Made by a program: the position numbers and the translations under genes
Source of the DNA: Chelativorans xinjiangensis
Lineage (GTDB): Bacteria; Pseudomonadota; Alphaproteobacteria; Rhizobiales; Rhizobiaceae
DNA length: 64,000 nucleotides
Assembly: GCF_009812055.1 (NCBI RefSeq)
Contig: NZ_WQNH01000016.1
Span: forward strand, 1 to 64,000
Direction of reading: 5' to 3'
Notes under the pieces: model-generated
Told to the model about the DNA's origin: nothing
The model's input: the letters and a program-made list of their open reading frames with translations, nothing else
Databases searched by the model: none
In this document: positions 1 to 64,000 of the stretch, piece by piece
Numbering within the stretch: position 1 is the first letter of the stretch
How the letters are laid out: the number at the start of each line of letters is the position of its first letter

Positions 1-68
1 GAAAGCTCGTCCTGCTCGCAAACGCCCTGCTCAGAGACAGCCGAAAATGGACGCCTGCCCTTCCTTGA
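1..68 (+). pseudogene. IS110-type transposase, 3' end only
   Basis: The third reading frame is open from the window edge to a TGA at 66-68 and encodes a tail reading KLVLLANALLRDSRKWTPAL(P). That pattern (LANALLR followed by a W-T-P end) resembles the C terminus of IS110-family DEDD transposases. Only about 22 residues are visible, so it cannot be said whether the upstream gene is intact. It lies about 190 bp before tRNA-Lys. The family call is from memory of the C-terminal motif and is moderately uncertain. Confidence 0.5.
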
Positions 69-256
69 CCAACACGGATACTCTAGCCTGCATATAACCG
101 CCAAGCGGCGCACGCTCCAATCACCATCTCGTGGCAAAGCGCCGCAGCTTCCCGCACAACAAGAGCGCCGTTGCCACGGCCTTTTGCGGTTGACCGGGCA
201 AAGCCGCCTGACTATGTTCCGCCGCACTCCCGCAGGCGGCCCGCCGCTTATCGCGC

Positions 257-332
257 GAGCGCGTAGCTCAGCTGGTAGAGCAACTGACTTTTAATCAGTA
301 GGTCCAGGGTTCGAGCCCCTGCGCGCTCACCA
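257..332 (+). tRNA. tRNA-Lys (anticodon TTT)
   Basis: The cloverleaf is complete. The acceptor arms GAGCGCG (257-263) and CGCGCTC (322-328) pair perfectly. The D-loop has the TAGCTCAG...GGTAGAGC pattern, the anticodon stem CTGAC/GTCAG holds the loop TTTTAAT with anticodon TTT, and the T-arm reads GGTTCGAGCC. The discriminator A and an encoded CCA end at 332. Length 76 nt. Confidence 0.97.
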
Positions 333-430
333 AAAACTCCAAGAAAACAACGCTTTGCTGAGGAAGCCCGCCGACATGCACTGACCGGTGCGTTCATGTC
401 CGCAGGGTGTGCGAAAATTGGCGCGGACAT

Positions 431-462
431 GAAAAGCCCGCCACCGTTTCAAGTGACGGGCG
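431..462 (-). terminator. Rho-independent terminator of the GlsB-like gene
   Basis: Read on the minus strand, GCCCGTCAC and GTGGCGGGC form a stem with one mismatch around a loop of about 9 nt and are followed by TTTT. It lies about 80 bp beyond the stop of the minus-strand membrane-protein gene. Confidence 0.6.
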
Positions 463-541
463 CTTACGGGCCTTTTAGTCCGCCGGTTCCAGTTCGGCTG
501 GTTCCTCAGCCGCTGGCAGCGCCCCGTATGCTTCCTGACAC

Positions 542-799
542 CTACAGGCTGCGTCGCCCGGTCACGGAATGGTATAGGTAAAGCACGACTATTGACCCGA
601 TAACGGCGACGATCAGGCTGTAAATATTGAGGCCTGTGATCCCGGATGCGCCAAAGAAACTGAAAATAACACCACCGACAACCGCACCGACAACCCCGAG
701 TACGATGTCCAAGAGCATGCCCTGACCGCTCTTGTTGACGATCTTGCTTCCCAGGAAGCCAGCAATAAGACCAAGAATGATCCAACTGATAATCGACAT
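542..799 (-). CDS. GlsB/YeaQ/YmgE family stress-response membrane protein
   Basis: An 85-residue, almost wholly hydrophobic protein with three predicted membrane helices and the glycine-rich pattern IISWIILGLIAGFLGSKIVN...DIVLGVVGAVVGG of the transglycosylase-associated (GlsB/YeaQ) family. Members are small inner-membrane proteins often induced by general stress; their biochemical role is unknown. The ATG at 799 is chosen over the longer upstream extension because GGAGG lies just ahead of it and the family begins with M-x-I-I/L-x-W. A terminator follows on the same strand. No operon partner is evident. Confidence 0.85.
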   Translation of the reverse strand: MSIISWIILGLIAGFLGSKIVNKSGQGMLLDIVLGVVGAVVGGVIFSFFGASGITGLNIYSLIVAVIGSIVVLYLYHSVTGRRSL

Positions 800-941
800 G
801 TCATTCCTCCATACCCCGTTCCTCATAATTCTCTTGTCACAGACGCCGAATAAACTCAACTTCAACGGGAGCTTGAAAACTCAAACCAGAGCGTCATTAT
901 GGGGAAACGGGCGGAGGTTTCTCACATGTGGAGGCCTAATC

Positions 942-1382
942 ATGGGAATTTTTGACGATGCCGTGCCGGGAGGAAATGTCGGCAAGCCATTGATGATCGC
1001 GCTCGGTGCTTTGCTGGTGAGCAGATTTCTGAGCAGCAGAAAAGACCAGCCTGAACAGGGACAGGATAAGGGTGTTGCACAATCCGAGGATGGGGGTCTG
1101 TTGGGTGGCATGGACGGACTCTTGGACAAACTCAGGAATTCTGGCCATGGCGACAAGGCCGATTCGTGGGTCGGTTCAGGCGACAACAAGCCAATCGCCA
1201 AGGATGATCTGGGTGACGCGTTGGGGTCGGACATAGTCAAGCAGCTCGCAGAGAAAACAGGTATGCCGGAGGAGGAGTTGTTGAAGCAGCTATCGGCCGT
1301 GCTGCCCGGCCTGGTCGATAAACTTACGCCGGCCGGCAAGACCCCTGAATCTGGCCAAATTGCTTCAGCCTTGCGAATGTAA
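942..1382 (+). CDS. YidB family protein (DUF937)
   Basis: A 146-residue soluble protein. The start region (MGIFDDAVPG...KPLMIALGALLVSR) and the C-terminal part (LGSDIVKQLAEKTGMPEEELLKQLSAVLPGLVDKLTPAG) match the YidB/DUF937 architecture, in which a helical bundle ends in LPxLVDxLTPxG. The middle is Gly/Asp-rich and likely flexible. Function is unknown in the family. GGAGG ten bases before 942 supports this start. It is divergent from the GlsB-like gene, and both look like stress-type accessory genes, which is an inference from family behaviour. Confidence 0.85.
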   Translation: MGIFDDAVPGGNVGKPLMIALGALLVSRFLSSRKDQPEQGQDKGVAQSEDGGLLGGMDGLLDKLRNSGHGDKADSWVGSGDNKPIAKDDLGDALGSDIVKQLAEKTGMPEEELLKQLSAVLPGLVDKLTPAGKTPESGQIASALRM

Positions 1383-1472
1383 TACATCCCCACGACGGAG
1401 CGAGACGTACGGCACGACAGTATCGGCCGAATCGTTGCCAGAAGCTCTCAAGAGGCTGCTCGCCTGACAATG

Positions 1473-1502
1473 AAGCCCGGCCACCGCAGCGGCCGGGCCT
1501 TG
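1473..1502 (+). terminator. GC-rich hairpin downstream of the YidB gene
   Basis: GCCCGGCC and GGCCGGGC form a perfect 8-bp stem around a loop of about 7 nt, flanked by AA and TT. No long T-run follows, so its termination strength is uncertain. It sits about 95 bp after the YidB stop. Confidence 0.45.
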
Positions 1503-1662
1503 CGAGTGGGAAATGTTTCCCTATTTGCCGGGCGCAGCCTGCTGTGCCCTAATTTGCTCCAGGCTCTTTTTGGCTATCCCGCACCCATCGGCCACTGCTC
1601 CTGCCCTGGGCGCACCCTGCCCTTTTTGCCGTTCTGGAAAGAACCAACAACGAGGAAATGGT

Positions 1663-1908
1663 ATGGCCGACAAGAAACCCATCGAGTCAGCACCGAAGGA
1701 CGGACGGAAACTGACGGTATACTGGACGGACGCTGACGGCCAAGAAAACGAATCCATCGCGCAATACCGTTCTCTGGAACACCTGAAGGCAACCGGTGGC
1801 GATTGGGATGAAAGTGACGCCGGCTGGTGGGCTTTTACCGACAGCGACACCCAGAAACGCATCAATCCCCACTCTTGGATGTCGGGTGATGCGGAAGAGG
1901 AAGAGTGA
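1663..1908 (+). CDS. Small acidic hypothetical protein
   Basis: An 81-residue acidic protein (MADKKPIESAPKDGRKLTVYW...) with an EEEE tail and several Trp residues. The opening xPIxSAPKDG resembles a motif common in small rhizobial and phage-derived proteins of unknown function, where IxTAPxDG is followed by a tryptophan-rich stretch; that comparison is from memory. GAGG lies about 9 bases before the ATG. There are no membrane segments or cysteines. No function can be assigned. Confidence 0.6.
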   Translation: MADKKPIESAPKDGRKLTVYWTDADGQENESIAQYRSLEHLKATGGDWDESDAGWWAFTDSDTQKRINPHSWMSGDAEEEE

Positions 1909-2029
1909 GTATGCGGCCTCTTCGTCTATGACGGTGCCGGCGCGAGGTTCTTGAAGATGACGAAGCCGAACGGATCCGGGTGCGCTTACCAAAAACCCTC
2001 AGTTAAACCAATGCATTACGATCAGAATC

Positions 2030-3709
2030 TCACCGTTCCACGCTGCGCCCATTGGCGGCTGCAGCTTGGCCCGCCTCCCGCCGCGCCCGCTCGCGGAAGA
2101 TGCGGCGGATGATTTTGCCGGTGGTGGTCAGCGGCATGGAATCAACGAATTCGACCTCGCGCGGATATTCATGCGCCGAGAGCCGGTCGCGCACCCATAG
2201 CCTGATCTCTTCGGCCAACGCGGCGTTGGCCGCCGAGGCGTCCTTGAGCATCACGTAGGCTTTCACGATCTCGGTGCGGAGGGGATCGGGTTTGCCGACG
2301 GCGGCGGCGAGTGCGACGGCCGGGTGGCCCGTCAGGCAGTCCTCGATCTCGGTCGGGCCGATCCGGTAGCCCGCCGATGTGATGACGTCGTCATCGCGGC
2401 CGACGAAGTGGAAATAGCCGTCTTCGTCCACGAGGCCCTGGTCGCCGGTGGTCATCCAGTCGCCGATGAACTTTTGCCTCGTCGCCTCTTCGTTCCGCCA
2501 ATATTCGAGGAACATCACCGGATCGGGACGGCGGACCGCGACCTGCCCCACCTCGCCACGCGCGACCGGTTGGCCCTCCCCGTCGATCACGGCGACCCGG
2601 TGGCCGGGTACGGGCAGGCCGATGGCGCCGGCGCGGCTCACGCCGATTTCACCGCAGGAGGAAAGCACGAGGTTGCACTCGGTCTGGCCGTAGAACTCGT
2701 TGATGGTGAGGCCGAGCTCAGCGCGCGCCCAGTCATAGGTCTCGCGGCCCAGCGCCTCGCCGCCGGAGCCGACGGTCCTCAAGCTCAGGCGGAAGCGCCT
2801 GGCGATGTCCGGCACGCCTTTCAGCATCCTGAGCGCGGTGGGCGGGATGAAGGCGTTGCGCACCTTCATCTCCTCCATCAGGCGGAGCGCCGCCTCCGGG
2901 TCGAACTTTTCAAAGCGGCCGGCCACCACCGGCACACCCAGGTAAAGCCCGGGCAGGAGCACGTTGAGGAGGCCGCCGGCCCAGGCCCAGTCGGCCGGTG
3001 TCCACAGGAGATCGCCCGGCTGCGGCAGGAATTCGTGATGCATCCCGACGCCCGGAAGGTGGCCGAGCAGCACGCGGTGGCCATGGAGGGCGCCTTTTGG
3101 CGGCCCGGTGGTGCCGGAGGTGAAGATCATCATCGCCGGATCGTCGGGTCCGGTCGCCTCGGCCGTGAATGCGCCTGAGTTGTCGGCCACCAGTTGGTGG
3201 AAACCCCTGGCGCCCGCATCGGCGCCGTCGGTTGAGATCACCGTCTCCAATGCCGTCAGGCGATCCCTGATCGCCTTCAGCTTATCCAGGCCTGCCCCAT
3301 TGGTGACGACCGCTTTCACGCCGGCCGTCTGCAGCCGGTATTCCAATGCTTCGACGCCGAAGAGCAGCGCCAGCGGCACGGCAATCGCGCCGAGCTTAAA
3401 GATCGCCGCGTGGCTGATCGCCGTCTCGAAGCATTGCGGCAGCAGCAAAGCGACGCGGTCGCCACGCTTGATGCCGGCTGTCCTCAGCGCATTCGCCAGC
3501 GCGTTGGAGCGTGCGGTCAGTTCCCTGTAGGTGAGCCGTTCGACCGTTCCTTCCGCACGATACTCGAAGAGCGCCACACGGTCGGGCTCGCGCCCGCCCC
3601 ACGCGTCGGCAACCGCGGTGCCGATGTTGAAGGATTGCGGAATGTTCCAGCGAAAGCCGCGATAGAGCGCTCTATAGCTGTCGCGCCTCTCAAGCATGGC
3701 CGCCGACAC
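2030..3709 (-). CDS. AMP-dependent acyl-CoA synthetase
   Basis: A 559-residue member of the ANL adenylating superfamily. It activates a carboxylic acid with ATP and transfers it to CoA in the cytoplasm. The phosphate-binding loop is MIFTSGTTGPPKG (about residue 190), followed by NEFYGQTE, TGDQG and the C-terminal catalytic lysine motif LTTTGKIIRR. The compact acetoacetyl/medium-chain-like layout with a WTPADWAWAGGL region suggests an acetyl/propionyl- or medium-chain-type enzyme; the substrate cannot be read from the sequence. The first codon is GTG at 3709, and an in-frame ATG at 3697 is an equally plausible start. It appears monocistronic. Confidence 0.88.
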   Translation of the reverse strand: MSAAMLERRDSYRALYRGFRWNIPQSFNIGTAVADAWGGREPDRVALFEYRAEGTVERLTYRELTARSNALANALRTAGIKRGDRVALLLPQCFETAISHAAIFKLGAIAVPLALLFGVEALEYRLQTAGVKAVVTNGAGLDKLKAIRDRLTALETVISTDGADAGARGFHQLVADNSGAFTAEATGPDDPAMMIFTSGTTGPPKGALHGHRVLLGHLPGVGMHHEFLPQPGDLLWTPADWAWAGGLLNVLLPGLYLGVPVVAGRFEKFDPEAALRLMEEMKVRNAFIPPTALRMLKGVPDIARRFRLSLRTVGSGGEALGRETYDWARAELGLTINEFYGQTECNLVLSSCGEIGVSRAGAIGLPVPGHRVAVIDGEGQPVARGEVGQVAVRRPDPVMFLEYWRNEEATRQKFIGDWMTTGDQGLVDEDGYFHFVGRDDDVITSAGYRIGPTEIEDCLTGHPAVALAAAVGKPDPLRTEIVKAYVMLKDASAANAALAEEIRLWVRDRLSAHEYPREVEFVDSMPLTTTGKIIRRIFRERARREAGQAAAANGRSVER

Positions 3710-3886
3710 GCCTCACCGAACCGCCCGCCGTGGAAAATCAGTCATTGCGAAGCTCCGCGCACGTGCGCTCCAAAAGATTGGCCAGAAGAAGTGTATTCGT
3801 CCGGTGGGATCGGGGCAATCCGCGCTTTCACTCGGCGGATAGAGAACGAACTATCTGCGTTTTGCGAAAGGTTCGCGGCAAGGGTT

Positions 3887-4111
3887 TTAGAATTTCCGTA
3901 TCGTTCCAACGACCTCGACTACGACATCGAGGCCATCGAACGTCCTTGGCAGCTTGACGGCCTCCTCGTCTCTTGAGACGTAGACGTTCAGCGCGAGGTC
4001 GTCGGCGTTCGGGCTGAGACATATTCCGACGCCGGTCACGCCTTCGGATGGGCCGAACTGCGCCTCGAAGGCCTTTCGGATCTCGATCGCCTGCTCCATC
4101 GAATGCTTCAT
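3887..4111 (-). CDS. Small partner protein of a trypsin-fold protease (hypothetical)
   Basis: A 74-residue acidic protein containing EGVTGVGICLSPNADDLALNVYV and LPRTFDGLDVVVEVVG. That pattern (GVxGVG, then a hydrophobic strand, then LP-x3-DGxxVxVxxxG) looks like the small alpha/beta domain often found fused to, or encoded beside, bacterial trypsin-like proteins of the NAL1 type. It lies directly downstream of such a gene, separated by about 70 bp containing a repeat. The ATG at 4111 is preferred because sequence upstream of it is repeat-derived; 4099 is an alternative. A role as pro-region or inhibitor is speculation. Confidence 0.55.
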   Translation of the reverse strand: MKHSMEQAIEIRKAFEAQFGPSEGVTGVGICLSPNADDLALNVYVSRDEEAVKLPRTFDGLDVVVEVVGTIRKF

Positions 4112-4123
4112 GCCGGCCGTCTC

Positions 4124-4182
4124 GTTGTTTGAGCGTGATCTTTTCCGAAAGCCGGTGTCCACTTTTCGGGATCATGCTCTAG
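4124..4182. repeat. Short rhizobial intergenic repeat copy
   Basis: An inverted-repeat module in which AGCGTGATC...CCGAAAAGCCGGTGTCC is mirrored by CACTTTTCGGGATCATGCTC. It relates to the element copies near 26,937 and 41,120, which also carry a CCGAAA/TTTCGG core. It fills the space between the protease gene and its small partner. Confidence 0.5.
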
Positions 4183-5246
4183 ATAAGCGTCACTCCGAGA
4201 TGCTGAACGACGGATGATATAGGGTTTGCCCCCGTTATTCCAACACCACCGGCGCCTCCGGAGGCGGAGCCCGAGAACAGGAGCCCGACCGGCCGGCCTC
4301 CTTCGTCGACGATCAGGGAGCCGCTGTCGCCGGGCCTGCTGAAGGGCCGCGTCGGCGACATGTCCATTTCGATGACGATCTGGTCGTCGAACCTTGCCAA
4401 GCCGTCGCCCATGTCGACGAGGAAATTGTTGACGCTGACGGCCCTGACGCTTCCCCGCGTGAAACTGGTCGTGCGGCCGGTCTTGAACACCGTCATGCCC
4501 GGGAGGACTTCTGCAAGCTGTTCCGGGGTCAGCGTCATCGCCGGTTCGGGCGTGTCCTCGCCGCTGTAAAGCGTGTGGCGGTCTTCCTCGCGCTCATGCT
4601 CCGAAAGAGACGCCACGGCCGCGTCGACAAAGTTCGGCACACCCTCGTATTGGATGGGGACGAAGCGGGTAAGCGCCGCTATGTCGTCGGGCCCCGGCCT
4701 GCCGCCGTCTCGCGCGCCCGGCTGCATGACGGCCGTCGGCGGTGCCACCTTGTTGACGTCCGCCAGCACGTGGTTGTTGGAAAGGACCGCCCTTTGGCCC
4801 GTCTCGTCGTCGCGGCAGAAGCAGCCGAGCGTGCCGGCGTATTCCACGGTGGTGGGCGAAATGCTTGCGCCGAGCCGGAGCGGATCGTTGCGCGTGGTCG
4901 TCCAGAGCGGCCGTTGGCGGCCGATATAGAGGACGTCGGCCTCGCCCCTTGCGAAACCGACGATCTCCTCCACGACGGCGCTGCGCACCTTGCGGCGGTC
5001 CTGAACCAGCACCGCAAGCCTGGCATCGGCGGAAGCGGCATCCTGCGTGATGACGCCGAGGGCAATGTCCTCGACCGCTCGCTTCTTCGCCGTTTTGCGG
5101 TAAACCCGCCCTTTCTCCAGAAGAAAGGGATCGAGGTAAAGGCTCGAGGGCGGCCGTCCGGCATGGGTGGTCGCCGGTGCCTCGACGAAATCGAAAACCC
5201 TTGAAAATATCTGTGCTTGGAGTTCAAGCGCGGAATCGAACCTCAT
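4179..5246 (-). CDS. Trypsin-fold serine protease-like protein (NAL1-type)
   Basis: A 355-residue protein without a signal peptide. The C-terminal part carries a plausible trypsin triad: His159 in VLSNNHVLAD, Asp208 in NFVDAAVA and Ser308 in RPGDSGS. His sits in NNHV, not the classical AAHC, as in the NAL1-like branch of cytosolic trypsin-fold proteins. Residues 57-110 form a separate small alpha/beta segment (ARLAVLVQDRRKVRSAVVEE...VLYIGR). Strong GGAGG precedes the ATG at 5246. The adjacent 74-residue gene is probably functionally linked. Substrate unknown; catalytic activity is inferred from residues only. Confidence 0.7.
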   Translation of the reverse strand: MRFDSALELQAQIFSRVFDFVEAPATTHAGRPPSSLYLDPFLLEKGRVYRKTAKKRAVEDIALGVITQDAASADARLAVLVQDRRKVRSAVVEEIVGFARGEADVLYIGRQRPLWTTTRNDPLRLGASISPTTVEYAGTLGCFCRDDETGQRAVLSNNHVLADVNKVAPPTAVMQPGARDGGRPGPDDIAALTRFVPIQYEGVPNFVDAAVASLSEHEREEDRHTLYSGEDTPEPAMTLTPEQLAEVLPGMTVFKTGRTTSFTRGSVRAVSVNNFLVDMGDGLARFDDQIVIEMDMSPTRPFSRPGDSGSLIVDEGGRPVGLLFSGSASGGAGGVGITGANPISSVVQHLGVTLI

Positions 5247-5336
5247 GCTGCCTCCAGCGTCCGTCCCCGCGAATCAAATCTTAGCACGGCGCGCTCATAG
5301 CGTGGATGACGCTGCAACCGCGAGGCGAGCGGATTA

Positions 5337-6245
5337 TCACCGGGGAGCCAGGTCAGGCGCGGTCGTCCGCCGATTGAGCACCCAGACGAAAGCTCCACCG
5401 GTGATGTAGGCGATGACGCCGTAAAGGGCGGGGGGAATGGCCATCTCGGGGTTGTTCAGCATGTACTGGCTCAGCGCCAGCGTGATGACGAGGGCAGCGT
5501 TGTGGATGCCGATCGACATGGCCAGCGCGATCGCCTGGCGCCGCTCGACCCCGAGGACCAGCGGCGCAAAGTAGCCTACCGCGAAGCTCACCAGATTGAA
5601 GACGAGCGCCGTGGCGCCGATGACGGGCCCCCACGCCAAAACCAGGCCCCAGTGGCTGACCAGCGCGAATATGACGATCGCTGCCAGAAAGAATGTGGCC
5701 AGGGCCTTTACCGGCCGGTCGAGGCGGCGCGCCATCGCCGGATAGCGGCTGTGAACGAACATGCCGATCATCGCCGGCACGACGGCGAGCGCGAAGATCT
5801 GCAGTATGTGGTCGATCCCGACGGAAACTGTTTCCGTTTCGCCGTAGAACAACAGCAGCGAGACGTTGGCAACGATCGGCAGGCTGACCAGCACGAGAAC
5901 GGAGGTGACGGCGGCAAAGGTGATGCTGAGGGCTACGTCGCCGCGGGCAAGATGCGTGTAGAGCGTGGCTGAAGTGGCGCCGGGGCTTGCCGCCAGAAGC
6001 ATCATGCCGACGGCAATGGCGGGCGGCAGATCCGACAGATAGACCAGCACCAGGCAGAACGCCGGCAGGATCACCGCCTGGCAGACAATGCCGATAAGGA
6101 CCGGCTTCGGTCTCGAGAGTATGCGCGTGAAATCCTCGAGCTTGAGCGAGAGGCCGAGGCCCAGCATGATGATGACGAGCGCTATCGGGAGACCCACGTT
6201 CAGCGCCGGGCTCGACTGCATGCTGCCGATGTCTTCCGCCCCCAT
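5337..6245 (-). CDS. Bile acid:sodium symporter family transporter
   Basis: A 302-residue polytopic inner-membrane protein with about nine or ten hydrophobic helices and the BASS/SBF signature LLAASPGATSATLYTHLARGDVALS, whose conserved PGA motif lies in the discontinuous helix. The late motif SIGIHNAALVITLAL is also typical. Bacterial members move organic anions (bile acids, pantoate, pyruvate) with Na+; the substrate here is unknown. GGGAGAAAGG a few bases before the ATG at 6245 supports the start. It lies about 80 bp upstream of the Nnr stop with the same polarity, so co-transcription after nnr is possible. Confidence 0.82.
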   Translation of the reverse strand: MGAEDIGSMQSSPALNVGLPIALVIIMLGLGLSLKLEDFTRILSRPKPVLIGIVCQAVILPAFCLVLVYLSDLPPAIAVGMMLLAASPGATSATLYTHLARGDVALSITFAAVTSVLVLVSLPIVANVSLLLFYGETETVSVGIDHILQIFALAVVPAMIGMFVHSRYPAMARRLDRPVKALATFFLAAIVIFALVSHWGLVLAWGPVIGATALVFNLVSFAVGYFAPLVLGVERRQAIALAMSIGIHNAALVITLALSQYMLNNPEMAIPPALYGVIAYITGGAFVWVLNRRTTAPDLAPR

Positions 6246-6322
6246 GATGCCTTTCTCCCGTTGAAGTTATGCACCGGCCGCGGCCGGACGGCAGATAGTC
6301 TCTCCTATCTTCGGTTACTTTT

Positions 6323-7828
6323 TTATCCCTCTTCGCCGAGATAGGCGCGCAGCACCTCCGGCAGCTGCTCCGGCATATCCTCCGCAATCAGCCCGGGACC
6401 GACCTGCCGCCCGGCCTCGGCGTGCAGATGGACTGCCGCGCACGCCGCCTCGAATCCCGGCATCCCCTGCCCCAGCAGTCCCGCGATCATCCCGGCCAAA
6501 ACGTCGCCGGAGCCGGCGGTGGCGAGATAGGGAGTGGCATTGGTGTTGATGGCGGCGCGGCCGTCGGGAGCGGCGACGACGGTGTCGGCCCCCTTGAGAA
6601 CGAGAACGGCGCTGGCGCGGGCGGCAGCCTGGCGGGCCCTCTCCAGTTTGGAGAAAAGCGCATCGCCGGCAAGGTCGGGGAAGAGACGGGCGAACTCCCC
6701 TTCATGGGGTGTAAGCACAAGGGCCGCCGGGCTTGCGCTGGCGGCGGCAAATAGGCGGTCGGGAGCATCGGCGAAAGCGGTGACGGCATCGGCATCGAGG
6801 ACGAGGTGGGCTGCAGCGGTGCCGGAGGCGGGGCGCAGCACGGTTTCGGTGAAGAGGCGGGCGCTTTCACCGACGCCGAAACCGGGGCCGATCACGAAGG
6901 CTGCGGGGTGGCGCCGGTCGATGAAGGCGGCAAGCTCTGCCTCCCCTTCCACGCGGGCCAGCATGATAGCGGTAAGGTGCATGGCATTGACCGCCAACGC
7001 GGCGGCGGGCGAAAGCACGGTCACCGCCCCTGCCCCGATGCGCGCCGCGCCCCGTGCAGCGAGCCTTGCCGCGCCGGTCACCGTCGGCGGGCCGGAGAAG
7101 ACGGCGACGTGGCCGCGCTTGTATTTGTGTGTGTCCTGTTCGGGGCGCGGCAGCAGGGCTTGCCAGAGCGCCGGCGTGTTTTCACGGCAGGTCGGGCGGA
7201 TGGTTTCGAGCACGGTGGCTAGAATGCCGATGTCGGCGACGACCGTCTCGCCGCATAGCTTGCGGCCGGGAAAGAGCAGATGGCCAGGCTTCTTGCGGAA
7301 GAAGGTGACGGTGAGGTCGGCGGCGAGTGTCGTGCCCAGCACCCTGCCGCTGTCGCCGGCCACGCCGGACGGCAGGTCGACGGCGATAACGGGCGCCTTC
7401 GCCTTCGCCGCCTTTTCCAGCGCCTCGGCGTAGGGCCCCTCCACAGGCTTGGAAAGGCCGGCGCCGAAGAGCGCATCGACGACCGCCCAGCCGGCTTCGG
7501 GCGCGAACGTGTCGAGGGGGCGGGCTTCCAGCGGGCATTCGTCGGCCGCTCGCGCAGCATCTGTGCCGGCCGGCGGCACCGACTGGCGCCACAGGCGCAC
7601 GGCAAGCCCCCGTTCGTGAAGCAGGCGGGCGATCACATAGCCGTCGCCGCCGTTGTTGCCGGGGCCGCACAAGACGTCGTAGCCGGCCGCATCAGTGAAA
7701 CGGGCCAGGAGTTCCGCTACCACCGCCGCACCCGCATTGAGCATCAGCGGATAGCTCCCGGCGCCTCCGGCCTCGGCGGCGAGCCGGTCCGCCTCCCCCA
7801 TTTCCCGCGGCGAAAGGATCTCGTGCAT
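6323..7828 (-). CDS. nnr: Bifunctional NAD(P)HX epimerase / ADP-dependent NAD(P)HX dehydratase
   Basis: A 501-residue two-domain repair enzyme. The N-terminal YjeF_N Rossmann-like epimerase domain (about residues 1-215) carries CGPGNNGGDGYVIARLL. The C-terminal ribokinase-like dehydratase (about 225-490) carries GPGFG, LTPHEGEFARLF and the phosphate-binding ATAGSGDVLAGMIAGLL. Together they convert both hydrated NAD(P)H epimers back to NAD(P)H using ADP. The ATG at 7828 follows GAGGGA and gives the usual family length; the long upstream in-frame extension overlaps the glnB promoter region and is rejected. Head-to-head with glnB. Confidence 0.93.
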   Translation of the reverse strand: MHEILSPREMGEADRLAAEAGGAGSYPLMLNAGAAVVAELLARFTDAAGYDVLCGPGNNGGDGYVIARLLHERGLAVRLWRQSVPPAGTDAARAADECPLEARPLDTFAPEAGWAVVDALFGAGLSKPVEGPYAEALEKAAKAKAPVIAVDLPSGVAGDSGRVLGTTLAADLTVTFFRKKPGHLLFPGRKLCGETVVADIGILATVLETIRPTCRENTPALWQALLPRPEQDTHKYKRGHVAVFSGPPTVTGAARLAARGAARIGAGAVTVLSPAAALAVNAMHLTAIMLARVEGEAELAAFIDRRHPAAFVIGPGFGVGESARLFTETVLRPASGTAAAHLVLDADAVTAFADAPDRLFAAASASPAALVLTPHEGEFARLFPDLAGDALFSKLERARQAAARASAVLVLKGADTVVAAPDGRAAINTNATPYLATAGSGDVLAGMIAGLLGQGMPGFEAACAAVHLHAEAGRQVGPGLIAEDMPEQLPEVLRAYLGEEG

Positions 7829-7909
7829 GAAACATCCCTCTATATGGGCCGATATTGGCCTTTGCGGGCGCCGGCGTAAATGCGGCGCGCGGGCGATGCT
7901 TATTCTTTT

Positions 7910-8465
<556 letters not shown>

Positions 8466-8512
8466 GCCGGCCGATTGTTAGAATAGTTGTCATAGACAGG
8501 GGTTTGAAAAGC

Positions 8513-9922
8513 ATGACGACAGCACAGGATATCCTGAAGCAGATCAAGGACAATGACGTTAAATTCGTCGATCTGCGCTTTACCGATCCGAAGGGCAAGC
8601 TGCAGCACGTGACGATGGACGTCAGCGCTGTCGATGAGGACATGTTCGCCGACGGCGTGATGTTCGACGGCTCCTCGATCGCCGGCTGGAAGGCCATCAA
8701 CGAGTCCGACATGGTGCTGATGCCGGAGCCGGAATCTGCCCATATGGACCCGTTCTTCGCGCAGTCGACACTGGCCATCATCTGCGACATCCTGGACCCG
8801 ATCTCTGGCGAAGCCTACAATCGCGACCCGCGCGGCACCGCCAAGAAGGCGGAAGCCTATGTGCGGGCGGAAGGCATCGGCGACGAGGTCTATGTCGGGC
8901 CGGAAGCCGAGTTCTTCGTCTTCGACGACGTGAAGTACAAGGCCGACCCGTACAACACCGGCTTCAAGCTCGATTCGACCGAGCTGCCCTCCAACGACGA
9001 CACGGAATACGAGACCGGCAATCTCGGTCACCGGCCGCGCGTCAAGGGCGGCTACTTCCCGGTGCCGCCGGTCGATTCGGCGCAGGACATGCGCTCCGAG
9101 ATGCTGACCGTGATGGCCGAGATGGGCGTTACGGTGGAGAAGCACCACCATGAGGTGGGTGCGGCCCAGCACGAACTCGGCATGAAGTTCGATACGCTGA
9201 CGCGCAACGCCGACAAGCTGTTGATCTACAAGTACGTCGTGCACCAGGTGGCCAACGCCTACGGCAAGACAGCCACCTTCATGCCCAAACCCATCTACGG
9301 CGACAACGGCTCGGGCATGCACGTGCACCAGTCGATCTGGAAGGACGGCAAGCCGACCTTCGCCGGCAACGAGTATGCGGGCCTGTCGGAGAGCTGCCTC
9401 TACTACATCGGCGGCGTCATCAAGCACGCCAAGGCCATCAACGCCTTCACCAACCCGACCACCAACTCCTACAAGCGTCTGGTGCCGGGCTTCGAGGCGC
9501 CGGTGCTGCTTGCCTACTCGGCGCGCAACCGCTCGGCCTCCTGCCGCATTCCGTTCGGTTCCTCGCCGAAATCGAAGCGCGTCGAGGTGCGCTTCCCGGA
9601 TGCGATGGCCAATCCGTACCTCGCCTTCGCGGCGATGCTGATGGCCGGCCTCGACGGCATCAAGAACAAGATCCATCCCGGCCAGGCCATGGACAAGGAT
9701 CTCTACGACCTGCCGGCGAAGGAGCTGAAGCGGGTGCCGACGGTCTGCGGCAGCCTGCGCGAGGCTCTGATGAACCTCGACAAGGACCGCGGCTTCCTGA
9801 AGGCGGGCGGTGTGTTCGACGACGACCAGATCGATGCCTACATCGAGCTGAAGATGGCCGAGGTGCTGCGTTACGAGATGACGCCGCACCCGGTCGAGTT
9901 CGACATGTACTACTCCGCGTAA
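8513..9922 (+). CDS. glnA: Type I glutamine synthetase
   Basis: A 469-residue dodecameric GSI enzyme that makes glutamine from glutamate, ammonia and ATP. Visible signatures include [11 protein letters not shown], the metal/ATP site [33 protein letters not shown] (with the catalytic Arg nearby) and NRSASCRIP. The adenylylation tyrosine is Y398 in DLYDLP, so GlnE control is expected. The ATG at 8513 gives the usual MTTAxDxLKQI start; a TTG nine bases earlier is less likely. It is second in the glnB operon and ends before a strong intrinsic terminator. Confidence 0.97.
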
Positions 9923-9929
9923 CGGACAG

Positions 9930-9947
9930 GGCGCCCCTTCGGGCGCC
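9930..9947 (+). other. Small hairpin just after glnA
   Basis: GGCGCCC and GGGCGCC pair around a CTTC loop. It precedes the main terminator by about ten bases and may protect the 3' end of the mRNA. Confidence 0.4.
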
Positions 9948-9957
9948 TGATGCAAAG

Positions 9958-9990
9958 AAAAAACCCCGGGTCATCGGCCCGGGGTTTTTT
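9958..9990 (+). terminator. Strong intrinsic terminator of glnB-glnA
   Basis: AAAAAACCCCGGG and CCCGGGGTTTTTT form a 13-bp perfect stem around a 7-base loop and end in a T-run. The A-tract on the other side would also let it act for the convergent minus-strand lipoprotein gene, so it is probably bidirectional. Confidence 0.92.
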
Positions 9991-10011
9991 CTTATCCAAG
10001 TGTATGGCGGT

Positions 10012-10611
10012 CTACATCACGCCGATGGACCAGTCGACGATCTCCGCCGCCGCATGCTGGAACGCCCGGTCGAGAGCCGCGACGAGGGCCTCCGTGCCGC
10101 TGCCGGCGACGGGGGCTACGGCGGTGAAATCGTGCGAGGCGCGCACCACGCCGTTGCGGTCGTTCAAGACGCGGGCGTGGAGTTCGACATGGGCACGGTC
10201 GCCGCCGCCCGGACGAATCTCGAAGGCGCGGATGTCGACGATGACCTGATAATCGATGGCCAGGCCTTCGCCGGGCCGGCCGACGCCGCCGACGCGGCCC
10301 GAGTTCTGAAAGGCTTCGACCAGCCGCGCCTGCACCAGGCGGGGAAGGCGGTCGGACCAGCGCGCACCGCCAAGCAGCTGCACCGCGCCGGTGGACGTGC
10401 GCACGACCATGTCCTGGCCATCGAGCACTTTGAGCGCGCTCGGTTCGGGAACGAGGACCTGTGTTCGTGAAAGCCGCCGGCCGGTATCGGGCAGTACGGG
10501 CGCGGCGATGTCATAGGCGTCCACCGGCGCCGGCCCGAATCCCGGAATGGCGGCACATCCGCTAAGAAGCAGCCCAGCCAGGGCAAGTCCCCACGTTGAA
10601 GAACCCCTCAT
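10012..10611 (-). CDS. ABC-type transport auxiliary lipoprotein (PqiC/LptE-like, PF03886 type)
   Basis: A lipoprotein of about 199 residues whose signal peptide ends in the lipobox LLLSGC, so the mature protein is anchored by Cys near residue 20. The body (VLVPEPSALKVLDGQDMVVRTSTGAVQLLGGARWSDRLP..LVQARLVEAF) matches the ABC-type auxiliary lipoprotein family that accompanies MCE transporters. Last gene of the minus-strand Mla-like operon; probably the outer-membrane-facing part of the lipid pathway. GGAG is better spaced for a TTG at 10617 than for the ATG at 10611, so the exact start is open. Confidence 0.82.
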   Translation of the reverse strand: MRGSSTWGLALAGLLLSGCAAIPGFGPAPVDAYDIAAPVLPDTGRRLSRTQVLVPEPSALKVLDGQDMVVRTSTGAVQLLGGARWSDRLPRLVQARLVEAFQNSGRVGGVGRPGEGLAIDYQVIVDIRAFEIRPGGGDRAHVELHARVLNDRNGVVRASHDFTAVAPVAGSGTEALVAALDRAFQHAAAEIVDWSIGVM

Positions 10612-10687
10612 ATGCAAATGAAAGCTCCGGAACTGAAAGGACTGCCCCTCATCAATGGCTCCTTCTTGCGGGGCTTGTTCGCGCTTG

Positions 10688-12064
10688 TCAACGCCGGGAG
10701 CGCCCGTCGTAGCGGCGGATCGACCCCTCGCCGCCGGTTATGATGCGCTGCGGATTCTGCTCGAAATCGCTGACGGCCCCCTCGATCCGGTTGATCGAGC
10801 GGCGTGCGTCGTTGACCAGCGCCTCGACGTCGCGCAGGCCCTGCCCGGAAAAGCGCGCCAGACCGTCCGTGATGGGGCCGACACGGGCGTTGAGCGTATC
10901 GGCGACCTGGCGGAAGGACTGCAGCGTGGTGCGCGCCTCGGCTATCAGCCCCTCCCCGTCCCCCTCCTCCAGCATGCCGTCGAGCTTGGCCAGAACCCCG
11001 TCGATGCGCACGGATGCCTGGTTGAGCCGGCTTGCCAGCGAACTGGCATCGGTGATGAATTGGTCTATGTCCTCGTTTCGCTGGCTGATCGTTTGGCTCA
11101 CCCTGGCGATATCGTTGGAGGCGCGGTCGATCTCCGCGCTCGCCTGCGCGAAGTTGTCCACGGCGCTCGCCACCGCATCCGCATCCACGCCGGCGACGAT
11201 GTCGTCCACCCTGCCGAGCGTCCGGTTGGCGTTCTCGGAGAAGGTGCTGAGGGAGGCCACCGCCTCGTCCACGCCGGTGGCGATCCCGTCCAGCCGCTCT
11301 CCCGCCTCGGCGAGCTGCCGCGTGAACCGGTCGACGTTGTCGACGACGTCGGCGACCTTTTGTTTATCCACAGAATTGATGAGTTCTTCGGCCGCCTGCA
11401 GGGTCGCGTTGAGCTGGCCGGAGATCTCGGAGATGGTCTGCGAAAGCTCGCCTACGCTGGCAAGGAATTTGTCGATGCCGTCCGCGTTGTCCGCCAGCGC
11501 TTTGGTGAAAGTCTCCACATTGTTCAGCGTTTCCGTCAACGGCCCGCGCGCGTCGGTTACGAAACCCTCCAATTGCCCGATGATCGCATCGGCACGGGTG
11601 AGAACGCTTTGGGTCGTCTGCAAAAGGTTCGTCACCGCCGACGGGCTGGCGTTGATTGTGGGGACTTCCCCCCGTTCAACGGCCTCGTCGAGGAGGTTCG
11701 GCTCACCCGGGTCTCCCCCCGTCAGCTCGATGGAGGCCTGGCCAGAAAGGCCCGCCAGCCCGACGTCCGCCCTGGTGGACGCCTTGACAGGTGCCTGCGT
11801 CCGGTCCACCTCCGCCTCGGCTATGGCATTTCGCGGGTTTTCCGGGTCGACATAGACACGAATCACGCTGCCAACCCCGACGCCGTTGAAAAGCACGGCG
11901 CTGCCGCGGCTGAGCCCTGCCGCGGAGCCGAGGATGCGGAAGCGCACGGGCGTCATCTCACCCCGGTCGCCAATGCCCGCCGTCCAGTAGATGAAGCCGA
12001 AGGCGGCGAGCACGGCGAGGACCGTGAAAATCCCCACAATGACATAATTGGCTTTGGTTTCCAT
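10688..12064 (-). CDS. mlaD: MlaD-like MCE protein, phospholipid ABC transporter periplasmic subunit
   Basis: A 458-residue protein with one N-terminal membrane helix (NYVIVGIFTVLAVLAAFGFIYW), a single MCE beta-barrel domain (about 40-120: VRFRILGSAAGLSRGSAVLFNGVGVGSV...GQASIELTGG) and a long alpha-helical tail of over 300 residues with many heptad-like segments (FVTDARGPLTETLNNVETFT...). E. coli MlaD is about 180 residues, so the tail is much longer and may form a periplasm-spanning helical tube, as in longer MCE proteins (inference). It lies 17 bp after mlaF and about 70 bp before the lipoprotein gene. Confidence 0.88.
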   Translation of the reverse strand: METKANYVIVGIFTVLAVLAAFGFIYWTAGIGDRGEMTPVRFRILGSAAGLSRGSAVLFNGVGVGSVIRVYVDPENPRNAIAEAEVDRTQAPVKASTRADVGLAGLSGQASIELTGGDPGEPNLLDEAVERGEVPTINASPSAVTNLLQTTQSVLTRADAIIGQLEGFVTDARGPLTETLNNVETFTKALADNADGIDKFLASVGELSQTISEISGQLNATLQAAEELINSVDKQKVADVVDNVDRFTRQLAEAGERLDGIATGVDEAVASLSTFSENANRTLGRVDDIVAGVDADAVASAVDNFAQASAEIDRASNDIARVSQTISQRNEDIDQFITDASSLASRLNQASVRIDGVLAKLDGMLEEGDGEGLIAEARTTLQSFRQVADTLNARVGPITDGLARFSGQGLRDVEALVNDARRSINRIEGAVSDFEQNPQRIITGGEGSIRRYDGRSRR

Positions 12065-12081
12065 TGTCTACGGCTCTTTTC

Positions 12082-12906
12082 TTACTCGTCCTGTGAAAGA
12101 ACGATGCGCCGCGCCCGCTTACCCCTGAAGTAGGATTTCACCCACGGCTCTTCGCTTTCCATCATGTGATGCACCGTGCCCTCCACGAGTACACGCTTCT
12201 TGCCAAGCACCGCAATGCGGTCGCACGCGGTAAGCAGGCTGTCCAGATCATGGGTGACCATATAGACGGTCAGGCCCATCGTATCGCGCATCTTCACCAC
12301 CAGTTCGTCGAACTCGGCGGCGCCGATGGGGTCGAGCCCGGACGTGGGCTCGTCGAGGAAGACGATGTCGGGATCGAGCGCCAAGGCGCGGGCAAGGGCT
12401 GCGCGCTTGATCATGCCGCCGGAAAGCTCGGAGGGGTATTTGTTGGCCGCCTCGCGCGGCAGGCCCACAAGCTCCACCTTGAGCAGCGCCAGCTCATCCA
12501 TCAGCTTCTTCGGCAGGTCGATATATTCGCGCATGGGCACCTGGATGTTCTCCAGCACCGTCAGCGCGGAGAACAGCGCGCCGTGCTGGAACAGCACGCC
12601 CTGGCGCATGTCGATCAGCATGCGCCCGGCCTCGTCGAGCCTGGCAAGGTCCTGGCCGAACAGCCGGATGGTCCCGCCCGCCTTCGGGACGAGCCCGAGG
12701 ATGGTGCGCAGGAGCACCGACTTGCCGGCCCCGGATGCACCGACGAAGCCGAGGATCTCGCCGCTGTAGACGTCGAGCGACAGGTTCTCCAGCACCGTCG
12801 TGGTGCCGAAGCGCACCGTCACGTCGCGCGCCTCGAGGATGATGTTCCCCTCCCCCGCTTTTCCGGCGGAACGCATCTCGCCGTTTGCTTGCTGGCTTCC
12901 GGTCAT
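12082..12906 (-). CDS. mlaF: Mla-type lipid ABC transporter ATP-binding protein
   Basis: A 274-residue ATPase with Walker A GASGAGKS, Q-loop, ABC signature LSGGMIKRAALARAL, Walker B DIVFLDEPTSGLD and switch His in THDLDS. The LSGGM signature and the VRFGxxxVLENLSL opening are typical of MlaF/Mkl ATPases driving MCE lipid transporters. The ATG at 12906 shares its A with the TGA of mlaE (TGATG), indicating translational coupling; a longer upstream extension lies inside mlaE and is rejected. Confidence 0.93.
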   Translation of the reverse strand: MTGSQQANGEMRSAGKAGEGNIILEARDVTVRFGTTTVLENLSLDVYSGEILGFVGASGAGKSVLLRTILGLVPKAGGTIRLFGQDLARLDEAGRMLIDMRQGVLFQHGALFSALTVLENIQVPMREYIDLPKKLMDELALLKVELVGLPREAANKYPSELSGGMIKRAALARALALDPDIVFLDEPTSGLDPIGAAEFDELVVKMRDTMGLTVYMVTHDLDSLLTACDRIAVLGKKRVLVEGTVHHMMESEEPWVKSYFRGKRARRIVLSQDE

Positions 12907-14093
12907 CAGAAATCGATCGCTGCGTAAAATATGGCAAACAGTCCGTCGACGACGATGACGATGAAGATCGCCTTCACCACGGAGGCGGTGACATGTCTGC
13001 CGAGCGATTCGGCGCTGCCGCCAACCTTCATGCCCTCGACAGAGGCGATGATGCCGATGATCATGGCCATGAATGGCGCCTTGATAAGGCCTGAGAAAAT
13101 GCTGGTCAGGTCGATTGCGGTGCGCAACCGGTCGATGAAGGCCGCCGGAGCGATACCGGAATAAAGCCACGCCACCGTCATGGCGCCCGCAAGGGCGGCG
13201 AAGTTGGCGACGATGGTCAGGCACGGCAGGGCGACGACGAGGGCGACGAGGCGCGGAAAGACGAGAACGCCGACCGGGTTCAAGCCGATCACGGTAAGCG
13301 CGTCGACCTCCTCGCGCATCTTCATCGAGCCTATCTCGGCGGTGATCGCACTGCCCGAGCGGCCGGCGATCATGATGGCTGTCATAAGCACGCCGAGCTC
13401 GCGCATGATGAGAATGCTGACCAGGTCGACGACGAAGATCTCGGCGCCGAAATAGCGCAGCTGAAAGGCGCCCTGCTGAGCGATGATGGCGCCGACGATC
13501 GCCGACATCAGAACGATGATAGGAATGGCGCCAACGCCCATGCGGTCGATCTGGTTGACGATCGCCGTCGGATTGACCGCGTGCTTGCGCCCCAGCTTCA
13601 TCTGCGCGCCGCTGATCGTGGCGCCCAGGATGTGCATGCCGTACAGAAGGTCGTTGCGCGCCTCGTAGACCGAGCGGCCGAGGGCGGCAAGGATATCCAC
13701 GGGCCAGAAGCCGCGGCGCTCGCCGCCGGGCAGGTCAGGCTCTTCCGCAACGGGCGTGACCTCCGCCAGCAGAATGGAGGCGGCTTCCGACTGCCCCGTT
13801 ATCTCGACTGCCGCGCCGTGCTGCTCATATTCGGCAGTCAACCGCCCCACCAGCCACGCGCCGGCGGTATCGAGATGCCGCACGTCGCTCAGATCGACGT
13901 GAAGCCGTTCGATGCCTTCCTTTTTCAGGAGCCCCCGCATCTCGCCGTCGACCTGCCCCACCGTGCGCGTCGTCCAGTCGCCGGCGAGGCGGCAGGTGAG
14001 CGTGCCGCCTTCCTCCGACCGGTCGATCCGCGCCGGCGCCGCATCGTCCGCGGCGGCCTTATCGTCTTCTTGCCTCATTGCCCTGAACACCAT
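12906..14093 (-). CDS. mlaE: STAS-MlaE fusion: lipid ABC transporter permease
   Basis: About 395 residues. The N-terminal ~115 residues form a STAS domain (TLTCRLAGDWTTRTVGQVDG...HVDLSDVRHLDTAGAWLVGRL) equivalent to the separate E. coli MlaB. The rest is the MlaE permease with the hallmark IAGRSGSAITAEIGSMKMREEVDALTVIGLNP and five or six membrane helices. First gene of the operon mlaE-mlaF-mlaD-lipoprotein. AAGGA is best placed for the ATG at 14093; 14102 and 14078 are alternatives. No MlaC gene is next to it. Function: retrograde or anterograde phospholipid transport across the envelope (family knowledge). Confidence 0.88.
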   Translation of the reverse strand: MVFRAMRQEDDKAAADDAAPARIDRSEEGGTLTCRLAGDWTTRTVGQVDGEMRGLLKKEGIERLHVDLSDVRHLDTAGAWLVGRLTAEYEQHGAAVEITGQSEAASILLAEVTPVAEEPDLPGGERRGFWPVDILAALGRSVYEARNDLLYGMHILGATISGAQMKLGRKHAVNPTAIVNQIDRMGVGAIPIIVLMSAIVGAIIAQQGAFQLRYFGAEIFVVDLVSILIMRELGVLMTAIMIAGRSGSAITAEIGSMKMREEVDALTVIGLNPVGVLVFPRLVALVVALPCLTIVANFAALAGAMTVAWLYSGIAPAAFIDRLRTAIDLTSIFSGLIKAPFMAMIIGIIASVEGMKVGGSAESLGRHVTASVVKAIFIVIVVDGLFAIFYAAIDF

Positions 14094-14195
14094 AAGCACC
14101 ATCCTTAGAGCGGAGAGGCGGCGAAGAAAACTGCTTTCGCCTGTAAAATGCAGTGCATAGCAGGGCCATGCCGGCCACGATAGTTCGAGGAACCC

Positions 14196-15179
14196 ATGAC
14201 GCGCACAATGACCGTCGAGATCGAAAGCTTCCCGATCGCCGGGGTCTTCCGCATCGCCCGCGGCGCCAAGACACAGGCGCAGGTGGTGACGTGCATCCTG
14301 ACGGAGGATGGCGCGGCCGGCCGCGGCGAATGCGTGCCCTATGCGCGCTACGGCGAGAGCGTGGAGAGCGTGGTCGAGCAGATCGAGGAGATGCGCCGTG
14401 AGATCGCCGAGGGCATCGACCGACAGACGCTCATGGCGCGCATGCCCGCCGGTGCGGCGCGCAATGCCGTCGACTGCGCGCTGTGGGACCTGGAGGCGAA
14501 GCGGACGGGCACGCGGGTGGCGGACCGGATCTGCCGGTCGCGGCCACACCCCGTCACCACGGCGCAGACCATCTCGCTCGGCACGCCCGAGGAAATGGCC
14601 GCACACGCGCGCGCCAACGCCGACAAGCCGCTCCTGAAGATCAAGGTGGGGGGCGAGGACGATGCCGCCCGTCTGCGCACGGTGGCGGCGGCCGCGCCCG
14701 ACAGCCGGCTCATCCTCGACGCCAACGAGGGCTGGACGGAAGCGAATCTCGAAGAAAACCTGCGCGCGGCGGCCGAGTGCCGCGTGGCGCTCATCGAGCA
14801 GCCGCTGCCGGCGGGCAAGGATGCGATGCTGCGCGAGATCCGGCACCTCATTCCCATCTGTGCCGACGAGAGCCTGCACGCCGCCGAGGACCTTGCGGCG
14901 CTGCAGGGGCTCTACGACGCCGTCAACATCAAGCTCGACAAGACCGGCGGGCTGACGGCCGCGCTCATCCTGCGCGAGCGGGCGCGCGAGATGGGCCTTT
15001 CGGTGATGATAGGGTGCATGGTGGGCACGTCGCTCGCCATGGCGCCGGCGGTGCTCTTGGCGCAGGAAGCCGATTTCGTCGATCTGGACGGCCCTTTGCT
15101 GCTTCAGCACGACCGGGTGCCGGGGCTCGCCTACGCCGGCGCGATTGTCTCGCCGCCGGAAGCGGCGCTCTGGGGGTGA
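14196..15179 (+). CDS. Enolase-superfamily dipeptide epimerase (DgcA/YcjG-like)
   Basis: A 327-residue member of the mandelate racemase/muconate-lactonizing subgroup. The catalytic pattern is present: KIKVGG (KxK acid/base), the metal ligands in LILDANEGW, LIEQP and CADES, and NIKLDKTGG with the opposite-face lysine. This arrangement is that of L-Ala-D/L-Glu epimerases and of the related N-acetyl-D-glutamate racemase DgcA found in rhizobia. The usual DgcA partner DgcN is not adjacent, so either muropeptide recycling or D-amino-acid catabolism is possible. Two palindromic hairpins follow the gene. Confidence 0.82.
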   Translation: MTRTMTVEIESFPIAGVFRIARGAKTQAQVVTCILTEDGAAGRGECVPYARYGESVESVVEQIEEMRREIAEGIDRQTLMARMPAGAARNAVDCALWDLEAKRTGTRVADRICRSRPHPVTTAQTISLGTPEEMAAHARANADKPLLKIKVGGEDDAARLRTVAAAAPDSRLILDANEGWTEANLEENLRAAAECRVALIEQPLPAGKDAMLREIRHLIPICADESLHAAEDLAALQGLYDAVNIKLDKTGGLTAALILRERAREMGLSVMIGCMVGTSLAMAPAVLLAQEADFVDLDGPLLLQHDRVPGLAYAGAIVSPPEAALWG

Positions 15180-15209
15180 ACTCGCGGAAGGGGGAGCTAG
15201 TGGTGCGAT

Positions 15210-15236
15210 CCTGACGGATGGTACCCATCTGTCAGG
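15210..15236. repeat. 27-bp palindrome, copy 1 of a covarying pair
   Basis: CCTGAC (15210-15215) pairs with GTCAGG (15231-15236) and GATGG with CCATC, giving a stem of about 12 bp with one G-T pair and a three-base TAC loop. It lies between convergent genes. No T-run follows, so it is not a standard intrinsic terminator. Confidence 0.75.
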
Positions 15237-15278
15237 ACAAATCGCCCCACCGGATCAATAGCTTGTGGGCTTACTTTT

Positions 15279-15305
15279 CCAAACGGATGGGTACCATCTG
15301 TTTGG
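15279..15305. repeat. 27-bp palindrome, copy 2 of a covarying pair
   Basis: It has the same central GGATGG/CCATCTG core as the copy 69 bp upstream, but the outer arms read CCAAAC and GTTTGG. The two changed positions in the left arm are compensated in the right arm, so pairing is kept. The loop is GTA. Confidence 0.75.
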
Positions 15306-15314
15306 GTCAGATCA

Positions 15315-16124
15315 CTATGCCGCCTCGGCGGCCTCCTCCTCGACAACCGCTTGCCGAGGCTTCACAGCGGGCGCGGCAACCCGCGTCCAGCTGATGATCT
15401 CGAAGCGACCGTCGAAATCCTCGACAAGAGCCGTGCAGCTTTCCACCCAGTCGCCCGTGTTCATGTAGAGGACGCCCATGATCTCCTCCATGGCCGCGTG
15501 ATGGATGTGGCCGCAAATGACGCCGTCCACCTCGGCGCGCGCGGCTTCCTGGGCCAGCACGTTCTGGAACGAGCTGATGAACTTCACCGCCTTCTTCACC
15601 TTCACCTTGGCCCAGGAGGAGAACGACCAGTAGGGCCGGCCGAAGAGGCGGCGGAAGACACCGATCACGCGATTGACGACGATTGCCGTATCATAGGCCT
15701 TGTCGCCAAGATATGCGAGCCAGCGGGCGTTGTGGACGACGGCGTCGAACTGGTCGCCGTGGACAATGAGGAACCGCCGCCCGTCGGCCGCCTCGTGGAC
15801 GGCGCGGTCGGCCACCACGATGCCGCCGAAATGCACGCCCTGAAACGAGCGCAGGAACTCGTCGTGATTCCCTGCGATATAGATGATATTCGTGCCCTTG
15901 CGCGCCTGGCGCAGAAGCTTCTGCACCACGTCGTTGTGCGCCTGCGGCCAGTGCCAGGAGCGCTTCAGCCGCCAGCCGTCGACGATGTCGCCGACCAGAT
16001 AGATCGTCTCGGCCTCGTGATGGCGCAGGAAGTCGACGAGGAACTCGGCCTTCGCCGGCCTGGAGCCCAGATGGACGTCGGAGATGAAGATGGTGCGGAA
16101 GGTGCGGGGCGCGGCGGCGGGCAT
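15315..16124 (-). CDS. UDP-2,3-diacylglucosamine diphosphatase-like metallophosphoesterase
   Basis: A 269-residue calcineurin-type phosphoesterase with the full dimetal motif set: SDVHLGS (DxH), GDIVDGW (GDxxD), GNHDE (GNHD), VHGDQFD and CGHIHH (GHxH). The VGDIVDGWRLKRSWHWPQ stretch is typical of the LpxH-like family that hydrolyses UDP-2,3-diacylglucosamine to lipid X in lipid A synthesis. Many alphaproteobacteria use LpxI for that step and keep this protein as a paralogue of unclear substrate, so the reaction is inferred. The Ala/Glu-rich tail is probably disordered. Convergent with the epimerase gene. Confidence 0.75.
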   Translation of the reverse strand: MPAAAPRTFRTIFISDVHLGSRPAKAEFLVDFLRHHEAETIYLVGDIVDGWRLKRSWHWPQAHNDVVQKLLRQARKGTNIIYIAGNHDEFLRSFQGVHFGGIVVADRAVHEAADGRRFLIVHGDQFDAVVHNARWLAYLGDKAYDTAIVVNRVIGVFRRLFGRPYWSFSSWAKVKVKKAVKFISSFQNVLAQEAARAEVDGVICGHIHHAAMEEIMGVLYMNTGDWVESCTALVEDFDGRFEIISWTRVAAPAVKPRQAVVEEEAAEAA

Positions 16125-16251
16125 GATGTCGTCCGGTGCGGTGTGCGGTCGCGCTTCCTATGCCCCGATTCCTGTCACAGCCATGTGACGGTTGCCAGGC
16201 GGTGATACGGCGGGTAGACGATCAGGCAGTTTGAAAAATTCGGGGCATGCA

Positions 16252-17031
16252 ATGGATCTCGGCATCAAAGGCAAGAACGCCATCATCTGCGCGTCGAGCC
16301 GCGGGCTCGGCCGTGGCTGTGCCATGGCGCTGGCGGAGGCCGGCTGCAATCTCGTCGTCAACGGGCGCGATCCGCAGGCGCTGAAGACGACGGCCATGGA
16401 AATCCGCGACCGCTTCGGCGTCTCCGTGGCGGAGGTGGCGGCGGACGTTTCGACACATGAAGGTCAGAAGGCGCTGCTTGCCGCCTGCCCTGCCCCCGAC
16501 ATTCTGGTGAACAACAATGGCGGTCCGCCGCGGCGCGATTTCCGGGAGCTTTCGCGCCAGGCGATGCTCGACGGGGTGACGCAGAACATGGTGACGCCGC
16601 TGGAGCTCATCCAGGCGACCATCGACGGCATGACCGAACGCGGCTTCGGCCGCATCGTCAACATCACCTCGCTTTCCGTCTATATGCCCATTCAGGGCCT
16701 CGACCTGTCGTCGGGCGCGCGGGCGGGCCTGACGGCCTTCCTGGCCGGCGTGGCGCGCGGCGTGGCCGGCAAGAACGTCACCATCAACAATCTCCTGCCC
16801 GGCAAGATGGATACAGAACGCCTGCAGAGCGGCATCCGCTTCGGCGCCGAGAAGGCGGGCACGACCTACGAGGCGCAGGCCGAGCGCCAGGCTGCGGAAA
16901 TACCCGCCGGCCGCTTCGGGACGGCGGACGAGTTCGGCCGCGCCTGCGCCTTCCTGTGCTCGGCCCATGCGGGTTACATCACGGGCCAAAACCTTATGCT
17001 TGACGGCGGGCTCTACACGAGCGCCTTCTAA
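16252..17031 (+). CDS. SDR family protein lacking the catalytic Tyr-Lys pair
   Basis: A 259-residue short-chain dehydrogenase/reductase. The NAD(P) loop is present as CASSRGLGRG, and the NNNGG segment and the C-terminal GQNLMLDGG are typical. Ser140 of the active site is there (NITSLSVY), but the usual YxxxK is replaced: position 153 is Ser and 157 is Arg (SSGARAGL). A subset of bacterial SDRs annotated as oxoacyl reductases shares this SSGARAGL form, so it is probably a natural subfamily with altered chemistry. The ATG at 16252 follows GGGG. A repeat begins at the stop codon. Confidence 0.82.
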   Translation: MDLGIKGKNAIICASSRGLGRGCAMALAEAGCNLVVNGRDPQALKTTAMEIRDRFGVSVAEVAADVSTHEGQKALLAACPAPDILVNNNGGPPRRDFRELSRQAMLDGVTQNMVTPLELIQATIDGMTERGFGRIVNITSLSVYMPIQGLDLSSGARAGLTAFLAGVARGVAGKNVTINNLLPGKMDTERLQSGIRFGAEKAGTTYEAQAERQAAEIPAGRFGTADEFGRACAFLCSAHAGYITGQNLMLDGGLYTSAF

Positions 17032-17133
17032 AGCAATTCCAGGAAAAGTGGAAACCGGTTTTCCGTCCGGAATTGCGACAAAACAAAGAGTTAGACCAGT
17101 TCATCGATTCCATGAAACGATGAACTGGTCTAA
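17031..17133. repeat. Rhizobial intergenic repeat, family A (forward copy)
   Basis: The first half is an inverted repeat (GCAATTCC... mirrored by GGAATTGC, with CCGGTTTTCC inside). The second half is a hairpin in which TTAGACCAGTTCATCG is mirrored by CGATGAACTGGTCTAA. Closely similar copies occur at 26,826, 35,195 (reverse), 46,216 (first half only) and 57,837 (reverse). Confidence 0.85.
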
Positions 17134-17192
17134 GAAGACCTTCCCGCCGTATCTCGCGGCAATTCACCCCAACGAACGAGGGAGAGAAAACC

Positions 17193-18035
17193 TTGAAACT
17201 CTTGCGTTTTGGCAACAAGGGCGCGGAAAAGCCGGCTGTTCTGCACGATGACGGGACCATCCGCGACGTGTCCTCGCTGGTTGCCGACTTCACGCCTGAG
17301 ACCCTGTCGCCGGCGCTGACGCGCATCCTTGGCTCGACCGAGATCGGCAGCCTGCCCGAGGTGCCCCCCTCGGTACGCATCGGCGCGCCGATCTCCCGCA
17401 CCGGCCATTTCATCGCCATCGGGCTGAACTATGCGGACCATGCCGCCGAATCCGGGCTGCCGGTGCCGAGCGAGCCGGTGGTCTTCTCCAAGGCGCCGAG
17501 TTCGCTTTCGGGCCCCAACGACGAGGTGATGCTGCCGAAGGGTTCGGTGAAGTCGGACTGGGAGGTGGAGCTTGCCGTCGTCATCGGCGAGCGCTGCGAT
17601 TATGTCGAGGAGAAGGATGCGCTGGCGCATGTCTTCGGCTACGCCGTGTGCAACGACGTATCGGAGCGCGAGTACCAGGCCGAGCGCGGCGGCCAGTGGA
17701 TCAAGGGCAAGAGCGCGCCGACCTTCGGGCCGCTGGGTCCGTGGCTGGTCACGGCGGACGAGATCCCCGATCCGCAGAGCCTCGACATGTTCCTCGACAT
17801 CAACGGAGAGCGCCGGCAGACGGGCAACACCCAGACGATGATCTTCAGCGTGGCCGAGATCGTCTCCTATCTTTCGCGCTTCATGGTGCTGGAGCCGGGT
17901 GACGTCATCACCACCGGCACGCCGCCCGGTGTCGGGCTTGGCATGAAGCCGCCGGTCTATCTGAAGGCCGGTGACGAGATGCGGCTGGGCATCGCCGGTC
18001 TCGGCGAGCAGCACCAGCGCGTCATCGCGCGCTAA
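17193..18035 (+). CDS. Fumarylacetoacetate hydrolase family protein
   Basis: A 280-residue FAH-fold hydrolase. The metal-binding core is present: GLNYADHAAESG, DWEVELAVVIG (the ExE-type acidic residues) and the FTTG/ITTGTPPGVG motif. Such proteins cleave C-C bonds of acylpyruvates or act as ureidoglycolate lyase or oxaloacetate decarboxylase; the exact substrate is unknown. The start is TTG at 17193, with GGGAGAG eight bases before it and no in-frame ATG nearby. It directly follows the family A repeat. The SDR upstream and malic enzyme downstream do not define a pathway. Confidence 0.82.
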   Translation: MKLLRFGNKGAEKPAVLHDDGTIRDVSSLVADFTPETLSPALTRILGSTEIGSLPEVPPSVRIGAPISRTGHFIAIGLNYADHAAESGLPVPSEPVVFSKAPSSLSGPNDEVMLPKGSVKSDWEVELAVVIGERCDYVEEKDALAHVFGYAVCNDVSEREYQAERGGQWIKGKSAPTFGPLGPWLVTADEIPDPQSLDMFLDINGERRQTGNTQTMIFSVAEIVSYLSRFMVLEPGDVITTGTPPGVGLGMKPPVYLKAGDEMRLGIAGLGEQHQRVIAR

Positions 18036-18064
18036 ACTCGCAATCCAGGAGGGCGGTGGCAGAG

Positions 18065-20395
<2,331 letters not shown>

Positions 20396-20505
20396 GTTGC
20401 GCATTAAATCCATAACGTGTTTTTAAACCATCCCGCGCAATAACCCACCAGACCGCAACCCTTAGGGGAAGCGGAGACACCTGAAGAGCGTTTTACGGTG
20501 GTGGG

Positions 20506-20805
20506 ATGAGTGTTCGGGCAGAAAAAGCTATTTACGCAGCCATGGCCTGCATGGTGCTTCTCGTCGTCGGCGCCGCAACGCGCCAGATGTGGGCTCAGTC
20601 TCGAGCGCATGCAAATCCGCAGGCGCGGCAGCTCGCCGGGGACGGTGGATGGCAGCGGGAGGGCAAGCCGGCGACAGGCGGCGAGACAGTCGGGAAAATG
20701 CCTGTGGAGACAGAGCAGCCGATCAGGATTGTCGGCCCGCGATTCTTTCCCGATCCATCAGAGGCATTAAATCTGCGAGGTCGGGGCCGGACTCCCGCCC
20801 CGTGA
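20506..20805 (+). CDS. Small single-span membrane or exported hypothetical protein
   Basis: A 99-residue protein with an N-terminal hydrophobic segment ([17 protein letters not shown]) that is either a membrane anchor or an uncleaved signal. It is followed by a polar, proline-rich tail ([27 protein letters not shown]). Its last ~80 bp overlap the 3' end of gltX on the other strand. GGTGG lies just before the ATG. The segment [11 protein letters not shown] recurs in small rhizobial proteins, as far as I recall, but no function is known. Moderate confidence that it is real. Confidence 0.55.
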
Positions 20806-22093
20806 GCGCCAGCCGCAGGGGCTTGAACAGCGCCTTGCCCTTGCGCCCGCTCGCCTCCTTCACGCGCTCGGTCCATGCGCGCCAGGTCTCCCGGTCCCAG
20901 GGCTCCGGCGGCAGCACGCCGAGTGCCAGGTCCACAAAAGCCTCGTCCTCCGGTGAGAGGTCGGCCTTCTCCGGTCCCTCCCTCACCACCCGCCACCAGC
21001 CGGCGGCATCGGCCAGCGTATCGAGATTGCCGCGCACGGCGGTCCAGAAGGCCTCAGCCTTCGGCCCGGCTATGCCGAGCTTCTCCAGCCTGGGCGCTGC
21101 CTCCTCGAAGGACATCGCCTGAATAAGGCTGCGGTTCAGCCCCTGAAGCTCCGCGGGATCGAACTTCGCCGGCGATTTCGAGCTCGACGCCGGGTCGAAG
21201 TGCGCGGCCAGCGCGTCCATGTCGCGGTACGCGGTCACCGCTTCCGAGGTGCCGATGAGGACGGCGAGCGAAGCGACGGCCATCGGCTGGATGCCGGCTT
21301 CCCGCAGGCCGGCGATGGACAGCGCGCCGGAACGCTTGGAAAGTCCCTCGCCGGTGGTGGCGGTGAGCTGATTGTGATGGCCAAAGGCGGGCGCCGCCGC
21401 GCCCAGCGCCTCGAACAGGGCGATCTGGGCGCCGGTATTCGTCACATGGTCGTCGCCGCGAATGATATGCGTCACGCCCAATTCCATATCGTCGACGACC
21501 GACGGCAGGGTATAGAGGAACGTGCCGTCCTCGCGCACCAGAACCGGATCGGACATGGAGGCGAGGTCGACGGTCTGCGGCCCGCGCACGATGTCCTCCC
21601 AGTGGATCTCCGTGCGCCGCGGCGACAGGGGGTCGGCGTCGAAATTGGGCAGCAGGAAACGCCAGTGCGCCCGTCGGCCTTCCGCCTCCAGCCGCGCCTT
21701 CTCCTCCTCATCGAGCTTCAGCGCCTCGCGGCCATAAACCGGCGGCAGACGGCGCGACAGCCTGATCCTGCGCCGCCGCTCCAGCTCTTCCGCCGTCTCG
21801 TAGCAGGGATAGAGAAGGCCCGCCTCCTTGAGCTTGGCGACAGCGCTTTCGTAGCTCGGAAAACGGTCCGACTGGCGCACGACCAGATCCGGCTCGATGC
21901 CCAGCCAGCGCAGGTCCGTCTCGATCTGGTCGGCAAATTCCCGCCGCGACCGGGCAGTGTCCGTGTCGTCGAAGCGCAGGATGAAACGCCCGCCCCTCTT
22001 CAGCGCGAACAGCCAGTTGAACAGCGCCGGGCGTGCGTTGCCGATATGGATCTGCCCCGTCGGGGACGGCGCGAAGCGAACGGTGACACTCAT
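20723..22093 (-). CDS. gltX: Glutamate--tRNA ligase
   Basis: A 456-residue class I aminoacyl-tRNA synthetase charging tRNA with glutamate. It has the HIGH motif as HIGN ([18 protein letters not shown]), FRFDDTD-type [23 protein letters not shown] and the KMSKS equivalent [14 protein letters not shown]-type enzymes are the second GluRS copy in many alphaproteobacteria, so another gltX may exist elsewhere. The ATG at 22093 overlaps the TGA of the upstream MFS gene (ATGA), implying co-translation, an odd pairing of a synthetase with a transporter. Confidence 0.93.
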
Positions 22094-23334
22094 GGCGCGG
22101 AGGTAGCCGAGGCCTCGCCGGTTTGCAAGGCACGAGCCGTCAGGCGCCGCGAGACGGCGAGCATGAGGAGCGCGGCGGCGAAGCAATAGAAGCCCATCGT
22201 CGCGACTTGCAGCGGATAGGAAACACCCAGATCGATGAGAAAGCCCGTCAGCCCCGGCCCCACCGCCGTGGCGAAGACCATGATGGCGACGATGGAAGCC
22301 CGCACCGCGCCCAAATAGCGTGTGCCGTAGATTTCCGGCCACAGCGCGCCGAAAAGTGTCGCCGAAAAGCCATAGGACACGCCGAGCAGCCCCATGAAGG
22401 CGAAAGCGGTCCACTGGGCCTCGAAGGAAGCCAGCACCAGACAGGCGACCGCCAGCGGCAGCAGGAAGGTCGGCAGCAGAGACACGGCGGAGAAACGGTC
22501 GACCAACTGCCCCGCCACCAATGCGCAGATGACGGTCATCGCCGCCATGAAGGTGAACGAAGAGGCAAAGACCTCGAGCGACCACCCACGCAGCTCGACC
22601 AGGTAGATCTGGTGGAAGGCAATGGTCGTGCCGATGAATCCCGGAGCCATGACGCCGAGAAGCAGTGCGTAGAACAGCGGGTCGCGCATGACCTCGCCGC
22701 GCGTCCAGTCGCGCGCGGTCGTGGCGCGCGGGGCGGGATCGCTGGAGCGCGGTGCCCGCTCGACCGCCATCAGCCCCGAAATCACGGGCAGCGCGACGAC
22801 GACCAGGAAAGCGGCGGCGATCAGCCAGCCGTTGCGCCAGCCGACAAGGCCGGCGACTGTGACGAAGACGATGGGAAGGACCGCCTCTCCCACGTTGTGT
22901 CCCAGAATGGTGATGGAGACGGCACGGCCGCGCTGGGCGGCATACCATCGGCCCATGGCCGTCAGCGCGTTCTGCGTCATCATGCCCTGCCCGAACAGGC
23001 GCAGGAGATAGATCGTCACGACCAGGACGAGGACGGAGGTGGACAGCGCCATGAGGACGCAGGCCATCGCCAGGATGGGCACGATGATGAGCGTGACCTT
23101 CCTCACCGTATAGCGGTCCACGATCTGGCCGAAGCGCGGCATGGTGAGGGCGCTGGCAAGTGTTGCCAGCATATAGATCATTCCGAAGGCGCCGTGGGAC
23201 AGAGCGTATTCCTGGCGAATATTACCGGCCGACAGCGAGATGAAGAAGGTCTGTCCAAAAGACGAGAAGAAGGTGAGGAGGAACCCGCCGGTGAGCCAGC
23301 GCGCGTTCTCGCGGAGGAAAAGCAAAAAGGACAT
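22090..23334 (-). CDS. MFS transporter
   Basis: A 414-residue major facilitator with twelve predicted membrane helices and the inter-helix motif [14 protein letters not shown] between TM2 and TM3. The GxLxDRxG-like spacing and the long cytoplasmic loop between halves ([22 protein letters not shown]) fit the oxalate/formate-antiporter or monocarboxylate branch. The substrate is unknown. The ATG at 23334 is chosen because the membrane domain begins right there; the longer in-frame extension lacks transporter features. Its stop overlaps the gltX start. Confidence 0.83.
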
Positions 23335-23506
23335 CGGAATCTCTGCTGGGAGCGCGCAGCGCTTCATCCCGCTTCGCGCGTTGCCGGATTTGGCAGGAAC
23401 GATCCCATCGTAGAAGCTTGCGTTCGCGTTGCAAGACGCGCGTGCCCCTGCCCCACCGGCTTTCGCTCGCTGGTGCAACGGAAGATGTCGGTACGGCCTT
23501 GCCTGA

Positions 23507-23528
23507 TAGATAAGTATCTGCTTATCTA
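23507..23528. promoter_or_regulatory. Palindromic operator of the ArsR-family gene
   Basis: TAGATAAG-N6-CTTATCTA is a perfect 8-bp inverted repeat ending five bases before the ArsR start codon. Its position and AT-rich dyad form are what ArsR-family repressors bind, so autoregulation is likely. It also lies in the intergenic region shared with the divergent MFS gene. Confidence 0.7.
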
Positions 23529-23533
23529 CAGCC

Positions 23534-23848
23534 ATGAACGAGACGGATATCTTTCGTGCCCTGGCCGATCCGAACCGGCGTGCCGTTCTGGAGCGCCTGT
23601 TGGACGGCGAGAAGAACGCGACCGAATTACGCGAGGGCTTGCGCATTTCGCAGCCGGCGGTCTCTCAGCATGTGGCGGTGCTGCGCGGCGCCGGGCTGAT
23701 CGCGGAGAAGAAGGAGGGCCGCCACGTGCGCTACAGCCTGGCCCCGGAAGGGCTGGCGCCCGTGCTCGACTGGCTGACGCGCTACCGCGCCTTCTGGCCC
23801 GAACGGGTCGAGCGGCTGAAGGCGCTTTTGAAGGAGATGGACCAATGA
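23534..23848 (+). CDS. ArsR-family HTH transcriptional regulator
   Basis: A 104-residue winged-helix repressor: IFRALADPNRRAVLERLLDGEKNATELREGLRISQPAVSQHVAVLRGAGLIAEKKEGRHVRYSLAP. It lacks the CxCxxC metal site of true ArsR and belongs to the branch paired with SRPBCC (AHSA1/START-like) proteins. Its stop overlaps the next ATG, and a perfect palindrome sits on its promoter. Probably autorepressed, with a small-molecule signal handled by the partner (inference). Confidence 0.9.
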   Translation: MNETDIFRALADPNRRAVLERLLDGEKNATELREGLRISQPAVSQHVAVLRGAGLIAEKKEGRHVRYSLAPEGLAPVLDWLTRYRAFWPERVERLKALLKEMDQ

Positions 23849-24228
23849 CGCCCACCGACGAGGTCGAGACGAGGCCGGACGAGATCCTCGTCGAATGCGA
23901 GATGGAGGCTTCGCCCCAAACGCTCTGGCGCGCGCTGACGGAGGAGGAGCTTCTCGCCGATTGGCTCGGCGCCCGCCCGGCGGCGGAGGGCGAAGATGCC
24001 ATGGAAGGGCCGCGTTACCGCATCGTCGAAGCCGAGCCCTACGACCGGCTCCGCTATGCCTGGCACGACCCCTCCTGCCCCGACGCGCCGCCCTTCGTCA
24101 CGATCGAGCTTGAGCCGATCGCGGGCGGGCGGACGCGGTTCCGCCTCACTCACGGGCAGGTGGCGGCGCGCGCGCCGGCCATCCGCGCGGCGAACTCAAA
24201 CACTCCGCCGCTGGCGCTTGCCGCCTGA
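23845..24228 (+). CDS. SRPBCC-domain (AHSA1/START-like) protein
   Basis: A 127-residue protein with the AHSA1 pattern IxVECEMEASPQTLWRALTEEELLADWLGA, then RYRIVEAEPYDRLRYAWHDPSCP and TIELEPIAGGRTRFRLTHGQ. The fold is a hydrophobic ligand-binding cavity. ATGA overlap with the ArsR gene shows one mRNA and translational coupling; such ArsR-SRPBCC pairs are widespread in alphaproteobacteria, role unknown. The short tail after THGQV lacks the usual final helix, so the protein is slightly short for the family. Confidence 0.82.
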   Translation: MTPTDEVETRPDEILVECEMEASPQTLWRALTEEELLADWLGARPAAEGEDAMEGPRYRIVEAEPYDRLRYAWHDPSCPDAPPFVTIELEPIAGGRTRFRLTHGQVAARAPAIRAANSNTPPLALAA

Positions 24229-24267
24229 GCCGAACGCAATAGCTACTGAACAAGAGGAGGTTGCGCC

Positions 24268-24885
24268 ATGCGTGACATGATGAATCTCGTCCCCATGGTC
24301 GTTGAACAATCGGCGCGCGGCGAGCGCTCCTTCGACATCTTCTCGCGGCTCCTGCGCGAGCGCATCGTCTTCCTCAACGGCCAGGTGGACGACAATTCCG
24401 CGGCCTTGATCTGCGCCCAGATGCTGCATCTGGAGGCGGAGAACCCGAACAAGGAGATCTCCCTCTACATCAACTCGCCCGGCGGCGTGGTCTCCAGCGG
24501 CTTGGCCGTCTACGACACGATGCAGTTCATCAAATGCCCGGTCGCCACCCTGTGCCTCGGCACGGCGGCCTCCATGGGCTCGTTCCTCCTGATGGCAGGC
24601 GCCAAAGGGCGCCGCATGGCGCTTCCCAACGCGCGGATCATCCTGCACCAGCCCTCGGGCGGCTTTCAGGGCCAAGCCTCCGATATCGAGCGCCACGCCA
24701 GGGACATCCTGAAATTGAAGCGGCACATGATCAAGCTTTACGCCGAGCACAGCGGGCGCACGAAGGAGGAGGTGGAGCGCACGCTCGACCGCGACTTCTT
24801 CATGACCGCCGAAGAGGCGCGGGAATGGGGACTGGTGGACCACGTCTACCACCGGCGCGAGGCGCTGGAGGCGATCGATCGGTAG
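24268..24885 (+). CDS. clpP: ATP-dependent Clp protease proteolytic subunit (secondary copy)
   Basis: A 205-residue ClpP with an intact catalytic triad: Ser102 in [11 protein letters not shown], His127 in ILHQPSGG and Asp176 in DRDFFM, at exactly the E. coli spacing. A tetradecameric serine peptidase chamber fed by ClpX or ClpA. Here it stands alone, with no clpX or tig nearby, so it is probably one of the extra clpP paralogues common in Hyphomicrobiales. AGAGGAGG lies before the ATG at 24268. Confidence 0.92.
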
Positions 24886-24906
24886 CCGCTACGTTTACAG
24901 TTATCG

Positions 24907-25105
24907 CCGCGCCCTGTCGCGCCCCCCTCTGTCCTGAGCTTGTCGAAGGGGCCGGACATCTCCCCCGCGAGGGGGGAGATCATCTCTCATTGATATTTCG
25001 CCTCTTCTGCGACGTTGGAGGATTGGCGAAAGCGACGATAACAGCCAATCTCCCCCGTGTGGGGGAGATGTCCGGCAGGACAGAGGGGGGCGCGAAAGGG
25101 CGCCG
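24907..25105. repeat. MITE-like element, copy 1 (terminal inverted repeats)
   Basis: The ends are a long imperfect inverted repeat: CGCGCCCCCCTCTGTCC on the left and GGACAGAGGGGGGCGCG on the right, extended by GCGCCCT/AGGGCGC. Inner arms GGACATCTCCCCC and GGGGGAGATGTCC also pair. The left arm includes TGAGCTTGTCGAAGGGG. The same architecture recurs at 49,935-50,135 with a different middle. No coding capacity. Confidence 0.8.
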
Positions 25106-25136
25106 ACCATCTCGATTCCCATTTACAGCCGTAACG

Positions 25137-26813
25137 CTACGTCCGATCCCTGAACCTGTTGGTGATCGGATAGCGCCGGTCGCGGCCAAAATTCTTCTTC
25201 GTGATCTTCACGCCCGGTGCCGCCTGCCGGCGCTTGTATTCGGCGATGTAGAGCAGGTGCTCGACGCGGTGGACGGTTTCGCGGCTGTGGCCGCGCGCGA
25301 CGATGTCGTCGACGGCCATGTCGTTTTCCACCAAGCATTCGAGGATGTCGTCGAGGACGGGATAGGGCGGCAGGGAATCCTGGTCCGTCTGGTTCTCGCG
25401 CAATTCCGCCGAGGGCGCCTTGTCGATGATCGACGCCGGGATCACTTCGCCGGAAGGGCCCAGCGCACCCGGCGGCACATGCCCGTTGCGCCAGCGGCAG
25501 AGCGCGTAGACCTGCAGCTTGTAGAGGTCCTTGATGGGATTGAAGCCGCCGTTCATGTCGCCGTAGAGCGTGGCGTAGCCGACGGACATTTCCGACTTGT
25601 TGCCGGTGGTGACCACCATCGAGCCGAACTTGTTGGAAATCGCCATCAGGAGCGTTCCGCGGGCGCGGCTTTGCAGGTTCTCCTCCGTCACGCCCTCCTG
25701 CGTGCCCTCGAAGAGCTGGGTGAGCGCATGGTTGAAACCTTCGACGGGCTCGAAGATCGGCACGATGTCGTAGCGGCAGCCGAGTGCGCGGGCACAGTCC
25801 TCGGCGTCCTTCAGCGATTCTTTCGAGGTGTAGCGGTAGGGCATCATGACCGCCCTCACCCTCTCCTCGCCGAGCGCATCGACGGCAAGCGCCGCGCAAA
25901 GCGCTGAATCGACACCGCCGGAAAGGCCGAGGACGACGTTCTTGAAGCCGTTCTTGTTCACGTAGTCGCGCAGGCCCAGCATGCAGGCGCGATAGTCGGC
26001 CTCCTCCTTCTCGGGGATGAGGGACATGGGCCCTTCCGCGCAGACCCAACCGTCAGCCGTGCGCCGCCAGGTGGTGACGGCGACAGCCTCCTCGAACTGG
26101 CTCATCTGGAAAGCCAGCGACTTGTCGGCCTGGATGGCGAAGGAGGCGCCGTCGAAGACGAGCTCGTCCTGGCCGCCCAGCATGTTGGCGTAAAGAAGCG
26201 GCAGGCCGCTGTCGATGACCTGGACGATGGCCACCTGCTGACGCACCTCCACCTTGCCGCGATAATAGGGCGAGCCGTTGGGGACCAGCAGGATTTCGGC
26301 GCCCGATTCGGCCAGGCTCTCGCACACGTCGAGCTTGCCCCAGATGTCCTCGCAAATGGGGATACCGAGCCGCACGCCGCGGAAATTGACCGGGCCCGGC
26401 ATGCTGGGGCCGGGTTGGAAGACGCGCTTTTCGTCGAACTCGCCATAGTTCGGCAGGTCGAGCTTGTGGCGTTCGGCGATGAGCGTGCCGCCGTCGAGCA
26501 CCGTCACGGAATTGTGGACGCCGCTTTCGCGGGAGAGCGGCGTGCCCATGATGACGCCGGGACCGCCGTCGGCCGTGTCTGCGGCAAGTTCGGCAACCGC
26601 CTTTTCGCAGGCCTCCACGAAGGCCGGTTTCATCACCAGGTCCTCCGGCGGATAGCCGGCGATGAAGAGCTCGGTGAAGAGCACGAGGTCGGCGCCATGG
26701 CGGGCGGCGTCGGCGCGCGCCTCGCGCGCCTTGGCAAGGTTGCCGGCAACATCGCCCACGGTGGGGTTGAGCTGGGCGACGGCAATGCGGAGGATGTCGG
26801 GAGCAGCGTTCAT
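25137..26813 (-). CDS. nadE: Glutamine-hydrolysing NAD+ synthase
   Basis: A 558-residue two-domain enzyme. The N-terminal nitrilase-type glutaminase (about 1-270) carries its Glu/Lys/Cys triad in LFTELFIAGYPPEDL, RHKLDLPNYGEFDE and GIPICEDIW. The C-terminal synthetase (about 285-558) has the PP-loop LGLSGGVDSALCAAL and TGNKSEMSVGYATLYGDMNGG. It amidates nicotinate adenine dinucleotide to NAD+ using glutamine nitrogen. The ATG at 26813 follows AGAGGA at good spacing. Flanked on both sides by repeats. Confidence 0.95.
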   Translation of the reverse strand: MNAAPDILRIAVAQLNPTVGDVAGNLAKAREARADAARHGADLVLFTELFIAGYPPEDLVMKPAFVEACEKAVAELAADTADGGPGVIMGTPLSRESGVHNSVTVLDGGTLIAERHKLDLPNYGEFDEKRVFQPGPSMPGPVNFRGVRLGIPICEDIWGKLDVCESLAESGAEILLVPNGSPYYRGKVEVRQQVAIVQVIDSGLPLLYANMLGGQDELVFDGASFAIQADKSLAFQMSQFEEAVAVTTWRRTADGWVCAEGPMSLIPEKEEADYRACMLGLRDYVNKNGFKNVVLGLSGGVDSALCAALAVDALGEERVRAVMMPYRYTSKESLKDAEDCARALGCRYDIVPIFEPVEGFNHALTQLFEGTQEGVTEENLQSRARGTLLMAISNKFGSMVVTTGNKSEMSVGYATLYGDMNGGFNPIKDLYKLQVYALCRWRNGHVPPGALGPSGEVIPASIIDKAPSAELRENQTDQDSLPPYPVLDDILECLVENDMAVDDIVARGHSRETVHRVEHLLYIAEYKRRQAAPGVKITKKNFGRDRRYPITNRFRDRT

Positions 26814-26825
26814 GGGCAGTCCTCT

Positions 26826-26936
26826 AAGCAATTCCGGAAAAGTGGAAACCGGTTCTCCGTCCGGAATTGCGACAAAACAAAGAGTTAGACCAGTTCATCG
26901 ATTCCATGAAACGATGAACTGGTCTAGCGCATCGGC
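26826..26936. repeat. Rhizobial intergenic repeat, family A (forward copy)
   Basis: It begins AAGCAATTCCGGAAAAGTGG and ends in the CCAGTTCATCG/CGATGAACTGG hairpin, nearly identical to the copy at 17,031. It starts just upstream of the nadE start and abuts a second element. Confidence 0.85.
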
Positions 26937-27031
26937 CCGAAAACCGGAATCGATTTTCGGAAAGCACGATGCGTAGCTTTAATAACCTACAGCGTCCTTT
27001 TGTGCGTCCTAAAGGACGCACGGCGCTGTAG
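26937..27031. repeat. Intergenic repeat, family B (forward copy)
   Basis: It contains GCGCATCG...CCGAAAACC and GGTTTTCGG-like inverted parts, GGAAAGCACGATGCG, AATAACCTACAGCG and the palindrome GTGCGTCCTAAAGGACGCAC. A reverse-oriented relative lies at 47,302-47,392 inside the ABC importer operon, and a shorter relative lies near 41,119. Confidence 0.75.
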
Positions 27032-27067
27032 CCCGCGGCCCGACGGCTTGCAACAAGCGGTGGCGGG

Positions 27068-27655
27068 TCAGCCGATGAAGCCGCCCTCGCCGCGGTCCAG
27101 CATGAGCGGGATGATCAGATCTTCCTCGTCGTGAAGGTGGCGGGCAAGCATGTCGATCAGGCGGGTATTCTCGTCGGCATAGGCATCGGCCGCGAAAAGC
27201 TGACGGTCGGCATTCTCCTTTAGGGCCCGGAGGAGTTCTCGCCCCTTCTCGCCATTGCGCTCCAGCGCATCGTGGATGACATGATGATCGCTGTCGAGGA
27301 TGTCGAAGCCGCGCTGGAGCCGCCGCTCGGCCTTGGCGAAGGCGGGAAAATAATGCTGGTCCTCCACCTGATGGTGGCCGTGAAGCTGCTGCAGGAAGAA
27401 GCGCAGGCGCGGGGCGAACCATTGGGCGAAGGCGGCCGGCGGCAGATGGCCTTCGCGATAGTCGGCGACACTTTTCTGCAGCATGCCGCCCAGTTCGCGG
27501 AACATATCGTGCCGCTGCAGCCAGAACTGCGCCATCTCGCCAAGATTGGCGTGGCCCTGCCACGTCTCACGCGGGTATTTTTCCACCAGGAACCGCAGGT
27601 CCTCGGGCAGTTCCTTGCGGTTCTCGATGCGAAGGCCGTTCGGCAGGTCGGTCAT
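27068..27655 (-). CDS. Hemerythrin HHE-domain protein
   Basis: A 195-residue all-helical protein whose metal ligands fit a hemerythrin-like diiron site: HANLGEMAQFWLQRHD, LHGHHQVEDQHYFPAF, DSDHHVIHDAL and LARHLHDEEDLIIPLML. Such proteins bind O2, NO or iron and often protect against redox stress. It ends before the family B repeat and begins seven bases after the GFA-family stop on the same strand, so the two genes are probably co-transcribed. Confidence 0.87.
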   Translation of the reverse strand: MTDLPNGLRIENRKELPEDLRFLVEKYPRETWQGHANLGEMAQFWLQRHDMFRELGGMLQKSVADYREGHLPPAAFAQWFAPRLRFFLQQLHGHHQVEDQHYFPAFAKAERRLQRGFDILDSDHHVIHDALERNGEKGRELLRALKENADRQLFAADAYADENTRLIDMLARHLHDEEDLIIPLMLDRGEGGFIG

Positions 27656-27661
27656 ATATGG

Positions 27662-28099
27662 CTACTTCTGCGGTTTTTGCGGTTCGTCGGCCACCAGGAT
27701 CGAATCGCTCGAACGCGCGTATTGTGGCAGGCCGTCCGTTATCTCGTAGTAATCGCCCTTGTCGGCAACGAAAATATGCGCTTCCGCCTTCAGCCCGCTC
27801 GGCCGCTCGAAGCTGCCGGCCATGATCGACGTCACATCCGCCCCGTTGCGCTTCCAGAAGAGCACCGAGCCGCAGGTCTTGCAGAAGCCGCGCCTGGCGA
27901 AATCGGAGGCGGCGTACCAGGCGAGGTTGCCGGCGCCTGCTATCTCGAGGCGGGCATTGTCGACGTCGGTTGCGGCATAGATATGCCCGCTCTGCTTGCG
28001 GCACTGGGAGCAATGGCAATAGACGACACAGCGCAGGCTGCCGTGCGTGCGAAAACGGACGGCACCGCACAAGCACCCGCCTTCTCTTAACCGTGACAT
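27662..28099 (-). CDS. GFA family protein (glutathione-dependent formaldehyde-activating-like)
   Basis: A 145-residue zinc-binding protein of the CENP-V/GFA fold. Zinc ligands are GGCLCGAVRF, CHCSQCRKQSG and GFCKTCGSVLFWK. The prototype Gfa was proposed to assist S-hydroxymethylglutathione formation, but most members have unknown roles. Upstream of the hemerythrin gene with a seven-base gap. A minus-strand terminator between it and aroG isolates the pair from the upstream gene. Confidence 0.88.
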   Translation of the reverse strand: MSRLREGGCLCGAVRFRTHGSLRCVVYCHCSQCRKQSGHIYAATDVDNARLEIAGAGNLAWYAASDFARRGFCKTCGSVLFWKRNGADVTSIMAGSFERPSGLKAEAHIFVADKGDYYEITDGLPQYARSSDSILVADEPQKPQK

Positions 28100-28113
28100 G
28101 AACGTCCTCCAGC

Positions 28114-28143
28114 AAAAACCCCCGCCACTATGCCATGGCGAGG
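28114..28143 (-). terminator. Intrinsic terminator of aroG
   Basis: On the minus strand, CTCGCCA and TGGCGGGG form a stem around a GGCATAG-type loop followed by TTTTT. It lies about 65 bp after the DAHP-synthase stop and just before the GFA gene. Confidence 0.65.
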
Positions 28144-28207
28144 GTGTCGGCTGTATCGCAAAGCGTTGAACGCTGCGGTCAACGGAAGCGCGCCACGACG
28201 CGCCTTT

Positions 28208-29596
28208 TCAGACTGCCGCAACCTTCTTCGCCGGGTGCGCGGCCGCGTCCTTCTTCAGGAGCTCGGCCACCAGGAAAGCAAGCTCCAGCGCCTGGTCGGC
28301 GTTGAGGCGCGGGTCGCAATGGGTGTGGTAGCGGTCGGAAAGGTCGTCGGCCGAAATAGCGCGGGCACCGCCGGTGCACTCGGTGACGTTCTTGCCCGTC
28401 ATCTCGATATGGATGCCGCCGGGATGCGTGCCTTCGGCACGATGCACCGCAAAGAATCTCTCGACCTCCTGCAAGATGCGATCGAAGGGCCGCGTCTTGT
28501 AGCCGTTGAGCGAGATCGTGTTGCCGTGCATGGGATCGCACGACCAGACCACCTTGCGGCCTTCCTTCTCCACAGTGCGGATCAGCTTCGGCAGGTGAGC
28601 CTCCACCTTGTCGGCGCCGAAACGGGCGATCAGCGTCAGCCGGCCGGCCTCGTTCTCGGGGTTGAGCGCGTCGATGAGGCGGATAAGGCCGTCGGGCTCC
28701 AGCGATGGCCCGCATTTCAGGCCCAGCGGGTTCTTCACGCCGCGGCAGTATTCCACATGCGCGTGGTCGGGCTGGCGCGTGCGGTCGCCGATCCAGATCA
28801 TGTGCCCGGAGGTGGCATACCACTCGCCGGAGGTGGAATCGACACGCGTCAACGCCTCCTCATAGCCCAGAAGCAGCGCCTCGTGGCTGGTGTAGAAGTC
28901 GGTCTCGCGGAGCGAGGGATGGCTCTCGGCGTTGATGCCGATGGCGCGCATGAAATCCATCGTCTCGGAGATGCGGTCGGCCAATGCCCGATAGCGCTCG
29001 CCCTGCGGACTGTCGGCGATGAAGCCCACCATCCACTTGTGCACATTCTCCAGGTTGGCGAAGCCGCCCTGGGCGAAGGCGCGCAGGAGGTTCAGCGTCG
29101 CCGCCGACTGGCGGTAGGCCATGTCCTGGCGCGCCGGGTCGGGCGTGCGCGAGCCTTCCGTGAAGTCGATGCCGTTGATGATGTCGCCGCGGTAGGAAGG
29201 CAGCGACACGTCGCCCTTCACCTCGATGTCGGAGGAGCGCGGCTTGGCGAACTGGCCGGCGATGCGGCCGACCTTCACCACCGGCTGGGCGCCGCCGAAG
29301 GTCAGCACCACCGCCATCTGCAGGAAGACGCGGAAGAAGTCGCGGATATTGTCGGCGCCGTGCTCGGCGAAGCTTTCGGCGCAATCGCCGCCCTGGAGGA
29401 GAAAGCCTTCGCCGTTGGCGACGGTGGCGAGCTGCCTTTTCAGCTTGCGCGCCTCACCTGCAAAAACCAGCGGCGGATAGGTCGCAATCCGCGCCTCGAC
29501 CTCGGCCAGCGCGGCCTGGTCCGGATAGGCCGGAACCTGCTCGATCGGCTTGCTTCTCCACGAATTCGGCGACCATTTCGTCATGTCAACACCCAT
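28208..29596 (-). CDS. Class II 3-deoxy-7-phosphoheptulonate (DAHP) synthase
   Basis: A 462-residue plant-type (class II) enzyme catalysing the first step of the shikimate pathway from PEP and erythrose 4-phosphate. Signatures include [12 protein letters not shown] (metal Cys), [41 protein letters not shown] and the C-terminal [18 protein letters not shown]. Class II enzymes are the usual DAHP synthase in rhizobia. The ATG at 29596 is preceded by GGAAGG; a second ATG four codons later is possible. Transcribed alone, with a terminator after it and a large inverted-repeat element before it. Confidence 0.95.
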
Positions 29597-29738
29597 AGGC
29601 TCTACCTTCCCGCCGGCGTCTGCCGGCCGGAAAGCGGCTATTTAGCGGAAGCTTTGCCCGGATACTACCCCGCATTTGGGCGCGAAGCGATGTAAAAGGC
29701 GGGATAGGGGCGACTTTCGCGCTGGGCAGATGGCAGCG

Positions 29739-29902
29739 CCAAGCGCCCTCGTGGTTCGACAAGCTCACCATGAGGGCTGCTGAGACGTCGCTGCCTGTGT
29801 TCAGGGCAGTATCCGTTGTCGCTATTCGGCTCTTCAACGTCGAAAAGGCGCAGCGCCCCAGTAGCCCTCATGGTGAGCTTGTCGAACCACGAGGGCGCTT
29901 GG
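29739..29902. repeat. Element with perfect 40-bp terminal inverted repeats
   Basis: The segments 29,739-29,778 and 29,863-29,902 are exact reverse complements over 40 bp (ends CCAAGCGCCC / GGGCGCTTGG) and enclose about 84 bp. Each arm includes a GTGAGCTTGTCGAACCACGA-type core, the same CTTGTCGAA motif seen at 24,930, 49,960 and 50,943. No coding capacity; it could fold into a long cruciform or RNA hairpin. Confidence 0.9.
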
Positions 29903-29910
29903 CACCGTTT

Positions 29911-31290
29911 CTACTCCACCCGCTCCCCGTTCCGCACCCGATAGCTCGGCTGATACATCGTCACCAGCTCTTCCGCCGCCGTCGGGTGGATCGCCATGGT
30001 CTGGTCGAACGCGTCCTTGGTCAGCTTCGCCTTGACGGCGATGCCGAGAATCTGCGCCATCTCGCCGGCGTCCGGCCCAAGGACATGGGCACCGATGACG
30101 CGGCGCGAGGCGGCGTCGACGATGAGTTTCATGATCATCTTTTCCTGCCGCCCGGAGAGCGTGTGGCGCATGGGGCGGAAGCTGGCGCGGTAGATTTCCA
30201 GCGCATCGTAGCGCTTGGCCGCGGCCGCCTCGCTCAGGCCGACGGTGCCGATCTCGGGCTGCGAGAAGACAGCGGTGGCGATGTCCTCGTGGTCGACCTT
30301 CGTCGGATTATCCTTGAAGACGGTCTCGATGAAGCACATGGCCTCGTGGATGGCGACCGGGGTGAGTTGCACGCGGTCGGTCACGTCGCCGATCGCCCAG
30401 ATGTTGTCGATATTGGTGCGCGAATAGTCGTCGACCAGTATCTCGCCCTTCACCCCCGTCTTAACGCCGGCGGCATCGAGGCCCAGGCCTTCGGTATTGG
30501 GAATGCGGCCGATGGCCAGCATCACCATGTCGAAGGTCATCTTGCCGCCCGACTTCAAATGCGTGTCGAGCCGGCCGTCGGCACGCTTTTCGACCGCCTC
30601 GAAGATATCCTGGCACAGTATGCGGATACCCTTGGCCTCCATGGCCTCGTGCAAGCCGCGGCGGACGTCGCTGTCGAAACGGCCGAGGATCTCCTTGCCG
30701 CGGTAGATAAGCGTCGTCTCGACGCCGAGCCCATGAAAGATATTGGCGAATTCCACCGCGATATAGCCACCGCCTTCAATGGCGATGGAGCGCGGCAGCG
30801 CTTCGAGGTGGAATGCTTCGTTGGAGAAGATGCAGTGCTCGTGGCCGGGCAGCGCCTCGTGCGGGTTCGGGCGGCCGCCGGTGGCGATGAGTATCTTCTG
30901 CGCGGTCAGCGTCTCGCCTCCGACGCGCACCGTGTGCCGGTCGAGGAGGATAGCCCTTTCATCGAAAATGCGCGCACCGGCATTTTCCAACCCCTTGCGA
31001 TAGAGCCCCTCGAGCCGGACGATCTCGCGGTCCTTGTTGGCGACGAGCGTCGGCCAGTCGAAGCGGGCCTCGCCCAGCGTCCAGCCGTAGCCGGCCGCAT
31101 CCTCGAAATGCTCCGGAAACTGCGAGGCATAGACGAACAGCTTCTTCGGCACGCAGCCGCGGATGACGCATGTGCCGCCGAAGCGGTACTCCTCCGCAAT
31201 GGCGACGCGCTTGCCCATGGCCGCGGCGAGGCGCCCTGCCCTGACACCGCCCGAGCCGCCGCCGATGACAAAAAGATCGAAGTCCGCCAT
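29911..31290 (-). CDS. gor: Glutathione-disulfide reductase
   Basis: A 459-residue FAD/NADPH disulfide reductase. FAD loop GGGSGGVRAG, the redox-active disulfide GGTCVIRGCVPKK, NADPH-domain GGGYIAVEFANIF and the C-terminal catalytic HPTAAEELVTM are all present. It keeps glutathione reduced in the cytoplasm. The Arg residues that select NADPH are expected near LIYRGKEILGRFD. It appears monocistronic, with a hairpin terminator between its start and the next gene upstream. Confidence 0.94.
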   Translation of the reverse strand: MADFDLFVIGGGSGGVRAGRLAAAMGKRVAIAEEYRFGGTCVIRGCVPKKLFVYASQFPEHFEDAAGYGWTLGEARFDWPTLVANKDREIVRLEGLYRKGLENAGARIFDERAILLDRHTVRVGGETLTAQKILIATGGRPNPHEALPGHEHCIFSNEAFHLEALPRSIAIEGGGYIAVEFANIFHGLGVETTLIYRGKEILGRFDSDVRRGLHEAMEAKGIRILCQDIFEAVEKRADGRLDTHLKSGGKMTFDMVMLAIGRIPNTEGLGLDAAGVKTGVKGEILVDDYSRTNIDNIWAIGDVTDRVQLTPVAIHEAMCFIETVFKDNPTKVDHEDIATAVFSQPEIGTVGLSEAAAAKRYDALEIYRASFRPMRHTLSGRQEKMIMKLIVDAASRRVIGAHVLGPDAGEMAQILGIAVKAKLTKDAFDQTMAIHPTAAEELVTMYQPSYRVRNGERVE

Positions 31291-31356
31291 GCTGCCCTTA
31301 CCCCATGTGCTCGTGCTTTCGTGTCATCTTCAGCTATGCCGCGTGCGTCGAAAATG

Positions 31357-31382
31357 AAAGCCCGGCGTGAAAGCCGGGCTTT
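31357..31382. terminator. Hairpin terminator between gor and the DUF2059 gene
   Basis: AAAGCCCGGC and GCCGGGCTTT form a perfect 10-bp stem around a GTGAAA loop. The A/T flanks make it serve as a terminator for the minus-strand DUF2059 gene just upstream. Confidence 0.7.
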
Positions 31383-31413
31383 GAATTCCGTTCAATAATC
31401 CGTTTTCAGGCGT

Positions 31414-31953
31414 TTACTGGCCGTTATCGGCGTCATTCTCGGCGGGCGCCTGGGCATTGGTGGCAGCCTGGAGTTGTTCGGTTACGCTGTTGGACAGGTC
31501 GCGCTCGATGCCGCGGCGCCAGACGGTGGCGGCCCTGAGCACCTCGCGGGTGACGATCGGGCCTTCGGCCAGAAGCTTCTTTCCCGTGGGCGAGGTGTAG
31601 AACTCGGTGATGTTGTTGAGGTCCTCCTCGCTGAACACGCGCGCATAGGCCTGCGCCGCCTCGTTTTCCAGGTCGGCGCGGCGGCTCGCCAGTTCGAGCG
31701 CCTTTTCGTCGACGGTGGCATTGATGAGATCCACCATGTTCGGGCTCTGCTGGATGAGTTCGGCCTTCAGCGTCTGCGCGGCCAGCGGCAGATAATTGTC
31801 GAAATCGTCGGTGGCGGCGATTGCGTCGATTGCGGTGCGCGCGGCCTTCAGATGCGATTCCGAAATCTCCTGGGCGGCGGCCGGTAGCGAAAACGCCGCA
31901 AGGGTCATCGCGGCGGTGAGCGCAAAAAGGCGGGCGCGTTTAGCCAATGTCAT
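31414..31953 (-). CDS. Exported DUF2059 domain protein
   Basis: A 179-residue periplasmic protein with a clear signal peptide (RARLFALTAAMTLAAFSLPAAAQ, cleavage after AAA-Q region) and a helical C-terminal domain with EEDLNNITEFYTSPTGKKLLAEGPIV, the DUF2059 hallmark (FYxSPxGK). Function unknown. The ATG at 31953 follows AGGA and starts the signal peptide. It lies about 28 bp after rpiA on the same strand and is probably co-transcribed with it. Confidence 0.85.
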   Translation of the reverse strand: MTLAKRARLFALTAAMTLAAFSLPAAAQEISESHLKAARTAIDAIAATDDFDNYLPLAAQTLKAELIQQSPNMVDLINATVDEKALELASRRADLENEAAQAYARVFSEEDLNNITEFYTSPTGKKLLAEGPIVTREVLRAATVWRRGIERDLSNSVTEQLQAATNAQAPAENDADNGQ

Positions 31954-31981
31954 TTTCGATCCTACTCCGTTTTTTGGTCCG

Positions 31982-32686
31982 TCAGCTTTGCGCATCGATC
32001 GTCCTCACGCCGTCTTCCCCGGCAAGTATCGCCAGGCTGGCAAGGCCGATGAACAAGCCGTGCTCCACGACACCGGGTATCGCGTTCAACTCGTCGGCAA
32101 ATGCTCTTGTCGCGGGAATACGGCCAAATGATGCATCGACGATAACATGGCCGCCGTCGGTGAGGAAAGGCTGGCCCTCAGTCATTCGTACGGCGATTTC
32201 GCCCGTCAGGCCGAAGCGCCGGCCGGCCGCCTCGATGGCAAGTATCGTGGCGCGCAGGCCGAAGGTATTGACCTCGATGGGCAAGGGAAAGCGGCCGAGG
32301 GTTTCGACAAGCTTGCTTTCGTCGGCGATGACGATCATGCGGCGCGATGCGGCGGCTACGATCTTCTCGCGCAACAGTGCGCCGCCGCCGCCCTTGACGA
32401 GGGCGAGGCCGGGGCCGATCTCGTCGGCGCCGTCCACCGTGAGGTCGAGCTCGGGCGTCTCGTCGAGTGTGGTGAGCGGCACCGAGAGCTCCCGGCACAG
32501 CGCCTCCGTGCGCTCGGACGTCGGCACGCCGACGATATCGAGCCCGTCGGCCACCCCTGCGGCGAGCAGCCGCACGAACTCCTCAGCGGTCGAACCCGTG
32601 CCGATGCCGAGCTTCATGCCGCTCTTGACGTACCCAAGTGCCGCGCGTGCGGCCTCGACTTTCAGTGCTTTGGCGTCCGCTGCCAT
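31982..32686 (-). CDS. rpiA: Ribose-5-phosphate isomerase A
   Basis: A 234-residue enzyme interconverting ribose 5-phosphate and ribulose 5-phosphate in the pentose phosphate pathway. Family motifs [20 protein letters not shown] (catalytic Asp residues), [16 protein letters not shown] and [10 protein letters not shown] are all intact. Full length. Divergent from gph and likely followed by the DUF2059 gene. Confidence 0.96.
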
Positions 32687-32816
32687 CTTGTCCCCAACAG
32701 TTTGGGATGCTTCCTAACTTTTTTCGCCACGTCCGGCAAATACCTTCGTACCGTGCCAGCTTCCTTGCAGACCGCGTCGTGCCGCGGTATCCGCCATTGG
32801 CACGAAGGGGATATCA

Positions 32817-33512
32817 ATGACCAAGCCTATCGTCGTATTCGACCTGGATGGAACGCTTGTCGACACCGCGCCGGACCTGCTCGACAGCCTCAATCACTGC
32901 TTGCGCAGCGTCGACATGCCGTCGGTCGACGGGGCGCAGATCCGCCGTTTCATCGGCGCCGGCAGCCGCGCCATGATCGAGCGCGCCTTCGCCGCCGATG
33001 GAAGGCGGCTTGCGAACGGCCAACTCGACGCGCTGCAGGCCCTCTTCATCGAGCACTACACGGCCGGAATGCCCGGCCGCTCTCGGCCTTTCCCCGGCGC
33101 GCTCGATGCCGTGGCGCGATTCCGGCAGGCGGGCTTCCTCGTCGCCGTCTGCACCAACAAGCACGAACGCTTGTCGCGGCATCTGCTGGAGGCCCTTAAG
33201 ATCGCCGGACTGTTCGAAGCGATCTGCGGCGGCGACAGCTTCGCCCACAGAAAGCCCGACCCGCGCCACCTCACCGATACGATCGCGCGTGCCGGCGGCG
33301 ACCCGGAAAGCGCCGTCATGATCGGCGATTCGCGCACCGATATAGACACGGCCAAGGCGGCCGGCATCCCCGTGGTGGCCGTCGATTTCGGCTACACGGA
33401 CCAGCCGGTGCATGTGTTCGAGCCAAGCCGCGTCATCTCGCACTTCGATGCTTTGACGGTGGAGCTTGCCGAAAGGCTCATCGCCGCCGCCGCTGGTCAG
33501 CCGGCGTCTTGA
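32817..33512 (+). CDS. gph: Phosphoglycolate phosphatase, HAD family
   Basis: A 231-residue HAD hydrolase with motif I FDLDGTLVD, motif II VCTNKH, motif III lysine in HRKPDP and motif IV MIGDSRTDIDTAK. The length and the opening VVFDLDGTLVDTAPDLLDSLN are those of Gph, which removes 2-phosphoglycolate formed by DNA repair or oxygenation. Divergent from rpiA; tRNA-Val follows. Confidence 0.88.
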   Translation: MTKPIVVFDLDGTLVDTAPDLLDSLNHCLRSVDMPSVDGAQIRRFIGAGSRAMIERAFAADGRRLANGQLDALQALFIEHYTAGMPGRSRPFPGALDAVARFRQAGFLVAVCTNKHERLSRHLLEALKIAGLFEAICGGDSFAHRKPDPRHLTDTIARAGGDPESAVMIGDSRTDIDTAKAAGIPVVAVDFGYTDQPVHVFEPSRVISHFDALTVELAERLIAAAAGQPAS

Positions 33513-33567
33513 CTTCACTGCCGGGCACCCCTTATATCGCCGCGCGCTCGGCATTGACCGGTCGGGC

Positions 33568-33642
33568 GGGCGCGTAGCTCAGCGGGAGAGCACACCCTTC
33601 ACACGGGTGGGGTCGTAGGTTCAATCCCTACCGCGCCCACCA
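33568..33642 (+). tRNA. tRNA-Val (anticodon CAC)
   Basis: Acceptor arms GGGCGCG (33568-33574) and CGCGCCC (33632-33638) pair. The anticodon stem CACCC/GGGTG holds loop TTCACAC with anticodon CAC, and the T-arm reads GTAGGTTCAATCCCTAC. The CCA is encoded. Length 75 nt. Confidence 0.97.
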
Positions 33643-33741
33643 TCCCGACAGAAAGGAGCGCAGCGGACTAGCCTCTGTTTCACGAGTCCAAGCTGCTGTT
33701 TCACGAGCTGATGTCGATGCTATCCTGAGAGCGATCCCAAC

Positions 33742-35196
33742 GTGCACGCTTCCATCGTCAGGGCGGCCGCCTTCGTGGCTTCCATTTTTGCGCTCTACAT
33801 CGCGGCGGCGATGCTCGTGCCGGCGGCGGTCGATCTTTATTACGGTCACAGCGACTGGCAGGTCTTCGCCATCTGCGCCTTCACGACCGCCGCCGTTGCG
33901 CTGACGGTTGCTGCCGCCACGCGCGACCGTACGCCCATCCGCTCGACGCGCCTTGCGTTCTTCGTCGTCGTCGTCCTGTGGGTGACGCTCGGCGTCATCG
34001 GCGCCTTTCCGCTCTATACGGCCTCACTGAAGCTCGATTTCGCCGGCGCCGTGTTCGAATCCGTCTCCGCCATCACCACCACCGGCTCCACCGTCATTGC
34101 GGGCCTCGACGACCTGCCGCCCGGCATCCTCCTGTGGCGGTCGCTTCTGCAGTGGATCGGCGGCCTCGGCGTCATTGCGCTCGGCCTCTTCTTCCTGCCG
34201 CTTCTGAATGTCGGCGGCTTTTCCTATTTCCGCATCGAATCCTCGGATATCGAGGATCGGCCCTTCGAGCGCCTGTCCAGTTTCCTCCAGGCTCTCGTCG
34301 GCATCTACGTGGTGCTCACGGCGTTGTGCGCGATCTCCTACGCCGCGGTCGGGATGACGACCTTCGATGCGGTCAACCATGCCATGACGACGCTCGCCAC
34401 CGGTGGCTTCTCCACCCATGACGCGTCCTTCGGCTATTTCGAGAGCGATGCGGTGTTGTGGGTCAGCACGGTCTTCATGCTTCTCGGCGCCCTGCCCTTC
34501 TCGATCCTCATCCTCTTGGTCGTACGCGGCCGGCTGGACGCGATGCGAGACCCGCAGATCCGGCTTTTCCTTGCCTATGTGGTCGGCATCGTCCTGGCGC
34601 TTGCCATCCATAGGCGCATCGTGAGCGATACGACATTCGGTGAAGCGTTGACGAGTTCGGCCTTCAACCTTGTCTCGGTCATCACCACGACGGGCTTTGC
34701 CAGCGAAGACTACTCGTTGTGGAGCCCTTTCGCCGTCACGGTGTTCTTCTTCGCCACATTTCTCGGCGGCTGTTCCGGCTCGACGGCCGGCGGCGTGAAG
34801 TCCTACCGCCTCCTCATCCTCGCGCGCATGCTGCAGAACGGCTTGCGCACGTTGGTCTATGGACGCTCGGTGCAGCCGCTGCGCTACGGCAACCGCACCG
34901 TGGACGAGGATATGCAGCGCTCGATAACGCTTTTCGTCGTCGGCTTCATCCTCGTGTGGGTGAGCGGGACGCTGGCGCTCGCGGCAGGCAACCTCGATAT
35001 GGTCACCTCGATGACAGCCACCTTGACCGCGATCACGAATGTCGGCCCCGGCCTCGGGCCGGTCGTCGGTCCGGCCGGCAATTTCGCTTCGCTCAGCGAC
35101 TACGCGAAGTGGATACTGTCCGCTTCCATGCTGCTCGGGCGGCTGGAAATCTTGGCCGTCCTGGTGATTCTGACGCCGACCTTCTGGCGCAACTAG
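33742..35196 (+). CDS. trkH: TrkH-family potassium uptake protein
   Basis: A 484-residue polytopic K+ translocating subunit of the SKT superfamily, with the selectivity-filter-like loops SAITTTGSTVI, TTLATGGFSTH, SVITTTGFASEDY and TAITNVGPGLGP. The GGCSGSTAGGVKSYR loop is typical of TrkH. It normally works with the cytosolic NAD-binding ring TrkA, which is not adjacent. The start is GTG at 33742 with a weak Shine-Dalgarno, so the start is less certain than the rest. Confidence 0.9.
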   Translation: MHASIVRAAAFVASIFALYIAAAMLVPAAVDLYYGHSDWQVFAICAFTTAAVALTVAAATRDRTPIRSTRLAFFVVVVLWVTLGVIGAFPLYTASLKLDFAGAVFESVSAITTTGSTVIAGLDDLPPGILLWRSLLQWIGGLGVIALGLFFLPLLNVGGFSYFRIESSDIEDRPFERLSSFLQALVGIYVVLTALCAISYAAVGMTTFDAVNHAMTTLATGGFSTHDASFGYFESDAVLWVSTVFMLLGALPFSILILLVVRGRLDAMRDPQIRLFLAYVVGIVLALAIHRRIVSDTTFGEALTSSAFNLVSVITTTGFASEDYSLWSPFAVTVFFFATFLGGCSGSTAGGVKSYRLLILARMLQNGLRTLVYGRSVQPLRYGNRTVDEDMQRSITLFVVGFILVWVSGTLALAAGNLDMVTSMTATLTAITNVGPGLGPVVGPAGNFASLSDYAKWILSASMLLGRLEILAVLVILTPTFWRN

Positions 35197-35281
35197 ATCA
35201 GTTCATCAAACTGATCTAACCCCTTGTTTTGCCGCAATTCCGGACGGAAAACCTGTTTCCACTTTTCCTGGAATTGCTTTA
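35195..35281. repeat. Rhizobial intergenic repeat, family A (reverse copy)
   Basis: Reverse-oriented relative of the copy at 17,031: TAGATCAGTTCATCAAACTGATCTAA hairpin followed by CCGCAATTCCGGACGGAAAA and CCACTTTTCCTGGAATTGC. It fills almost the whole gap between trkH and the convergent L,D-transpeptidase gene. Confidence 0.8.
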
Positions 35282-35283
35282 AG

Positions 35284-37149
35284 TCAGCTGCCCGGCACGC
35301 GGATTTCCTCCACCTTGGCCAGCGCCTTCTTCAGGTTGTCGTCGCGGCCATAAGTGTCGGCGTGATAGGTCACCTCGCCCGCCTCCGGCCAGGCGGTGAA
35401 ATAGCCGACATAGACGGGGATCTTCTGCGGGGCGTCCCGCCGTGCGTTGCGTCCCTTGCCGATCTCCCGGCCGATCTCGTCCACCGATGTGCCGAGCACG
35501 GCGGCGGCCATGGCGCGCGGGTCCTGCAGGCGCACGCAGCCGTGGCTATAAGCGCGGGTATCGCGGCTGAACAGCTCCTTCGCCGGGGTGTCGTGCATGT
35601 AGATGCTGTGCTTGTTGGGGAACATGATCTTCAACTCGCCCAGCGCGTTCGCCGGACCGGGCGGCTGGCGCACGCTGAAGGGAATGTTGGCGCCGTAACG
35701 GTTCCAGTCGACGGATGCGGAGGAGACGCGCCGGCCGCGCGAATCCGTCACCTCATAGCCGGCCCGATCGAGATAGCCCGGGTCGCGCCTCAGCCGCGGC
35801 AGCTGCTCGTTGACGAGGATCGAGCGCGGCACGCCCCAATAGGGGTTGAACTCCACATACTCGATCTCATCGTGGAAAAAGCTCGTCTGGTTGGACGGCT
35901 TGCCCACCACGGCGCGCATGGAAAGCTTTTCCCGGTCGTCCTCCAGATAGGTGGCGGTGAAGGAGGCGGCGTTGATCATCACCCGCCTATTACCGAGATG
36001 GGAGGGGTGCCAGCGCAGGCGCTCGAGCGCCAGAAGCACCTTGTCGATGCGGGCCTGCTTCGATTCGCCCGCCAGTGCCCCGACTGTACGGCGGCCGATG
36101 ATGCCGTCGGGGTTGAGGTCGTGCAGATCCTGCGCCGCCTTGACGACGGGCACCAGCTCCTGCGCGTAGGTTTCGCTGCCGGCATGGGCGACCAGCACCT
36201 CGCCGTGCTCGGCGCGGAAGGCCGCGTCGGCGTCACGCTCGATGATCTGCAGGATCTTGGGGAATTCGGGATGGCTGGACCCGGGCCGGACGAAGGTCTC
36301 GGTATCGACGACGATCTCCTTCTCCGCACTTGCCCTCAGCGCCTTCAATTCCCTGCGAAGCGCGGCGTAGAGCGTGTTCTGCGGGTGCAGTGACTGGAGA
36401 TAGGCGGCAGGCTTCTTTGTCCGCGCCAGAACCTCGAGCACGGCCGCCGCCTCCAGCGGCTTTTTGGGGAAGTCGTGGTAGCCCGACAGCTTGTTGGGGT
36501 CGACGCGGCCCAGGTGGGCGTCGCGCGCATAGCGCAGCGCACGCGCCGAAAGCGCCATCTCGAAGCGGATGAGCGCCTGCCGCCGCTCCTCGGGCGTATC
36601 GAGGACGGCGGACGCGGCGAGCGGCACGTTGACGGCGTAGTCCCCCTCCAAAAGCCCAAAAGCGGAGGCATCGTTGAGGACGCGCAGAACCGCATCGGCC
36701 TTGTCGTTCAGCCCCGCCCCTTCGACCCAGATGAAGCCGGGGTTGCGCTCGTAATGGGTGACGAGCGCCGCGGCGACCTCCTTCTCCGCGCGCAGATCGA
36801 ACCCGGCAAGGCCGGCAAGCGCCTCGAGGAAGGGCGACGGCGCGGCGCCCCCTTCCCGGTCCTCCTCATCCAACGCGGCCGCGATGGCCGCGAAATCCAC
36901 CTTCACCGGCGCCTCCGGCCGGTAGTCGTGGAAGGAGGGCGCGGAGATTTTCGGCGCGGCCACCCGCGGCGCGGGCGTGGTCGCCGGCTGCTGGCGGGGC
37001 GGCTCGGCGACGCGCTGCCTGTTGGCGCGGTTGCCGAAGAGTATGTCGAACAGGTTTCGCTCGGCGCTCGCCGTCGATGCCGTCCCTGTGAGGGCGACCG
37101 CAAGCGCCAGCACCGAAAGGCCGCTGCGTTTGGCAAACGTCATCGTCAT
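35284..37149 (-). CDS. YcbB/LdtD-like L,D-transpeptidase
   Basis: A 621-residue exported murein cross-linking enzyme. A signal peptide ends near ASTASA. A proline-rich linker, a scaffold domain, a peptidoglycan-binding-like segment (LHDLNPDGIIGRRTVGALA) and the YkuD catalytic domain follow, with catalytic Cys538 in AYSHGCVRLQDP and HDTPAKELFSRDTRAYSHG upstream. It makes 3-3 cross-links, which are abundant in rhizobia. GGGGTG lies before the ATG at 37149. Confidence 0.9.
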   Translation of the reverse strand: MTMTFAKRSGLSVLALAVALTGTASTASAERNLFDILFGNRANRQRVAEPPRQQPATTPAPRVAAPKISAPSFHDYRPEAPVKVDFAAIAAALDEEDREGGAAPSPFLEALAGLAGFDLRAEKEVAAALVTHYERNPGFIWVEGAGLNDKADAVLRVLNDASAFGLLEGDYAVNVPLAASAVLDTPEERRQALIRFEMALSARALRYARDAHLGRVDPNKLSGYHDFPKKPLEAAAVLEVLARTKKPAAYLQSLHPQNTLYAALRRELKALRASAEKEIVVDTETFVRPGSSHPEFPKILQIIERDADAAFRAEHGEVLVAHAGSETYAQELVPVVKAAQDLHDLNPDGIIGRRTVGALAGESKQARIDKVLLALERLRWHPSHLGNRRVMINAASFTATYLEDDREKLSMRAVVGKPSNQTSFFHDEIEYVEFNPYWGVPRSILVNEQLPRLRRDPGYLDRAGYEVTDSRGRRVSSASVDWNRYGANIPFSVRQPPGPANALGELKIMFPNKHSIYMHDTPAKELFSRDTRAYSHGCVRLQDPRAMAAAVLGTSVDEIGREIGKGRNARRDAPQKIPVYVGYFTAWPEAGEVTYHADTYGRDDNLKKALAKVEEIRVPGS

Positions 37150-37353
37150 GAAATCACCCCGCGATTATCCTGCGTCTTATCGGTAACGCTATTCATCAAT
37201 GGTTCGTTCGAACGCCCAACTCGCGCGCACCAGCCGATCGAGAATCCATCGACCGCGAAAACTATACCCGTTTGGTGAACCAAGCGTAACCGCGGGCGTC
37301 CCTGCCCCGGATTGGCGCATCTTCACGAAATCGTGACCGGCCGTCTTCCGCCC

Positions 37354-38265
37354 TTACTGCGCGGCGGCGAGAAAGGCCGGCCGCACCGCGAATTCGCCCA
37401 CCTGCAAGGCGGTCCGCCGGTCGGACAGGATGCGCCGGTGCCCAGTGCCCTCCACCCAGCGGCGCTCGACATGCGGCCCCGCACGGCAAAGAGCGTCCGC
37501 ATCCTCCGGCGCCACTTCCCGGTCGTCCGGCGCGTGCAGGACGAGCACCGGAACGGACAGGCGCGCCAGTTGTGCCGCGCCTTCGAAGGCGCGAAGCGGC
37601 TGCCCCGTTACATATTCGACTTGGGCATGGAAGGCCTCGCGCGTCCTCCTCCCAAGCCCGCAATGGTGCGCGAAGCCGTCGAACACATGCTGCATCGCAT
37701 TGGGCGCGGCGATCGTCACCAGCCGCTCTGCGGCAACGGGGGCGATGCCCTCGATCGAGCCGACGGCAGCGTTGACGATCACCGCCCCGCCGAGGGAATG
37801 GCCGATCATGACGGAGAAGGGCCCGAGCCAGAGCTCCGCCGTCTTCACGGCCGCAACGGCCATCGCCATGTTCAGGCGCCGCCCGGCGGAGGCGCCATGG
37901 CCGGGCAGGTCCAGCGCCACGACACGCATCCCCTTCCCGCGCAGTTCCTCGATGATGGCGCGCATATGCTCGCTGCGCGAGCCCCATCCATGCACCACGA
38001 GCGCGGTCGCCCGCCCCATACCGCCGGCAGGCGGGCGGAACTCGTGGCACACGAAATGCCCGTAATCGCTGGTCAGCCAGTGCCGGCGCGCCTCCATCAT
38101 GAAGGGATGCGCCACCCGCAACGCCTCCCGCGCCCTCGGCGATGCGCGCCGCGGGTTCGGCGTGCGGCAGAAGAGCGCGAACGCGGCTCTGCCCGTCAGG
38201 CGTGGCGCCACGGGCTCGGCTATGGCAAAAAGGCCTCGGACGAGCTGCAACGGGAAGGAAATCAT
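37354..38265 (-). CDS. Alpha/beta hydrolase
   Basis: About 303 residues with an alpha/beta-hydrolase core: oxyanion region LVVHGWGSRSEH, nucleophile elbow MIGHSLGGAV, acid in LHAPDDREV and the final His in VEGTGHRRIL. The substrate is unknown; small esterases or lysophospholipase-like enzymes are likely relatives. GAGG eight bases before the ATG at 38265 supports this start, and a perfect TATAAT -10 box on the minus strand lies upstream of it. Two upstream in-frame ATGs exist within the operator. Divergent from the marR gene, which probably represses it. Confidence 0.8.
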   Translation of the reverse strand: MISFPLQLVRGLFAIAEPVAPRLTGRAAFALFCRTPNPRRASPRAREALRVAHPFMMEARRHWLTSDYGHFVCHEFRPPAGGMGRATALVVHGWGSRSEHMRAIIEELRGKGMRVVALDLPGHGASAGRRLNMAMAVAAVKTAELWLGPFSVMIGHSLGGAVIVNAAVGSIEGIAPVAAERLVTIAAPNAMQHVFDGFAHHCGLGRRTREAFHAQVEYVTGQPLRAFEGAAQLARLSVPVLVLHAPDDREVAPEDADALCRAGPHVERRWVEGTGHRRILSDRRTALQVGEFAVRPAFLAAAQ

Positions 38266-38282
38266 CTTGCGCGCCTCATTCT

Positions 38283-38316
38283 GTTCAATCATGAACATTA
38301 TAGTTCAGTCATGAAC
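38283..38316. promoter_or_regulatory. Twin MarR operators and divergent promoter
   Basis: Two GTTCA-N4-TGAAC dyads (38283-38296 and 38303-38316) lie 20 bp apart centre to centre, two helical turns. Between them is ATTATA, which on the minus strand reads TATAAT, the -10 of the hydrolase gene. The right-hand dyad overlaps the marR start codon at 38311. This geometry predicts cooperative binding and joint repression. Confidence 0.75.
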
Positions 38317-38763
38317 AAACAGCAACGGCTTCCCTGGGAAAATCCCCGGTTCCGCAACTGGATCGCCGTGGTGCGGGCGGAAAAGGCCGTCGTGCGCGCG
38401 CTTTCCCAGGCGCTCGCTCCCCTCGGCCTGAAGATCGCCCAGCTCGACGTCCTGATGAACCTCTACCGCCATCCCGGCACCTCCCAGCACGAATTGGCGC
38501 GCCGCCTGCTCGTCGGTCGCTCGAACATCACCATGCTCCTGCCGCAGCTCGAACAGCAGAACCTCCTGCGCCGCGAGGGCGACGCCAGGGACAAGCGCAT
38601 CATGCGCCTTTACCTCACAGACGAGGGCGAGGCGCTGCTGATGAAGGCGCTGGACGTCTACACAGCCCTCATCGACCGCGTCATGGCGCAATCAAGCCCG
38701 GAACTCTGCGACGCCATGGGCGAACAGATGCGGCGGATCGTCGATGAGCTGGAGGGGGAGTAA
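38311..38763 (+). CDS. MarR-family transcriptional regulator
   Basis: A 150-residue winged-helix dimeric regulator: LKIAQLDVLMNLYRHPGTSQHELARRLLVGRSNITMLLPQLEQQNLLRREGDARDKRIMRLYLTDEGEALL, with the conserved D-x-R-x4-L-x-LT wing. It starts inside its own operator and has no Shine-Dalgarno, so initiation may be leaderless. It presumably controls the divergent alpha/beta hydrolase and itself. Confidence 0.88.
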   Translation: MNKQQRLPWENPRFRNWIAVVRAEKAVVRALSQALAPLGLKIAQLDVLMNLYRHPGTSQHELARRLLVGRSNITMLLPQLEQQNLLRREGDARDKRIMRLYLTDEGEALLMKALDVYTALIDRVMAQSSPELCDAMGEQMRRIVDELEGE

Positions 38764-39192
38764 AGGGGGTGGACGTGGACGCTGGTTTGGGTCCCGCGGA
38801 GTTAGCAGGCAGAGCGCCGAATGGCGGCGTTGCGGACTTTGTTGCCCTTCCCTGCACGTCTCGAAAGCCGCCATTCGCACTGTTGCCGAAGGTGCCCCCC
38901 TTACCGCCCGCGGCAAACACAAAGACTAATCCTTGCGAACATAAACGAGCCGCTCCCTGAGATATGGATTGCGCCCAACGCCTTCCTGGCAATCAGCACC
39001 CTTCGCTGGAATCATTGCGCGTCCCACTGCATGAACCTCATCAATTCTGCCGAGCCCGCCTACCTAGTTGGGGTAGCTGGCGGGCGATTCGGCGAGAGGT
39101 ATGATGTTTTTTTGGTGCGTTGGGTCTTGGCTGCGCACCGGCATGTAGACGGCAGCGCTCGCCCCTACCAACGCTCGACGTGGGAGGATGAA
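38764..39192. other. Gene-free interval (429 bp)
   Basis: I see no credible gene here. The one structured part is a hairpin at 39,054-39,085 in which GCCCGCCTACC is mirrored by GGTAGCTGGCGGGC. It lies about 110 bp upstream of the next gene and could be a terminator-like or attenuator element. Confidence 0.4.
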
Positions 39193-39738
39193 ATGCGCCT
39201 GTTGTCAATGTATTCCATGGCCGCCTTTGCCGGGCTTGGCCTTTCGACCGCCGTCCTGGCAGCCGACATGAGCGACGACGAACTGATCGAGAATGCAATG
39301 TCCGCGGCACCTGATGCCGTGGCGAGCGCTGCGACAATCATCGCGATTGACGAAAACGGCGAGGTACGGACGCTGCGGGATGGCACAAACAACTTCACCT
39401 GCTTGGCCGACGATCCGGGCCCCGGCAACAATCCGATGTGTCTGGATCAGAATGCCATGGCCTGGGCGGAGGCGTGGATGAACAAGGCGGAGCCACCAAA
39501 GGGCAAGGTAGGCTTCGGCTACATGCTGGCGGGCGGCGCTACCCCCAGCAATATCGACCCCTTCGCCAAAGCGCCGGAAGGCGCGGAGCCGGAGCAGGAA
39601 CCGCCGCATGTCATGCTCTTCGCGCTGCCCGAGCTACCGACTGACTATCCCCAGCCCGGAGATACCCCCGACAGGTCGCAGCCTTGGGTAATGTGGGCTG
39701 GAACGCCTTACGAGCATCTCATGATACCCGTTGAATAA
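39193..39738 (+). CDS. Exported hypothetical protein
   Basis: A 181-residue protein with a signal peptide (MRLLSMYSMAAFAGLGLSTAVLAAD). The mature part has a TIIAIDENGEVRTLRDGTNNFTCLADDP motif, two cysteines (in FTCLADD and NPMCLDQ) that may form a disulfide, and a tryptophan-containing HVMLFALPE...PWVMWAGTPYEHLMIPV end. It resembles a family of uncharacterised secreted proteins with PMCLDQN and MWAGTPY(E/A)H motifs in proteobacteria. GGGAGG lies before the ATG. Function unknown. Confidence 0.72.
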   Translation: MRLLSMYSMAAFAGLGLSTAVLAADMSDDELIENAMSAAPDAVASAATIIAIDENGEVRTLRDGTNNFTCLADDPGPGNNPMCLDQNAMAWAEAWMNKAEPPKGKVGFGYMLAGGATPSNIDPFAKAPEGAEPEQEPPHVMLFALPELPTDYPQPGDTPDRSQPWVMWAGTPYEHLMIPVE

Positions 39739-40014
39739 GGCTTTCGATCGGCGCGAGCGCATAATCCGCCGCGCCGACCTTTCTCCCCAATAGCGCTTTC
39801 GCCATCTCCTCAGCCGGAACCTCTGGCTCCGAACCCATTCGGGCCCCTTTGGCGCTCTTCAGCAATGTGGAGCAGACATGGTGAGCGCCGCCTCGATTGC
39901 GCCATGAGTTTGGGTTGCATTCGGTGTCGGCTTTCGGGGATGGAATCCTGCTCAGGAAGGTCGCGTTTGGGCTCAATCGAGCCGTTCGTCGTGCCAGCAG
40001 CCCGAACCAGCCTC

Positions 40015-40647
40015 CTACCACATCGTCTTCGCCGCGCGCCCCGGCCATTCGGCGTCATAGCTCTTCCCGTCGATGTCGCCACGGCTCAATTCACCCAGGA
40101 TATCCCCCGGCGTCGGCAGCAGGGCCGGGTCCGCCTGCGCCTCCTTCTCCCACAGCTTTGAGCGGTGGATCGCCCGCGCGCACTGGAAGTAGACGCTTTC
40201 GACGCGGATGACGATGACCGAGCGCGGCGCCTTTTCCTCGATGGCGAAGGAGGCGCACAGCTCCGGATCGGCGGAAAGGTGCGCCCGGCCGTTGACGCGC
40301 AGCGTGGTGCCGGAGCCGGGCACCAGGAAGAGGAGGCCGACGCGGCCGTCGCGCACGATGTTCCTCAACGAATCGATGCGGTTGTTGCCGCGCCGGTCCG
40401 GCATCATCAGCGTGCGCGGGTCGTGGATGCGCACGAAGCCGGGCTTGTCGCCGCGCGGCGAGCAATCGAGCCCTTCCGGGCCGGCCGTGGCCAGCGAAAC
40501 GAAGGGCGAAGCCTGGATGAAGGCGGCATAGGCGGGAATGATGTGGTCGATCTCCTTGACGATCGAGGTCTGCCCCGGCTTCCCGTAAAGCGCCTCCAGT
40601 TCCTCGATCGTCCCGATCGCCCCCGCATCCATCGTCTCAGCGCTCAC
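40015..40647 (-). CDS. Pyridoxamine 5'-phosphate oxidase-like FMN-binding flavoprotein
   Basis: A 210-residue split-barrel flavoprotein of the MSMEG_1061-like type: FVSLATAGPEGLDCSPRGDKPGFVRI, LMMPDRRGNNRIDSLRNI and GLLFLVPGSGTTLRVNGRAHLS. Such proteins bind FMN or F420-like cofactors; the substrate is unknown. Its start overlaps the DUF971 gene stop by 11 bp on the same strand, so both are likely one transcriptional unit. The 276 bp between it and the secreted protein gene hold nothing I recognise. Confidence 0.82.
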   Translation of the reverse strand: MSAETMDAGAIGTIEELEALYGKPGQTSIVKEIDHIIPAYAAFIQASPFVSLATAGPEGLDCSPRGDKPGFVRIHDPRTLMMPDRRGNNRIDSLRNIVRDGRVGLLFLVPGSGTTLRVNGRAHLSADPELCASFAIEEKAPRSVIVIRVESVYFQCARAIHRSKLWEKEAQADPALLPTPGDILGELSRGDIDGKSYDAEWPGRAAKTMW

Positions 40648-40990
40648 GGCTCAGCCCCTTTTCTTCCAGTTCGCGCAGATAGTCCTGCCAGCGCTCTTCA
40701 CGCTCGCGGCCGAGCGTGGCGAGATAGCTCCAGCTGTATAGCCCGGTGTCATGGCCGTCGTCGAAGACGATGCGCACGGCGTAGTTGCCCACCGGCTCCA
40801 CGCGCGCGATCGCCACGTCCTTCTTGCCGCCGACCGTCACCCGCTGCTCCGGCGAATGGCCCTGCACCTCGGCCGAGGGCGAGAGAACCCGCAGCATCTC
40901 GGCGCTGAGCGACATCGGCTCCCCGTCCGGAAAGCTCACGGTCAGGAGCCTCCGGTCTTTCGAGACGCGCAATTCTTTCGGTGCTTTCAT
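40637..40990 (-). CDS. DUF971 domain protein
   Basis: A 117-residue protein matching the DUF971/GBBH-like N-terminal domain: LRVSKDRRLLTVSFPDGEPMSLSAEMLRVLSPSAEVQGH and NYAVRIVFDDGHDTGLYSWSYLATLG. Related domains occur at the N terminus of gamma-butyrobetaine hydroxylases and in Fe-S-cluster-linked proteins. The stop overlaps the downstream flavoprotein gene. Role unknown. Confidence 0.85.
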   Translation of the reverse strand: MKAPKELRVSKDRRLLTVSFPDGEPMSLSAEMLRVLSPSAEVQGHSPEQRVTVGGKKDVAIARVEPVGNYAVRIVFDDGHDTGLYSWSYLATLGREREERWQDYLRELEEKGLSRER

Positions 40991-41118
40991 CGCCAGCCTC
41001 CGGCCTTCATCCGCTCATACACTGTTGGGATGGAAGACACCGGCGATGCAAGGGCCAATTTGCAACCCCATTCGCCGAAAGGGGCCGGAGGGAAGCCTTC
41101 CAGCCCCAGAGAGACTAC

Positions 41119-41185
41119 AGCATCGACCCGAAATCGGAATCGATTTTCCTTTGCGCGTCCAAATGGAGGCGCGGCGCTCTAAAGT
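41119..41185. repeat. Intergenic repeat fragment, family B-like
   Basis: ACAGCATCGACCCGAAATCGG...CGATTTTCC followed by GCGCGTCCAAATGGAGGCGC. The CCGAAA/ATTTTCG core and the GCGTCC module resemble the 26,937 element. Between it and the next gene nothing else is recognisable. Confidence 0.5.
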
Positions 41186-41254
41186 CTAATTTTACAGTTA
41201 CGCGACACCCTTCGCGCCCCCCTCTTGAATTTACAATTGGCCGATGCGGCTCCA

Positions 41255-42208
41255 TCAGGCGAGGAAGGGAAGGCCTTCGATGTCGAGATCGAACGGATCG
41301 AGATCGCTTGGCCTCAGCACGTCGAACTCGAACCCGGGCGCGGAAGAGATGTCCTCCCCGGCGTCGGTGAACAGATCATCGTGCGTGATCTCCTCGGAAA
41401 GCGCCGGCGCCTGTTCGGGAGAATCCTGCACCCGCCCGGCATCGGCATCCGAGGGCTGGTTTTCCCGGCTCGCCTCGAGCGCTTGCCACTGTTCCTCGAC
41501 GAGTTCGCTGATTTTGCCGGGAGAGCGCGTCAGCGCCAGCATCACTTCATCGCCGGTCACGATCGATATTTCTTCGCCATCGAGCTCGAAGTTGATCCGA
41601 TAGAAGAAATCCGGCTGCTCGGCGTCGGGCAGCCACCACAAATCGCCGTCCTGCCGCACGGGAATGTCGCTCAGATCGGAGACGGTCGTCGGCTCGAAAA
41701 ACTCCAGATCCCCATCTGCGCCGTATTTCGCGCCCAGCGAGACCTGGAATTCACCCACGTGAGGTGCGGGAGATTGCACGGCGTCGTCTGCACCGCTCGG
41801 CGTTTCCTCTCCCACGACCGTCGCGTGACCGCTCACCGTGGAGGCGTTTTCGCGCGTTGTTTCTGCGATGACGCCCGACATCCTGGACAGTCCCGACGGG
41901 CGCAATTCCCCAAGATCGGAAGAAGCTTTCCAGTCGAACGAGCCTTCCGAAGATGTCGTCTCGTTCATGTGGAGGTCAATCCTGTTCTCCCTGGAGAGGT
42001 CGTTGGCATCGGGCGGGGAAACGGTGAAATCAATATCCACAGATCCCTGCTTGGTATTATTCTGATCCAGCAGACGCTCTTCGGCGCTCTTTTCGGTTCC
42101 ATTTGGATTCACGCCAACACTTGCCGTAGCACCAACTGCAGAATACCCAAACTCATCATCGTCAAAATAAGTTTTATTATTTACAGTAACTGAACTTTTA
42201 TCCGCCAT
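41255..42208 (-). CDS. Acidic cysteine-free hypothetical protein
   Basis: About 317 residues, strongly acidic, with no cysteine, signal peptide or membrane segment. The N terminus (MADKSSVTVNNKTYFDDDEFGYS) is unusually AT-rich at DNA level compared with neighbours. The centre has a DGDLWWLPDAEQPDFFYRINFELDGEEISIVTGDEVMLAL stretch that looks folded, while flanking parts look disordered. The tail is FDVLRPSDLDPFDLDIEGLPFLA. Acidic, Cys-free proteins with hydrophobic-acidic tails can be type I secretion substrates, but no RTX repeats are present. I do not recognise a family. Confidence 0.55.
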   Translation of the reverse strand: MADKSSVTVNNKTYFDDDEFGYSAVGATASVGVNPNGTEKSAEERLLDQNNTKQGSVDIDFTVSPPDANDLSRENRIDLHMNETTSSEGSFDWKASSDLGELRPSGLSRMSGVIAETTRENASTVSGHATVVGEETPSGADDAVQSPAPHVGEFQVSLGAKYGADGDLEFFEPTTVSDLSDIPVRQDGDLWWLPDAEQPDFFYRINFELDGEEISIVTGDEVMLALTRSPGKISELVEEQWQALEASRENQPSDADAGRVQDSPEQAPALSEEITHDDLFTDAGEDISSAPGFEFDVLRPSDLDPFDLDIEGLPFLA

Positions 42209-42405
42209 AACAATATATCCCCATGTAGAAAATACAGAAAATCCATTACTACATGAAGTGCGGCGTGTCCATGGCGCACGTTCCGCCTGCAACGGCCGCA
42301 TTGCCGGAAACCGGCGGGGGATGCTAGGTTGATGGGGTGGCTTGAAACTGCCGTTGTCATGGCCACATCAAAGACAGGCAAACAGGCGAACAAAGACAAA
42401 ACCGC

Positions 42406-43413
42406 ATGAACCAAGCCGGCAGCATGATCGACCCCTTCGGCCGCGCAATCACCTATCTGCGCGTATCGGTGACGGACCGCTGCGACTTCCGCTGCGTCTA
42501 CTGCATGGCCGAGGACATGCATTTCCTTCCCAAGAAGGATCTTTTGAGCCTGGAAGAGCTTGAGCGGCTATGTGCCGTCTTCATCGAAAAGGGCGTTCGC
42601 CGGCTGAGGCTCACCGGCGGCGAGCCGTTGGTGCGCAAGAACATCATGCACCTGGTGCGCCAGCTTTCGCGGCACCTTCAAACGGGTGCGCTGGACGAAT
42701 TGACGCTGACCACCAACGGCTCCCAGCTCGCCCGCTTCGCCGCCGAACTTGCCGATTGCGGTGTCAAGCGCATCAACGTCTCGCTCGACACGCTCGACGC
42801 TGAAAAATTCCGCGCCATCACCCGCTGGGGCGTGTTCGACAAGGTGATGCAAGGCATCGAGGCGGCACAAGCAGCCGGGCTGAAGATCAAGCTCAACACC
42901 GTCGCGCTCAAAGGCTTCAACGAGGACGAGATCCCGGAAATGCTGCGCTGGGCGCACGGCCGCGGCATGGACTTAACCGTGATCGAGACCATGCCCATGG
43001 GCGAGATCGACGCCGACCGAACGGACCAGTATCTGCCCCTGTCGGAATTGCGCGCGCGGCTCGAGCGGCAGTTCACGCTGACCGACATCCCTTATAAGAC
43101 CGGCGGTCCCGCCCGCTATGTCGAGGTGATGGAGACCGCCGGCCGGCTCGGCTTCATCACGCCGCTGACGCACAATTTCTGCGAAAGCTGCAACCGCGTG
43201 CGGCTGACCTGCACGGGCACGCTCTATATGTGCCTCGGCCAGGAGGACGCGGCGGACCTGCGCGCGCCGCTGCGCTCTTCGGAAGGCAACGACCTCGTCT
43301 CCAACGCCATCGACGAGGCGATCGGCCGCAAGCCCAAGGGCCACGATTTCGTCATCGACCGCACGACGAAACGCCCCGCCGTCTCCCGCCACATGAGCGT
43401 CACCGGCGGCTGA
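42406..43413 (+). CDS. moaA: GTP 3',8-cyclase (molybdopterin biosynthesis)
   Basis: A 335-residue radical SAM enzyme that converts GTP to 3',8-cyclo-GTP, the first molybdenum-cofactor step. The N-terminal SAM cluster is [15 protein letters not shown] follows, and the C-terminal second 4Fe-4S site is [21 protein letters not shown]. The functional double-glycine tail is present (SVTGG). No moaC or mog gene is adjacent, but mobB lies 2.3 kb downstream on the same strand. Confidence 0.96.
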
Positions 43414-43498
43414 CAACGTTTTTTACCCAACTGGACCGATTGCCTCGCGCTCCGTTCGATCGTAAGCCAAGCTTACGAAATTCAGCTTCGGAGCCGAG

Positions 43499-44419
43499 GT
43501 GGCCCTTTCCCCAAACCTGCGCGGCGCGTTGTTCATCACCGTCTCCATGGCCGGCTTCAACGTCAACGACGCGCTGACCAAGGTGGTCTCGGCATCCATG
43601 AACATGGGCCAGATCATGCTCGTGCGCGGCGTCTTCGCGACGCTGCTGCTTGTTCTGCTGGCCACCTGGATGGGCGCCTTTGCGGCGCCCGGCAAGCTGA
43701 TGCGGGGAAGCGTTCTCCTAAGGGTGATATGCGAGGTGGGCGCCACCGTCACGTTCCTCATGGCGCTCCTGAACCTGCCGATCGCCAATGTGAGCGCGGT
43801 TCTGCAGGCCCTGCCGCTCACCGTGACGGTGGGCGCTGCCCTGGTCTTTTCCGAGCCGATAGGCTGGCGGCGCTGGAGTGCCATCACCGCCGGCCTTCTC
43901 GGCGTCCTCATCATCGTGCGGCCGGGGTTCGAGGGTTTTAGCGCATGGTCGCTCTCCGCGCTTGCCTGTGTCGGCTTCTGCACGGTGCGCGACCTTGCCA
44001 CGCGCCGCATTCCGCACGAGACGCCGACCGTGCTCGTGTCCGCCGTCACGTCGGCGGCCGTGACCGTTTGCGGCGCAGCGCTCGTGCCCGCCTTTGGCGG
44101 GTGGTCGCCGTTGGGCGCGGCGAACATCGCGTTTCTCCTCGCCGCGGCGGCGGCGCTCGTCGTCGGCTACCAGTTCATCATCACGGCCATGCGCATCGGC
44201 GACATCTCCTTCATGGCGCCCTTCCGCTACACGGCGCTGGTGTGGGCGCTGGCGCTCGGTTATCTCGTCTTCGGCGACGTGCCCGACGGGCCGATGCTTG
44301 TCGGCGCGGCCGTTGTCGTCGCCTCCGGGCTCTACGCGCTCTACCGCGAGCAGGTGGTGGGAAGGAAGAAGCCGATCGCAGAGAGCACCGGTCCCGGCAT
44401 GGCGCCCGAGGGAACATGA
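43499..44419 (+). CDS. DMT-family (EamA) transporter
   Basis: A 306-residue protein with ten predicted membrane helices in two EamA repeats (SMAGFNVNDALTKVVSASMNMGQIMLVRG; FRYTALVWALALGYLVFGDVPD). Substrate unknown; related proteins export metabolites or amino acids. The start is GTG at 43499 with GGAG five bases ahead. Followed after about 65 bp by an MFS gene with the same polarity. Confidence 0.82.
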   Translation: MALSPNLRGALFITVSMAGFNVNDALTKVVSASMNMGQIMLVRGVFATLLLVLLATWMGAFAAPGKLMRGSVLLRVICEVGATVTFLMALLNLPIANVSAVLQALPLTVTVGAALVFSEPIGWRRWSAITAGLLGVLIIVRPGFEGFSAWSLSALACVGFCTVRDLATRRIPHETPTVLVSAVTSAAVTVCGAALVPAFGGWSPLGAANIAFLLAAAAALVVGYQFIITAMRIGDISFMAPFRYTALVWALALGYLVFGDVPDGPMLVGAAVVVASGLYALYREQVVGRKKPIAESTGPGMAPEGT

Positions 44420-44483
44420 GGTCAAGAACGGGCGGCAACCGCACGCCCGATGCCACTACCGAAGAAGTGATATTGCGGAAAAG

Positions 44484-45692
44484 ATGATGACCGCCCGACC
44501 GTTCGACCGCACCACACCGCCCCACATCCTGACACTCGTCACGGCGGCCGGCACGGCGGCGATCGCGATGAACCTCTTCCTGCCGTCGCTGCCCGGCATG
44601 GCCACCTATTTCCAGGCGGATTACGGCATCGTCCAGCTTGCCGTGTCGCTCTACCTGGCGGCAACCGCTATTCTGCAGCTGGGCATCGGCCCGGCCTCGG
44701 ACCGTTTCGGCCGCCGGCCGGTGATGCTGTTCTCCTTCGCCGTCTTCATCCTCAGCACGTTCGCGGCCATATACGCACCGACCATCGAGCTTCTTCTTCT
44801 GTGCCGCCTCTTCCAGGCCTTCGCCGCCGCCGGCATGGTGCTGGCGCGCGCCATCGTGCGCGATACGGTCGGCACCGACGAGGCGGCCAGCCGCATCGGC
44901 TACATCACCATGGGCATGACCGTGGCGCCGATGGTCGGGCCGATCATCGGCGGCATCCTCGACGAGCTCTACGGCTGGCACGCCACCTTCCAGCTCATGC
45001 TCGCCATCGGCATCCTTGCCTTCGTCGTCGTCTATCTCGACCTCGGCGAGACCAACACCCACCGCTCCGCCAGTATGACGGGCCAGATCAAGACATATCC
45101 AGAGCTCTTCGGCTCGCGCCGCTTCTGGGGTTACTCGTCCGCCGCCGCCTTCACCTCCGGCGCCTTCTTCGCCTTTCTCGGCGGCGGCCCGTTCGTCGCC
45201 ACGCGGCTTCTCGGCCTGTCGCCCTCCGGCTACGGCCTGTACTTCGCCGTCATCACGGTCGGCTATGCGCTGGGCAACTTCCTGTCCGGACGCTATTCGC
45301 GCGCCATCGGCGTCAACCGCATGATGCTCACCGGAAACCTCATCGCCGTCGCCGGCACGGCTCTTTCCCTCGTCCTCTTCTGGCTCGGCTACTTTCATCC
45401 GCTATCGCTCTTCGGCCCGACCTTCTTCGTCGGCATGGGCAACGGCATCTCGCTGCCAAGCGCCAATGCCGGCGTCGTCAGCGTGCGGCCGCATCTGGCG
45501 GGGTCTGCGTCCGGGCTCGGCGGAGCGTTGCAGATCGGCGGCGGGGCGGCGCTCTCGGTGTTGGCCGGCGCCTTCCTGACGGCGCAGTCCGGCCCCTACC
45601 CGCTGCTCTTCGTCATGTTCCTTTCCTCCCTTTGCGCGGTGGTCTCAACGCTTTATGTCATCTATGTCGCCCGTCAGGCGGGCGAGTTGTGA
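44484..45692 (+). CDS. Bcr/CflA-type multidrug efflux MFS transporter
   Basis: About 402 residues, twelve helices, with the Bcr/CflA features MNLFLPSLPGMATYFQADYGIVQLAVSLYL, GPASDRFGRRPVMLF (motif A) and AIVRDTVGTDEAASRIGYITMGMTVAPMVGPIIGG (motif C, antiporter). It probably exports drugs or amino acids by H+ antiport. Two ATGs in tandem (44484, 44487) are possible starts. Its stop lies about 17 bp before mobB. Confidence 0.87.
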   Translation: MMTARPFDRTTPPHILTLVTAAGTAAIAMNLFLPSLPGMATYFQADYGIVQLAVSLYLAATAILQLGIGPASDRFGRRPVMLFSFAVFILSTFAAIYAPTIELLLLCRLFQAFAAAGMVLARAIVRDTVGTDEAASRIGYITMGMTVAPMVGPIIGGILDELYGWHATFQLMLAIGILAFVVVYLDLGETNTHRSASMTGQIKTYPELFGSRRFWGYSSAAAFTSGAFFAFLGGGPFVATRLLGLSPSGYGLYFAVITVGYALGNFLSGRYSRAIGVNRMMLTGNLIAVAGTALSLVLFWLGYFHPLSLFGPTFFVGMGNGISLPSANAGVVSVRPHLAGSASGLGGALQIGGGAALSVLAGAFLTAQSGPYPLLFVMFLSSLCAVVSTLYVIYVARQAGEL

Positions 45693-45708
45693 CACGGGAG
45701 GCCAAGCC

Positions 45709-46215
45709 ATGGCACAACGCGTCTTCGGCATCACCGGCTGGAAGAATTCCGGCAAGACGACGCTGACCGTGCGGCTTACCGCTGCCCTGACAAAGCGCGG
45801 GCTGAAGGTCGCCACGGTCAAGCACGCCCATCACAGCTTCGAGGTCGACCGGCCGGGCACCGATTCCTTCCGCCACCGCGAGGCCGGTGCCGTGGAAACC
45901 GCCATTATCTCCAGCCGCCGCTGGGCGCTCATGCACGAGTTGCGGGGCGAGGACGAGCCGTCGCTCGCCGACATCCTCGCCCGGCTCTCACCATCGGACC
46001 TGGTGCTGGTCGAGGGCTACAAGCGCGAACCGCACCCGAAGATCGAGTGCCGCCGCCTCGATGCGCTCGACCGGACGCCGCTCGCCGGCGCGGTGCCGGG
46101 GGTCGTCGCCGTCGCCAGCGACAGCCCGGACGAGAAAGAGAGCCTGCCGCTTTTTTCCCTCGACGATGTCGAGGCCATCGCCGATTTCATCGTCCGGCAT
46201 CTCGGCATCGGGTAG
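45709..46215 (+). CDS. mobB: Molybdopterin-guanine dinucleotide biosynthesis adaptor protein
   Basis: A 168-residue P-loop GTPase with Walker A GWKNSGKTTL, then ATVKHAHHSFEVDRPGTDSFRHREAGA and LVLVEGYKREPHPKIE, the MobB hallmark. It assists MobA in attaching GMP to molybdopterin. GGGAGG precedes the ATG. The usual mobA is absent from the window. It may be translated with the upstream MFS mRNA because the gap is only 16 bp. Confidence 0.93.
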   Translation: MAQRVFGITGWKNSGKTTLTVRLTAALTKRGLKVATVKHAHHSFEVDRPGTDSFRHREAGAVETAIISSRRWALMHELRGEDEPSLADILARLSPSDLVLVEGYKREPHPKIECRRLDALDRTPLAGAVPGVVAVASDSPDEKESLPLFSLDDVEAIADFIVRHLGIG

Positions 46216-46272
46216 TGCAATTCCAGGAAAAGTGGATGCCGGTTTTCCGTCCGGAATTGCGAAAAACAAAGT
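46216..46272. repeat. Rhizobial intergenic repeat, family A (half copy)
   Basis: Only the first half is present: GTGCAATTCCAGGAAAAGTGG...CCGGTTTTCCGTCCGGAATTGCG, beginning at the mobB stop. The second hairpin of the family is missing. Confidence 0.75.
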
Positions 46273-46397
46273 GTCCGATCCCTGCCGATAACGCGCTTTG
46301 CCGCTTGCAATTTTATTGCGAAGGATGGGAATATCGGCCCAAGCCCCGCGCTTACAAAGGAAAATACGGGGCACGAACGCGACAGAGAGGAACACTT

Positions 46398-47177
46398 ATG
46401 CGTATCACAAGGCGTATTGCACTTGGTCTTTCGGCCGCCGCGCTGGCGCTGACGATCGGCGGAGCCACGGCACAGGAGAAGCTCCGGATCGGCACCGAAG
46501 GCGCCTATCCGCCCTTCAACAACCTCACCGCCGACGGCAAGCTCGAAGGCTTCGACATCGATATCGCGCGTGCGCTCTGCGAGGAGATGGGTGTCGAGTG
46601 CGAGTTCGTCACCCAGGACTGGGACGGCATCATACCGGCGCTGCAGGCGGGCAAGTTCGACGCCATCATCGCCTCGATGTCGATCACCGAAGAGCGCAAG
46701 AAGCAGGTCGACTTCACCGAGAAATACTACAACACGCCGCCGGCGCTCGTGGTCATGAAGGATTCCGACATTGCCGGCGCCATGGCCGAGGACCTTGCCG
46801 GCAAGGTGATCGGCGCGCAGGCCGCCACCACCCACGCCCAGTTCGCCGAGGCAACCTTCCCCGACAGCGACGTCAAGGTCTATCCGACCGCCGAGGAATA
46901 CAAGCTGGACATGGCGAACGGCCGGCTTGACGCGGTCATCGACGACGTGATCGTGCTGCAGGAGTGGCTCGGCACCGCCGACGGCGAATGCTGCAGGGTG
47001 CTCGACACGCTGACGCCGGTGGAGGAGATCTACGGCGAGGGCATCGGCATCGCCGTGCGCCAGGGCGAGGACGAGCTGCGCGAGAAGTTCAACGCCGCCA
47101 TCCAGGCCATCCGCGACAACGGAACCTACAAGGAAATCAACGACAAATACTTCTCCTTCGACGCCTACGGCAGCTGA
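46398..47177 (+). CDS. Amino-acid ABC transporter substrate-binding protein (family 3)
   Basis: A 259-residue periplasmic receptor with a signal peptide (RRIALGLSAAALALTIGGATAQ) and the SBP family-3 signature KLEGFDIDIARALCEEMG, then DWDGIIPALQAGKFDAIIASMSITEERKK. The EGAYPPFNN and DVIVLQEWL segments are those of Lys/Arg/Orn/His or octopine/nopaline-type receptors. AGAGAGG precedes the ATG. A GC-rich hairpin and a repeat separate it from the two permease genes. The ATPase gene is not in the cluster. Confidence 0.92.
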   Translation: MRITRRIALGLSAAALALTIGGATAQEKLRIGTEGAYPPFNNLTADGKLEGFDIDIARALCEEMGVECEFVTQDWDGIIPALQAGKFDAIIASMSITEERKKQVDFTEKYYNTPPALVVMKDSDIAGAMAEDLAGKVIGAQAATTHAQFAEATFPDSDVKVYPTAEEYKLDMANGRLDAVIDDVIVLQEWLGTADGECCRVLDTLTPVEEIYGEGIGIAVRQGEDELREKFNAAIQAIRDNGTYKEINDKYFSFDAYGS

Positions 47178-47196
47178 GAAGGCATGAAGTGAGCAT

Positions 47197-47234
47197 TTGC
47201 GGAGCGGCGGGAGGAGTTCCGCCGCTCCGCGCAA
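47197..47234 (+). terminator. GC-rich hairpin after the substrate-binding protein gene
   Basis: GCGGAGCGGCGG (47199-47210) and CCGCCGCTCCGC (47219-47230) form a perfect 12-bp stem around an 8-base loop. No T-run follows, so it is more likely an mRNA-stabilising or attenuating hairpin that keeps the receptor in excess over the permeases than a full terminator. Confidence 0.6.
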
Positions 47235-47301
47235 TTGGCGGCGCGGGGTAAGATGGCTCGGGCTTGAGGGCCCGAGGCAGAAAAAGAAAACGCGCCGCCT
47301 G

Positions 47302-47392
47302 CAGCGCCGTGCGTCCTTAAGGACGCTACACAAGGCCGCTGCAGGTTATTGAATCTGCGCATCGTGCTTTCCGAAAACCGATGCGCCAGGGG
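47302..47392. repeat. Intergenic repeat, family B (reverse copy) inside the ABC operon
   Basis: It reads CAGCGCCGTGCGTCC, GCAGGTTATTGAATCTGCG, CATCGTGCTTTCCGAAAACC, which is the reverse complement, with changes, of 26,937-27,031. It lies between the receptor gene and the first permease and reaches to within about 12 bp of the permease start. Confidence 0.75.
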
Positions 47393-47404
47393 ATCGATTG
47401 GGAG

Positions 47405-48118
47405 ATGGACGGCGTTCTGACCCTTCTGAGCTTCGGCCCGCAGGGCTGGAGTGACGACATCGCCGCGGGCGTCGTCGTCACCGTTACGCTGGCGCTGGCG
47501 ACACTGCCGCTCGGGCTGGTGATGGGTTTCCTGATCGCGCTCGGCAAGCGTTCGGAAGACGCCGCCCTCCGGCTTGCCGCCAACATCTACACCACCATCT
47601 TCCGCGGCCTGCCCGAGCTTCTGACGCTGTTCCTCGTCTTCTACGGCGCGCAGATCGGCGTCCAGCAGGTCATGCGGTTCATGGGTGCCGCCACCGGCAT
47701 CGAGATCAACGCCTTCGCCGCCGGCATGGTGGCGCTGGGGGCGGTCTTTTCCTCCTATGCGAGCGAGGTCTTTCTCTCCGCCTTCCGGGCGATCCCCAAC
47801 GGCCAGTACGAAGGCGCCTATGCCATCGGCCTGTCGCGCTGGCGCACCATGCGGCTCGTCATCCTGCCGCAGCTCATCCGCCTCGCCCTGCCCGGCCTGT
47901 CCAACCTCTGGCTCATCCTCCTGAAGGAAACCGCTCTCGTCTCCGTCATCGGCCTGTCGGACATCCTGCGCCAGACGGGCATCGCCGCGCGGGTCACCAA
48001 GGAGGCCTTCCTGTTCTTCGGCATCGCCTGCCTCATCTATCTGGTCCTGGCGCTCCTCTCCTCGATCGTCCTTTCGGCGATCGAGCGGCGCGTCTCCGCC
48101 AGCGGGGTCACGCGATGA
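47405..48118 (+). CDS. Amino-acid ABC transporter permease 1
   Basis: About 237 residues with five membrane helices and the HisM/HisQ-type EAA loop AIGLSRWRTMRLVILPQLIRLALPGLSN. The TTIFRGLPELLTLFLVFYG segment is typical of polar amino-acid permeases. The ATG at 47405 is chosen; 47381 is possible but falls in the repeat. Its stop overlaps the next start (ATGA), so the two permeases are co-translated and probably form a heterodimer. Confidence 0.88.
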   Translation: MDGVLTLLSFGPQGWSDDIAAGVVVTVTLALATLPLGLVMGFLIALGKRSEDAALRLAANIYTTIFRGLPELLTLFLVFYGAQIGVQQVMRFMGAATGIEINAFAAGMVALGAVFSSYASEVFLSAFRAIPNGQYEGAYAIGLSRWRTMRLVILPQLIRLALPGLSNLWLILLKETALVSVIGLSDILRQTGIAARVTKEAFLFFGIACLIYLVLALLSSIVLSAIERRVSASGVTR

Positions 48119-48948
48119 GCCTGTCCGATGCCACCCGTGAAGCACGCGAACTGCCGCCCCCCGCACAGGGCGCCGGATGGACGCACGCGCGCCTTACCGG
48201 CGTCGCACTGCTCGTCGTGTGGGCGCTGCTCGGCCTCGGCATCGTCCTCTTCCTCCTCGCCTCCTGGGACCCCGATCTTTTCTGGCGCTACGCGCCGAAC
48301 TATGCGTCCGGGCTGTGGGTGACGATCCAGCTCGTGGTCATCTCGGTCGTCGCCGGCGCGGTGCTGTCGGTGCCGGTCGCGCTCGGGCGCCGGTCGAAGA
48401 GCCGCATCGTCGCCACCCTTTCCTATGCCTATGTCTATTTCTTCCGCGGCACGCCGCTGCTCGCCCAGACCTTCCTGGTCTATTACGGGCTCGGCTCCTT
48501 CCGGCCCGAGTTGCAGGCCGTCGGCCTGTGGGGCTTCTTCCGCGAGGCCTGGTACTGCGCCATCTTCGCCTTCTCGCTCAACACCGCGGCCTATCAGGCG
48601 GAGATCCTGCGCGGCGCCGTCGAAAGCGTCGGCCGCGGCCAGTGGGAGGCGGCTTCCGCCCTCGGCCTGTCGCGGTTGCAGACGGTCTACAAGATCATCC
48701 TGCCGCAGGCGGCCCTCGTCGCCCTGCGCCCCTACGGCAACGAGATCATCCTGATGATCAAGGGCTCGGCCATCGTCGCCATCATCACCGTCTACGATCT
48801 GATGGGCGAGACGCGGCGGGCCTATTCGCGTACCTTCGACTTCCAGACCTACATCTGGGCGGCCCTCATCTATCTGAGCATGGTGGAGATGCTGCGCTTG
48901 GGCGTCGACCGCATCGAGCGGCGGTTGACACGGCATCTTCGCCGGTAA
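48115..48948 (+). CDS. Amino-acid ABC transporter permease 2
   Basis: A 277-residue permease with an N-terminal polar extension, five or six helices, YVYFFRGTPLLAQTFLVYYGLG and the EAA loop SALGLSRLQTVYKIILPQAALVALRPYGNE. Partner of the preceding permease through an ATGA overlap. No hisP-like ATPase follows; the next gene is a dehydrogenase. Confidence 0.9.
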   Translation: MSLSDATREARELPPPAQGAGWTHARLTGVALLVVWALLGLGIVLFLLASWDPDLFWRYAPNYASGLWVTIQLVVISVVAGAVLSVPVALGRRSKSRIVATLSYAYVYFFRGTPLLAQTFLVYYGLGSFRPELQAVGLWGFFREAWYCAIFAFSLNTAAYQAEILRGAVESVGRGQWEAASALGLSRLQTVYKIILPQAALVALRPYGNEIILMIKGSAIVAIITVYDLMGETRRAYSRTFDFQTYIWAALIYLSMVEMLRLGVDRIERRLTRHLRR

Positions 48949-48996
48949 ACCCTGACATCGTCAAACCCACCCCGGAAAAGCGGAGGAACGAGCCGT

Positions 48997-49866
48997 ATGG
49001 CGAATGTTGCATTCATCGGACTTGGCGTGATGGGCTATCCCATGGCCGCGCACCTGAAGGAGCGCGGGGGCCACGAGGTGACCGTCTACAACCGCACGGT
49101 TGCCAAGGCGGAGAAATGGGTGGCCGAGCACGGCGGAGCGATGGCCCCGACACCGGCCGAGGCCGCGCGCGACAAGGACTTCGTCTTCTCCTGCGTCGGC
49201 AACGACGACGATCTTCGCACCGTCACGCTGGGCGAGGACGGCGCCTTCAAGGCGATCAAGGCCGGTGCCGTCTTCATCGACAACACCACCGCCTCGGCTC
49301 TCGTTGCGCGGGAACTGGCAGTGGAGGCGGAAAGCCGCGGCTTCGGCTTCATCGACGCCCCGGTCTCCGGCGGGCAAGCCGGCGCGGAGAACGGCGTTCT
49401 GACGGTGATGTGCGGCGGCGACCAGGCCACCTTCGACAAGGCCAGGCCGGTGATCGAGGCCTATGCGCGCATGGTCGGGCTGATGGGCCCTGCAGGTAGC
49501 GGACAGCTCACCAAGATGGTCAACCAGATCTGCATCGCCGGCCTCGTGCAGGGGCTGGCCGAAGGCATCCACTTCGGCAAGAAGGCCGGCCTCGACATCG
49601 AGAAGGTGATCGAGGTCATCTCCAAGGGCGCGGCCGGCTCCTGGCAGATGGAAAACCGCTACAAGACCATGAACGCCGGCGAATACGGCTTCGGCTTCGC
49701 CGTCGACTGGATGCGCAAGGACCTCGGCATCTGCCTCGCCGAGGCCAACGACAACGGCGCCAAGCTGCCGGTGACCGCACTCGTCGACCAGTTCTACAAG
49801 GAGGTGCAGGAAATGGGCGGCAAACGCTGGGACACCTCCTCGCTGCTTGCGCGGTTGGAGAAGTAG
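48997..49866 (+). CDS. 3-hydroxyisobutyrate dehydrogenase-family NAD(P)-dependent oxidoreductase
   Basis: A 289-residue beta-hydroxyacid dehydrogenase: NAD(P) loop FIGLGVMGYPMA, VYNRT (the Arg after the second strand favours NADPH), FIDAPVSGGQAGAENG, GSGQLTKMVNQ with the catalytic lysine, and DWMRKDLGI. The GLGVMGYPMAAHL and YNRT features resemble glyoxylate/succinic-semialdehyde reductase members as much as MmsB, so the substrate is open. About 50 bp after the permeases, possibly in the same transcript. Confidence 0.87.
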   Translation: MANVAFIGLGVMGYPMAAHLKERGGHEVTVYNRTVAKAEKWVAEHGGAMAPTPAEAARDKDFVFSCVGNDDDLRTVTLGEDGAFKAIKAGAVFIDNTTASALVARELAVEAESRGFGFIDAPVSGGQAGAENGVLTVMCGGDQATFDKARPVIEAYARMVGLMGPAGSGQLTKMVNQICIAGLVQGLAEGIHFGKKAGLDIEKVIEVISKGAAGSWQMENRYKTMNAGEYGFGFAVDWMRKDLGICLAEANDNGAKLPVTALVDQFYKEVQEMGGKRWDTSSLLARLEK

Positions 49867-49934
49867 GCATCGGGATGCGCGGCTGGAGGAACTGTGCAGC
49901 CCTACCGGCTCAAGACGCGACTCGCGGATAAACC

Positions 49935-50135
49935 GGCGCCCCATCGCGCCCCCCTCTGTCCTGAGCTTGTCGAAGGGGCCGGACATCTCCCCCACATGGG
50001 GGGAGATTGGCCGTCACAGCGGTTTTCGCCAACCATCAGCGTTGCAGAATGAGGGCCGGAGCAAGCGGCCAACGCAATCTCCCCCCCTTGTGGGGGAGAT
50101 GTCCGGCAGGACAGAGGGGGGCGCGAAGGGGCGCC
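49935..50135. repeat. MITE-like element, copy 2 (terminal inverted repeats)
   Basis: The ends GGCGCCCC and GGGGCGCC and the adjacent CGCGCCCCCCTCTGTCC / GGACAGAGGGGGGCGCG arms make a 27-bp inverted repeat with one mismatch. Inner arms GGACATCTCCCCC and GGGGGAGATGTCC pair as in the 24,907 copy, but the central ~80 bp differ. The left arm contains TGAGCTTGTCGAAGGGG. Confidence 0.85.
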
Positions 50136-50170
50136 GGCATTTCAACATTTCAAAAAAAGCCCACCCGCGT

Positions 50171-50350
50171 GCGTCATCCCGGAAAGCCGAAGGCATGTCC
50201 GGGACCCATTCTCGCCTCGCTGAAGCTCCGGCGAAGCGGGCCGGAAGGTGGACGAGTCACGGAATGGGTCCCGGACAGTCTCCGCTTCGCTCCGACTTCC
50301 GGGATGACGCGCGGGTAGGGATGACGCGCGCGGGTGGGATGACGCGCGTT
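50171..50350. repeat. Long hairpin repeat with tandem GGGATGACGCGCG units
   Basis: GCGTCATCCCGGAA (50171-50184) pairs with TTCCGGGATGACGC (50297-50310), and TGTCCGGGACCCATTC (50196-50211) pairs with GAATGGGTCCCGGACA (50262-50277), giving a two-stage hairpin. Three tandem GGGATGACGCGCG units follow (from 50301, 50318 and 50336). The GTCATCCCGGA motif is a common rhizobial intergenic palindrome. Confidence 0.8.
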
Positions 50351-50499
50351 GGAAAGGCGGCGGGCGCCCTTCACCTCAGCCGGCAATGCCTCGCCTGCGC
50401 GGGGACAAATTCCCGCCCCCTCAAAAAAACATTCGTTCCAAAACAATCGCTTATAATTTTTTCGCCCCGCCCAACCGCGCATTTTATCCCCCCTGCCCG

Positions 50500-50900
50500 C
50501 GCCGCCCTTATCCTGTGCCCGTCCCTCCCGCGGGAACGTGGATCGCGACGGCGGTCTCGCGGGGAGGGGCCGGCGCCTCCGGCGGGCCGCTAACGTGGCG
50601 GTCGGCCCGGGGAGGCTCCGCCCAAGGGTTCCCCTGCCGCCACTACGGGCGGCGCGTGCCGGACGGTGCACTTTAAAGGGGAGCCGGAAAGACGGGGGCG
50701 CGGGAGCGCCCTGTCGTGGAAGGCTCAAAGCCTTCCGGATCCGGCTTCGTGGAAGCGGAACGGGCGGAGACTTAAGAACGCCGGACGGGCGGCCCGAGGG
50801 TCGCTGAAAAAAATTAGACTGGCGACACGAAGGCCGCCCGTCTTCCCACCACCTCGAGGGAGCCTTCCCGAAGGGTGGTTCTTTGAAAGAGCCAGACGCG
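50500..50900 (+). ncRNA. Candidate structured RNA in a gene-free block
   Basis: No convincing gene lies here, but successive hairpins do: GCCGCC/GGCGGC (50636-50653), GGGCGC/GCGCCC with a GGGA loop (50696-50711), GGAAGGC/GCCTTCC (50718-50736), GCTTC/GAAGC (50744-50756), and a nested stem GACGGGCGGCC (50784-50794) with GGCCGCCCGTC (50832-50842) enclosing GTCGC/GCGAC and an A-rich loop. It does not contain the conserved cores of RNase P RNA, tmRNA or rRNA as I know them. A TATAAT hexamer lies at 50452-50457, without an obvious -35. Strand and limits are uncertain. Confidence 0.4.
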
Positions 50901-50942
50901 GGCAGCGGGCGTGGCAACGATGGCGCGCGCCTGTCCTCACCC

Positions 50943-50990
50943 TGAGCTTGTCGAAGGGTGAGCCTGTCGAAGGGTGAGCCTGTCGAAGGA
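50943..50990. repeat. Three tandem 16-bp units with the CTTGTCGAA motif
   Basis: TGAGCTTGTCGAAGGG, TGAGCCTGTCGAAGGG and TGAGCCTGTCGAAGGA follow one another without gaps. The unit is the same motif found singly in the MITE-like arms and in the 40-bp inverted repeat at 29,739. Confidence 0.9.
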
Positions 50991-51127
50991 TCAAAAGATC
51001 GAAGGAGAAGCACTGATGATCACCGACCAGCGTCAGCGCCTCACCCATCTCCAGAACGGCCTTGCCTTGACCAGGTCGAACACGCAGAGTTTATTTTCTT
51101 GGTGGCTCACTGAAAGCGGCGATAACA

Positions 51128-51682
51128 ATGCGGGTCGGGGTTCTTTTCACGGTTGCGATAGCCAGTCTTCTCCTGCCCGCAACCGCCGGGGCGGAAAGCC
51201 TGAAGATCGGTTGGCGGGACCTGCTCCCCGAGGGCCATGCGCCCCTCGCCCCGCAAAAAATCCGCCCCACGCCCTCCGCAAAGCCCCGGGAGATTGCGCT
51301 TTCCACCGCATTCGACGGCAAGACGGTGGAGCTTTCGGGCTACCTGCTTCCCGCCGACCGCGAGGGCGAGCTGGTCTACGCCTTCATGCTGGTGCCGCGA
51401 AGCGGCGCCTGCAGCCACATGGCCCAGCCGCCGCCGTCCCAGGTCATCCGCGTCGTGCCGGAGGAGCCCTACCGGCTCAGCATGAACTACGAGCCGGTGT
51501 CGGTGACCGGCCGGCTTGCGGCGGGCCTGGAAAAGACACAGCTCTTCATCCTCGACGGCGTGGCGGTCATCGAATCCGGCTACCGCATGAGCATGGCTCA
51601 AGTGGCACGTGCGGACTTCGCCGGCGGGAAGGTCCGCCCGGCAACACCGTGGGGCTTCCTTGGGAGCCCTGCGCGCGACTAG
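51128..51682 (+). CDS. Exported DUF3299 domain protein
   Basis: A 184-residue protein with a signal peptide (RVGVLFTVAIASLLLPATAGAE) and the DUF3299 pattern: TVELSGYLLPADREGELVYAFMLVPRSGACSHMAQPPPSQVIRV and SVTGRLAAGLEKTQLFILDGVAVIESGYRM. The single conserved Cys in GACSH may bind a metal. Related proteins sit in metal or lipoprotein-release gene clusters; the role here is unknown. The Shine-Dalgarno is weak, so the start is slightly uncertain. Confidence 0.82.
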   Translation: MRVGVLFTVAIASLLLPATAGAESLKIGWRDLLPEGHAPLAPQKIRPTPSAKPREIALSTAFDGKTVELSGYLLPADREGELVYAFMLVPRSGACSHMAQPPPSQVIRVVPEEPYRLSMNYEPVSVTGRLAAGLEKTQLFILDGVAVIESGYRMSMAQVARADFAGGKVRPATPWGFLGSPARD

Positions 51683-51690
51683 CCGGGCAC

Positions 51691-52182
51691 TCAGGCCGCC
51701 GCGTGCGCGGCTTCCTTGTCGAGCACCAGATAATCGAGCGGCAGCTCGGTCGTGTACTTGATCTGCTCCATGGCGAAGGAGGAGGAGACGTCGCGGATCT
51801 CGATCTTGGAGATGAGCTTCTTGTAGAAGGCGTCATAGGCGGCGATGTCGGGCACCACCACGCGCAGGAGATAATCGACCTCGCCGCTCATGCGGTAGAA
51901 CTCGACCACCTCCGGAAACTCCTTGATGACCTCGGCAAAGCGGCGCAGCCACTCGTGGCTGTGGGCATTGGTGCGGATCGAAACGAAGACCGTGACGCGG
52001 GCGTTGACCTTGACCGGGTCGAGGATGGCCACCCGGCGGCGGATGACGCCCTCCTCCTCCAGCTTCTGGATGCGCCGCCAGCACGGCGTCGTCGACAGAC
52101 CCACCTTCTTGGCGATGTCGGCCACGGCAAGGGTGGAATTCTCTTGCAGGAGGCGCAGGATCTTGCGGTCGAGACGGTCCAT
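51691..52182 (-). CDS. Lrp/AsnC-family transcriptional regulator
   Basis: A 163-residue regulator: an N-terminal HTH (DRKILRLLQENSTLAVADIAKKVGLSTTPCWRRIQKLEEEGVIRRRVAIL) and a C-terminal RAM ligand domain (GEVDYLLRVVVPDIAAYDAFYKKLI). It forms octamers that sense amino acids. The CWRRI in the recognition helix region is typical of Lrp-type proteins. The ATG at 52182 gives the family-standard MDxLDRKIL start. Convergent with the DUF3299 gene. Confidence 0.92.
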   Translation of the reverse strand: MDRLDRKILRLLQENSTLAVADIAKKVGLSTTPCWRRIQKLEEEGVIRRRVAILDPVKVNARVTVFVSIRTNAHSHEWLRRFAEVIKEFPEVVEFYRMSGEVDYLLRVVVPDIAAYDAFYKKLISKIEIRDVSSSFAMEQIKYTTELPLDYLVLDKEAAHAAA

Positions 52183-52293
52183 GAGGGAATCTCCGGGAGG
52201 AAATTTTTTCCAAACGTGGGGCAATCCGCGCCCGGTTTCAAGAAAAATTTTCTCAACAGAAGCTGCAATTTCCTTCACGAAGGGAGGGCGTGG

Positions 52294-52908
52294 TCACGTC
52301 CTCGCCTTCACTTCCTCTTGAAGAACGGGCAGCAAGTCTTTCTCAAACCACGGATTTTTCTTCAGCCAGGCAGTGTTGCGCCAGGACGGATGCGGCAGCG
52401 GCAGAAGGCGCGGTCGCTCCGATGCGGCGAAAATCGCTTTCCAATCGCCCACCGTCTCCGTCACGCCCTTGCGGCGCAGGGTGCCCAGATGCCAGGCCTG
52501 CGCGTACTGGCCGACGGTCAGGACCAATTCGATCTGCGGCATTGCCGCCATCAGGCGGGCGCGCCAGGCTGGCGCGCATTCGCGGCGCGGCGGCAGGTCG
52601 CTGCCCTTGGCGTCGTAGCCGGGAAAGCAGAAGCCCATGGGCGCGATAGCGAAGCGCTGCGGGTCGTAGAACTCATCGCGGCTCACACCCAGCCAGTCGC
52701 GCAGGCGGTCGCCGGAGCGGTCGTCGAAGGGGAGGCCGGAGGCATGCACGCGCGTGCCCGGCGCCTGGCCGGCGATCAGGATGCGGGCGGTGCGCGAGCC
52801 GGTCACCACCGGGCGCGGCTCGTGCGGCAGCGGCGCGCCGGTGGGGCTCTCCCGGCACAGCCGGCAGGCGCGGATCTCCCGCAACAGGGCTTCCAGCGTG
52901 TCGGTCAT
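52294..52908 (-). CDS. Uracil-DNA glycosylase superfamily protein
   Basis: A 204-residue protein with the UDG motif A region LIAGQAPGTRVHASGLPFDDRSGDRLRDWLG and motif B LPLPHPSWRN. Cys15 and Cys18 (ACRLC) plus two later cysteines could hold the 4Fe-4S cluster of family 4/5-like enzymes, but spacing is not canonical. It likely removes uracil or related bases from DNA. First of three minus-strand genes (UDG, GST, nuclease) that are not tightly coupled. Confidence 0.82.
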   Translation of the reverse strand: MTDTLEALLREIRACRLCRESPTGAPLPHEPRPVVTGSRTARILIAGQAPGTRVHASGLPFDDRSGDRLRDWLGVSRDEFYDPQRFAIAPMGFCFPGYDAKGSDLPPRRECAPAWRARLMAAMPQIELVLTVGQYAQAWHLGTLRRKGVTETVGDWKAIFAASERPRLLPLPHPSWRNTAWLKKNPWFEKDLLPVLQEEVKART

Positions 52909-52944
52909 GGAGATGCCGTCCCGATGGCCGCCCTCGGGCGGCCG

Positions 52945-53556
52945 CTATGCCGCCGCACTGGGTCTTGCGGCGACGTCGTCGTACCAGCGTTTCAGGTGGT
53001 GGAGGTCCGCCGGCATTTCAATGCGGGCCGGCTTCATGAACTGGATGGCGACGAGGCCGGTGATATCGGCGATGGAGAAATCGCCGCCGGCGATGAAGGG
53101 GCGCGTCGCCAACGCGCCGTCGAGGAAGCGCATGAACGCGACCGCCTTCGGCTTGTTCGCCTCGCCCCATTCGGGCACCTGCGGCACCTCCCACTCCTTC
53201 ATCGCCGGGTGCAGGTGGCGGAAGGCGGCGGCGACGGACATGAAAAGGCCGAGCTCGACACGGCGCTGCCACATCTCCACCAGGGCCCGGCCGAGCGCGC
53301 CCTTGCCGAAAAGTGCCGGCTCGGGATACAGCTCCTCGAAATAGCGGCAGATGGCGACGGTTTCGGTGAGCACCGTACCGTCGTCGAGTTCGAGCACCGG
53401 CAGGCGCCGCAGCGGGTTGAGGCGGGCGACGGTCTCGCCCCGATGCTCCATCGCGCCCATGTCCACCGGCACCAGCGGCACCTCGATTCCCTTTTCGGCC
53501 AGGAAGATCCGTACCCGCCGCGGGTTGGGCGCCCTGCCCCCGTCGAAAAGCCTCAT
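52945..53556 (-). CDS. Glutathione S-transferase family protein
   Basis: A 203-residue GST: thioredoxin-like N-terminal half with MRLFDGGRAPNPRRVRIFLAEKGIEVPLV and the cis-Pro/SNAIL-like LPVLELDDGTVLTETVAICRYFE, then the all-helical domain with FIAGGDFSIADIT. The catalytic residue is probably a Ser, Cys or Asn near APNPRRVR and is not obvious. Substrate unknown. Confidence 0.9.
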   Translation of the reverse strand: MRLFDGGRAPNPRRVRIFLAEKGIEVPLVPVDMGAMEHRGETVARLNPLRRLPVLELDDGTVLTETVAICRYFEELYPEPALFGKGALGRALVEMWQRRVELGLFMSVAAAFRHLHPAMKEWEVPQVPEWGEANKPKAVAFMRFLDGALATRPFIAGGDFSIADITGLVAIQFMKPARIEMPADLHHLKRWYDDVAARPSAAA

Positions 53557-53577
53557 CGCTGCCTCCTTCCTCCATCG

Positions 53578-54192
53578 TTACGTGGCGGCGCGCCCGGCAA
53601 GGAGTTGCCGCAGGAAGTTTATCACCTGGCCGATCCAGTCGTGCGGTGCCTCCTCGATGCTCCGCCGGCCGGCACGCCAGTCCTGCGGGGTCTGGAACGT
53701 GCCGGCCCACAGGCCCCGGCCGGCGCCGCGCGCCTCCGCCTGGGCCCCGCGGTAGTCACCGTAGGAGATTGCCCAGCCCGTTTCCACCATCGCCTGGCCG
53801 AGATCGCGCCCGCCTGCCGTGCAGCGTGCCAGAAGCCGGTCGTAGCGGTCGCGTTCCCAGCCTTCGCAGCTGACGGGCCGCCCCCTGGTCAGCTCCGCCA
53901 GCGCCTGCCGCGCCCGCCGTCCGCAGGCATAGGCATGGCCGTCGCGGCTGCATTCCTGGAAAAGTTCCGGCGCATCGATGCCGCGCAGGCGGATGCGCTC
54001 GCCGGAGAGCGTCAGGCTGTCGCCGTCGGCAAGCGTGACGGCACCCGCCACCTGCCGCGTCGCCACCCGGTCGATCCGTGCCGCCGCAAGCGCCAGGAGA
54101 GCCAGGATCGCCAGCGCAAGCGCCCAATCGCCATAGCGGCGCACGCGGTTCGTCCGCCCCCTGACGTGTCGACCGCGTCTCCATGCACTCAT
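53578..54192 (-). CDS. Thermonuclease (SNase-like) family protein, membrane-anchored
   Basis: A 204-residue protein with an N-terminal membrane segment (DWALALAILALLALAAARI) and an OB-fold nuclease domain: VTLADGDSLTLSGERIRLRGIDAPELFQEC, RCTAGGRDLGQAMVETGWAIS. The catalytic Arg-Glu-Arg set is only partly clear: R and D/E residues around IRLRGIDAPE are present. Likely a periplasm-facing DNase; activity is inferred. Confidence 0.83.
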   Translation of the reverse strand: MSAWRRGRHVRGRTNRVRRYGDWALALAILALLALAAARIDRVATRQVAGAVTLADGDSLTLSGERIRLRGIDAPELFQECSRDGHAYACGRRARQALAELTRGRPVSCEGWERDRYDRLLARCTAGGRDLGQAMVETGWAISYGDYRGAQAEARGAGRGLWAGTFQTPQDWRAGRRSIEEAPHDWIGQVINFLRQLLAGRAAT

Positions 54193-54259
54193 GCGTTGAA
54201 GGGTCTCTTAATCATTCGGACATACTTTGGGCACGTAGAAGGCGGGAACAAAGCACGCG

Positions 54260-55786
<1,527 letters not shown>

Positions 55787-55792
55787 TGCGGA

Positions 55793-56770
55793 TCAGCCCA
55801 CGCGTGCCCTTACCTCCGCCATGCCGGCGCCGAGTTCCCCTGCCGCCTTCACCAGCCCCGCGGCAAGCGCAGCACCCACGCCGTCGTGCCCATCGGTGCC
55901 GAGGGCCAGCAGCGGCCGCAGGCCGAGGTGTTCCGCCGCCTTGCGGTGTTGTTGGCTCCGCGTGTCCGCAAGCAGGCAATGGTCGAGCGCGGCGGGGTTT
56001 AGCGCATGGAGGGCAGCTGCCGCGGCCGTCGCCGCAAGGCCGTCGAGGATGACCGCCACCTTCTGCGTGCGCGCGGCCAGGATGGCGCCGGCAAGTGCTG
56101 CGATCTCACGCCCGCCGAGCCGGCGCACTGCCTCCAGCGGATCGCCGAGATGCCCCTCGTGCGTGCGCAACGCCCTGTCGAGCAGCGCGACGGCCTCCTC
56201 CCCCGCCTCCGCCCATTCCTCCGCTCCGCCGTTCCGAAGCGCGCTCAGCACCGCCATGGCCGAAAGATCGGCAGCGCCGCCCACCGCACCAAGGCACAGG
56301 AGATCGGCGCCAACGGCGACCGCCTCCATGCCGAAAGCCATCGTGGCGGCGGCCGCTCGCTCGTCGAGCGCGGGCGCCTCGGTGATGTCGCCCACCGGCA
56401 GGTCGAGCGCGAGGTCGAAGACGTTCAGGCCGAGGTCGCCTGCCGCGCACAGGTGGCTGACGGGAGCCGCGCCGGAGGCGATGGCCTCCACCTTGCCGCG
56501 CGCCTCTTCCACCGGGTCGCCCGTGCCCAGACGGCGCGCCACCTCGTGCGAGGCGGCGAAGAGCGCCACCACCGGCCTTACCACCCGCGCCGGTGCGCGG
56601 CCCGTCACTGCCGCCAGCCACGCTGCGAGCGCCTCCAGCCGGCCGAGCCCGTGTTCCCCGCCCGCTCCCGACAAATGCCCGCGCACCCGCCCTGCCGCTG
56701 CCTTGTCCAGGCCTGGCAGCTGGCTGGCAAGGTTGCGGATGTCGTCGAAAGGAAGGCCGCTTGTCGTCAT
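55793..56770 (-). CDS. cobT: Nicotinate-nucleotide--dimethylbenzimidazole phosphoribosyltransferase
   Basis: A 325-residue enzyme that makes alpha-ribazole phosphate for the lower ligand of cobalamin. The family pattern is clear: PARVVRPVVALFAASHEVARR, GDITEAPA, LCLGAVGG and AVILDGLAATAAAAALHALNP. The motif that usually reads RLGEGTGAALA, with the catalytic Glu, appears here as ALGTDGHDGVGAALA, with Asp at the aligned position. The ATG at 56770 starts the alignable region. No other cob genes or riboswitch are visible nearby. Convergent with the histidine kinase gene. Confidence 0.85.
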   Translation of the reverse strand: MTTSGLPFDDIRNLASQLPGLDKAAAGRVRGHLSGAGGEHGLGRLEALAAWLAAVTGRAPARVVRPVVALFAASHEVARRLGTGDPVEEARGKVEAIASGAAPVSHLCAAGDLGLNVFDLALDLPVGDITEAPALDERAAAATMAFGMEAVAVGADLLCLGAVGGAADLSAMAVLSALRNGGAEEWAEAGEEAVALLDRALRTHEGHLGDPLEAVRRLGGREIAALAGAILAARTQKVAVILDGLAATAAAAALHALNPAALDHCLLADTRSQQHRKAAEHLGLRPLLALGTDGHDGVGAALAAGLVKAAGELGAGMAEVRARVG

Positions 56771-56895
56771 GTTCGCTTTCTCCTGCAGTCGGCCGTGGCA
56801 TAGAGCGGAGGAAAGTCGCTGGCAATGGCGGTCCCAAACGGGCTTGCGTTCGCCGCCGGACACCCCCATGTGGAACCAACGACAGGAAGGCGACG

Positions 56896-57132
56896 ATGGA
56901 CGCGATCGAATCTCCCTGCATTCTCGTCTGCTCGATCGACGAGGTGACCGGCTATTGCTTCGGCTGCGGGCGGACGCGCGCCGAGATCGCCGCCTGGCTC
57001 GCCATGACGCCGTCCGAGCGGCGCGCGGTCATGGAGGCGTTACCGGCGCGGCTTAGCACCATCGAGCGTAAGCCTCGGCGCGAGACGCGGCGGGCGCGGT
57101 TGGCGCGCGAGCGCGCCGGAAATGCGGGATAG
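56896..57132 (+). CDS. DUF1289 domain protein
   Basis: A 78-residue protein with four or five cysteines in SPCILVCSIDEVTGYCFGCGRTRAEIAAWLAMTPSERRAVMEALPAR, the DUF1289 zinc-ribbon-like pattern. The tail is Arg-rich, suggesting nucleic-acid contact. Function unknown. GGAAGG lies before the ATG at 56896. Only five bases separate it from the aspartic protease gene, so they form one operon. Confidence 0.88.
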   Translation: MDAIESPCILVCSIDEVTGYCFGCGRTRAEIAAWLAMTPSERRAVMEALPARLSTIERKPRRETRRARLARERAGNAG

Positions 57133-57137
57133 ATCGC

Positions 57138-57836
57138 ATGCGGCTCTTCTGGATCATCATCGCCCTCATGGCCGCAGGCCTCGCCCTGCTGATCGCCAAT
57201 CATGAGAACGGCCAGGTCTTCGGCATCGAAAACAACGCCTTTGCCTCGGTGCTCTATCTCGGGCTTTGGGCGGCCGTCCTCATCGTCGGCATTGCCGGCT
57301 CGCGAATGCGCTTCTCCGCCGTCGCACGCGATCTTGCCTACTGGCTTCTCATTCTTTTGATCCTGACGACGGGTTATCAGTACCGCTACGAGTTGCAGGA
57401 CGTGGCGAGCCGGCTGACAGCCGGCCTCGTCCCCGGCAGTCCGATGACGCTCGCCGGTTCTGAAGGGCATGCGGTGATGCTGGACAAGTCTTCCAACGGC
57501 CATTTCGAGGTGCGCATGCTGGCGAACGGCACAACCGTGCGGGCGCTGGTCGATACCGGCGCCTCGGCAACGGTGCTGACGGCGGCGGATGCCGAGCGCG
57601 TCGGCATTGCCGCGCAGGATCTTCGTTTCACCACCCCCGTCATGACAGCCAACGGCCGCGCGCTCACCGCGCGCGCCAGCCTCGACACGCTGCGCATCGG
57701 CCCCATCGAACGCACGAAGATGCCGGTCCTGGTGGCCGAACCAGGCCGGCTGGAACAGAGCTTGCTCGGCATGCAGTTCCTGAGCAGCCTGTCGGGCTTC
57801 GAGATGCGCGGCGACCGCCTCATCCTGCGCGACTAG
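57138..57836 (+). CDS. TIGR02281-type membrane-anchored retropepsin-like aspartic protease
   Basis: A 232-residue protein with two or three N-terminal membrane helices and a single retropepsin domain: VRALVDTGASATVLTAADAERVGI is the catalytic DTG flap. The C-terminal hydrophobic-hydrophobic-G-like motif is LLGMQFLSSLSGFEMRGDRLIL. It should work as a dimer, with one Asp from each subunit, on the periplasmic face. Natural substrates are unknown. Confidence 0.88.
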   Translation: MRLFWIIIALMAAGLALLIANHENGQVFGIENNAFASVLYLGLWAAVLIVGIAGSRMRFSAVARDLAYWLLILLILTTGYQYRYELQDVASRLTAGLVPGSPMTLAGSEGHAVMLDKSSNGHFEVRMLANGTTVRALVDTGASATVLTAADAERVGIAAQDLRFTTPVMTANGRALTARASLDTLRIGPIERTKMPVLVAEPGRLEQSLLGMQFLSSLSGFEMRGDRLILRD

Positions 57837-57939
57837 ATCATTTCACCGTTTCACGGAAACGATGAAATGATCTAACCTTTTGATTTTACGCAATTCCGCA
57901 CGGAAAACCGGTTTCCACTTTTCCTGGAATTGCTCTAGC
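57834..57939. repeat. Rhizobial intergenic repeat, family A (reverse copy)
   Basis: A hairpin GATCATTTCA.../...TGAAATGATC is followed by CGCAATTCCGCACGGAAAACCGG and CCACTTTTCCTGGAATTGC. Between convergent genes, it occupies the whole gap and may help stop transcription from both sides. Confidence 0.8.
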
Positions 57940-58760
57940 TAGACAAGGCTCCAGGCGAAGCGGGCCGACACGAACAGCGCGAAGAGACCGAACGCGATCT
58001 CCAGATGCCGCTTGTCGAGGGCGTGGGCAATGCGCACCCCGAGCGGGGCGACGAGGAGCGTGATGGGGATGACGAGCAGGACGGCGATCCAGTTGACATA
58101 GCCGGTCGAGGCGACGGGCAGTTGCGGCAAGCCCCAGCCGGCCCAGATGTAGCCTAGGAATCCGGGAACGGAGATCAGGACGCCGACGCCCGAGGAGGTG
58201 GCTACCGCTTGGTGGATGGGGCGGCCGAAGAGCGTCATGAAAGTGTTGTTGAGAATACCGCCGCCGATGCCCATCAGCGTCGACAGATAGCCGATGACGA
58301 AGCCGACGAGGGAGCGCACGGGGTTGCCGGGAACGGTCTCACCGATCCGCCAGCCCCGGCGGTTGAACAGGAGCTTGAGGCCGACCAGGAACAGGATCGC
58401 TGCAAAGATGGCGCGCAGGCCCGCGCTGGAGATGAAGGCGGCCGTCAGCGAGGCGGCGACGACGCCCGCCGGCACGGCGGCGACGAAACTGCGCAACAGC
58501 TTCATGTCCACCGCACCGCGCAGGAAATGGGCGCGGCAGGAGCGCAGAGACGTGGGCACGATGATGGCGAGCGAGGAGCCGACGGAGAGGTGCATGCGCA
58601 CCAGATCGTCGACGCCCAGGAGCCCGAATACCTGATAAAAGACAGGTACGAGGATCGCGCCGCCGCCAATGCCGAAGATACCGGCCATAAGTCCCGCCAC
58701 TACGCCGGACGCCGTGACGGCCAGCGCAAAGGCAGCAACCTCACCTGCCGGCAGTTCCAT
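57939..58760 (-). CDS. TauE/SafE-family sulfite/sulfoacetate exporter-like protein
   Basis: A 273-residue protein with eight predicted membrane helices in two repeats, each with the family glycine motif: GLMAGIFGIGGGAILVPVFYQVFG and GYLSTLMGIGGGILNNTFMTLFG. Such proteins export sulfite, sulfoacetate or other organosulfur anions. No sulfur genes are adjacent, so the substrate is open. Confidence 0.88.
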   Translation of the reverse strand: MELPAGEVAAFALAVTASGVVAGLMAGIFGIGGGAILVPVFYQVFGLLGVDDLVRMHLSVGSSLAIIVPTSLRSCRAHFLRGAVDMKLLRSFVAAVPAGVVAASLTAAFISSAGLRAIFAAILFLVGLKLLFNRRGWRIGETVPGNPVRSLVGFVIGYLSTLMGIGGGILNNTFMTLFGRPIHQAVATSSGVGVLISVPGFLGYIWAGWGLPQLPVASTGYVNWIAVLLVIPITLLVAPLGVRIAHALDKRHLEIAFGLFALFVSARFAWSLV

Positions 58761-58850
58761 CCCCGCCCTCTCCTGTCCCTTGTGCCGGACCGTTGTGGAG
58801 CACTGGTTAGCCCGCGCGAGGCGAAAAGTATATCGCCGAGGACGGCGCCC

Positions 58851-59858
58851 TTATGCCGCCTCGGCGCGCGCGGAACGGTCGACCGCAGCGAAGGCTTTCA
58901 GAAGCACCTCGGGACCGGCATCGGCCCTGGTGGCATCGGTGGAGAGGATCTGCCGATAGCGCCGCGCCCCCGGCAGCCTGTGGAAAAGGCCCACCATGTG
59001 GCGCGTGACGTGGGATAGACGGCCGCCCGCGGCGATGTGGCGCGCGGCATAGGCCGCCATTGCCTCGACGACCGCCGCAAGGTCGACGGGCCCTTCCTCC
59101 CCGCCGTAAACGCGGCCATCGACGGCGGCGAGTATGGCGGGCGTATGGTAGGCGGCGCGGCCCACCATCGCCCCGTCGGCCCGCCTCATGTGGGCCGCCG
59201 CCTCATCCAGCGACTGAATGCCGCCGTTCACGCCGATGAATTCCTTCGGATATTTTTCCTTCAGGCGATAGACGCGGTCATAATCGAGCGGGGGAATGTC
59301 ACGATTCTCGCGCGGGCTCAGGCCTTCGAGCCAGGCCTTGCGCGCATGCACCCAAAGCGCGTCGGCGCCAGCCGCGAAAACGTGCTCCGCCAGCCGGTCG
59401 AGCGCTTCTTCCGGATCCTGATCGTCGACGCCGATGCGACACTTTACCGTGACCCGCACCGACACCCTGCCCTTCATCGCCGCCACGCATTCGCCGACCA
59501 GTTCCGGCGCCTTCATCAGGCAGGCGCCGAAGGTGCCCGATTGCACCCGGTCGGACGGACAGCCGACATTGAGGTTGATTTCGTCGTAGCCGAAATCGGC
59601 ACCGATGCGCGCCGCCTCCGCCAGCTTCCCCGGTTCGCTGCCGCCAAGCTGCAGGGCGACGGGGTGCTCTACGGCATCGAAGCCGATCAGCCGGCCCCGG
59701 TCGCCATGGATCACCGCATCGGCGACGACCATCTCGGTATAAAGCAGCGCCCGCCGCGTAAGCTGGCGGTGGAAGAAACGGCAGTGACGGTCCGTCCAAT
59801 CCATCATCGGGGCCACAGAGAAAATTTTCTCTTTGTTTTTCAAGGATTTGTGATACAT
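58851..59858 (-). CDS. dusA: tRNA-dihydrouridine(20/20a) synthase DusA, 5' end reshaped by an integrated element
   Basis: About 335 residues. The FMN-binding TIM barrel is intact: FSVAPMMDWTDRHCRFFHRQ, EMVVADAVIHGDR, NLNVGCPSDRVQSGTFGACLM with the catalytic Cys, CRIGVDDQD and the helical tRNA-binding tail. It reduces U20/U20a of tRNAs. The ATG at 59858 gives a lysine-rich AT-rich start (MYHKSLKNKEK) unlike the GC-rich remainder. The recombinase gene points away from this end, matching known integrations into the 5' end of dusA, where the element supplies a new start. Confidence 0.9.
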   Translation of the reverse strand: MYHKSLKNKEKIFSVAPMMDWTDRHCRFFHRQLTRRALLYTEMVVADAVIHGDRGRLIGFDAVEHPVALQLGGSEPGKLAEAARIGADFGYDEINLNVGCPSDRVQSGTFGACLMKAPELVGECVAAMKGRVSVRVTVKCRIGVDDQDPEEALDRLAEHVFAAGADALWVHARKAWLEGLSPRENRDIPPLDYDRVYRLKEKYPKEFIGVNGGIQSLDEAAAHMRRADGAMVGRAAYHTPAILAAVDGRVYGGEEGPVDLAAVVEAMAAYAARHIAAGGRLSHVTRHMVGLFHRLPGARRYRQILSTDATRADAGPEVLLKAFAAVDRSARAEAA

Positions 59859-59865
59859 ATCAATC
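59800..59865. other. Probable left attachment site (attL) at the dusA 5' end
   Basis: GC-rich dusA sequence (ATGATGGATTGGACGG in gene direction, coding MMDWTD) changes abruptly into AT-rich sequence coding KNKEKIF. Integration within the first codons of dusA is established for a family of dusA-specific tyrosine recombinases. The exact core cannot be defined without the right-hand junction. Confidence 0.55.
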
Positions 59866-59881
59866 AGATCAGACCGTGAAC

Positions 59882-59973
59882 CCGTGCACTCAAATACGAC
59901 CAAATTGCACGGATTTGTACCTCTTTTGATCTCGCCGTGCACGGAAATTGCACGGATCTGAAGGAATGCACGG
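59882..59973. repeat. Five TGCACGG repeats between dusA and the integrase
   Basis: TGCACGG occurs at 59906, 59938, 59949 and 59967 on the plus strand, and as CCGTGCA at 59882. The 59935-59944 copy is the palindrome CCGTGCACGG. Clustered short repeats beside an integrase next to the attachment site are typical of recombinase arm-type or excisionase binding sites. Confidence 0.65.
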
Positions 59974-59977
59974 ACCC

Positions 59978-61063
59978 ATGGCAACTACTGTTCGAACTAA
60001 GGAAGGCAATTGGCGAGTGCAAGTCCGGCGTAAGGGCAAGTACGCTTCGCAGACCTTCCGACTTAAGACGCTCGCGAACGAGTGGGCAGTTGAAACCGAG
60101 CGGCTAATCGATCTCGGCGGCGAGCCCAGCAGCCATCGAATTCGGGATCTCAGGACAGTTGTCGATTTGCATATCGCCGACCTACACGAGGTCGGGCGCC
60201 CATTACGGCGGTCGAAGCAAGCGGTCATGGAAGCATTGAAACGCGACCTCGGCGCAACACGCATCGCTCGGCTCGATAGAGCAACGATTATCAAGTACGG
60301 GCAGCGCCGCGCGAAACAAGGCGCTGGCCCTGTGACCCTTTCGGTTGACCTCTCGTACTTGAGAACGGTGCTAACCCACGCCGCTGCCATTCATGGAATC
60401 TCGGTCGACACAGAAAGCATCCGTCTTGCGCGAGCCGCACTCACCCGGCTGGGTCTTGTTGGCCGCTCGCACGAACGGGATCGCCGGCCTACCGAAGACG
60501 AAATCGAGGCCCTGCTCGATTATTTCGACAAAAACTCCAACACCATCATCCCGATGAGCCGGATTGTCCGCTTCGCGATTGCGACCGCAATGCGCCAGGA
60601 AGAAATCTGTAAGATCGAATGGAGCGATGTCGATCTGAATAAGCGAGTTGTGCTGATCCGAGACCGCAAGGATCCGCGCCGCAAGGATGGAAATCACCAG
60701 AAGGTGCCTCTGCTTAACCTCACTGGCTTCGATGCGTGGCACCTCTTGCTTGAGCAAAAGGTGCTAACAGGCGGAAAAGGCCGCTGTTTCCCTTATCACC
60801 ACCAGTCAGTTGGCACCGCCTTCCGGCGCGCTCGACAAAAACTGGAAATCGATGACCTCCGCTTTCACGATCTGCGCCACGAAGCCACGAGCAGGCTGTT
60901 TGAAGCGGGATTGTCGATAGAGCGTGTTGCGCTCGTCACTGGCCATCGTGATTGGAAGATGCTGCGACGTTATACGAACCTCAAGCCAGAAGATCTGCAC
61001 AAGCATCAGACAAAGGATCAGGCGACCGAGGAGGCATTCTTGCGCTCGCTTGCTGACGGCTAG
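59978..61063 (+). CDS. Tyrosine recombinase (dusA-type integrase)
   Basis: A 361-residue site-specific integrase. An N-terminal arm-binding segment (MATTVRTKEGNWRVQVRRKGKYASQTF) is followed by a SAM-like core-binding domain and the catalytic domain with Arg206 (TAMRQEE), His297 and Arg300 (HDLRHEA), His323 (GHRDW) and nucleophile Tyr332 (RRYTNL). The opening and size fit integrases of prophages and islands at dusA. The ATG at 59978 is preferred; 59966 is possible. It directs integration and, with a partner, excision of the island that extends rightward beyond the window. Confidence 0.92.
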   Translation: MATTVRTKEGNWRVQVRRKGKYASQTFRLKTLANEWAVETERLIDLGGEPSSHRIRDLRTVVDLHIADLHEVGRPLRRSKQAVMEALKRDLGATRIARLDRATIIKYGQRRAKQGAGPVTLSVDLSYLRTVLTHAAAIHGISVDTESIRLARAALTRLGLVGRSHERDRRPTEDEIEALLDYFDKNSNTIIPMSRIVRFAIATAMRQEEICKIEWSDVDLNKRVVLIRDRKDPRRKDGNHQKVPLLNLTGFDAWHLLLEQKVLTGGKGRCFPYHHQSVGTAFRRARQKLEIDDLRFHDLRHEATSRLFEAGLSIERVALVTGHRDWKMLRRYTNLKPEDLHKHQTKDQATEEAFLRSLADG

Positions 61064-61193
61064 CCATTTTGGTGGCCTCGCGTCAGCTTTGCGCCCCCAT
61101 TTCGGTCATTCCGCCGGGCCGTGCTGTCCTCCAGAAACGGACATCACTGGTGTCAACACCACGCAGGTGCCGACAGTCTGCTAGACAGAACAC

Positions 61194-61228
61194 TTGACGA
61201 ACAGGAAACACAACGTTATTGTTGTGTC
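61194..61228 (+). promoter_or_regulatory. Sigma-70 promoter with palindromic operator for the island operon
   Basis: TTGACG (61194-61199), a 17-bp spacer and TATTGT (61217-61222) form a good sigma-70 promoter. The perfect dyad ACACAAC-N6-GTTGTGT (61208-61227) covers the -10 and ends one base before the ATG at 61229. Transcription would begin about at the start codon, so the mRNA is probably leaderless. The XRE-domain product of the operon is the obvious candidate repressor. Confidence 0.75.
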
Positions 61229-61666
61229 ATGCTTCCTGATGCCGACCCATCGACTGGCTACCTGCCTCCCGGGGTGCATGACGCTCCTTGGAGCGAGGTG
61301 GCCCCGCGGTTCAGTTGCAACGGTCACCGCACCCGTCTCGTCGGAGGCCTACTCGCGGCTCTACAAAATCTCGCGGGAGCAGGCTGTCGGTCGGTCCTGC
61401 TCGACGGAAGCTTCGTTTCACAAAAGGAACTGCCGGAGGACTATGACGGAGCTTGGAACACACAAGGAGTCGATCCCTATCGTCTCGACCCGGTACTGCT
61501 TGATTTCACCAATGGTCGAGCAGCCATGAAATCCAAATATCTAGGCGAGATCTTTCCGGCCTCGTTCCTCGCCGCCCCTGGTGTGCTCTACCGCGACTTC
61601 TTTATGAAGGATCGTAACGGGGTGCCCAAAGGCGTCATCAACATCGACCTCGGGAGCCTGCCATGA
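61229..61666 (+). CDS. DUF6932-like minimal nucleotidyltransferase
   Basis: A 145-residue protein. Residues 56-75 (SVLLDGSFVSQKELPEDYDG) fit the nucleotidyltransferase signature: G60-S61, nine intervening residues, then D71-x-D73. The opening LPPGVHDAPWSEVAPRF and the later LDPVLLDFTNGRAAMKSKYLGEIFP are what I recall of the DUF6932 family. Proteins of this fold often serve as MNT-type modifiers of a partner protein or RNA. It starts at a leaderless promoter, and its TGA overlaps the next ATG (ATGA). Confidence 0.72.
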   Translation: MLPDADPSTGYLPPGVHDAPWSEVAPRFSCNGHRTRLVGGLLAALQNLAGAGCRSVLLDGSFVSQKELPEDYDGAWNTQGVDPYRLDPVLLDFTNGRAAMKSKYLGEIFPASFLAAPGVLYRDFFMKDRNGVPKGVINIDLGSLP

Positions 61667-63111
61667 TTACCAACGAACGGCAGTACAAGATTACCCGGAG
61701 CGAGGCCGACCGGTTTCGCAAGGCGATCAGCCAGCTGACCGAAGGGCCGTCGCGCGGGGACGTGCATCCGCGCCTGCTTCAGGCCGAACGCGAGGCCATA
61801 GAAAGCCAGCTTTCCGACCTGCAGGCTGAACTTGCCGAATATGACCGCCTAAAGTCCGCCGACTTGTCGATCATCTCGATCAGCTCGTTCGACGAACTGG
61901 CCGACGGGCTCATCCAAGCAAGGATTGCTAGCGGGCTCAGCCAAAAAGCTCTCGCCGACCGACTCGGCCTCAAGGAGCAGCAAATCCAGCGCTACGAGGC
62001 CGAGCGCTACGCATCTGCCAGCTATCAGCGCCTGCAGGAGGTCGCCAACGCGCTCGGCGTGCGCATCAAGAACGACATTCTCCTGCCGGTGGCACCCAAC
62101 AGTTTCGGCGGGCTCGTTAGCAAACTGCGGCAGGTCGGGCTTGACCGCGAATTTCTATTGTCGCGGCTCTTGCCGTCGACTGACGCCGCGCGCGCCAGCG
62201 GTGAGGTCGCCAGCGAGGACGACGACTATGCCTTGACCGCCAGAGCGGGCGCGGTCCTCGAACGCGTCTTCGGCTGGACGCGCGACAATGTCTTCGGCGC
62301 GCAGGCGCTGGTCGCGCCACGCTTCGCTGCGGCCGAAGCACGGTTCAAGATGCCCGCGAATCGCGCGCAGACAACGACTAGCCTTTATGCCGCCTACGCG
62401 AACTATCTCGCCGTCGTCGCGCTCAAAGCGGCGCGATCGCTGCCCAAGGTTGAAATCCCAACGGACCCGGCGCTCATGCATCGCCGTATTCAGGAGAGCT
62501 ACGAGACCGTCGATCTCAAGAGCGCACTTCATACTGCTTGGGATCTCGGTGTCATCGTCCTGCCGCTTCGCGACCGCGGTGCCTTCCATGGTGCCTGCTG
62601 GCGTTACGAGGGCCGCAACGCCGTGGTGTTGAAACAAGCGTCGAAGCACGAGGCCCGTTGGCTATTCGATCTGCTGCACGAGCTATTTCATGCCGGCCAA
62701 CGTCCCGAGGCTGACACGCTGGAGGTTATCGAGGCGGATGAAACCTCAGTCGAACGGCGCAACTCGAATGAGGAGATCGCCGCCAGCCAATTTGCTGGGG
62801 AAGTCGTGCTCAACGGCAAGGCCGAGATCTTGGCGCAGGCCTGCGTCCAGGCTGCCCATAAATCGGTGGAGCGGCTGAAGAGCGTCGTTCCGACCATTGC
62901 TGCGAAGAACGGGGTGAGCGTTGGCGCGCTAGCGAACTACCTCGCCTTCCGTCTCTCTTGGCAGGGTGTGAATTGGTGGGGCACGGCAGCCAACCTGCAA
63001 GCAGACGATAGCGATCCCTGGACGATCGCGCGCGACGTCTTCGTCGAACGCTTCCCTTACGACATCGATAACGAACTCGATCGGCAGTTGCTCGATCGGG
63101 CGCTCCATTGA
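61663..63111 (+). CDS. XRE-HTH / ImmA-IrrE-type zinc metallopeptidase
   Basis: A 482-residue multidomain protein. Residues 1-65 form a helical, coiled-coil-rich start (ITNERQYKITRSEADRFRKA...AELAEYDRLK) typical of HigA-like antitoxins. Residues 78-135 are an XRE helix-turn-helix (GLIQARIASGLSQKALADRLGLKEQQIQRYEAERY). A central region of about 180 residues is unassigned. The C-terminal domain has zinc motif H339-E-L-F-H343 with a likely third ligand at Glu370/371. ImmA/IrrE peptidases cleave repressors on stress. Start and stop overlap or abut neighbours; it could both repress the operon and act as trigger. Confidence 0.85.
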   Translation: MITNERQYKITRSEADRFRKAISQLTEGPSRGDVHPRLLQAEREAIESQLSDLQAELAEYDRLKSADLSIISISSFDELADGLIQARIASGLSQKALADRLGLKEQQIQRYEAERYASASYQRLQEVANALGVRIKNDILLPVAPNSFGGLVSKLRQVGLDREFLLSRLLPSTDAARASGEVASEDDDYALTARAGAVLERVFGWTRDNVFGAQALVAPRFAAAEARFKMPANRAQTTTSLYAAYANYLAVVALKAARSLPKVEIPTDPALMHRRIQESYETVDLKSALHTAWDLGVIVLPLRDRGAFHGACWRYEGRNAVVLKQASKHEARWLFDLLHELFHAGQRPEADTLEVIEADETSVERRNSNEEIAASQFAGEVVLNGKAEILAQACVQAAHKSVERLKSVVPTIAAKNGVSVGALANYLAFRLSWQGVNWWGTAANLQADDSDPWTIARDVFVERFPYDIDNELDRQLLDRALH

Positions 63112-63119
63112 GGTCTTCC

Positions 63120-63728
63120 ATGTCTGAATTCCAGAAACCCCCACCGCTCGACATCAAATGCACATCGACCGACTGCGACAACGACCTACACTGCTTCAAG
63201 CAGCTGAAGAAAATGACGCGTGACCAGCGCGGCAAATGCCGAGCGTGCGGGGCAGATTTGGTCGACTGGAGGCGCCTGCACCGCCGCGACAAGGGCGATG
63301 CGGCGCACACTTTCGAAGCGCTTCAGCACGAGCTGATACGCCACCATTTTTTCCACCGCCCCGTCGACGAGGGTGCAATGCGCCACGCCCAGCGCAAAGG
63401 GCGCATCGCGCTGAAGGACGCGGCCCGCGACCGCCTCCGAAAGTATCTCGCGGTCGCCGAGCCGCCCCGCGACGGTCGCCAGACGCCCCTCGAAGGCAAC
63501 GCGATCTTTTACGCGCAACACGCAACCGCGACATGCTGCCGGACTTGCCTTGAATATTGGCATGACATACCGAAGGGCCGCCCGCTGACGGCAGAGGAAT
63601 ACGACTACTGCGCGACCCTTGTCGACCTTTTCCTCGACGAGAAGCTGCCCGAACTGTCTGATGAGCCGATCAAGGTGCCGCGCCGCGCCGGCCGCCTACC
63701 GCGCGAGCCGGAGGGACCGCATCCATGA
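63120..63728 (+). CDS. Cysteine-rich zinc-ribbon protein of unknown function
   Basis: A 202-residue protein. A first Cys group (C14, C19, C25, C40, C43: CTSTDC, LHCF, CRAC) suggests one zinc ribbon. A His-rich helix (HTFEALQHELIRHHFFHR) and a second group (TATCCRTCLEYWH, C139, C140, C143) could hold another metal. GNAIFYAQHATATCC is a striking conserved-looking stretch. I recall similar proteins beside radical-SAM genes but know no function. An upstream TTG in frame overlaps the previous stop; the ATG at 63120 is preferred. Its stop overlaps the next ATG. Confidence 0.75.
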   Translation: MSEFQKPPPLDIKCTSTDCDNDLHCFKQLKKMTRDQRGKCRACGADLVDWRRLHRRDKGDAAHTFEALQHELIRHHFFHRPVDEGAMRHAQRKGRIALKDAARDRLRKYLAVAEPPRDGRQTPLEGNAIFYAQHATATCCRTCLEYWHDIPKGRPLTAEEYDYCATLVDLFLDEKLPELSDEPIKVPRRAGRLPREPEGPHP

Positions 63729-64000
63729 CGAGCCCGGCTAAGCCTATCGATACTGTTCGTTTCGCCGCGCGGCTGCGCGGGCGGGCGATCGATGTCGAAG
63801 GTGGCCGCGTCTTGATCTCTCGCCTCGCTGGCTCGGGCCAAGAGGTCGACCTCACGCTTCCGGCCAACTGCAACGGATACGGGCGCGTTCGCCATTTCCG
63901 GGTGGCGACAGCCGAGGGCTGGCCAACCAATTCACTCCCGATCGAGCCGGCCTGCCGCGCGTTGGGCATCACGCCGGTTCCCGACATGATGACCGCGCTG
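63725..64000 (+). CDS. Fourth gene of the island operon, 5' part (possible radical SAM protein)
   Basis: The ATG at 63725 overlaps the preceding TGA (ATGA). The 92 visible residues (MTSPAKPIDTVRFAARLRG...) contain NCNGYGRVRHFRVATAEGWPTNSLPIEPACRALGI. From memory, this N-terminal region precedes a QNAACNWRCWYC-type 4Fe-4S motif in a radical-SAM family, which would lie just past the window end. No cluster motif is visible here, so the family call is an inference. The gene is incomplete at the right edge. Confidence 0.6.
   Translation, partial: MTSPAKPIDTVRFAARLRGRAIDVEGGRVLISRLAGSGQEVDLTLPANCNGYGRVRHFRVATAEGWPTNSLPIEPACRALGITPVPDMMTAL

Follow-up and report, generated by a model that had tools for sequence, protein, structure and literature searches.

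Prokaryotic viperins (pVip) have an associated nucleotide kinase, and CBASS includes the CapV phospholipase effector. Operons of the (PIN)-GNAT-EVE kind with ASCH and AAA_17 are described in the available part of PMC7641849. We compared these systems, together with the PADLOC candidate PDC-M63 and the branched-chain polyamine synthase BpsA, with a seven-gene operon of Chelativorans xinjiangensis (contig NZ_WQNH01000016.1), of which the window (the whole stretch of 64,000 nucleotides analysed) covers genes 1-3 and the start of gene 4. No named system of this seven-gene composition was found in library scans (including PADLOC of 2023) or in the literature; nor was a catalogue entry found there for the set of the first four genes, in agreement with the original prediction, which knew of no named system of that composition. 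No joint function was found assigned to the seven protein families, whose operon recurs in Alphaproteobacteria, Burkholderiales and Cyanobacteria. We tentatively read the operon as a mobile, self-regulated, inducible defence system whose enzymes would make a modified nucleotide or base, a reading whose chances fall a little short of even.

Like pVip, the operon combines a radical SAM protein with a nearby NMP-kinase-like gene in a defence setting. However, gene 4 matched pVip around its CxxxCxxC motif only (residues 97-168, E = 0.0097), and five further genes are present. NCBIfam viperin models weakly matched 11/18 gene 4 relatives (best 9e-5) and gave no match to gene 4 itself at E 1; viperin membership was rejected on this result and on the confinement of the pVip match to the iron-sulphur motif region. 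The (PIN)-GNAT-EVE operons, as presented in the available part of PMC7641849, share with the cassette an ASCH-like and an AAA_17-type P-loop protein, an XRE domain and a mobile conflict setting, whereas the radical SAM protein, the BpsA-like transferase and DUF4186 set the cassette apart. None of the seven proteins matched a GNAT, EVE or PIN domain (threshold E 1 for GNAT and EVE), which places the cassette outside the GNAT-EVE group. Gene 1 weakly resembles PDC-M63A (1.5e-7), whereas gene 2 had no PDC-M63 match and genes 3-7 of this genome matched no PDC model. Gene 5 differs from BpsA in its low identity (13-14%) and its place in a mobile operon.

Reading the contig past position 64000 revealed three further operon genes on the same strand at 64753-66919 (contig numbering); together with the comparison of loci, this replaced the predicted four-gene unit with one of seven genes, all on the plus strand. 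Gene 1 (61229..61666, 145 aa) encodes a DUF6932 nucleotidyltransferase-like protein, gene 2 (61663..63111, 482 aa) an XRE HTH with an ImmA/IrrE-type peptidase, gene 3 (63120..63728, 202 aa) a DUF4186 protein with N-terminal, zinc-ribbon-like cysteine clusters, and gene 4 (63725..64756, the end being a contig position; 343 aa, the first 92 residues inside the window) a radical SAM protein. Beyond the window follow gene 5 (64753-66087), a BpsA-like transferase with DPPW, gene 6 (66096-66533, with an earlier TTG start possible at 66030), an ASCH-like protein, and gene 7 (66530-66919, 129 aa), an NMP-kinase-like protein whose C-terminal part is missing. As predicted, ATGA overlaps join gene 1 to gene 2 and gene 3 to gene 4, but genes 2 and 3 are separated by 8 bases, not nine. 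Gene 7, truncated in this genome, measures 178-203 aa in the relatives' operon copies. This genome's copy of the cassette may be impaired. The kinase motif was present in 21/23 loci; at the two misses (L017 and L026) the first-listed kinase that was scored is the second, reverse-strand one.

The motifs named in the original prediction were all recovered, namely GSF...DYD in gene 1, an HTH with HELFH in gene 2 and the cysteine clusters in gene 3. Gene 1 matched DUF6932 (PF22014, 1e-27; 97.7 bits against a curated cut-off of 27), and GSF...D.D, the motif that suggests nucleotidyltransferase activity, occurred in 22/22 copies. Profiles of genes 1, 4 and 5 gave no trustworthy sequence match in the PDB (nothing significant for gene 1). 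The Peptidase_M78 match of gene 2 (1e-6), its HExxH (24/24 copies, the window's included) and its fused HTH (HTH_3, 7e-11) identify it as an ImmA/IrrE peptidase with XRE, presumably acting as repressor and sensor. The predicted zinc-ribbon protein, gene 3, proved in a profile search to belong to DUF4186 (PF13811, 7e-33; 113.3 bits against a cut-off of 25); the match spans residues 63-172, and the N-terminal cysteine region lies outside it. When its structure model (pLDDT 83) was compared with the PDB, nothing reached E 0.001; the best hit had E 0.14 and a probability of 0.09, from which fold novelty does not follow. An orphan DUF4186 protein, yneG, is reported from E. coli in the available part of PMC9283627.

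A promoter (TTGACG-17-TATTGT, 61194..61222, plus strand) was the sole promoter-like site in 61000-61300 (shuffles mean 0.1). The palindrome ACACAAC-N6-GTTGTGT (61208..61227) covers its second hexamer and is separated from the gene 1 ATG by one base. With up to 2 mismatches the palindrome had a single match in the window and 0 in shuffles; with up to 1 mismatch it was a single site in the whole genome. It recurred upstream of gene 1 in 19/22 gene-1 loci (≤2 mismatches); subtype B and the Bacteroidota loci are without it. These results bear out the predicted single operator-covered promoter and strongly support a dedicated operator, to which gene 2 probably binds, at the putative operon promoter. 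In three viral contigs (L049-L051) the operator pattern with an ATG after it was also found; these matches were taken as chance because no gene 1 relative occurs there at E 1e-8. Under the defence reading, the XRE part of gene 2 would occupy the palindrome and keep the operon off, and infection or DNA damage would activate the ImmA-type peptidase part, removing the repressor. Gene 1, as an MNT-type nucleotidyltransferase, might add a nucleotide to gene 2 or to an effector and so tune it. The conserved operator makes operon regulation open to direct test at once.

The prediction that gene 4 is a radical SAM protein was confirmed on the contig past 64000, where CAWRCWYC supplies the CxxxCxxC motif (26/26 copies) and Pfam Radical_SAM (PF04055) matched at 29.7 bits, barely above its cut-off of 29.5; a subtype search gave weak matches to NrdG2, viperin, ArsS, QueE and MoaA. 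DPPW was found in 23/23 copies of gene 5, and this genome's copy had no Pfam match. It has the N-terminal domain and Rossmann fold of BpsA aminopropyltransferases, and the fold is also close to rRNA and tRNA methyltransferases. Four remote relatives of gene 5 on plasmids (26-29% identity), found in other settings and including L045, which has no annotation, were left out of the cassette counts. Gene 6 scored under the ASCH cut-off (PF04266, E 0.031; 15.4 bits against 21.2), and its relatives are annotated ASCH. GxKxxExR, which we take to be the ASCH motif, was present in 19/20 ASCH-like proteins, the single miss being L011. Against the PDB, the ASCH profile gave a single match below E 0.01, to a designed repeat protein, which we regarded as spurious.

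In the proposed core, the radical SAM protein, the BpsA-like aminopropyl- or methyl-transferase, the NMP-kinase-like protein and DUF4186 would together produce an unusual nucleotide or base modification, which the ASCH protein of the common subtype would read or remove. The same enzymes might instead modify tRNA, rRNA or host DNA for ASCH to read, serving stress tolerance or plasmid competition and not immunity. Such a module is consistent with the nearness of the gene 5 fold to rRNA and tRNA methyltransferases, with the conjugative typing of 6/7 cassette plasmids and with ASCH being a PUA-superfamily domain linked to RNA and modified bases in the available part of PMC7641849. We nevertheless consider it rather unlikely, since the sparse spread, the phospholipase in ASCH-less loci, the defence neighbours and the dedicated XRE/ImmA gene suit conflict systems better. 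The survey of spread scored 5 to 8 candidates per genome, so that a weak relative could be missed.

Of the 25 radical-SAM loci compared, 18 carried all seven genes with order and strand conserved; they lie in Alphaproteobacteria, Burkholderiales and cyanobacterial plasmids, and related incomplete forms occur in Bacteroidota. A search of 72,556 plasmids returned the same 7 records for the radical-SAM query as for the ASCH query. The predicted gene families do co-occur, as a fixed cassette. L026, a near-duplicate of L017, was left out of the 25-locus comparison and kept for motif and operator counts; L006 and L007, weak matches, were removed as unrelated. As judged from these loci, the genes form a tight operon, are inherited together, are patchily spread across distant phyla and share one predicted promoter under a conserved palindrome. 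The full set and the XRE part are not always present, because L019 has genes 2-4 only and its gene 2 relative aligns from residue 141 onward only. A phage-borne origin was also considered and rejected; no radical SAM relative was found in 50,697 phage records, and none was confirmed in IMG/VR when it was queried with the alignment or with the L025 protein.

On plasmids, where DUF6932 had 28 records, a DUF6932 gene next to an XRE or ImmA gene also stands ahead of different cargo, as in A. tumefaciens (L046) and Acinetobacter (L047). This pairing, like the weak PDC-M63A match, would suit an addiction or toxin-antitoxin unit in which the pair serves to stabilise the island, with genes 3-7 carried along as passengers. 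That explanation is distinctly unlikely, as the seven genes co-evolve and keep their order, and L019 and L020 retain an ImmA-type gene 2 relative with genes 3-4 and no detectable DUF6932 (E 1e-4). The radical SAM protein gets its nucleotide context from a single remote locus, L025, in which the relative is adjacent to a protein that finds its best PDB match in CMP 5-hydroxymethylase (1e-41). Radical SAM, transferase and kinase genes are also typical of biosynthetic clusters, and the operon product could be a nucleoside-like secreted compound. This we regard as very unlikely, given that the seven proteins matched no transporter family, that ASCH and the patatin variant fit poorly, and that none of the other six cassette genes was found in the L025 DNA examined.

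Of the three loci without ASCH, two have a full-length patatin-like phospholipase akin to immune effectors; those of L023 and L024 match PADLOC phospholipase effector models, and L022 has a shorter ORF. Patatin-like phospholipases of this kind are switched on by nucleotide signals elsewhere. Subtype B, as seen in L023 and L024, resembles CBASS with CapV in pairing a phospholipase with a nucleotidyltransferase-like gene, whereas gene 1 belongs to DUF6932 and subtype A has seven genes and no phospholipase. CBASS membership of gene 1 was rejected, the PADLOC scan at E 1 yielding PDC-M63A only and no CBASS nucleotidyltransferase model. The phospholipase in ASCH-less loci suggests a shared product read by different end-proteins. 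In the second subtype the phospholipase would be the killer, and in either case invader replication would be blocked or the infected cell would die. Some cassette copies adjoin known defence genes (9/115 flank ORFs, two being the phospholipases themselves, and one plasmid protein), neighbours that were hand-picked without a control. The predicted defence role is favoured by these neighbours and the phospholipase-bearing subtype, but the module it was proposed for has seven genes and the DUF6932 pair also heads other cargo; we infer both the role and the chemistry. A more specific form, new nucleotide-based immunity in which radical SAM, BpsA-like (aminopropyl) transferase and NMP kinase yield a hypermodified nucleotide that either marks nucleic acid to be read by ASCH or activates the killer phospholipase of the second subtype, with release by proteolysis of the XRE/ImmA repressor, is doubtful as a whole. 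If the proposed chemistry is right, bacterial immunity would gain reactions of the radical-SAM and aminopropyl-transfer types.

Relatives of the island integrase were absent from the other cassette loci examined at E 1e-8. On the contig, whose end is at 85819, the search for direct repeats marking the island ends gave just one match, of 12 bases, that looks like chance. The dusA integrase predicted ahead of the operon is a tyrosine integrase (59978..61063, plus strand; Phage_integrase PF00589, 6e-26), an island mobility gene outside the cassette, and it adjoins dusA, a tRNA-dihydrouridine synthase gene (E 9e-77).

The contig totals 85,819 bases of a 5.69 Mb genome, and the window is its first 64,000 bases. 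A tyrosine integrase adjoining dusA and four co-directional genes behind it were present, as described in the original prediction. The nucleotidyltransferase-like product of gene 1 proved to be DUF6932, the HTH-peptidase product of gene 2 carries an XRE HTH and an ImmA/IrrE peptidase, and gene 3, in which the cysteine clusters were seen, encodes DUF4186. In the contig sequence beyond the window, gene 4 proved to encode a radical SAM protein as predicted, with the CxxxCxxC motif present as CAWRCWYC. The four genes of the proposed four-gene operon thus stood and its extent did not, as the operon runs on beyond the window with gene 5 (a BpsA-like transferase of 444 aa with DPPW), gene 6 (ASCH-like) and gene 7 (P-loop, NMP-kinase-like), joined in this copy by 4-base overlaps or 8-base gaps. 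The original finding is real and larger than described. The gene 7 match in this genome was confined to residues 1-101 of a 180-residue relative, and the missing remainder was not found in the next 1.1 kb downstream; therefore, this genome's copy of the cassette may be impaired. Near the contig end, also beyond the window, lies a long ORF (82833-85199, 788 aa) whose C-terminal end looked integrase-like by eye.

With the radical SAM protein as query, 19 loci were recovered from 84,980 species genomes and 7 records from 72,556 plasmids. We compared 25 loci, namely the one in the window, the 18 genome loci that remained once L026 was dropped as a near-duplicate of L017, five of the 7 plasmid records and the locus of genome G056. 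Since the radical SAM gene was the entry point for all loci, its presence there is by construction. The results showed all seven genes in one order and on one strand at 18 of the 25 loci, so that the four families whose co-occurrence had been in question are kept together within the full set. In these 18 loci, 91 of 108 junctions fell between -4 and +20 bases (start codons as chosen by script). Pairwise distances of the seven proteins were correlated (r 0.86-0.97). Among the incomplete loci, ASCH was not found in L022, L023 and L024, DUF6932 was not detectable in L020, L019 held genes 2-4 only, L021 was cut by a contig end, and L025 had the radical SAM gene alone of the seven; the match of the gene 2 relative starts at residue 141 in L019 and residue 91 in L020. 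On plasmids, the ASCH query returned exactly the 7 records of the radical SAM query, and the gene 5 query returned those 7 plus 4 remote ones. Relatives of DUF6932, gene 2 and DUF4186 occurred in 28, 35 and 48 plasmid records, respectively, with at least 80% of gene 2 and of gene 3 covered only in the 7. A single operon of seven co-inherited genes is well supported by these comparisons of sequence. In L011 (Roseiarcus), the ASCH gene (11402-11789) matched as two pieces in different frames, and may be broken or reflect a sequencing error.

In the loci without ASCH (subtype B; Methylobacterium L022 and L023, Aureimonas L024), a patatin-like gene starts 22-23 bases after the kinase gene, and their radical SAM proteins formed a separate supported clade. 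The patatin-like proteins matched PADLOC phospholipase effector models (L023, 4e-14; L024, 5e-16), and that of L023 matched PlpD (1e-17) and CapV (4e-6) in the PDB. The L022 ORF (11747-12400) starts alike by eye but stops after 217 residues, compared to 589-595 in L023 and L024. In Rhizobium, a DUF763 gene follows as an eighth gene of the cassette (L014:8906-10168; plasmid copy L027:12333-13595); the L027 gene matched PF05559 (2e-121), and the L014 copy is 94% identical. L017 encodes a second gene 7-related kinase (13991-14569), about 1.7 kb past the cassette and in the opposite orientation; L026 has one as well.

The palindromic operator ACACAAC-N6-GTTGTGT occupies 61208-61227, overlying the second promoter hexamer, with a single base between it and the gene 1 ATG, a position that suggests a leaderless message. 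It was found before gene 1 with at most 2 mismatches at 19 of 22 loci; its spacing to the start codon was one or two bases in 17 of the 19, 12 bases in L016 and 34 in L018. The L009 operator differs symmetrically on both arms, and three cyanobacterial plasmids carry two copies 30 bases apart. No operator was detected in the three subtype B loci or in L019 and L020, both lacking gene 1, and no additional sites occurred in the 410,080 bases of 23 loci scanned. It is unique in this genome at up to 1 mismatch. A dedicated operator conserved on the cassette is well supported, and in the simplest reading the XRE domain of gene 2 would autoregulate the operon through it.

Across 398 genomes from the phylum and 297 from the family, the radical SAM profile (E 1e-20) matched 2 and 1, respectively, each count including this genome. 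Among 385 genomes from the class, the protein (E 0.001) matched 4, with strong matches in this genome and G056 and weak ones in the other two. None of the four same-genus genomes among the 297 had a relative, and the L025 genome was the only match among 254 of its phylum. Proteins 80-88% identical to the window protein occurred in Bradyrhizobium, a Methylocystaceae MAG, Roseiarcus and Sphingobium; Sphingobium and Bradyrhizobium belong to different orders. A patchy distribution is well supported. The window integrase had no relative in the other cassette loci compared, and different elements therefore seem to carry the cassette. The Tolypothrix PCC 7712 cassette (record positions 15,983-21,923) falls within an 18,401-base insertion (15,435-33,835) missing from strain PCC 7601 (PMC9679502); the text consulted of that paper lists some genes of the insertion and names no system.

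Nine of 115 flank ORFs, hand-picked as relevant-looking (two being the subtype B phospholipases), and one L027 protein were scanned with PADLOC with no control set. Strong matches were IetS (L008), NsnB (L014), LmuB (L012), AbiEii (L017 and L018), PDC-S71 in its C-terminal part (L015) and type IIG restriction-modification (L027); L018:2666-3994 gave weaker matches only, to capP and RmrA. Because of this uncontrolled selection, the defence setting is support rather than proof. A defence role is likely. Literature searches (DUF4186, DUF6932, and radical SAM with ASCH, defence, kinase, patatin or DUF763; bioRxiv and most subscription literature lay outside their scope) found no published account of the operon. 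No system of matching composition was found; we infer the function of the operon, and the chemistry of its enzymes is a reasoned guess.

DUF6932 paired with an XRE/ImmA or ImmA gene serves other cargo as a front end too: in Agrobacterium the pair precedes a beta family protein (L046:5956-8772), and on an Acinetobacter plasmid it adjoins Tn7-like TnsD/TnsE genes (L047:4956-6676). A nucleotide operon in the cyanobacterial MAG of L025 (402-5261), which may be a pathway that modifies bases or nucleosides, combines a guanylate-kinase/methyltransferase fusion, radical SAM, a CMP-hydroxymethylase-like protein, one unnamed protein and a Ham1-type gene. In a plasmid group (L042:7908-12803, L043:7992-10345, L044:5592-10369), a remote gene 5 relative is followed by a metallophosphoesterase gene, which in L042 is a PUA-like fusion. 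A gene annotated adenylosuccinate synthetase lies near the gene 5 relative in L042 and L044, and that of L042 has an N-terminal P-loop kinase-like domain.
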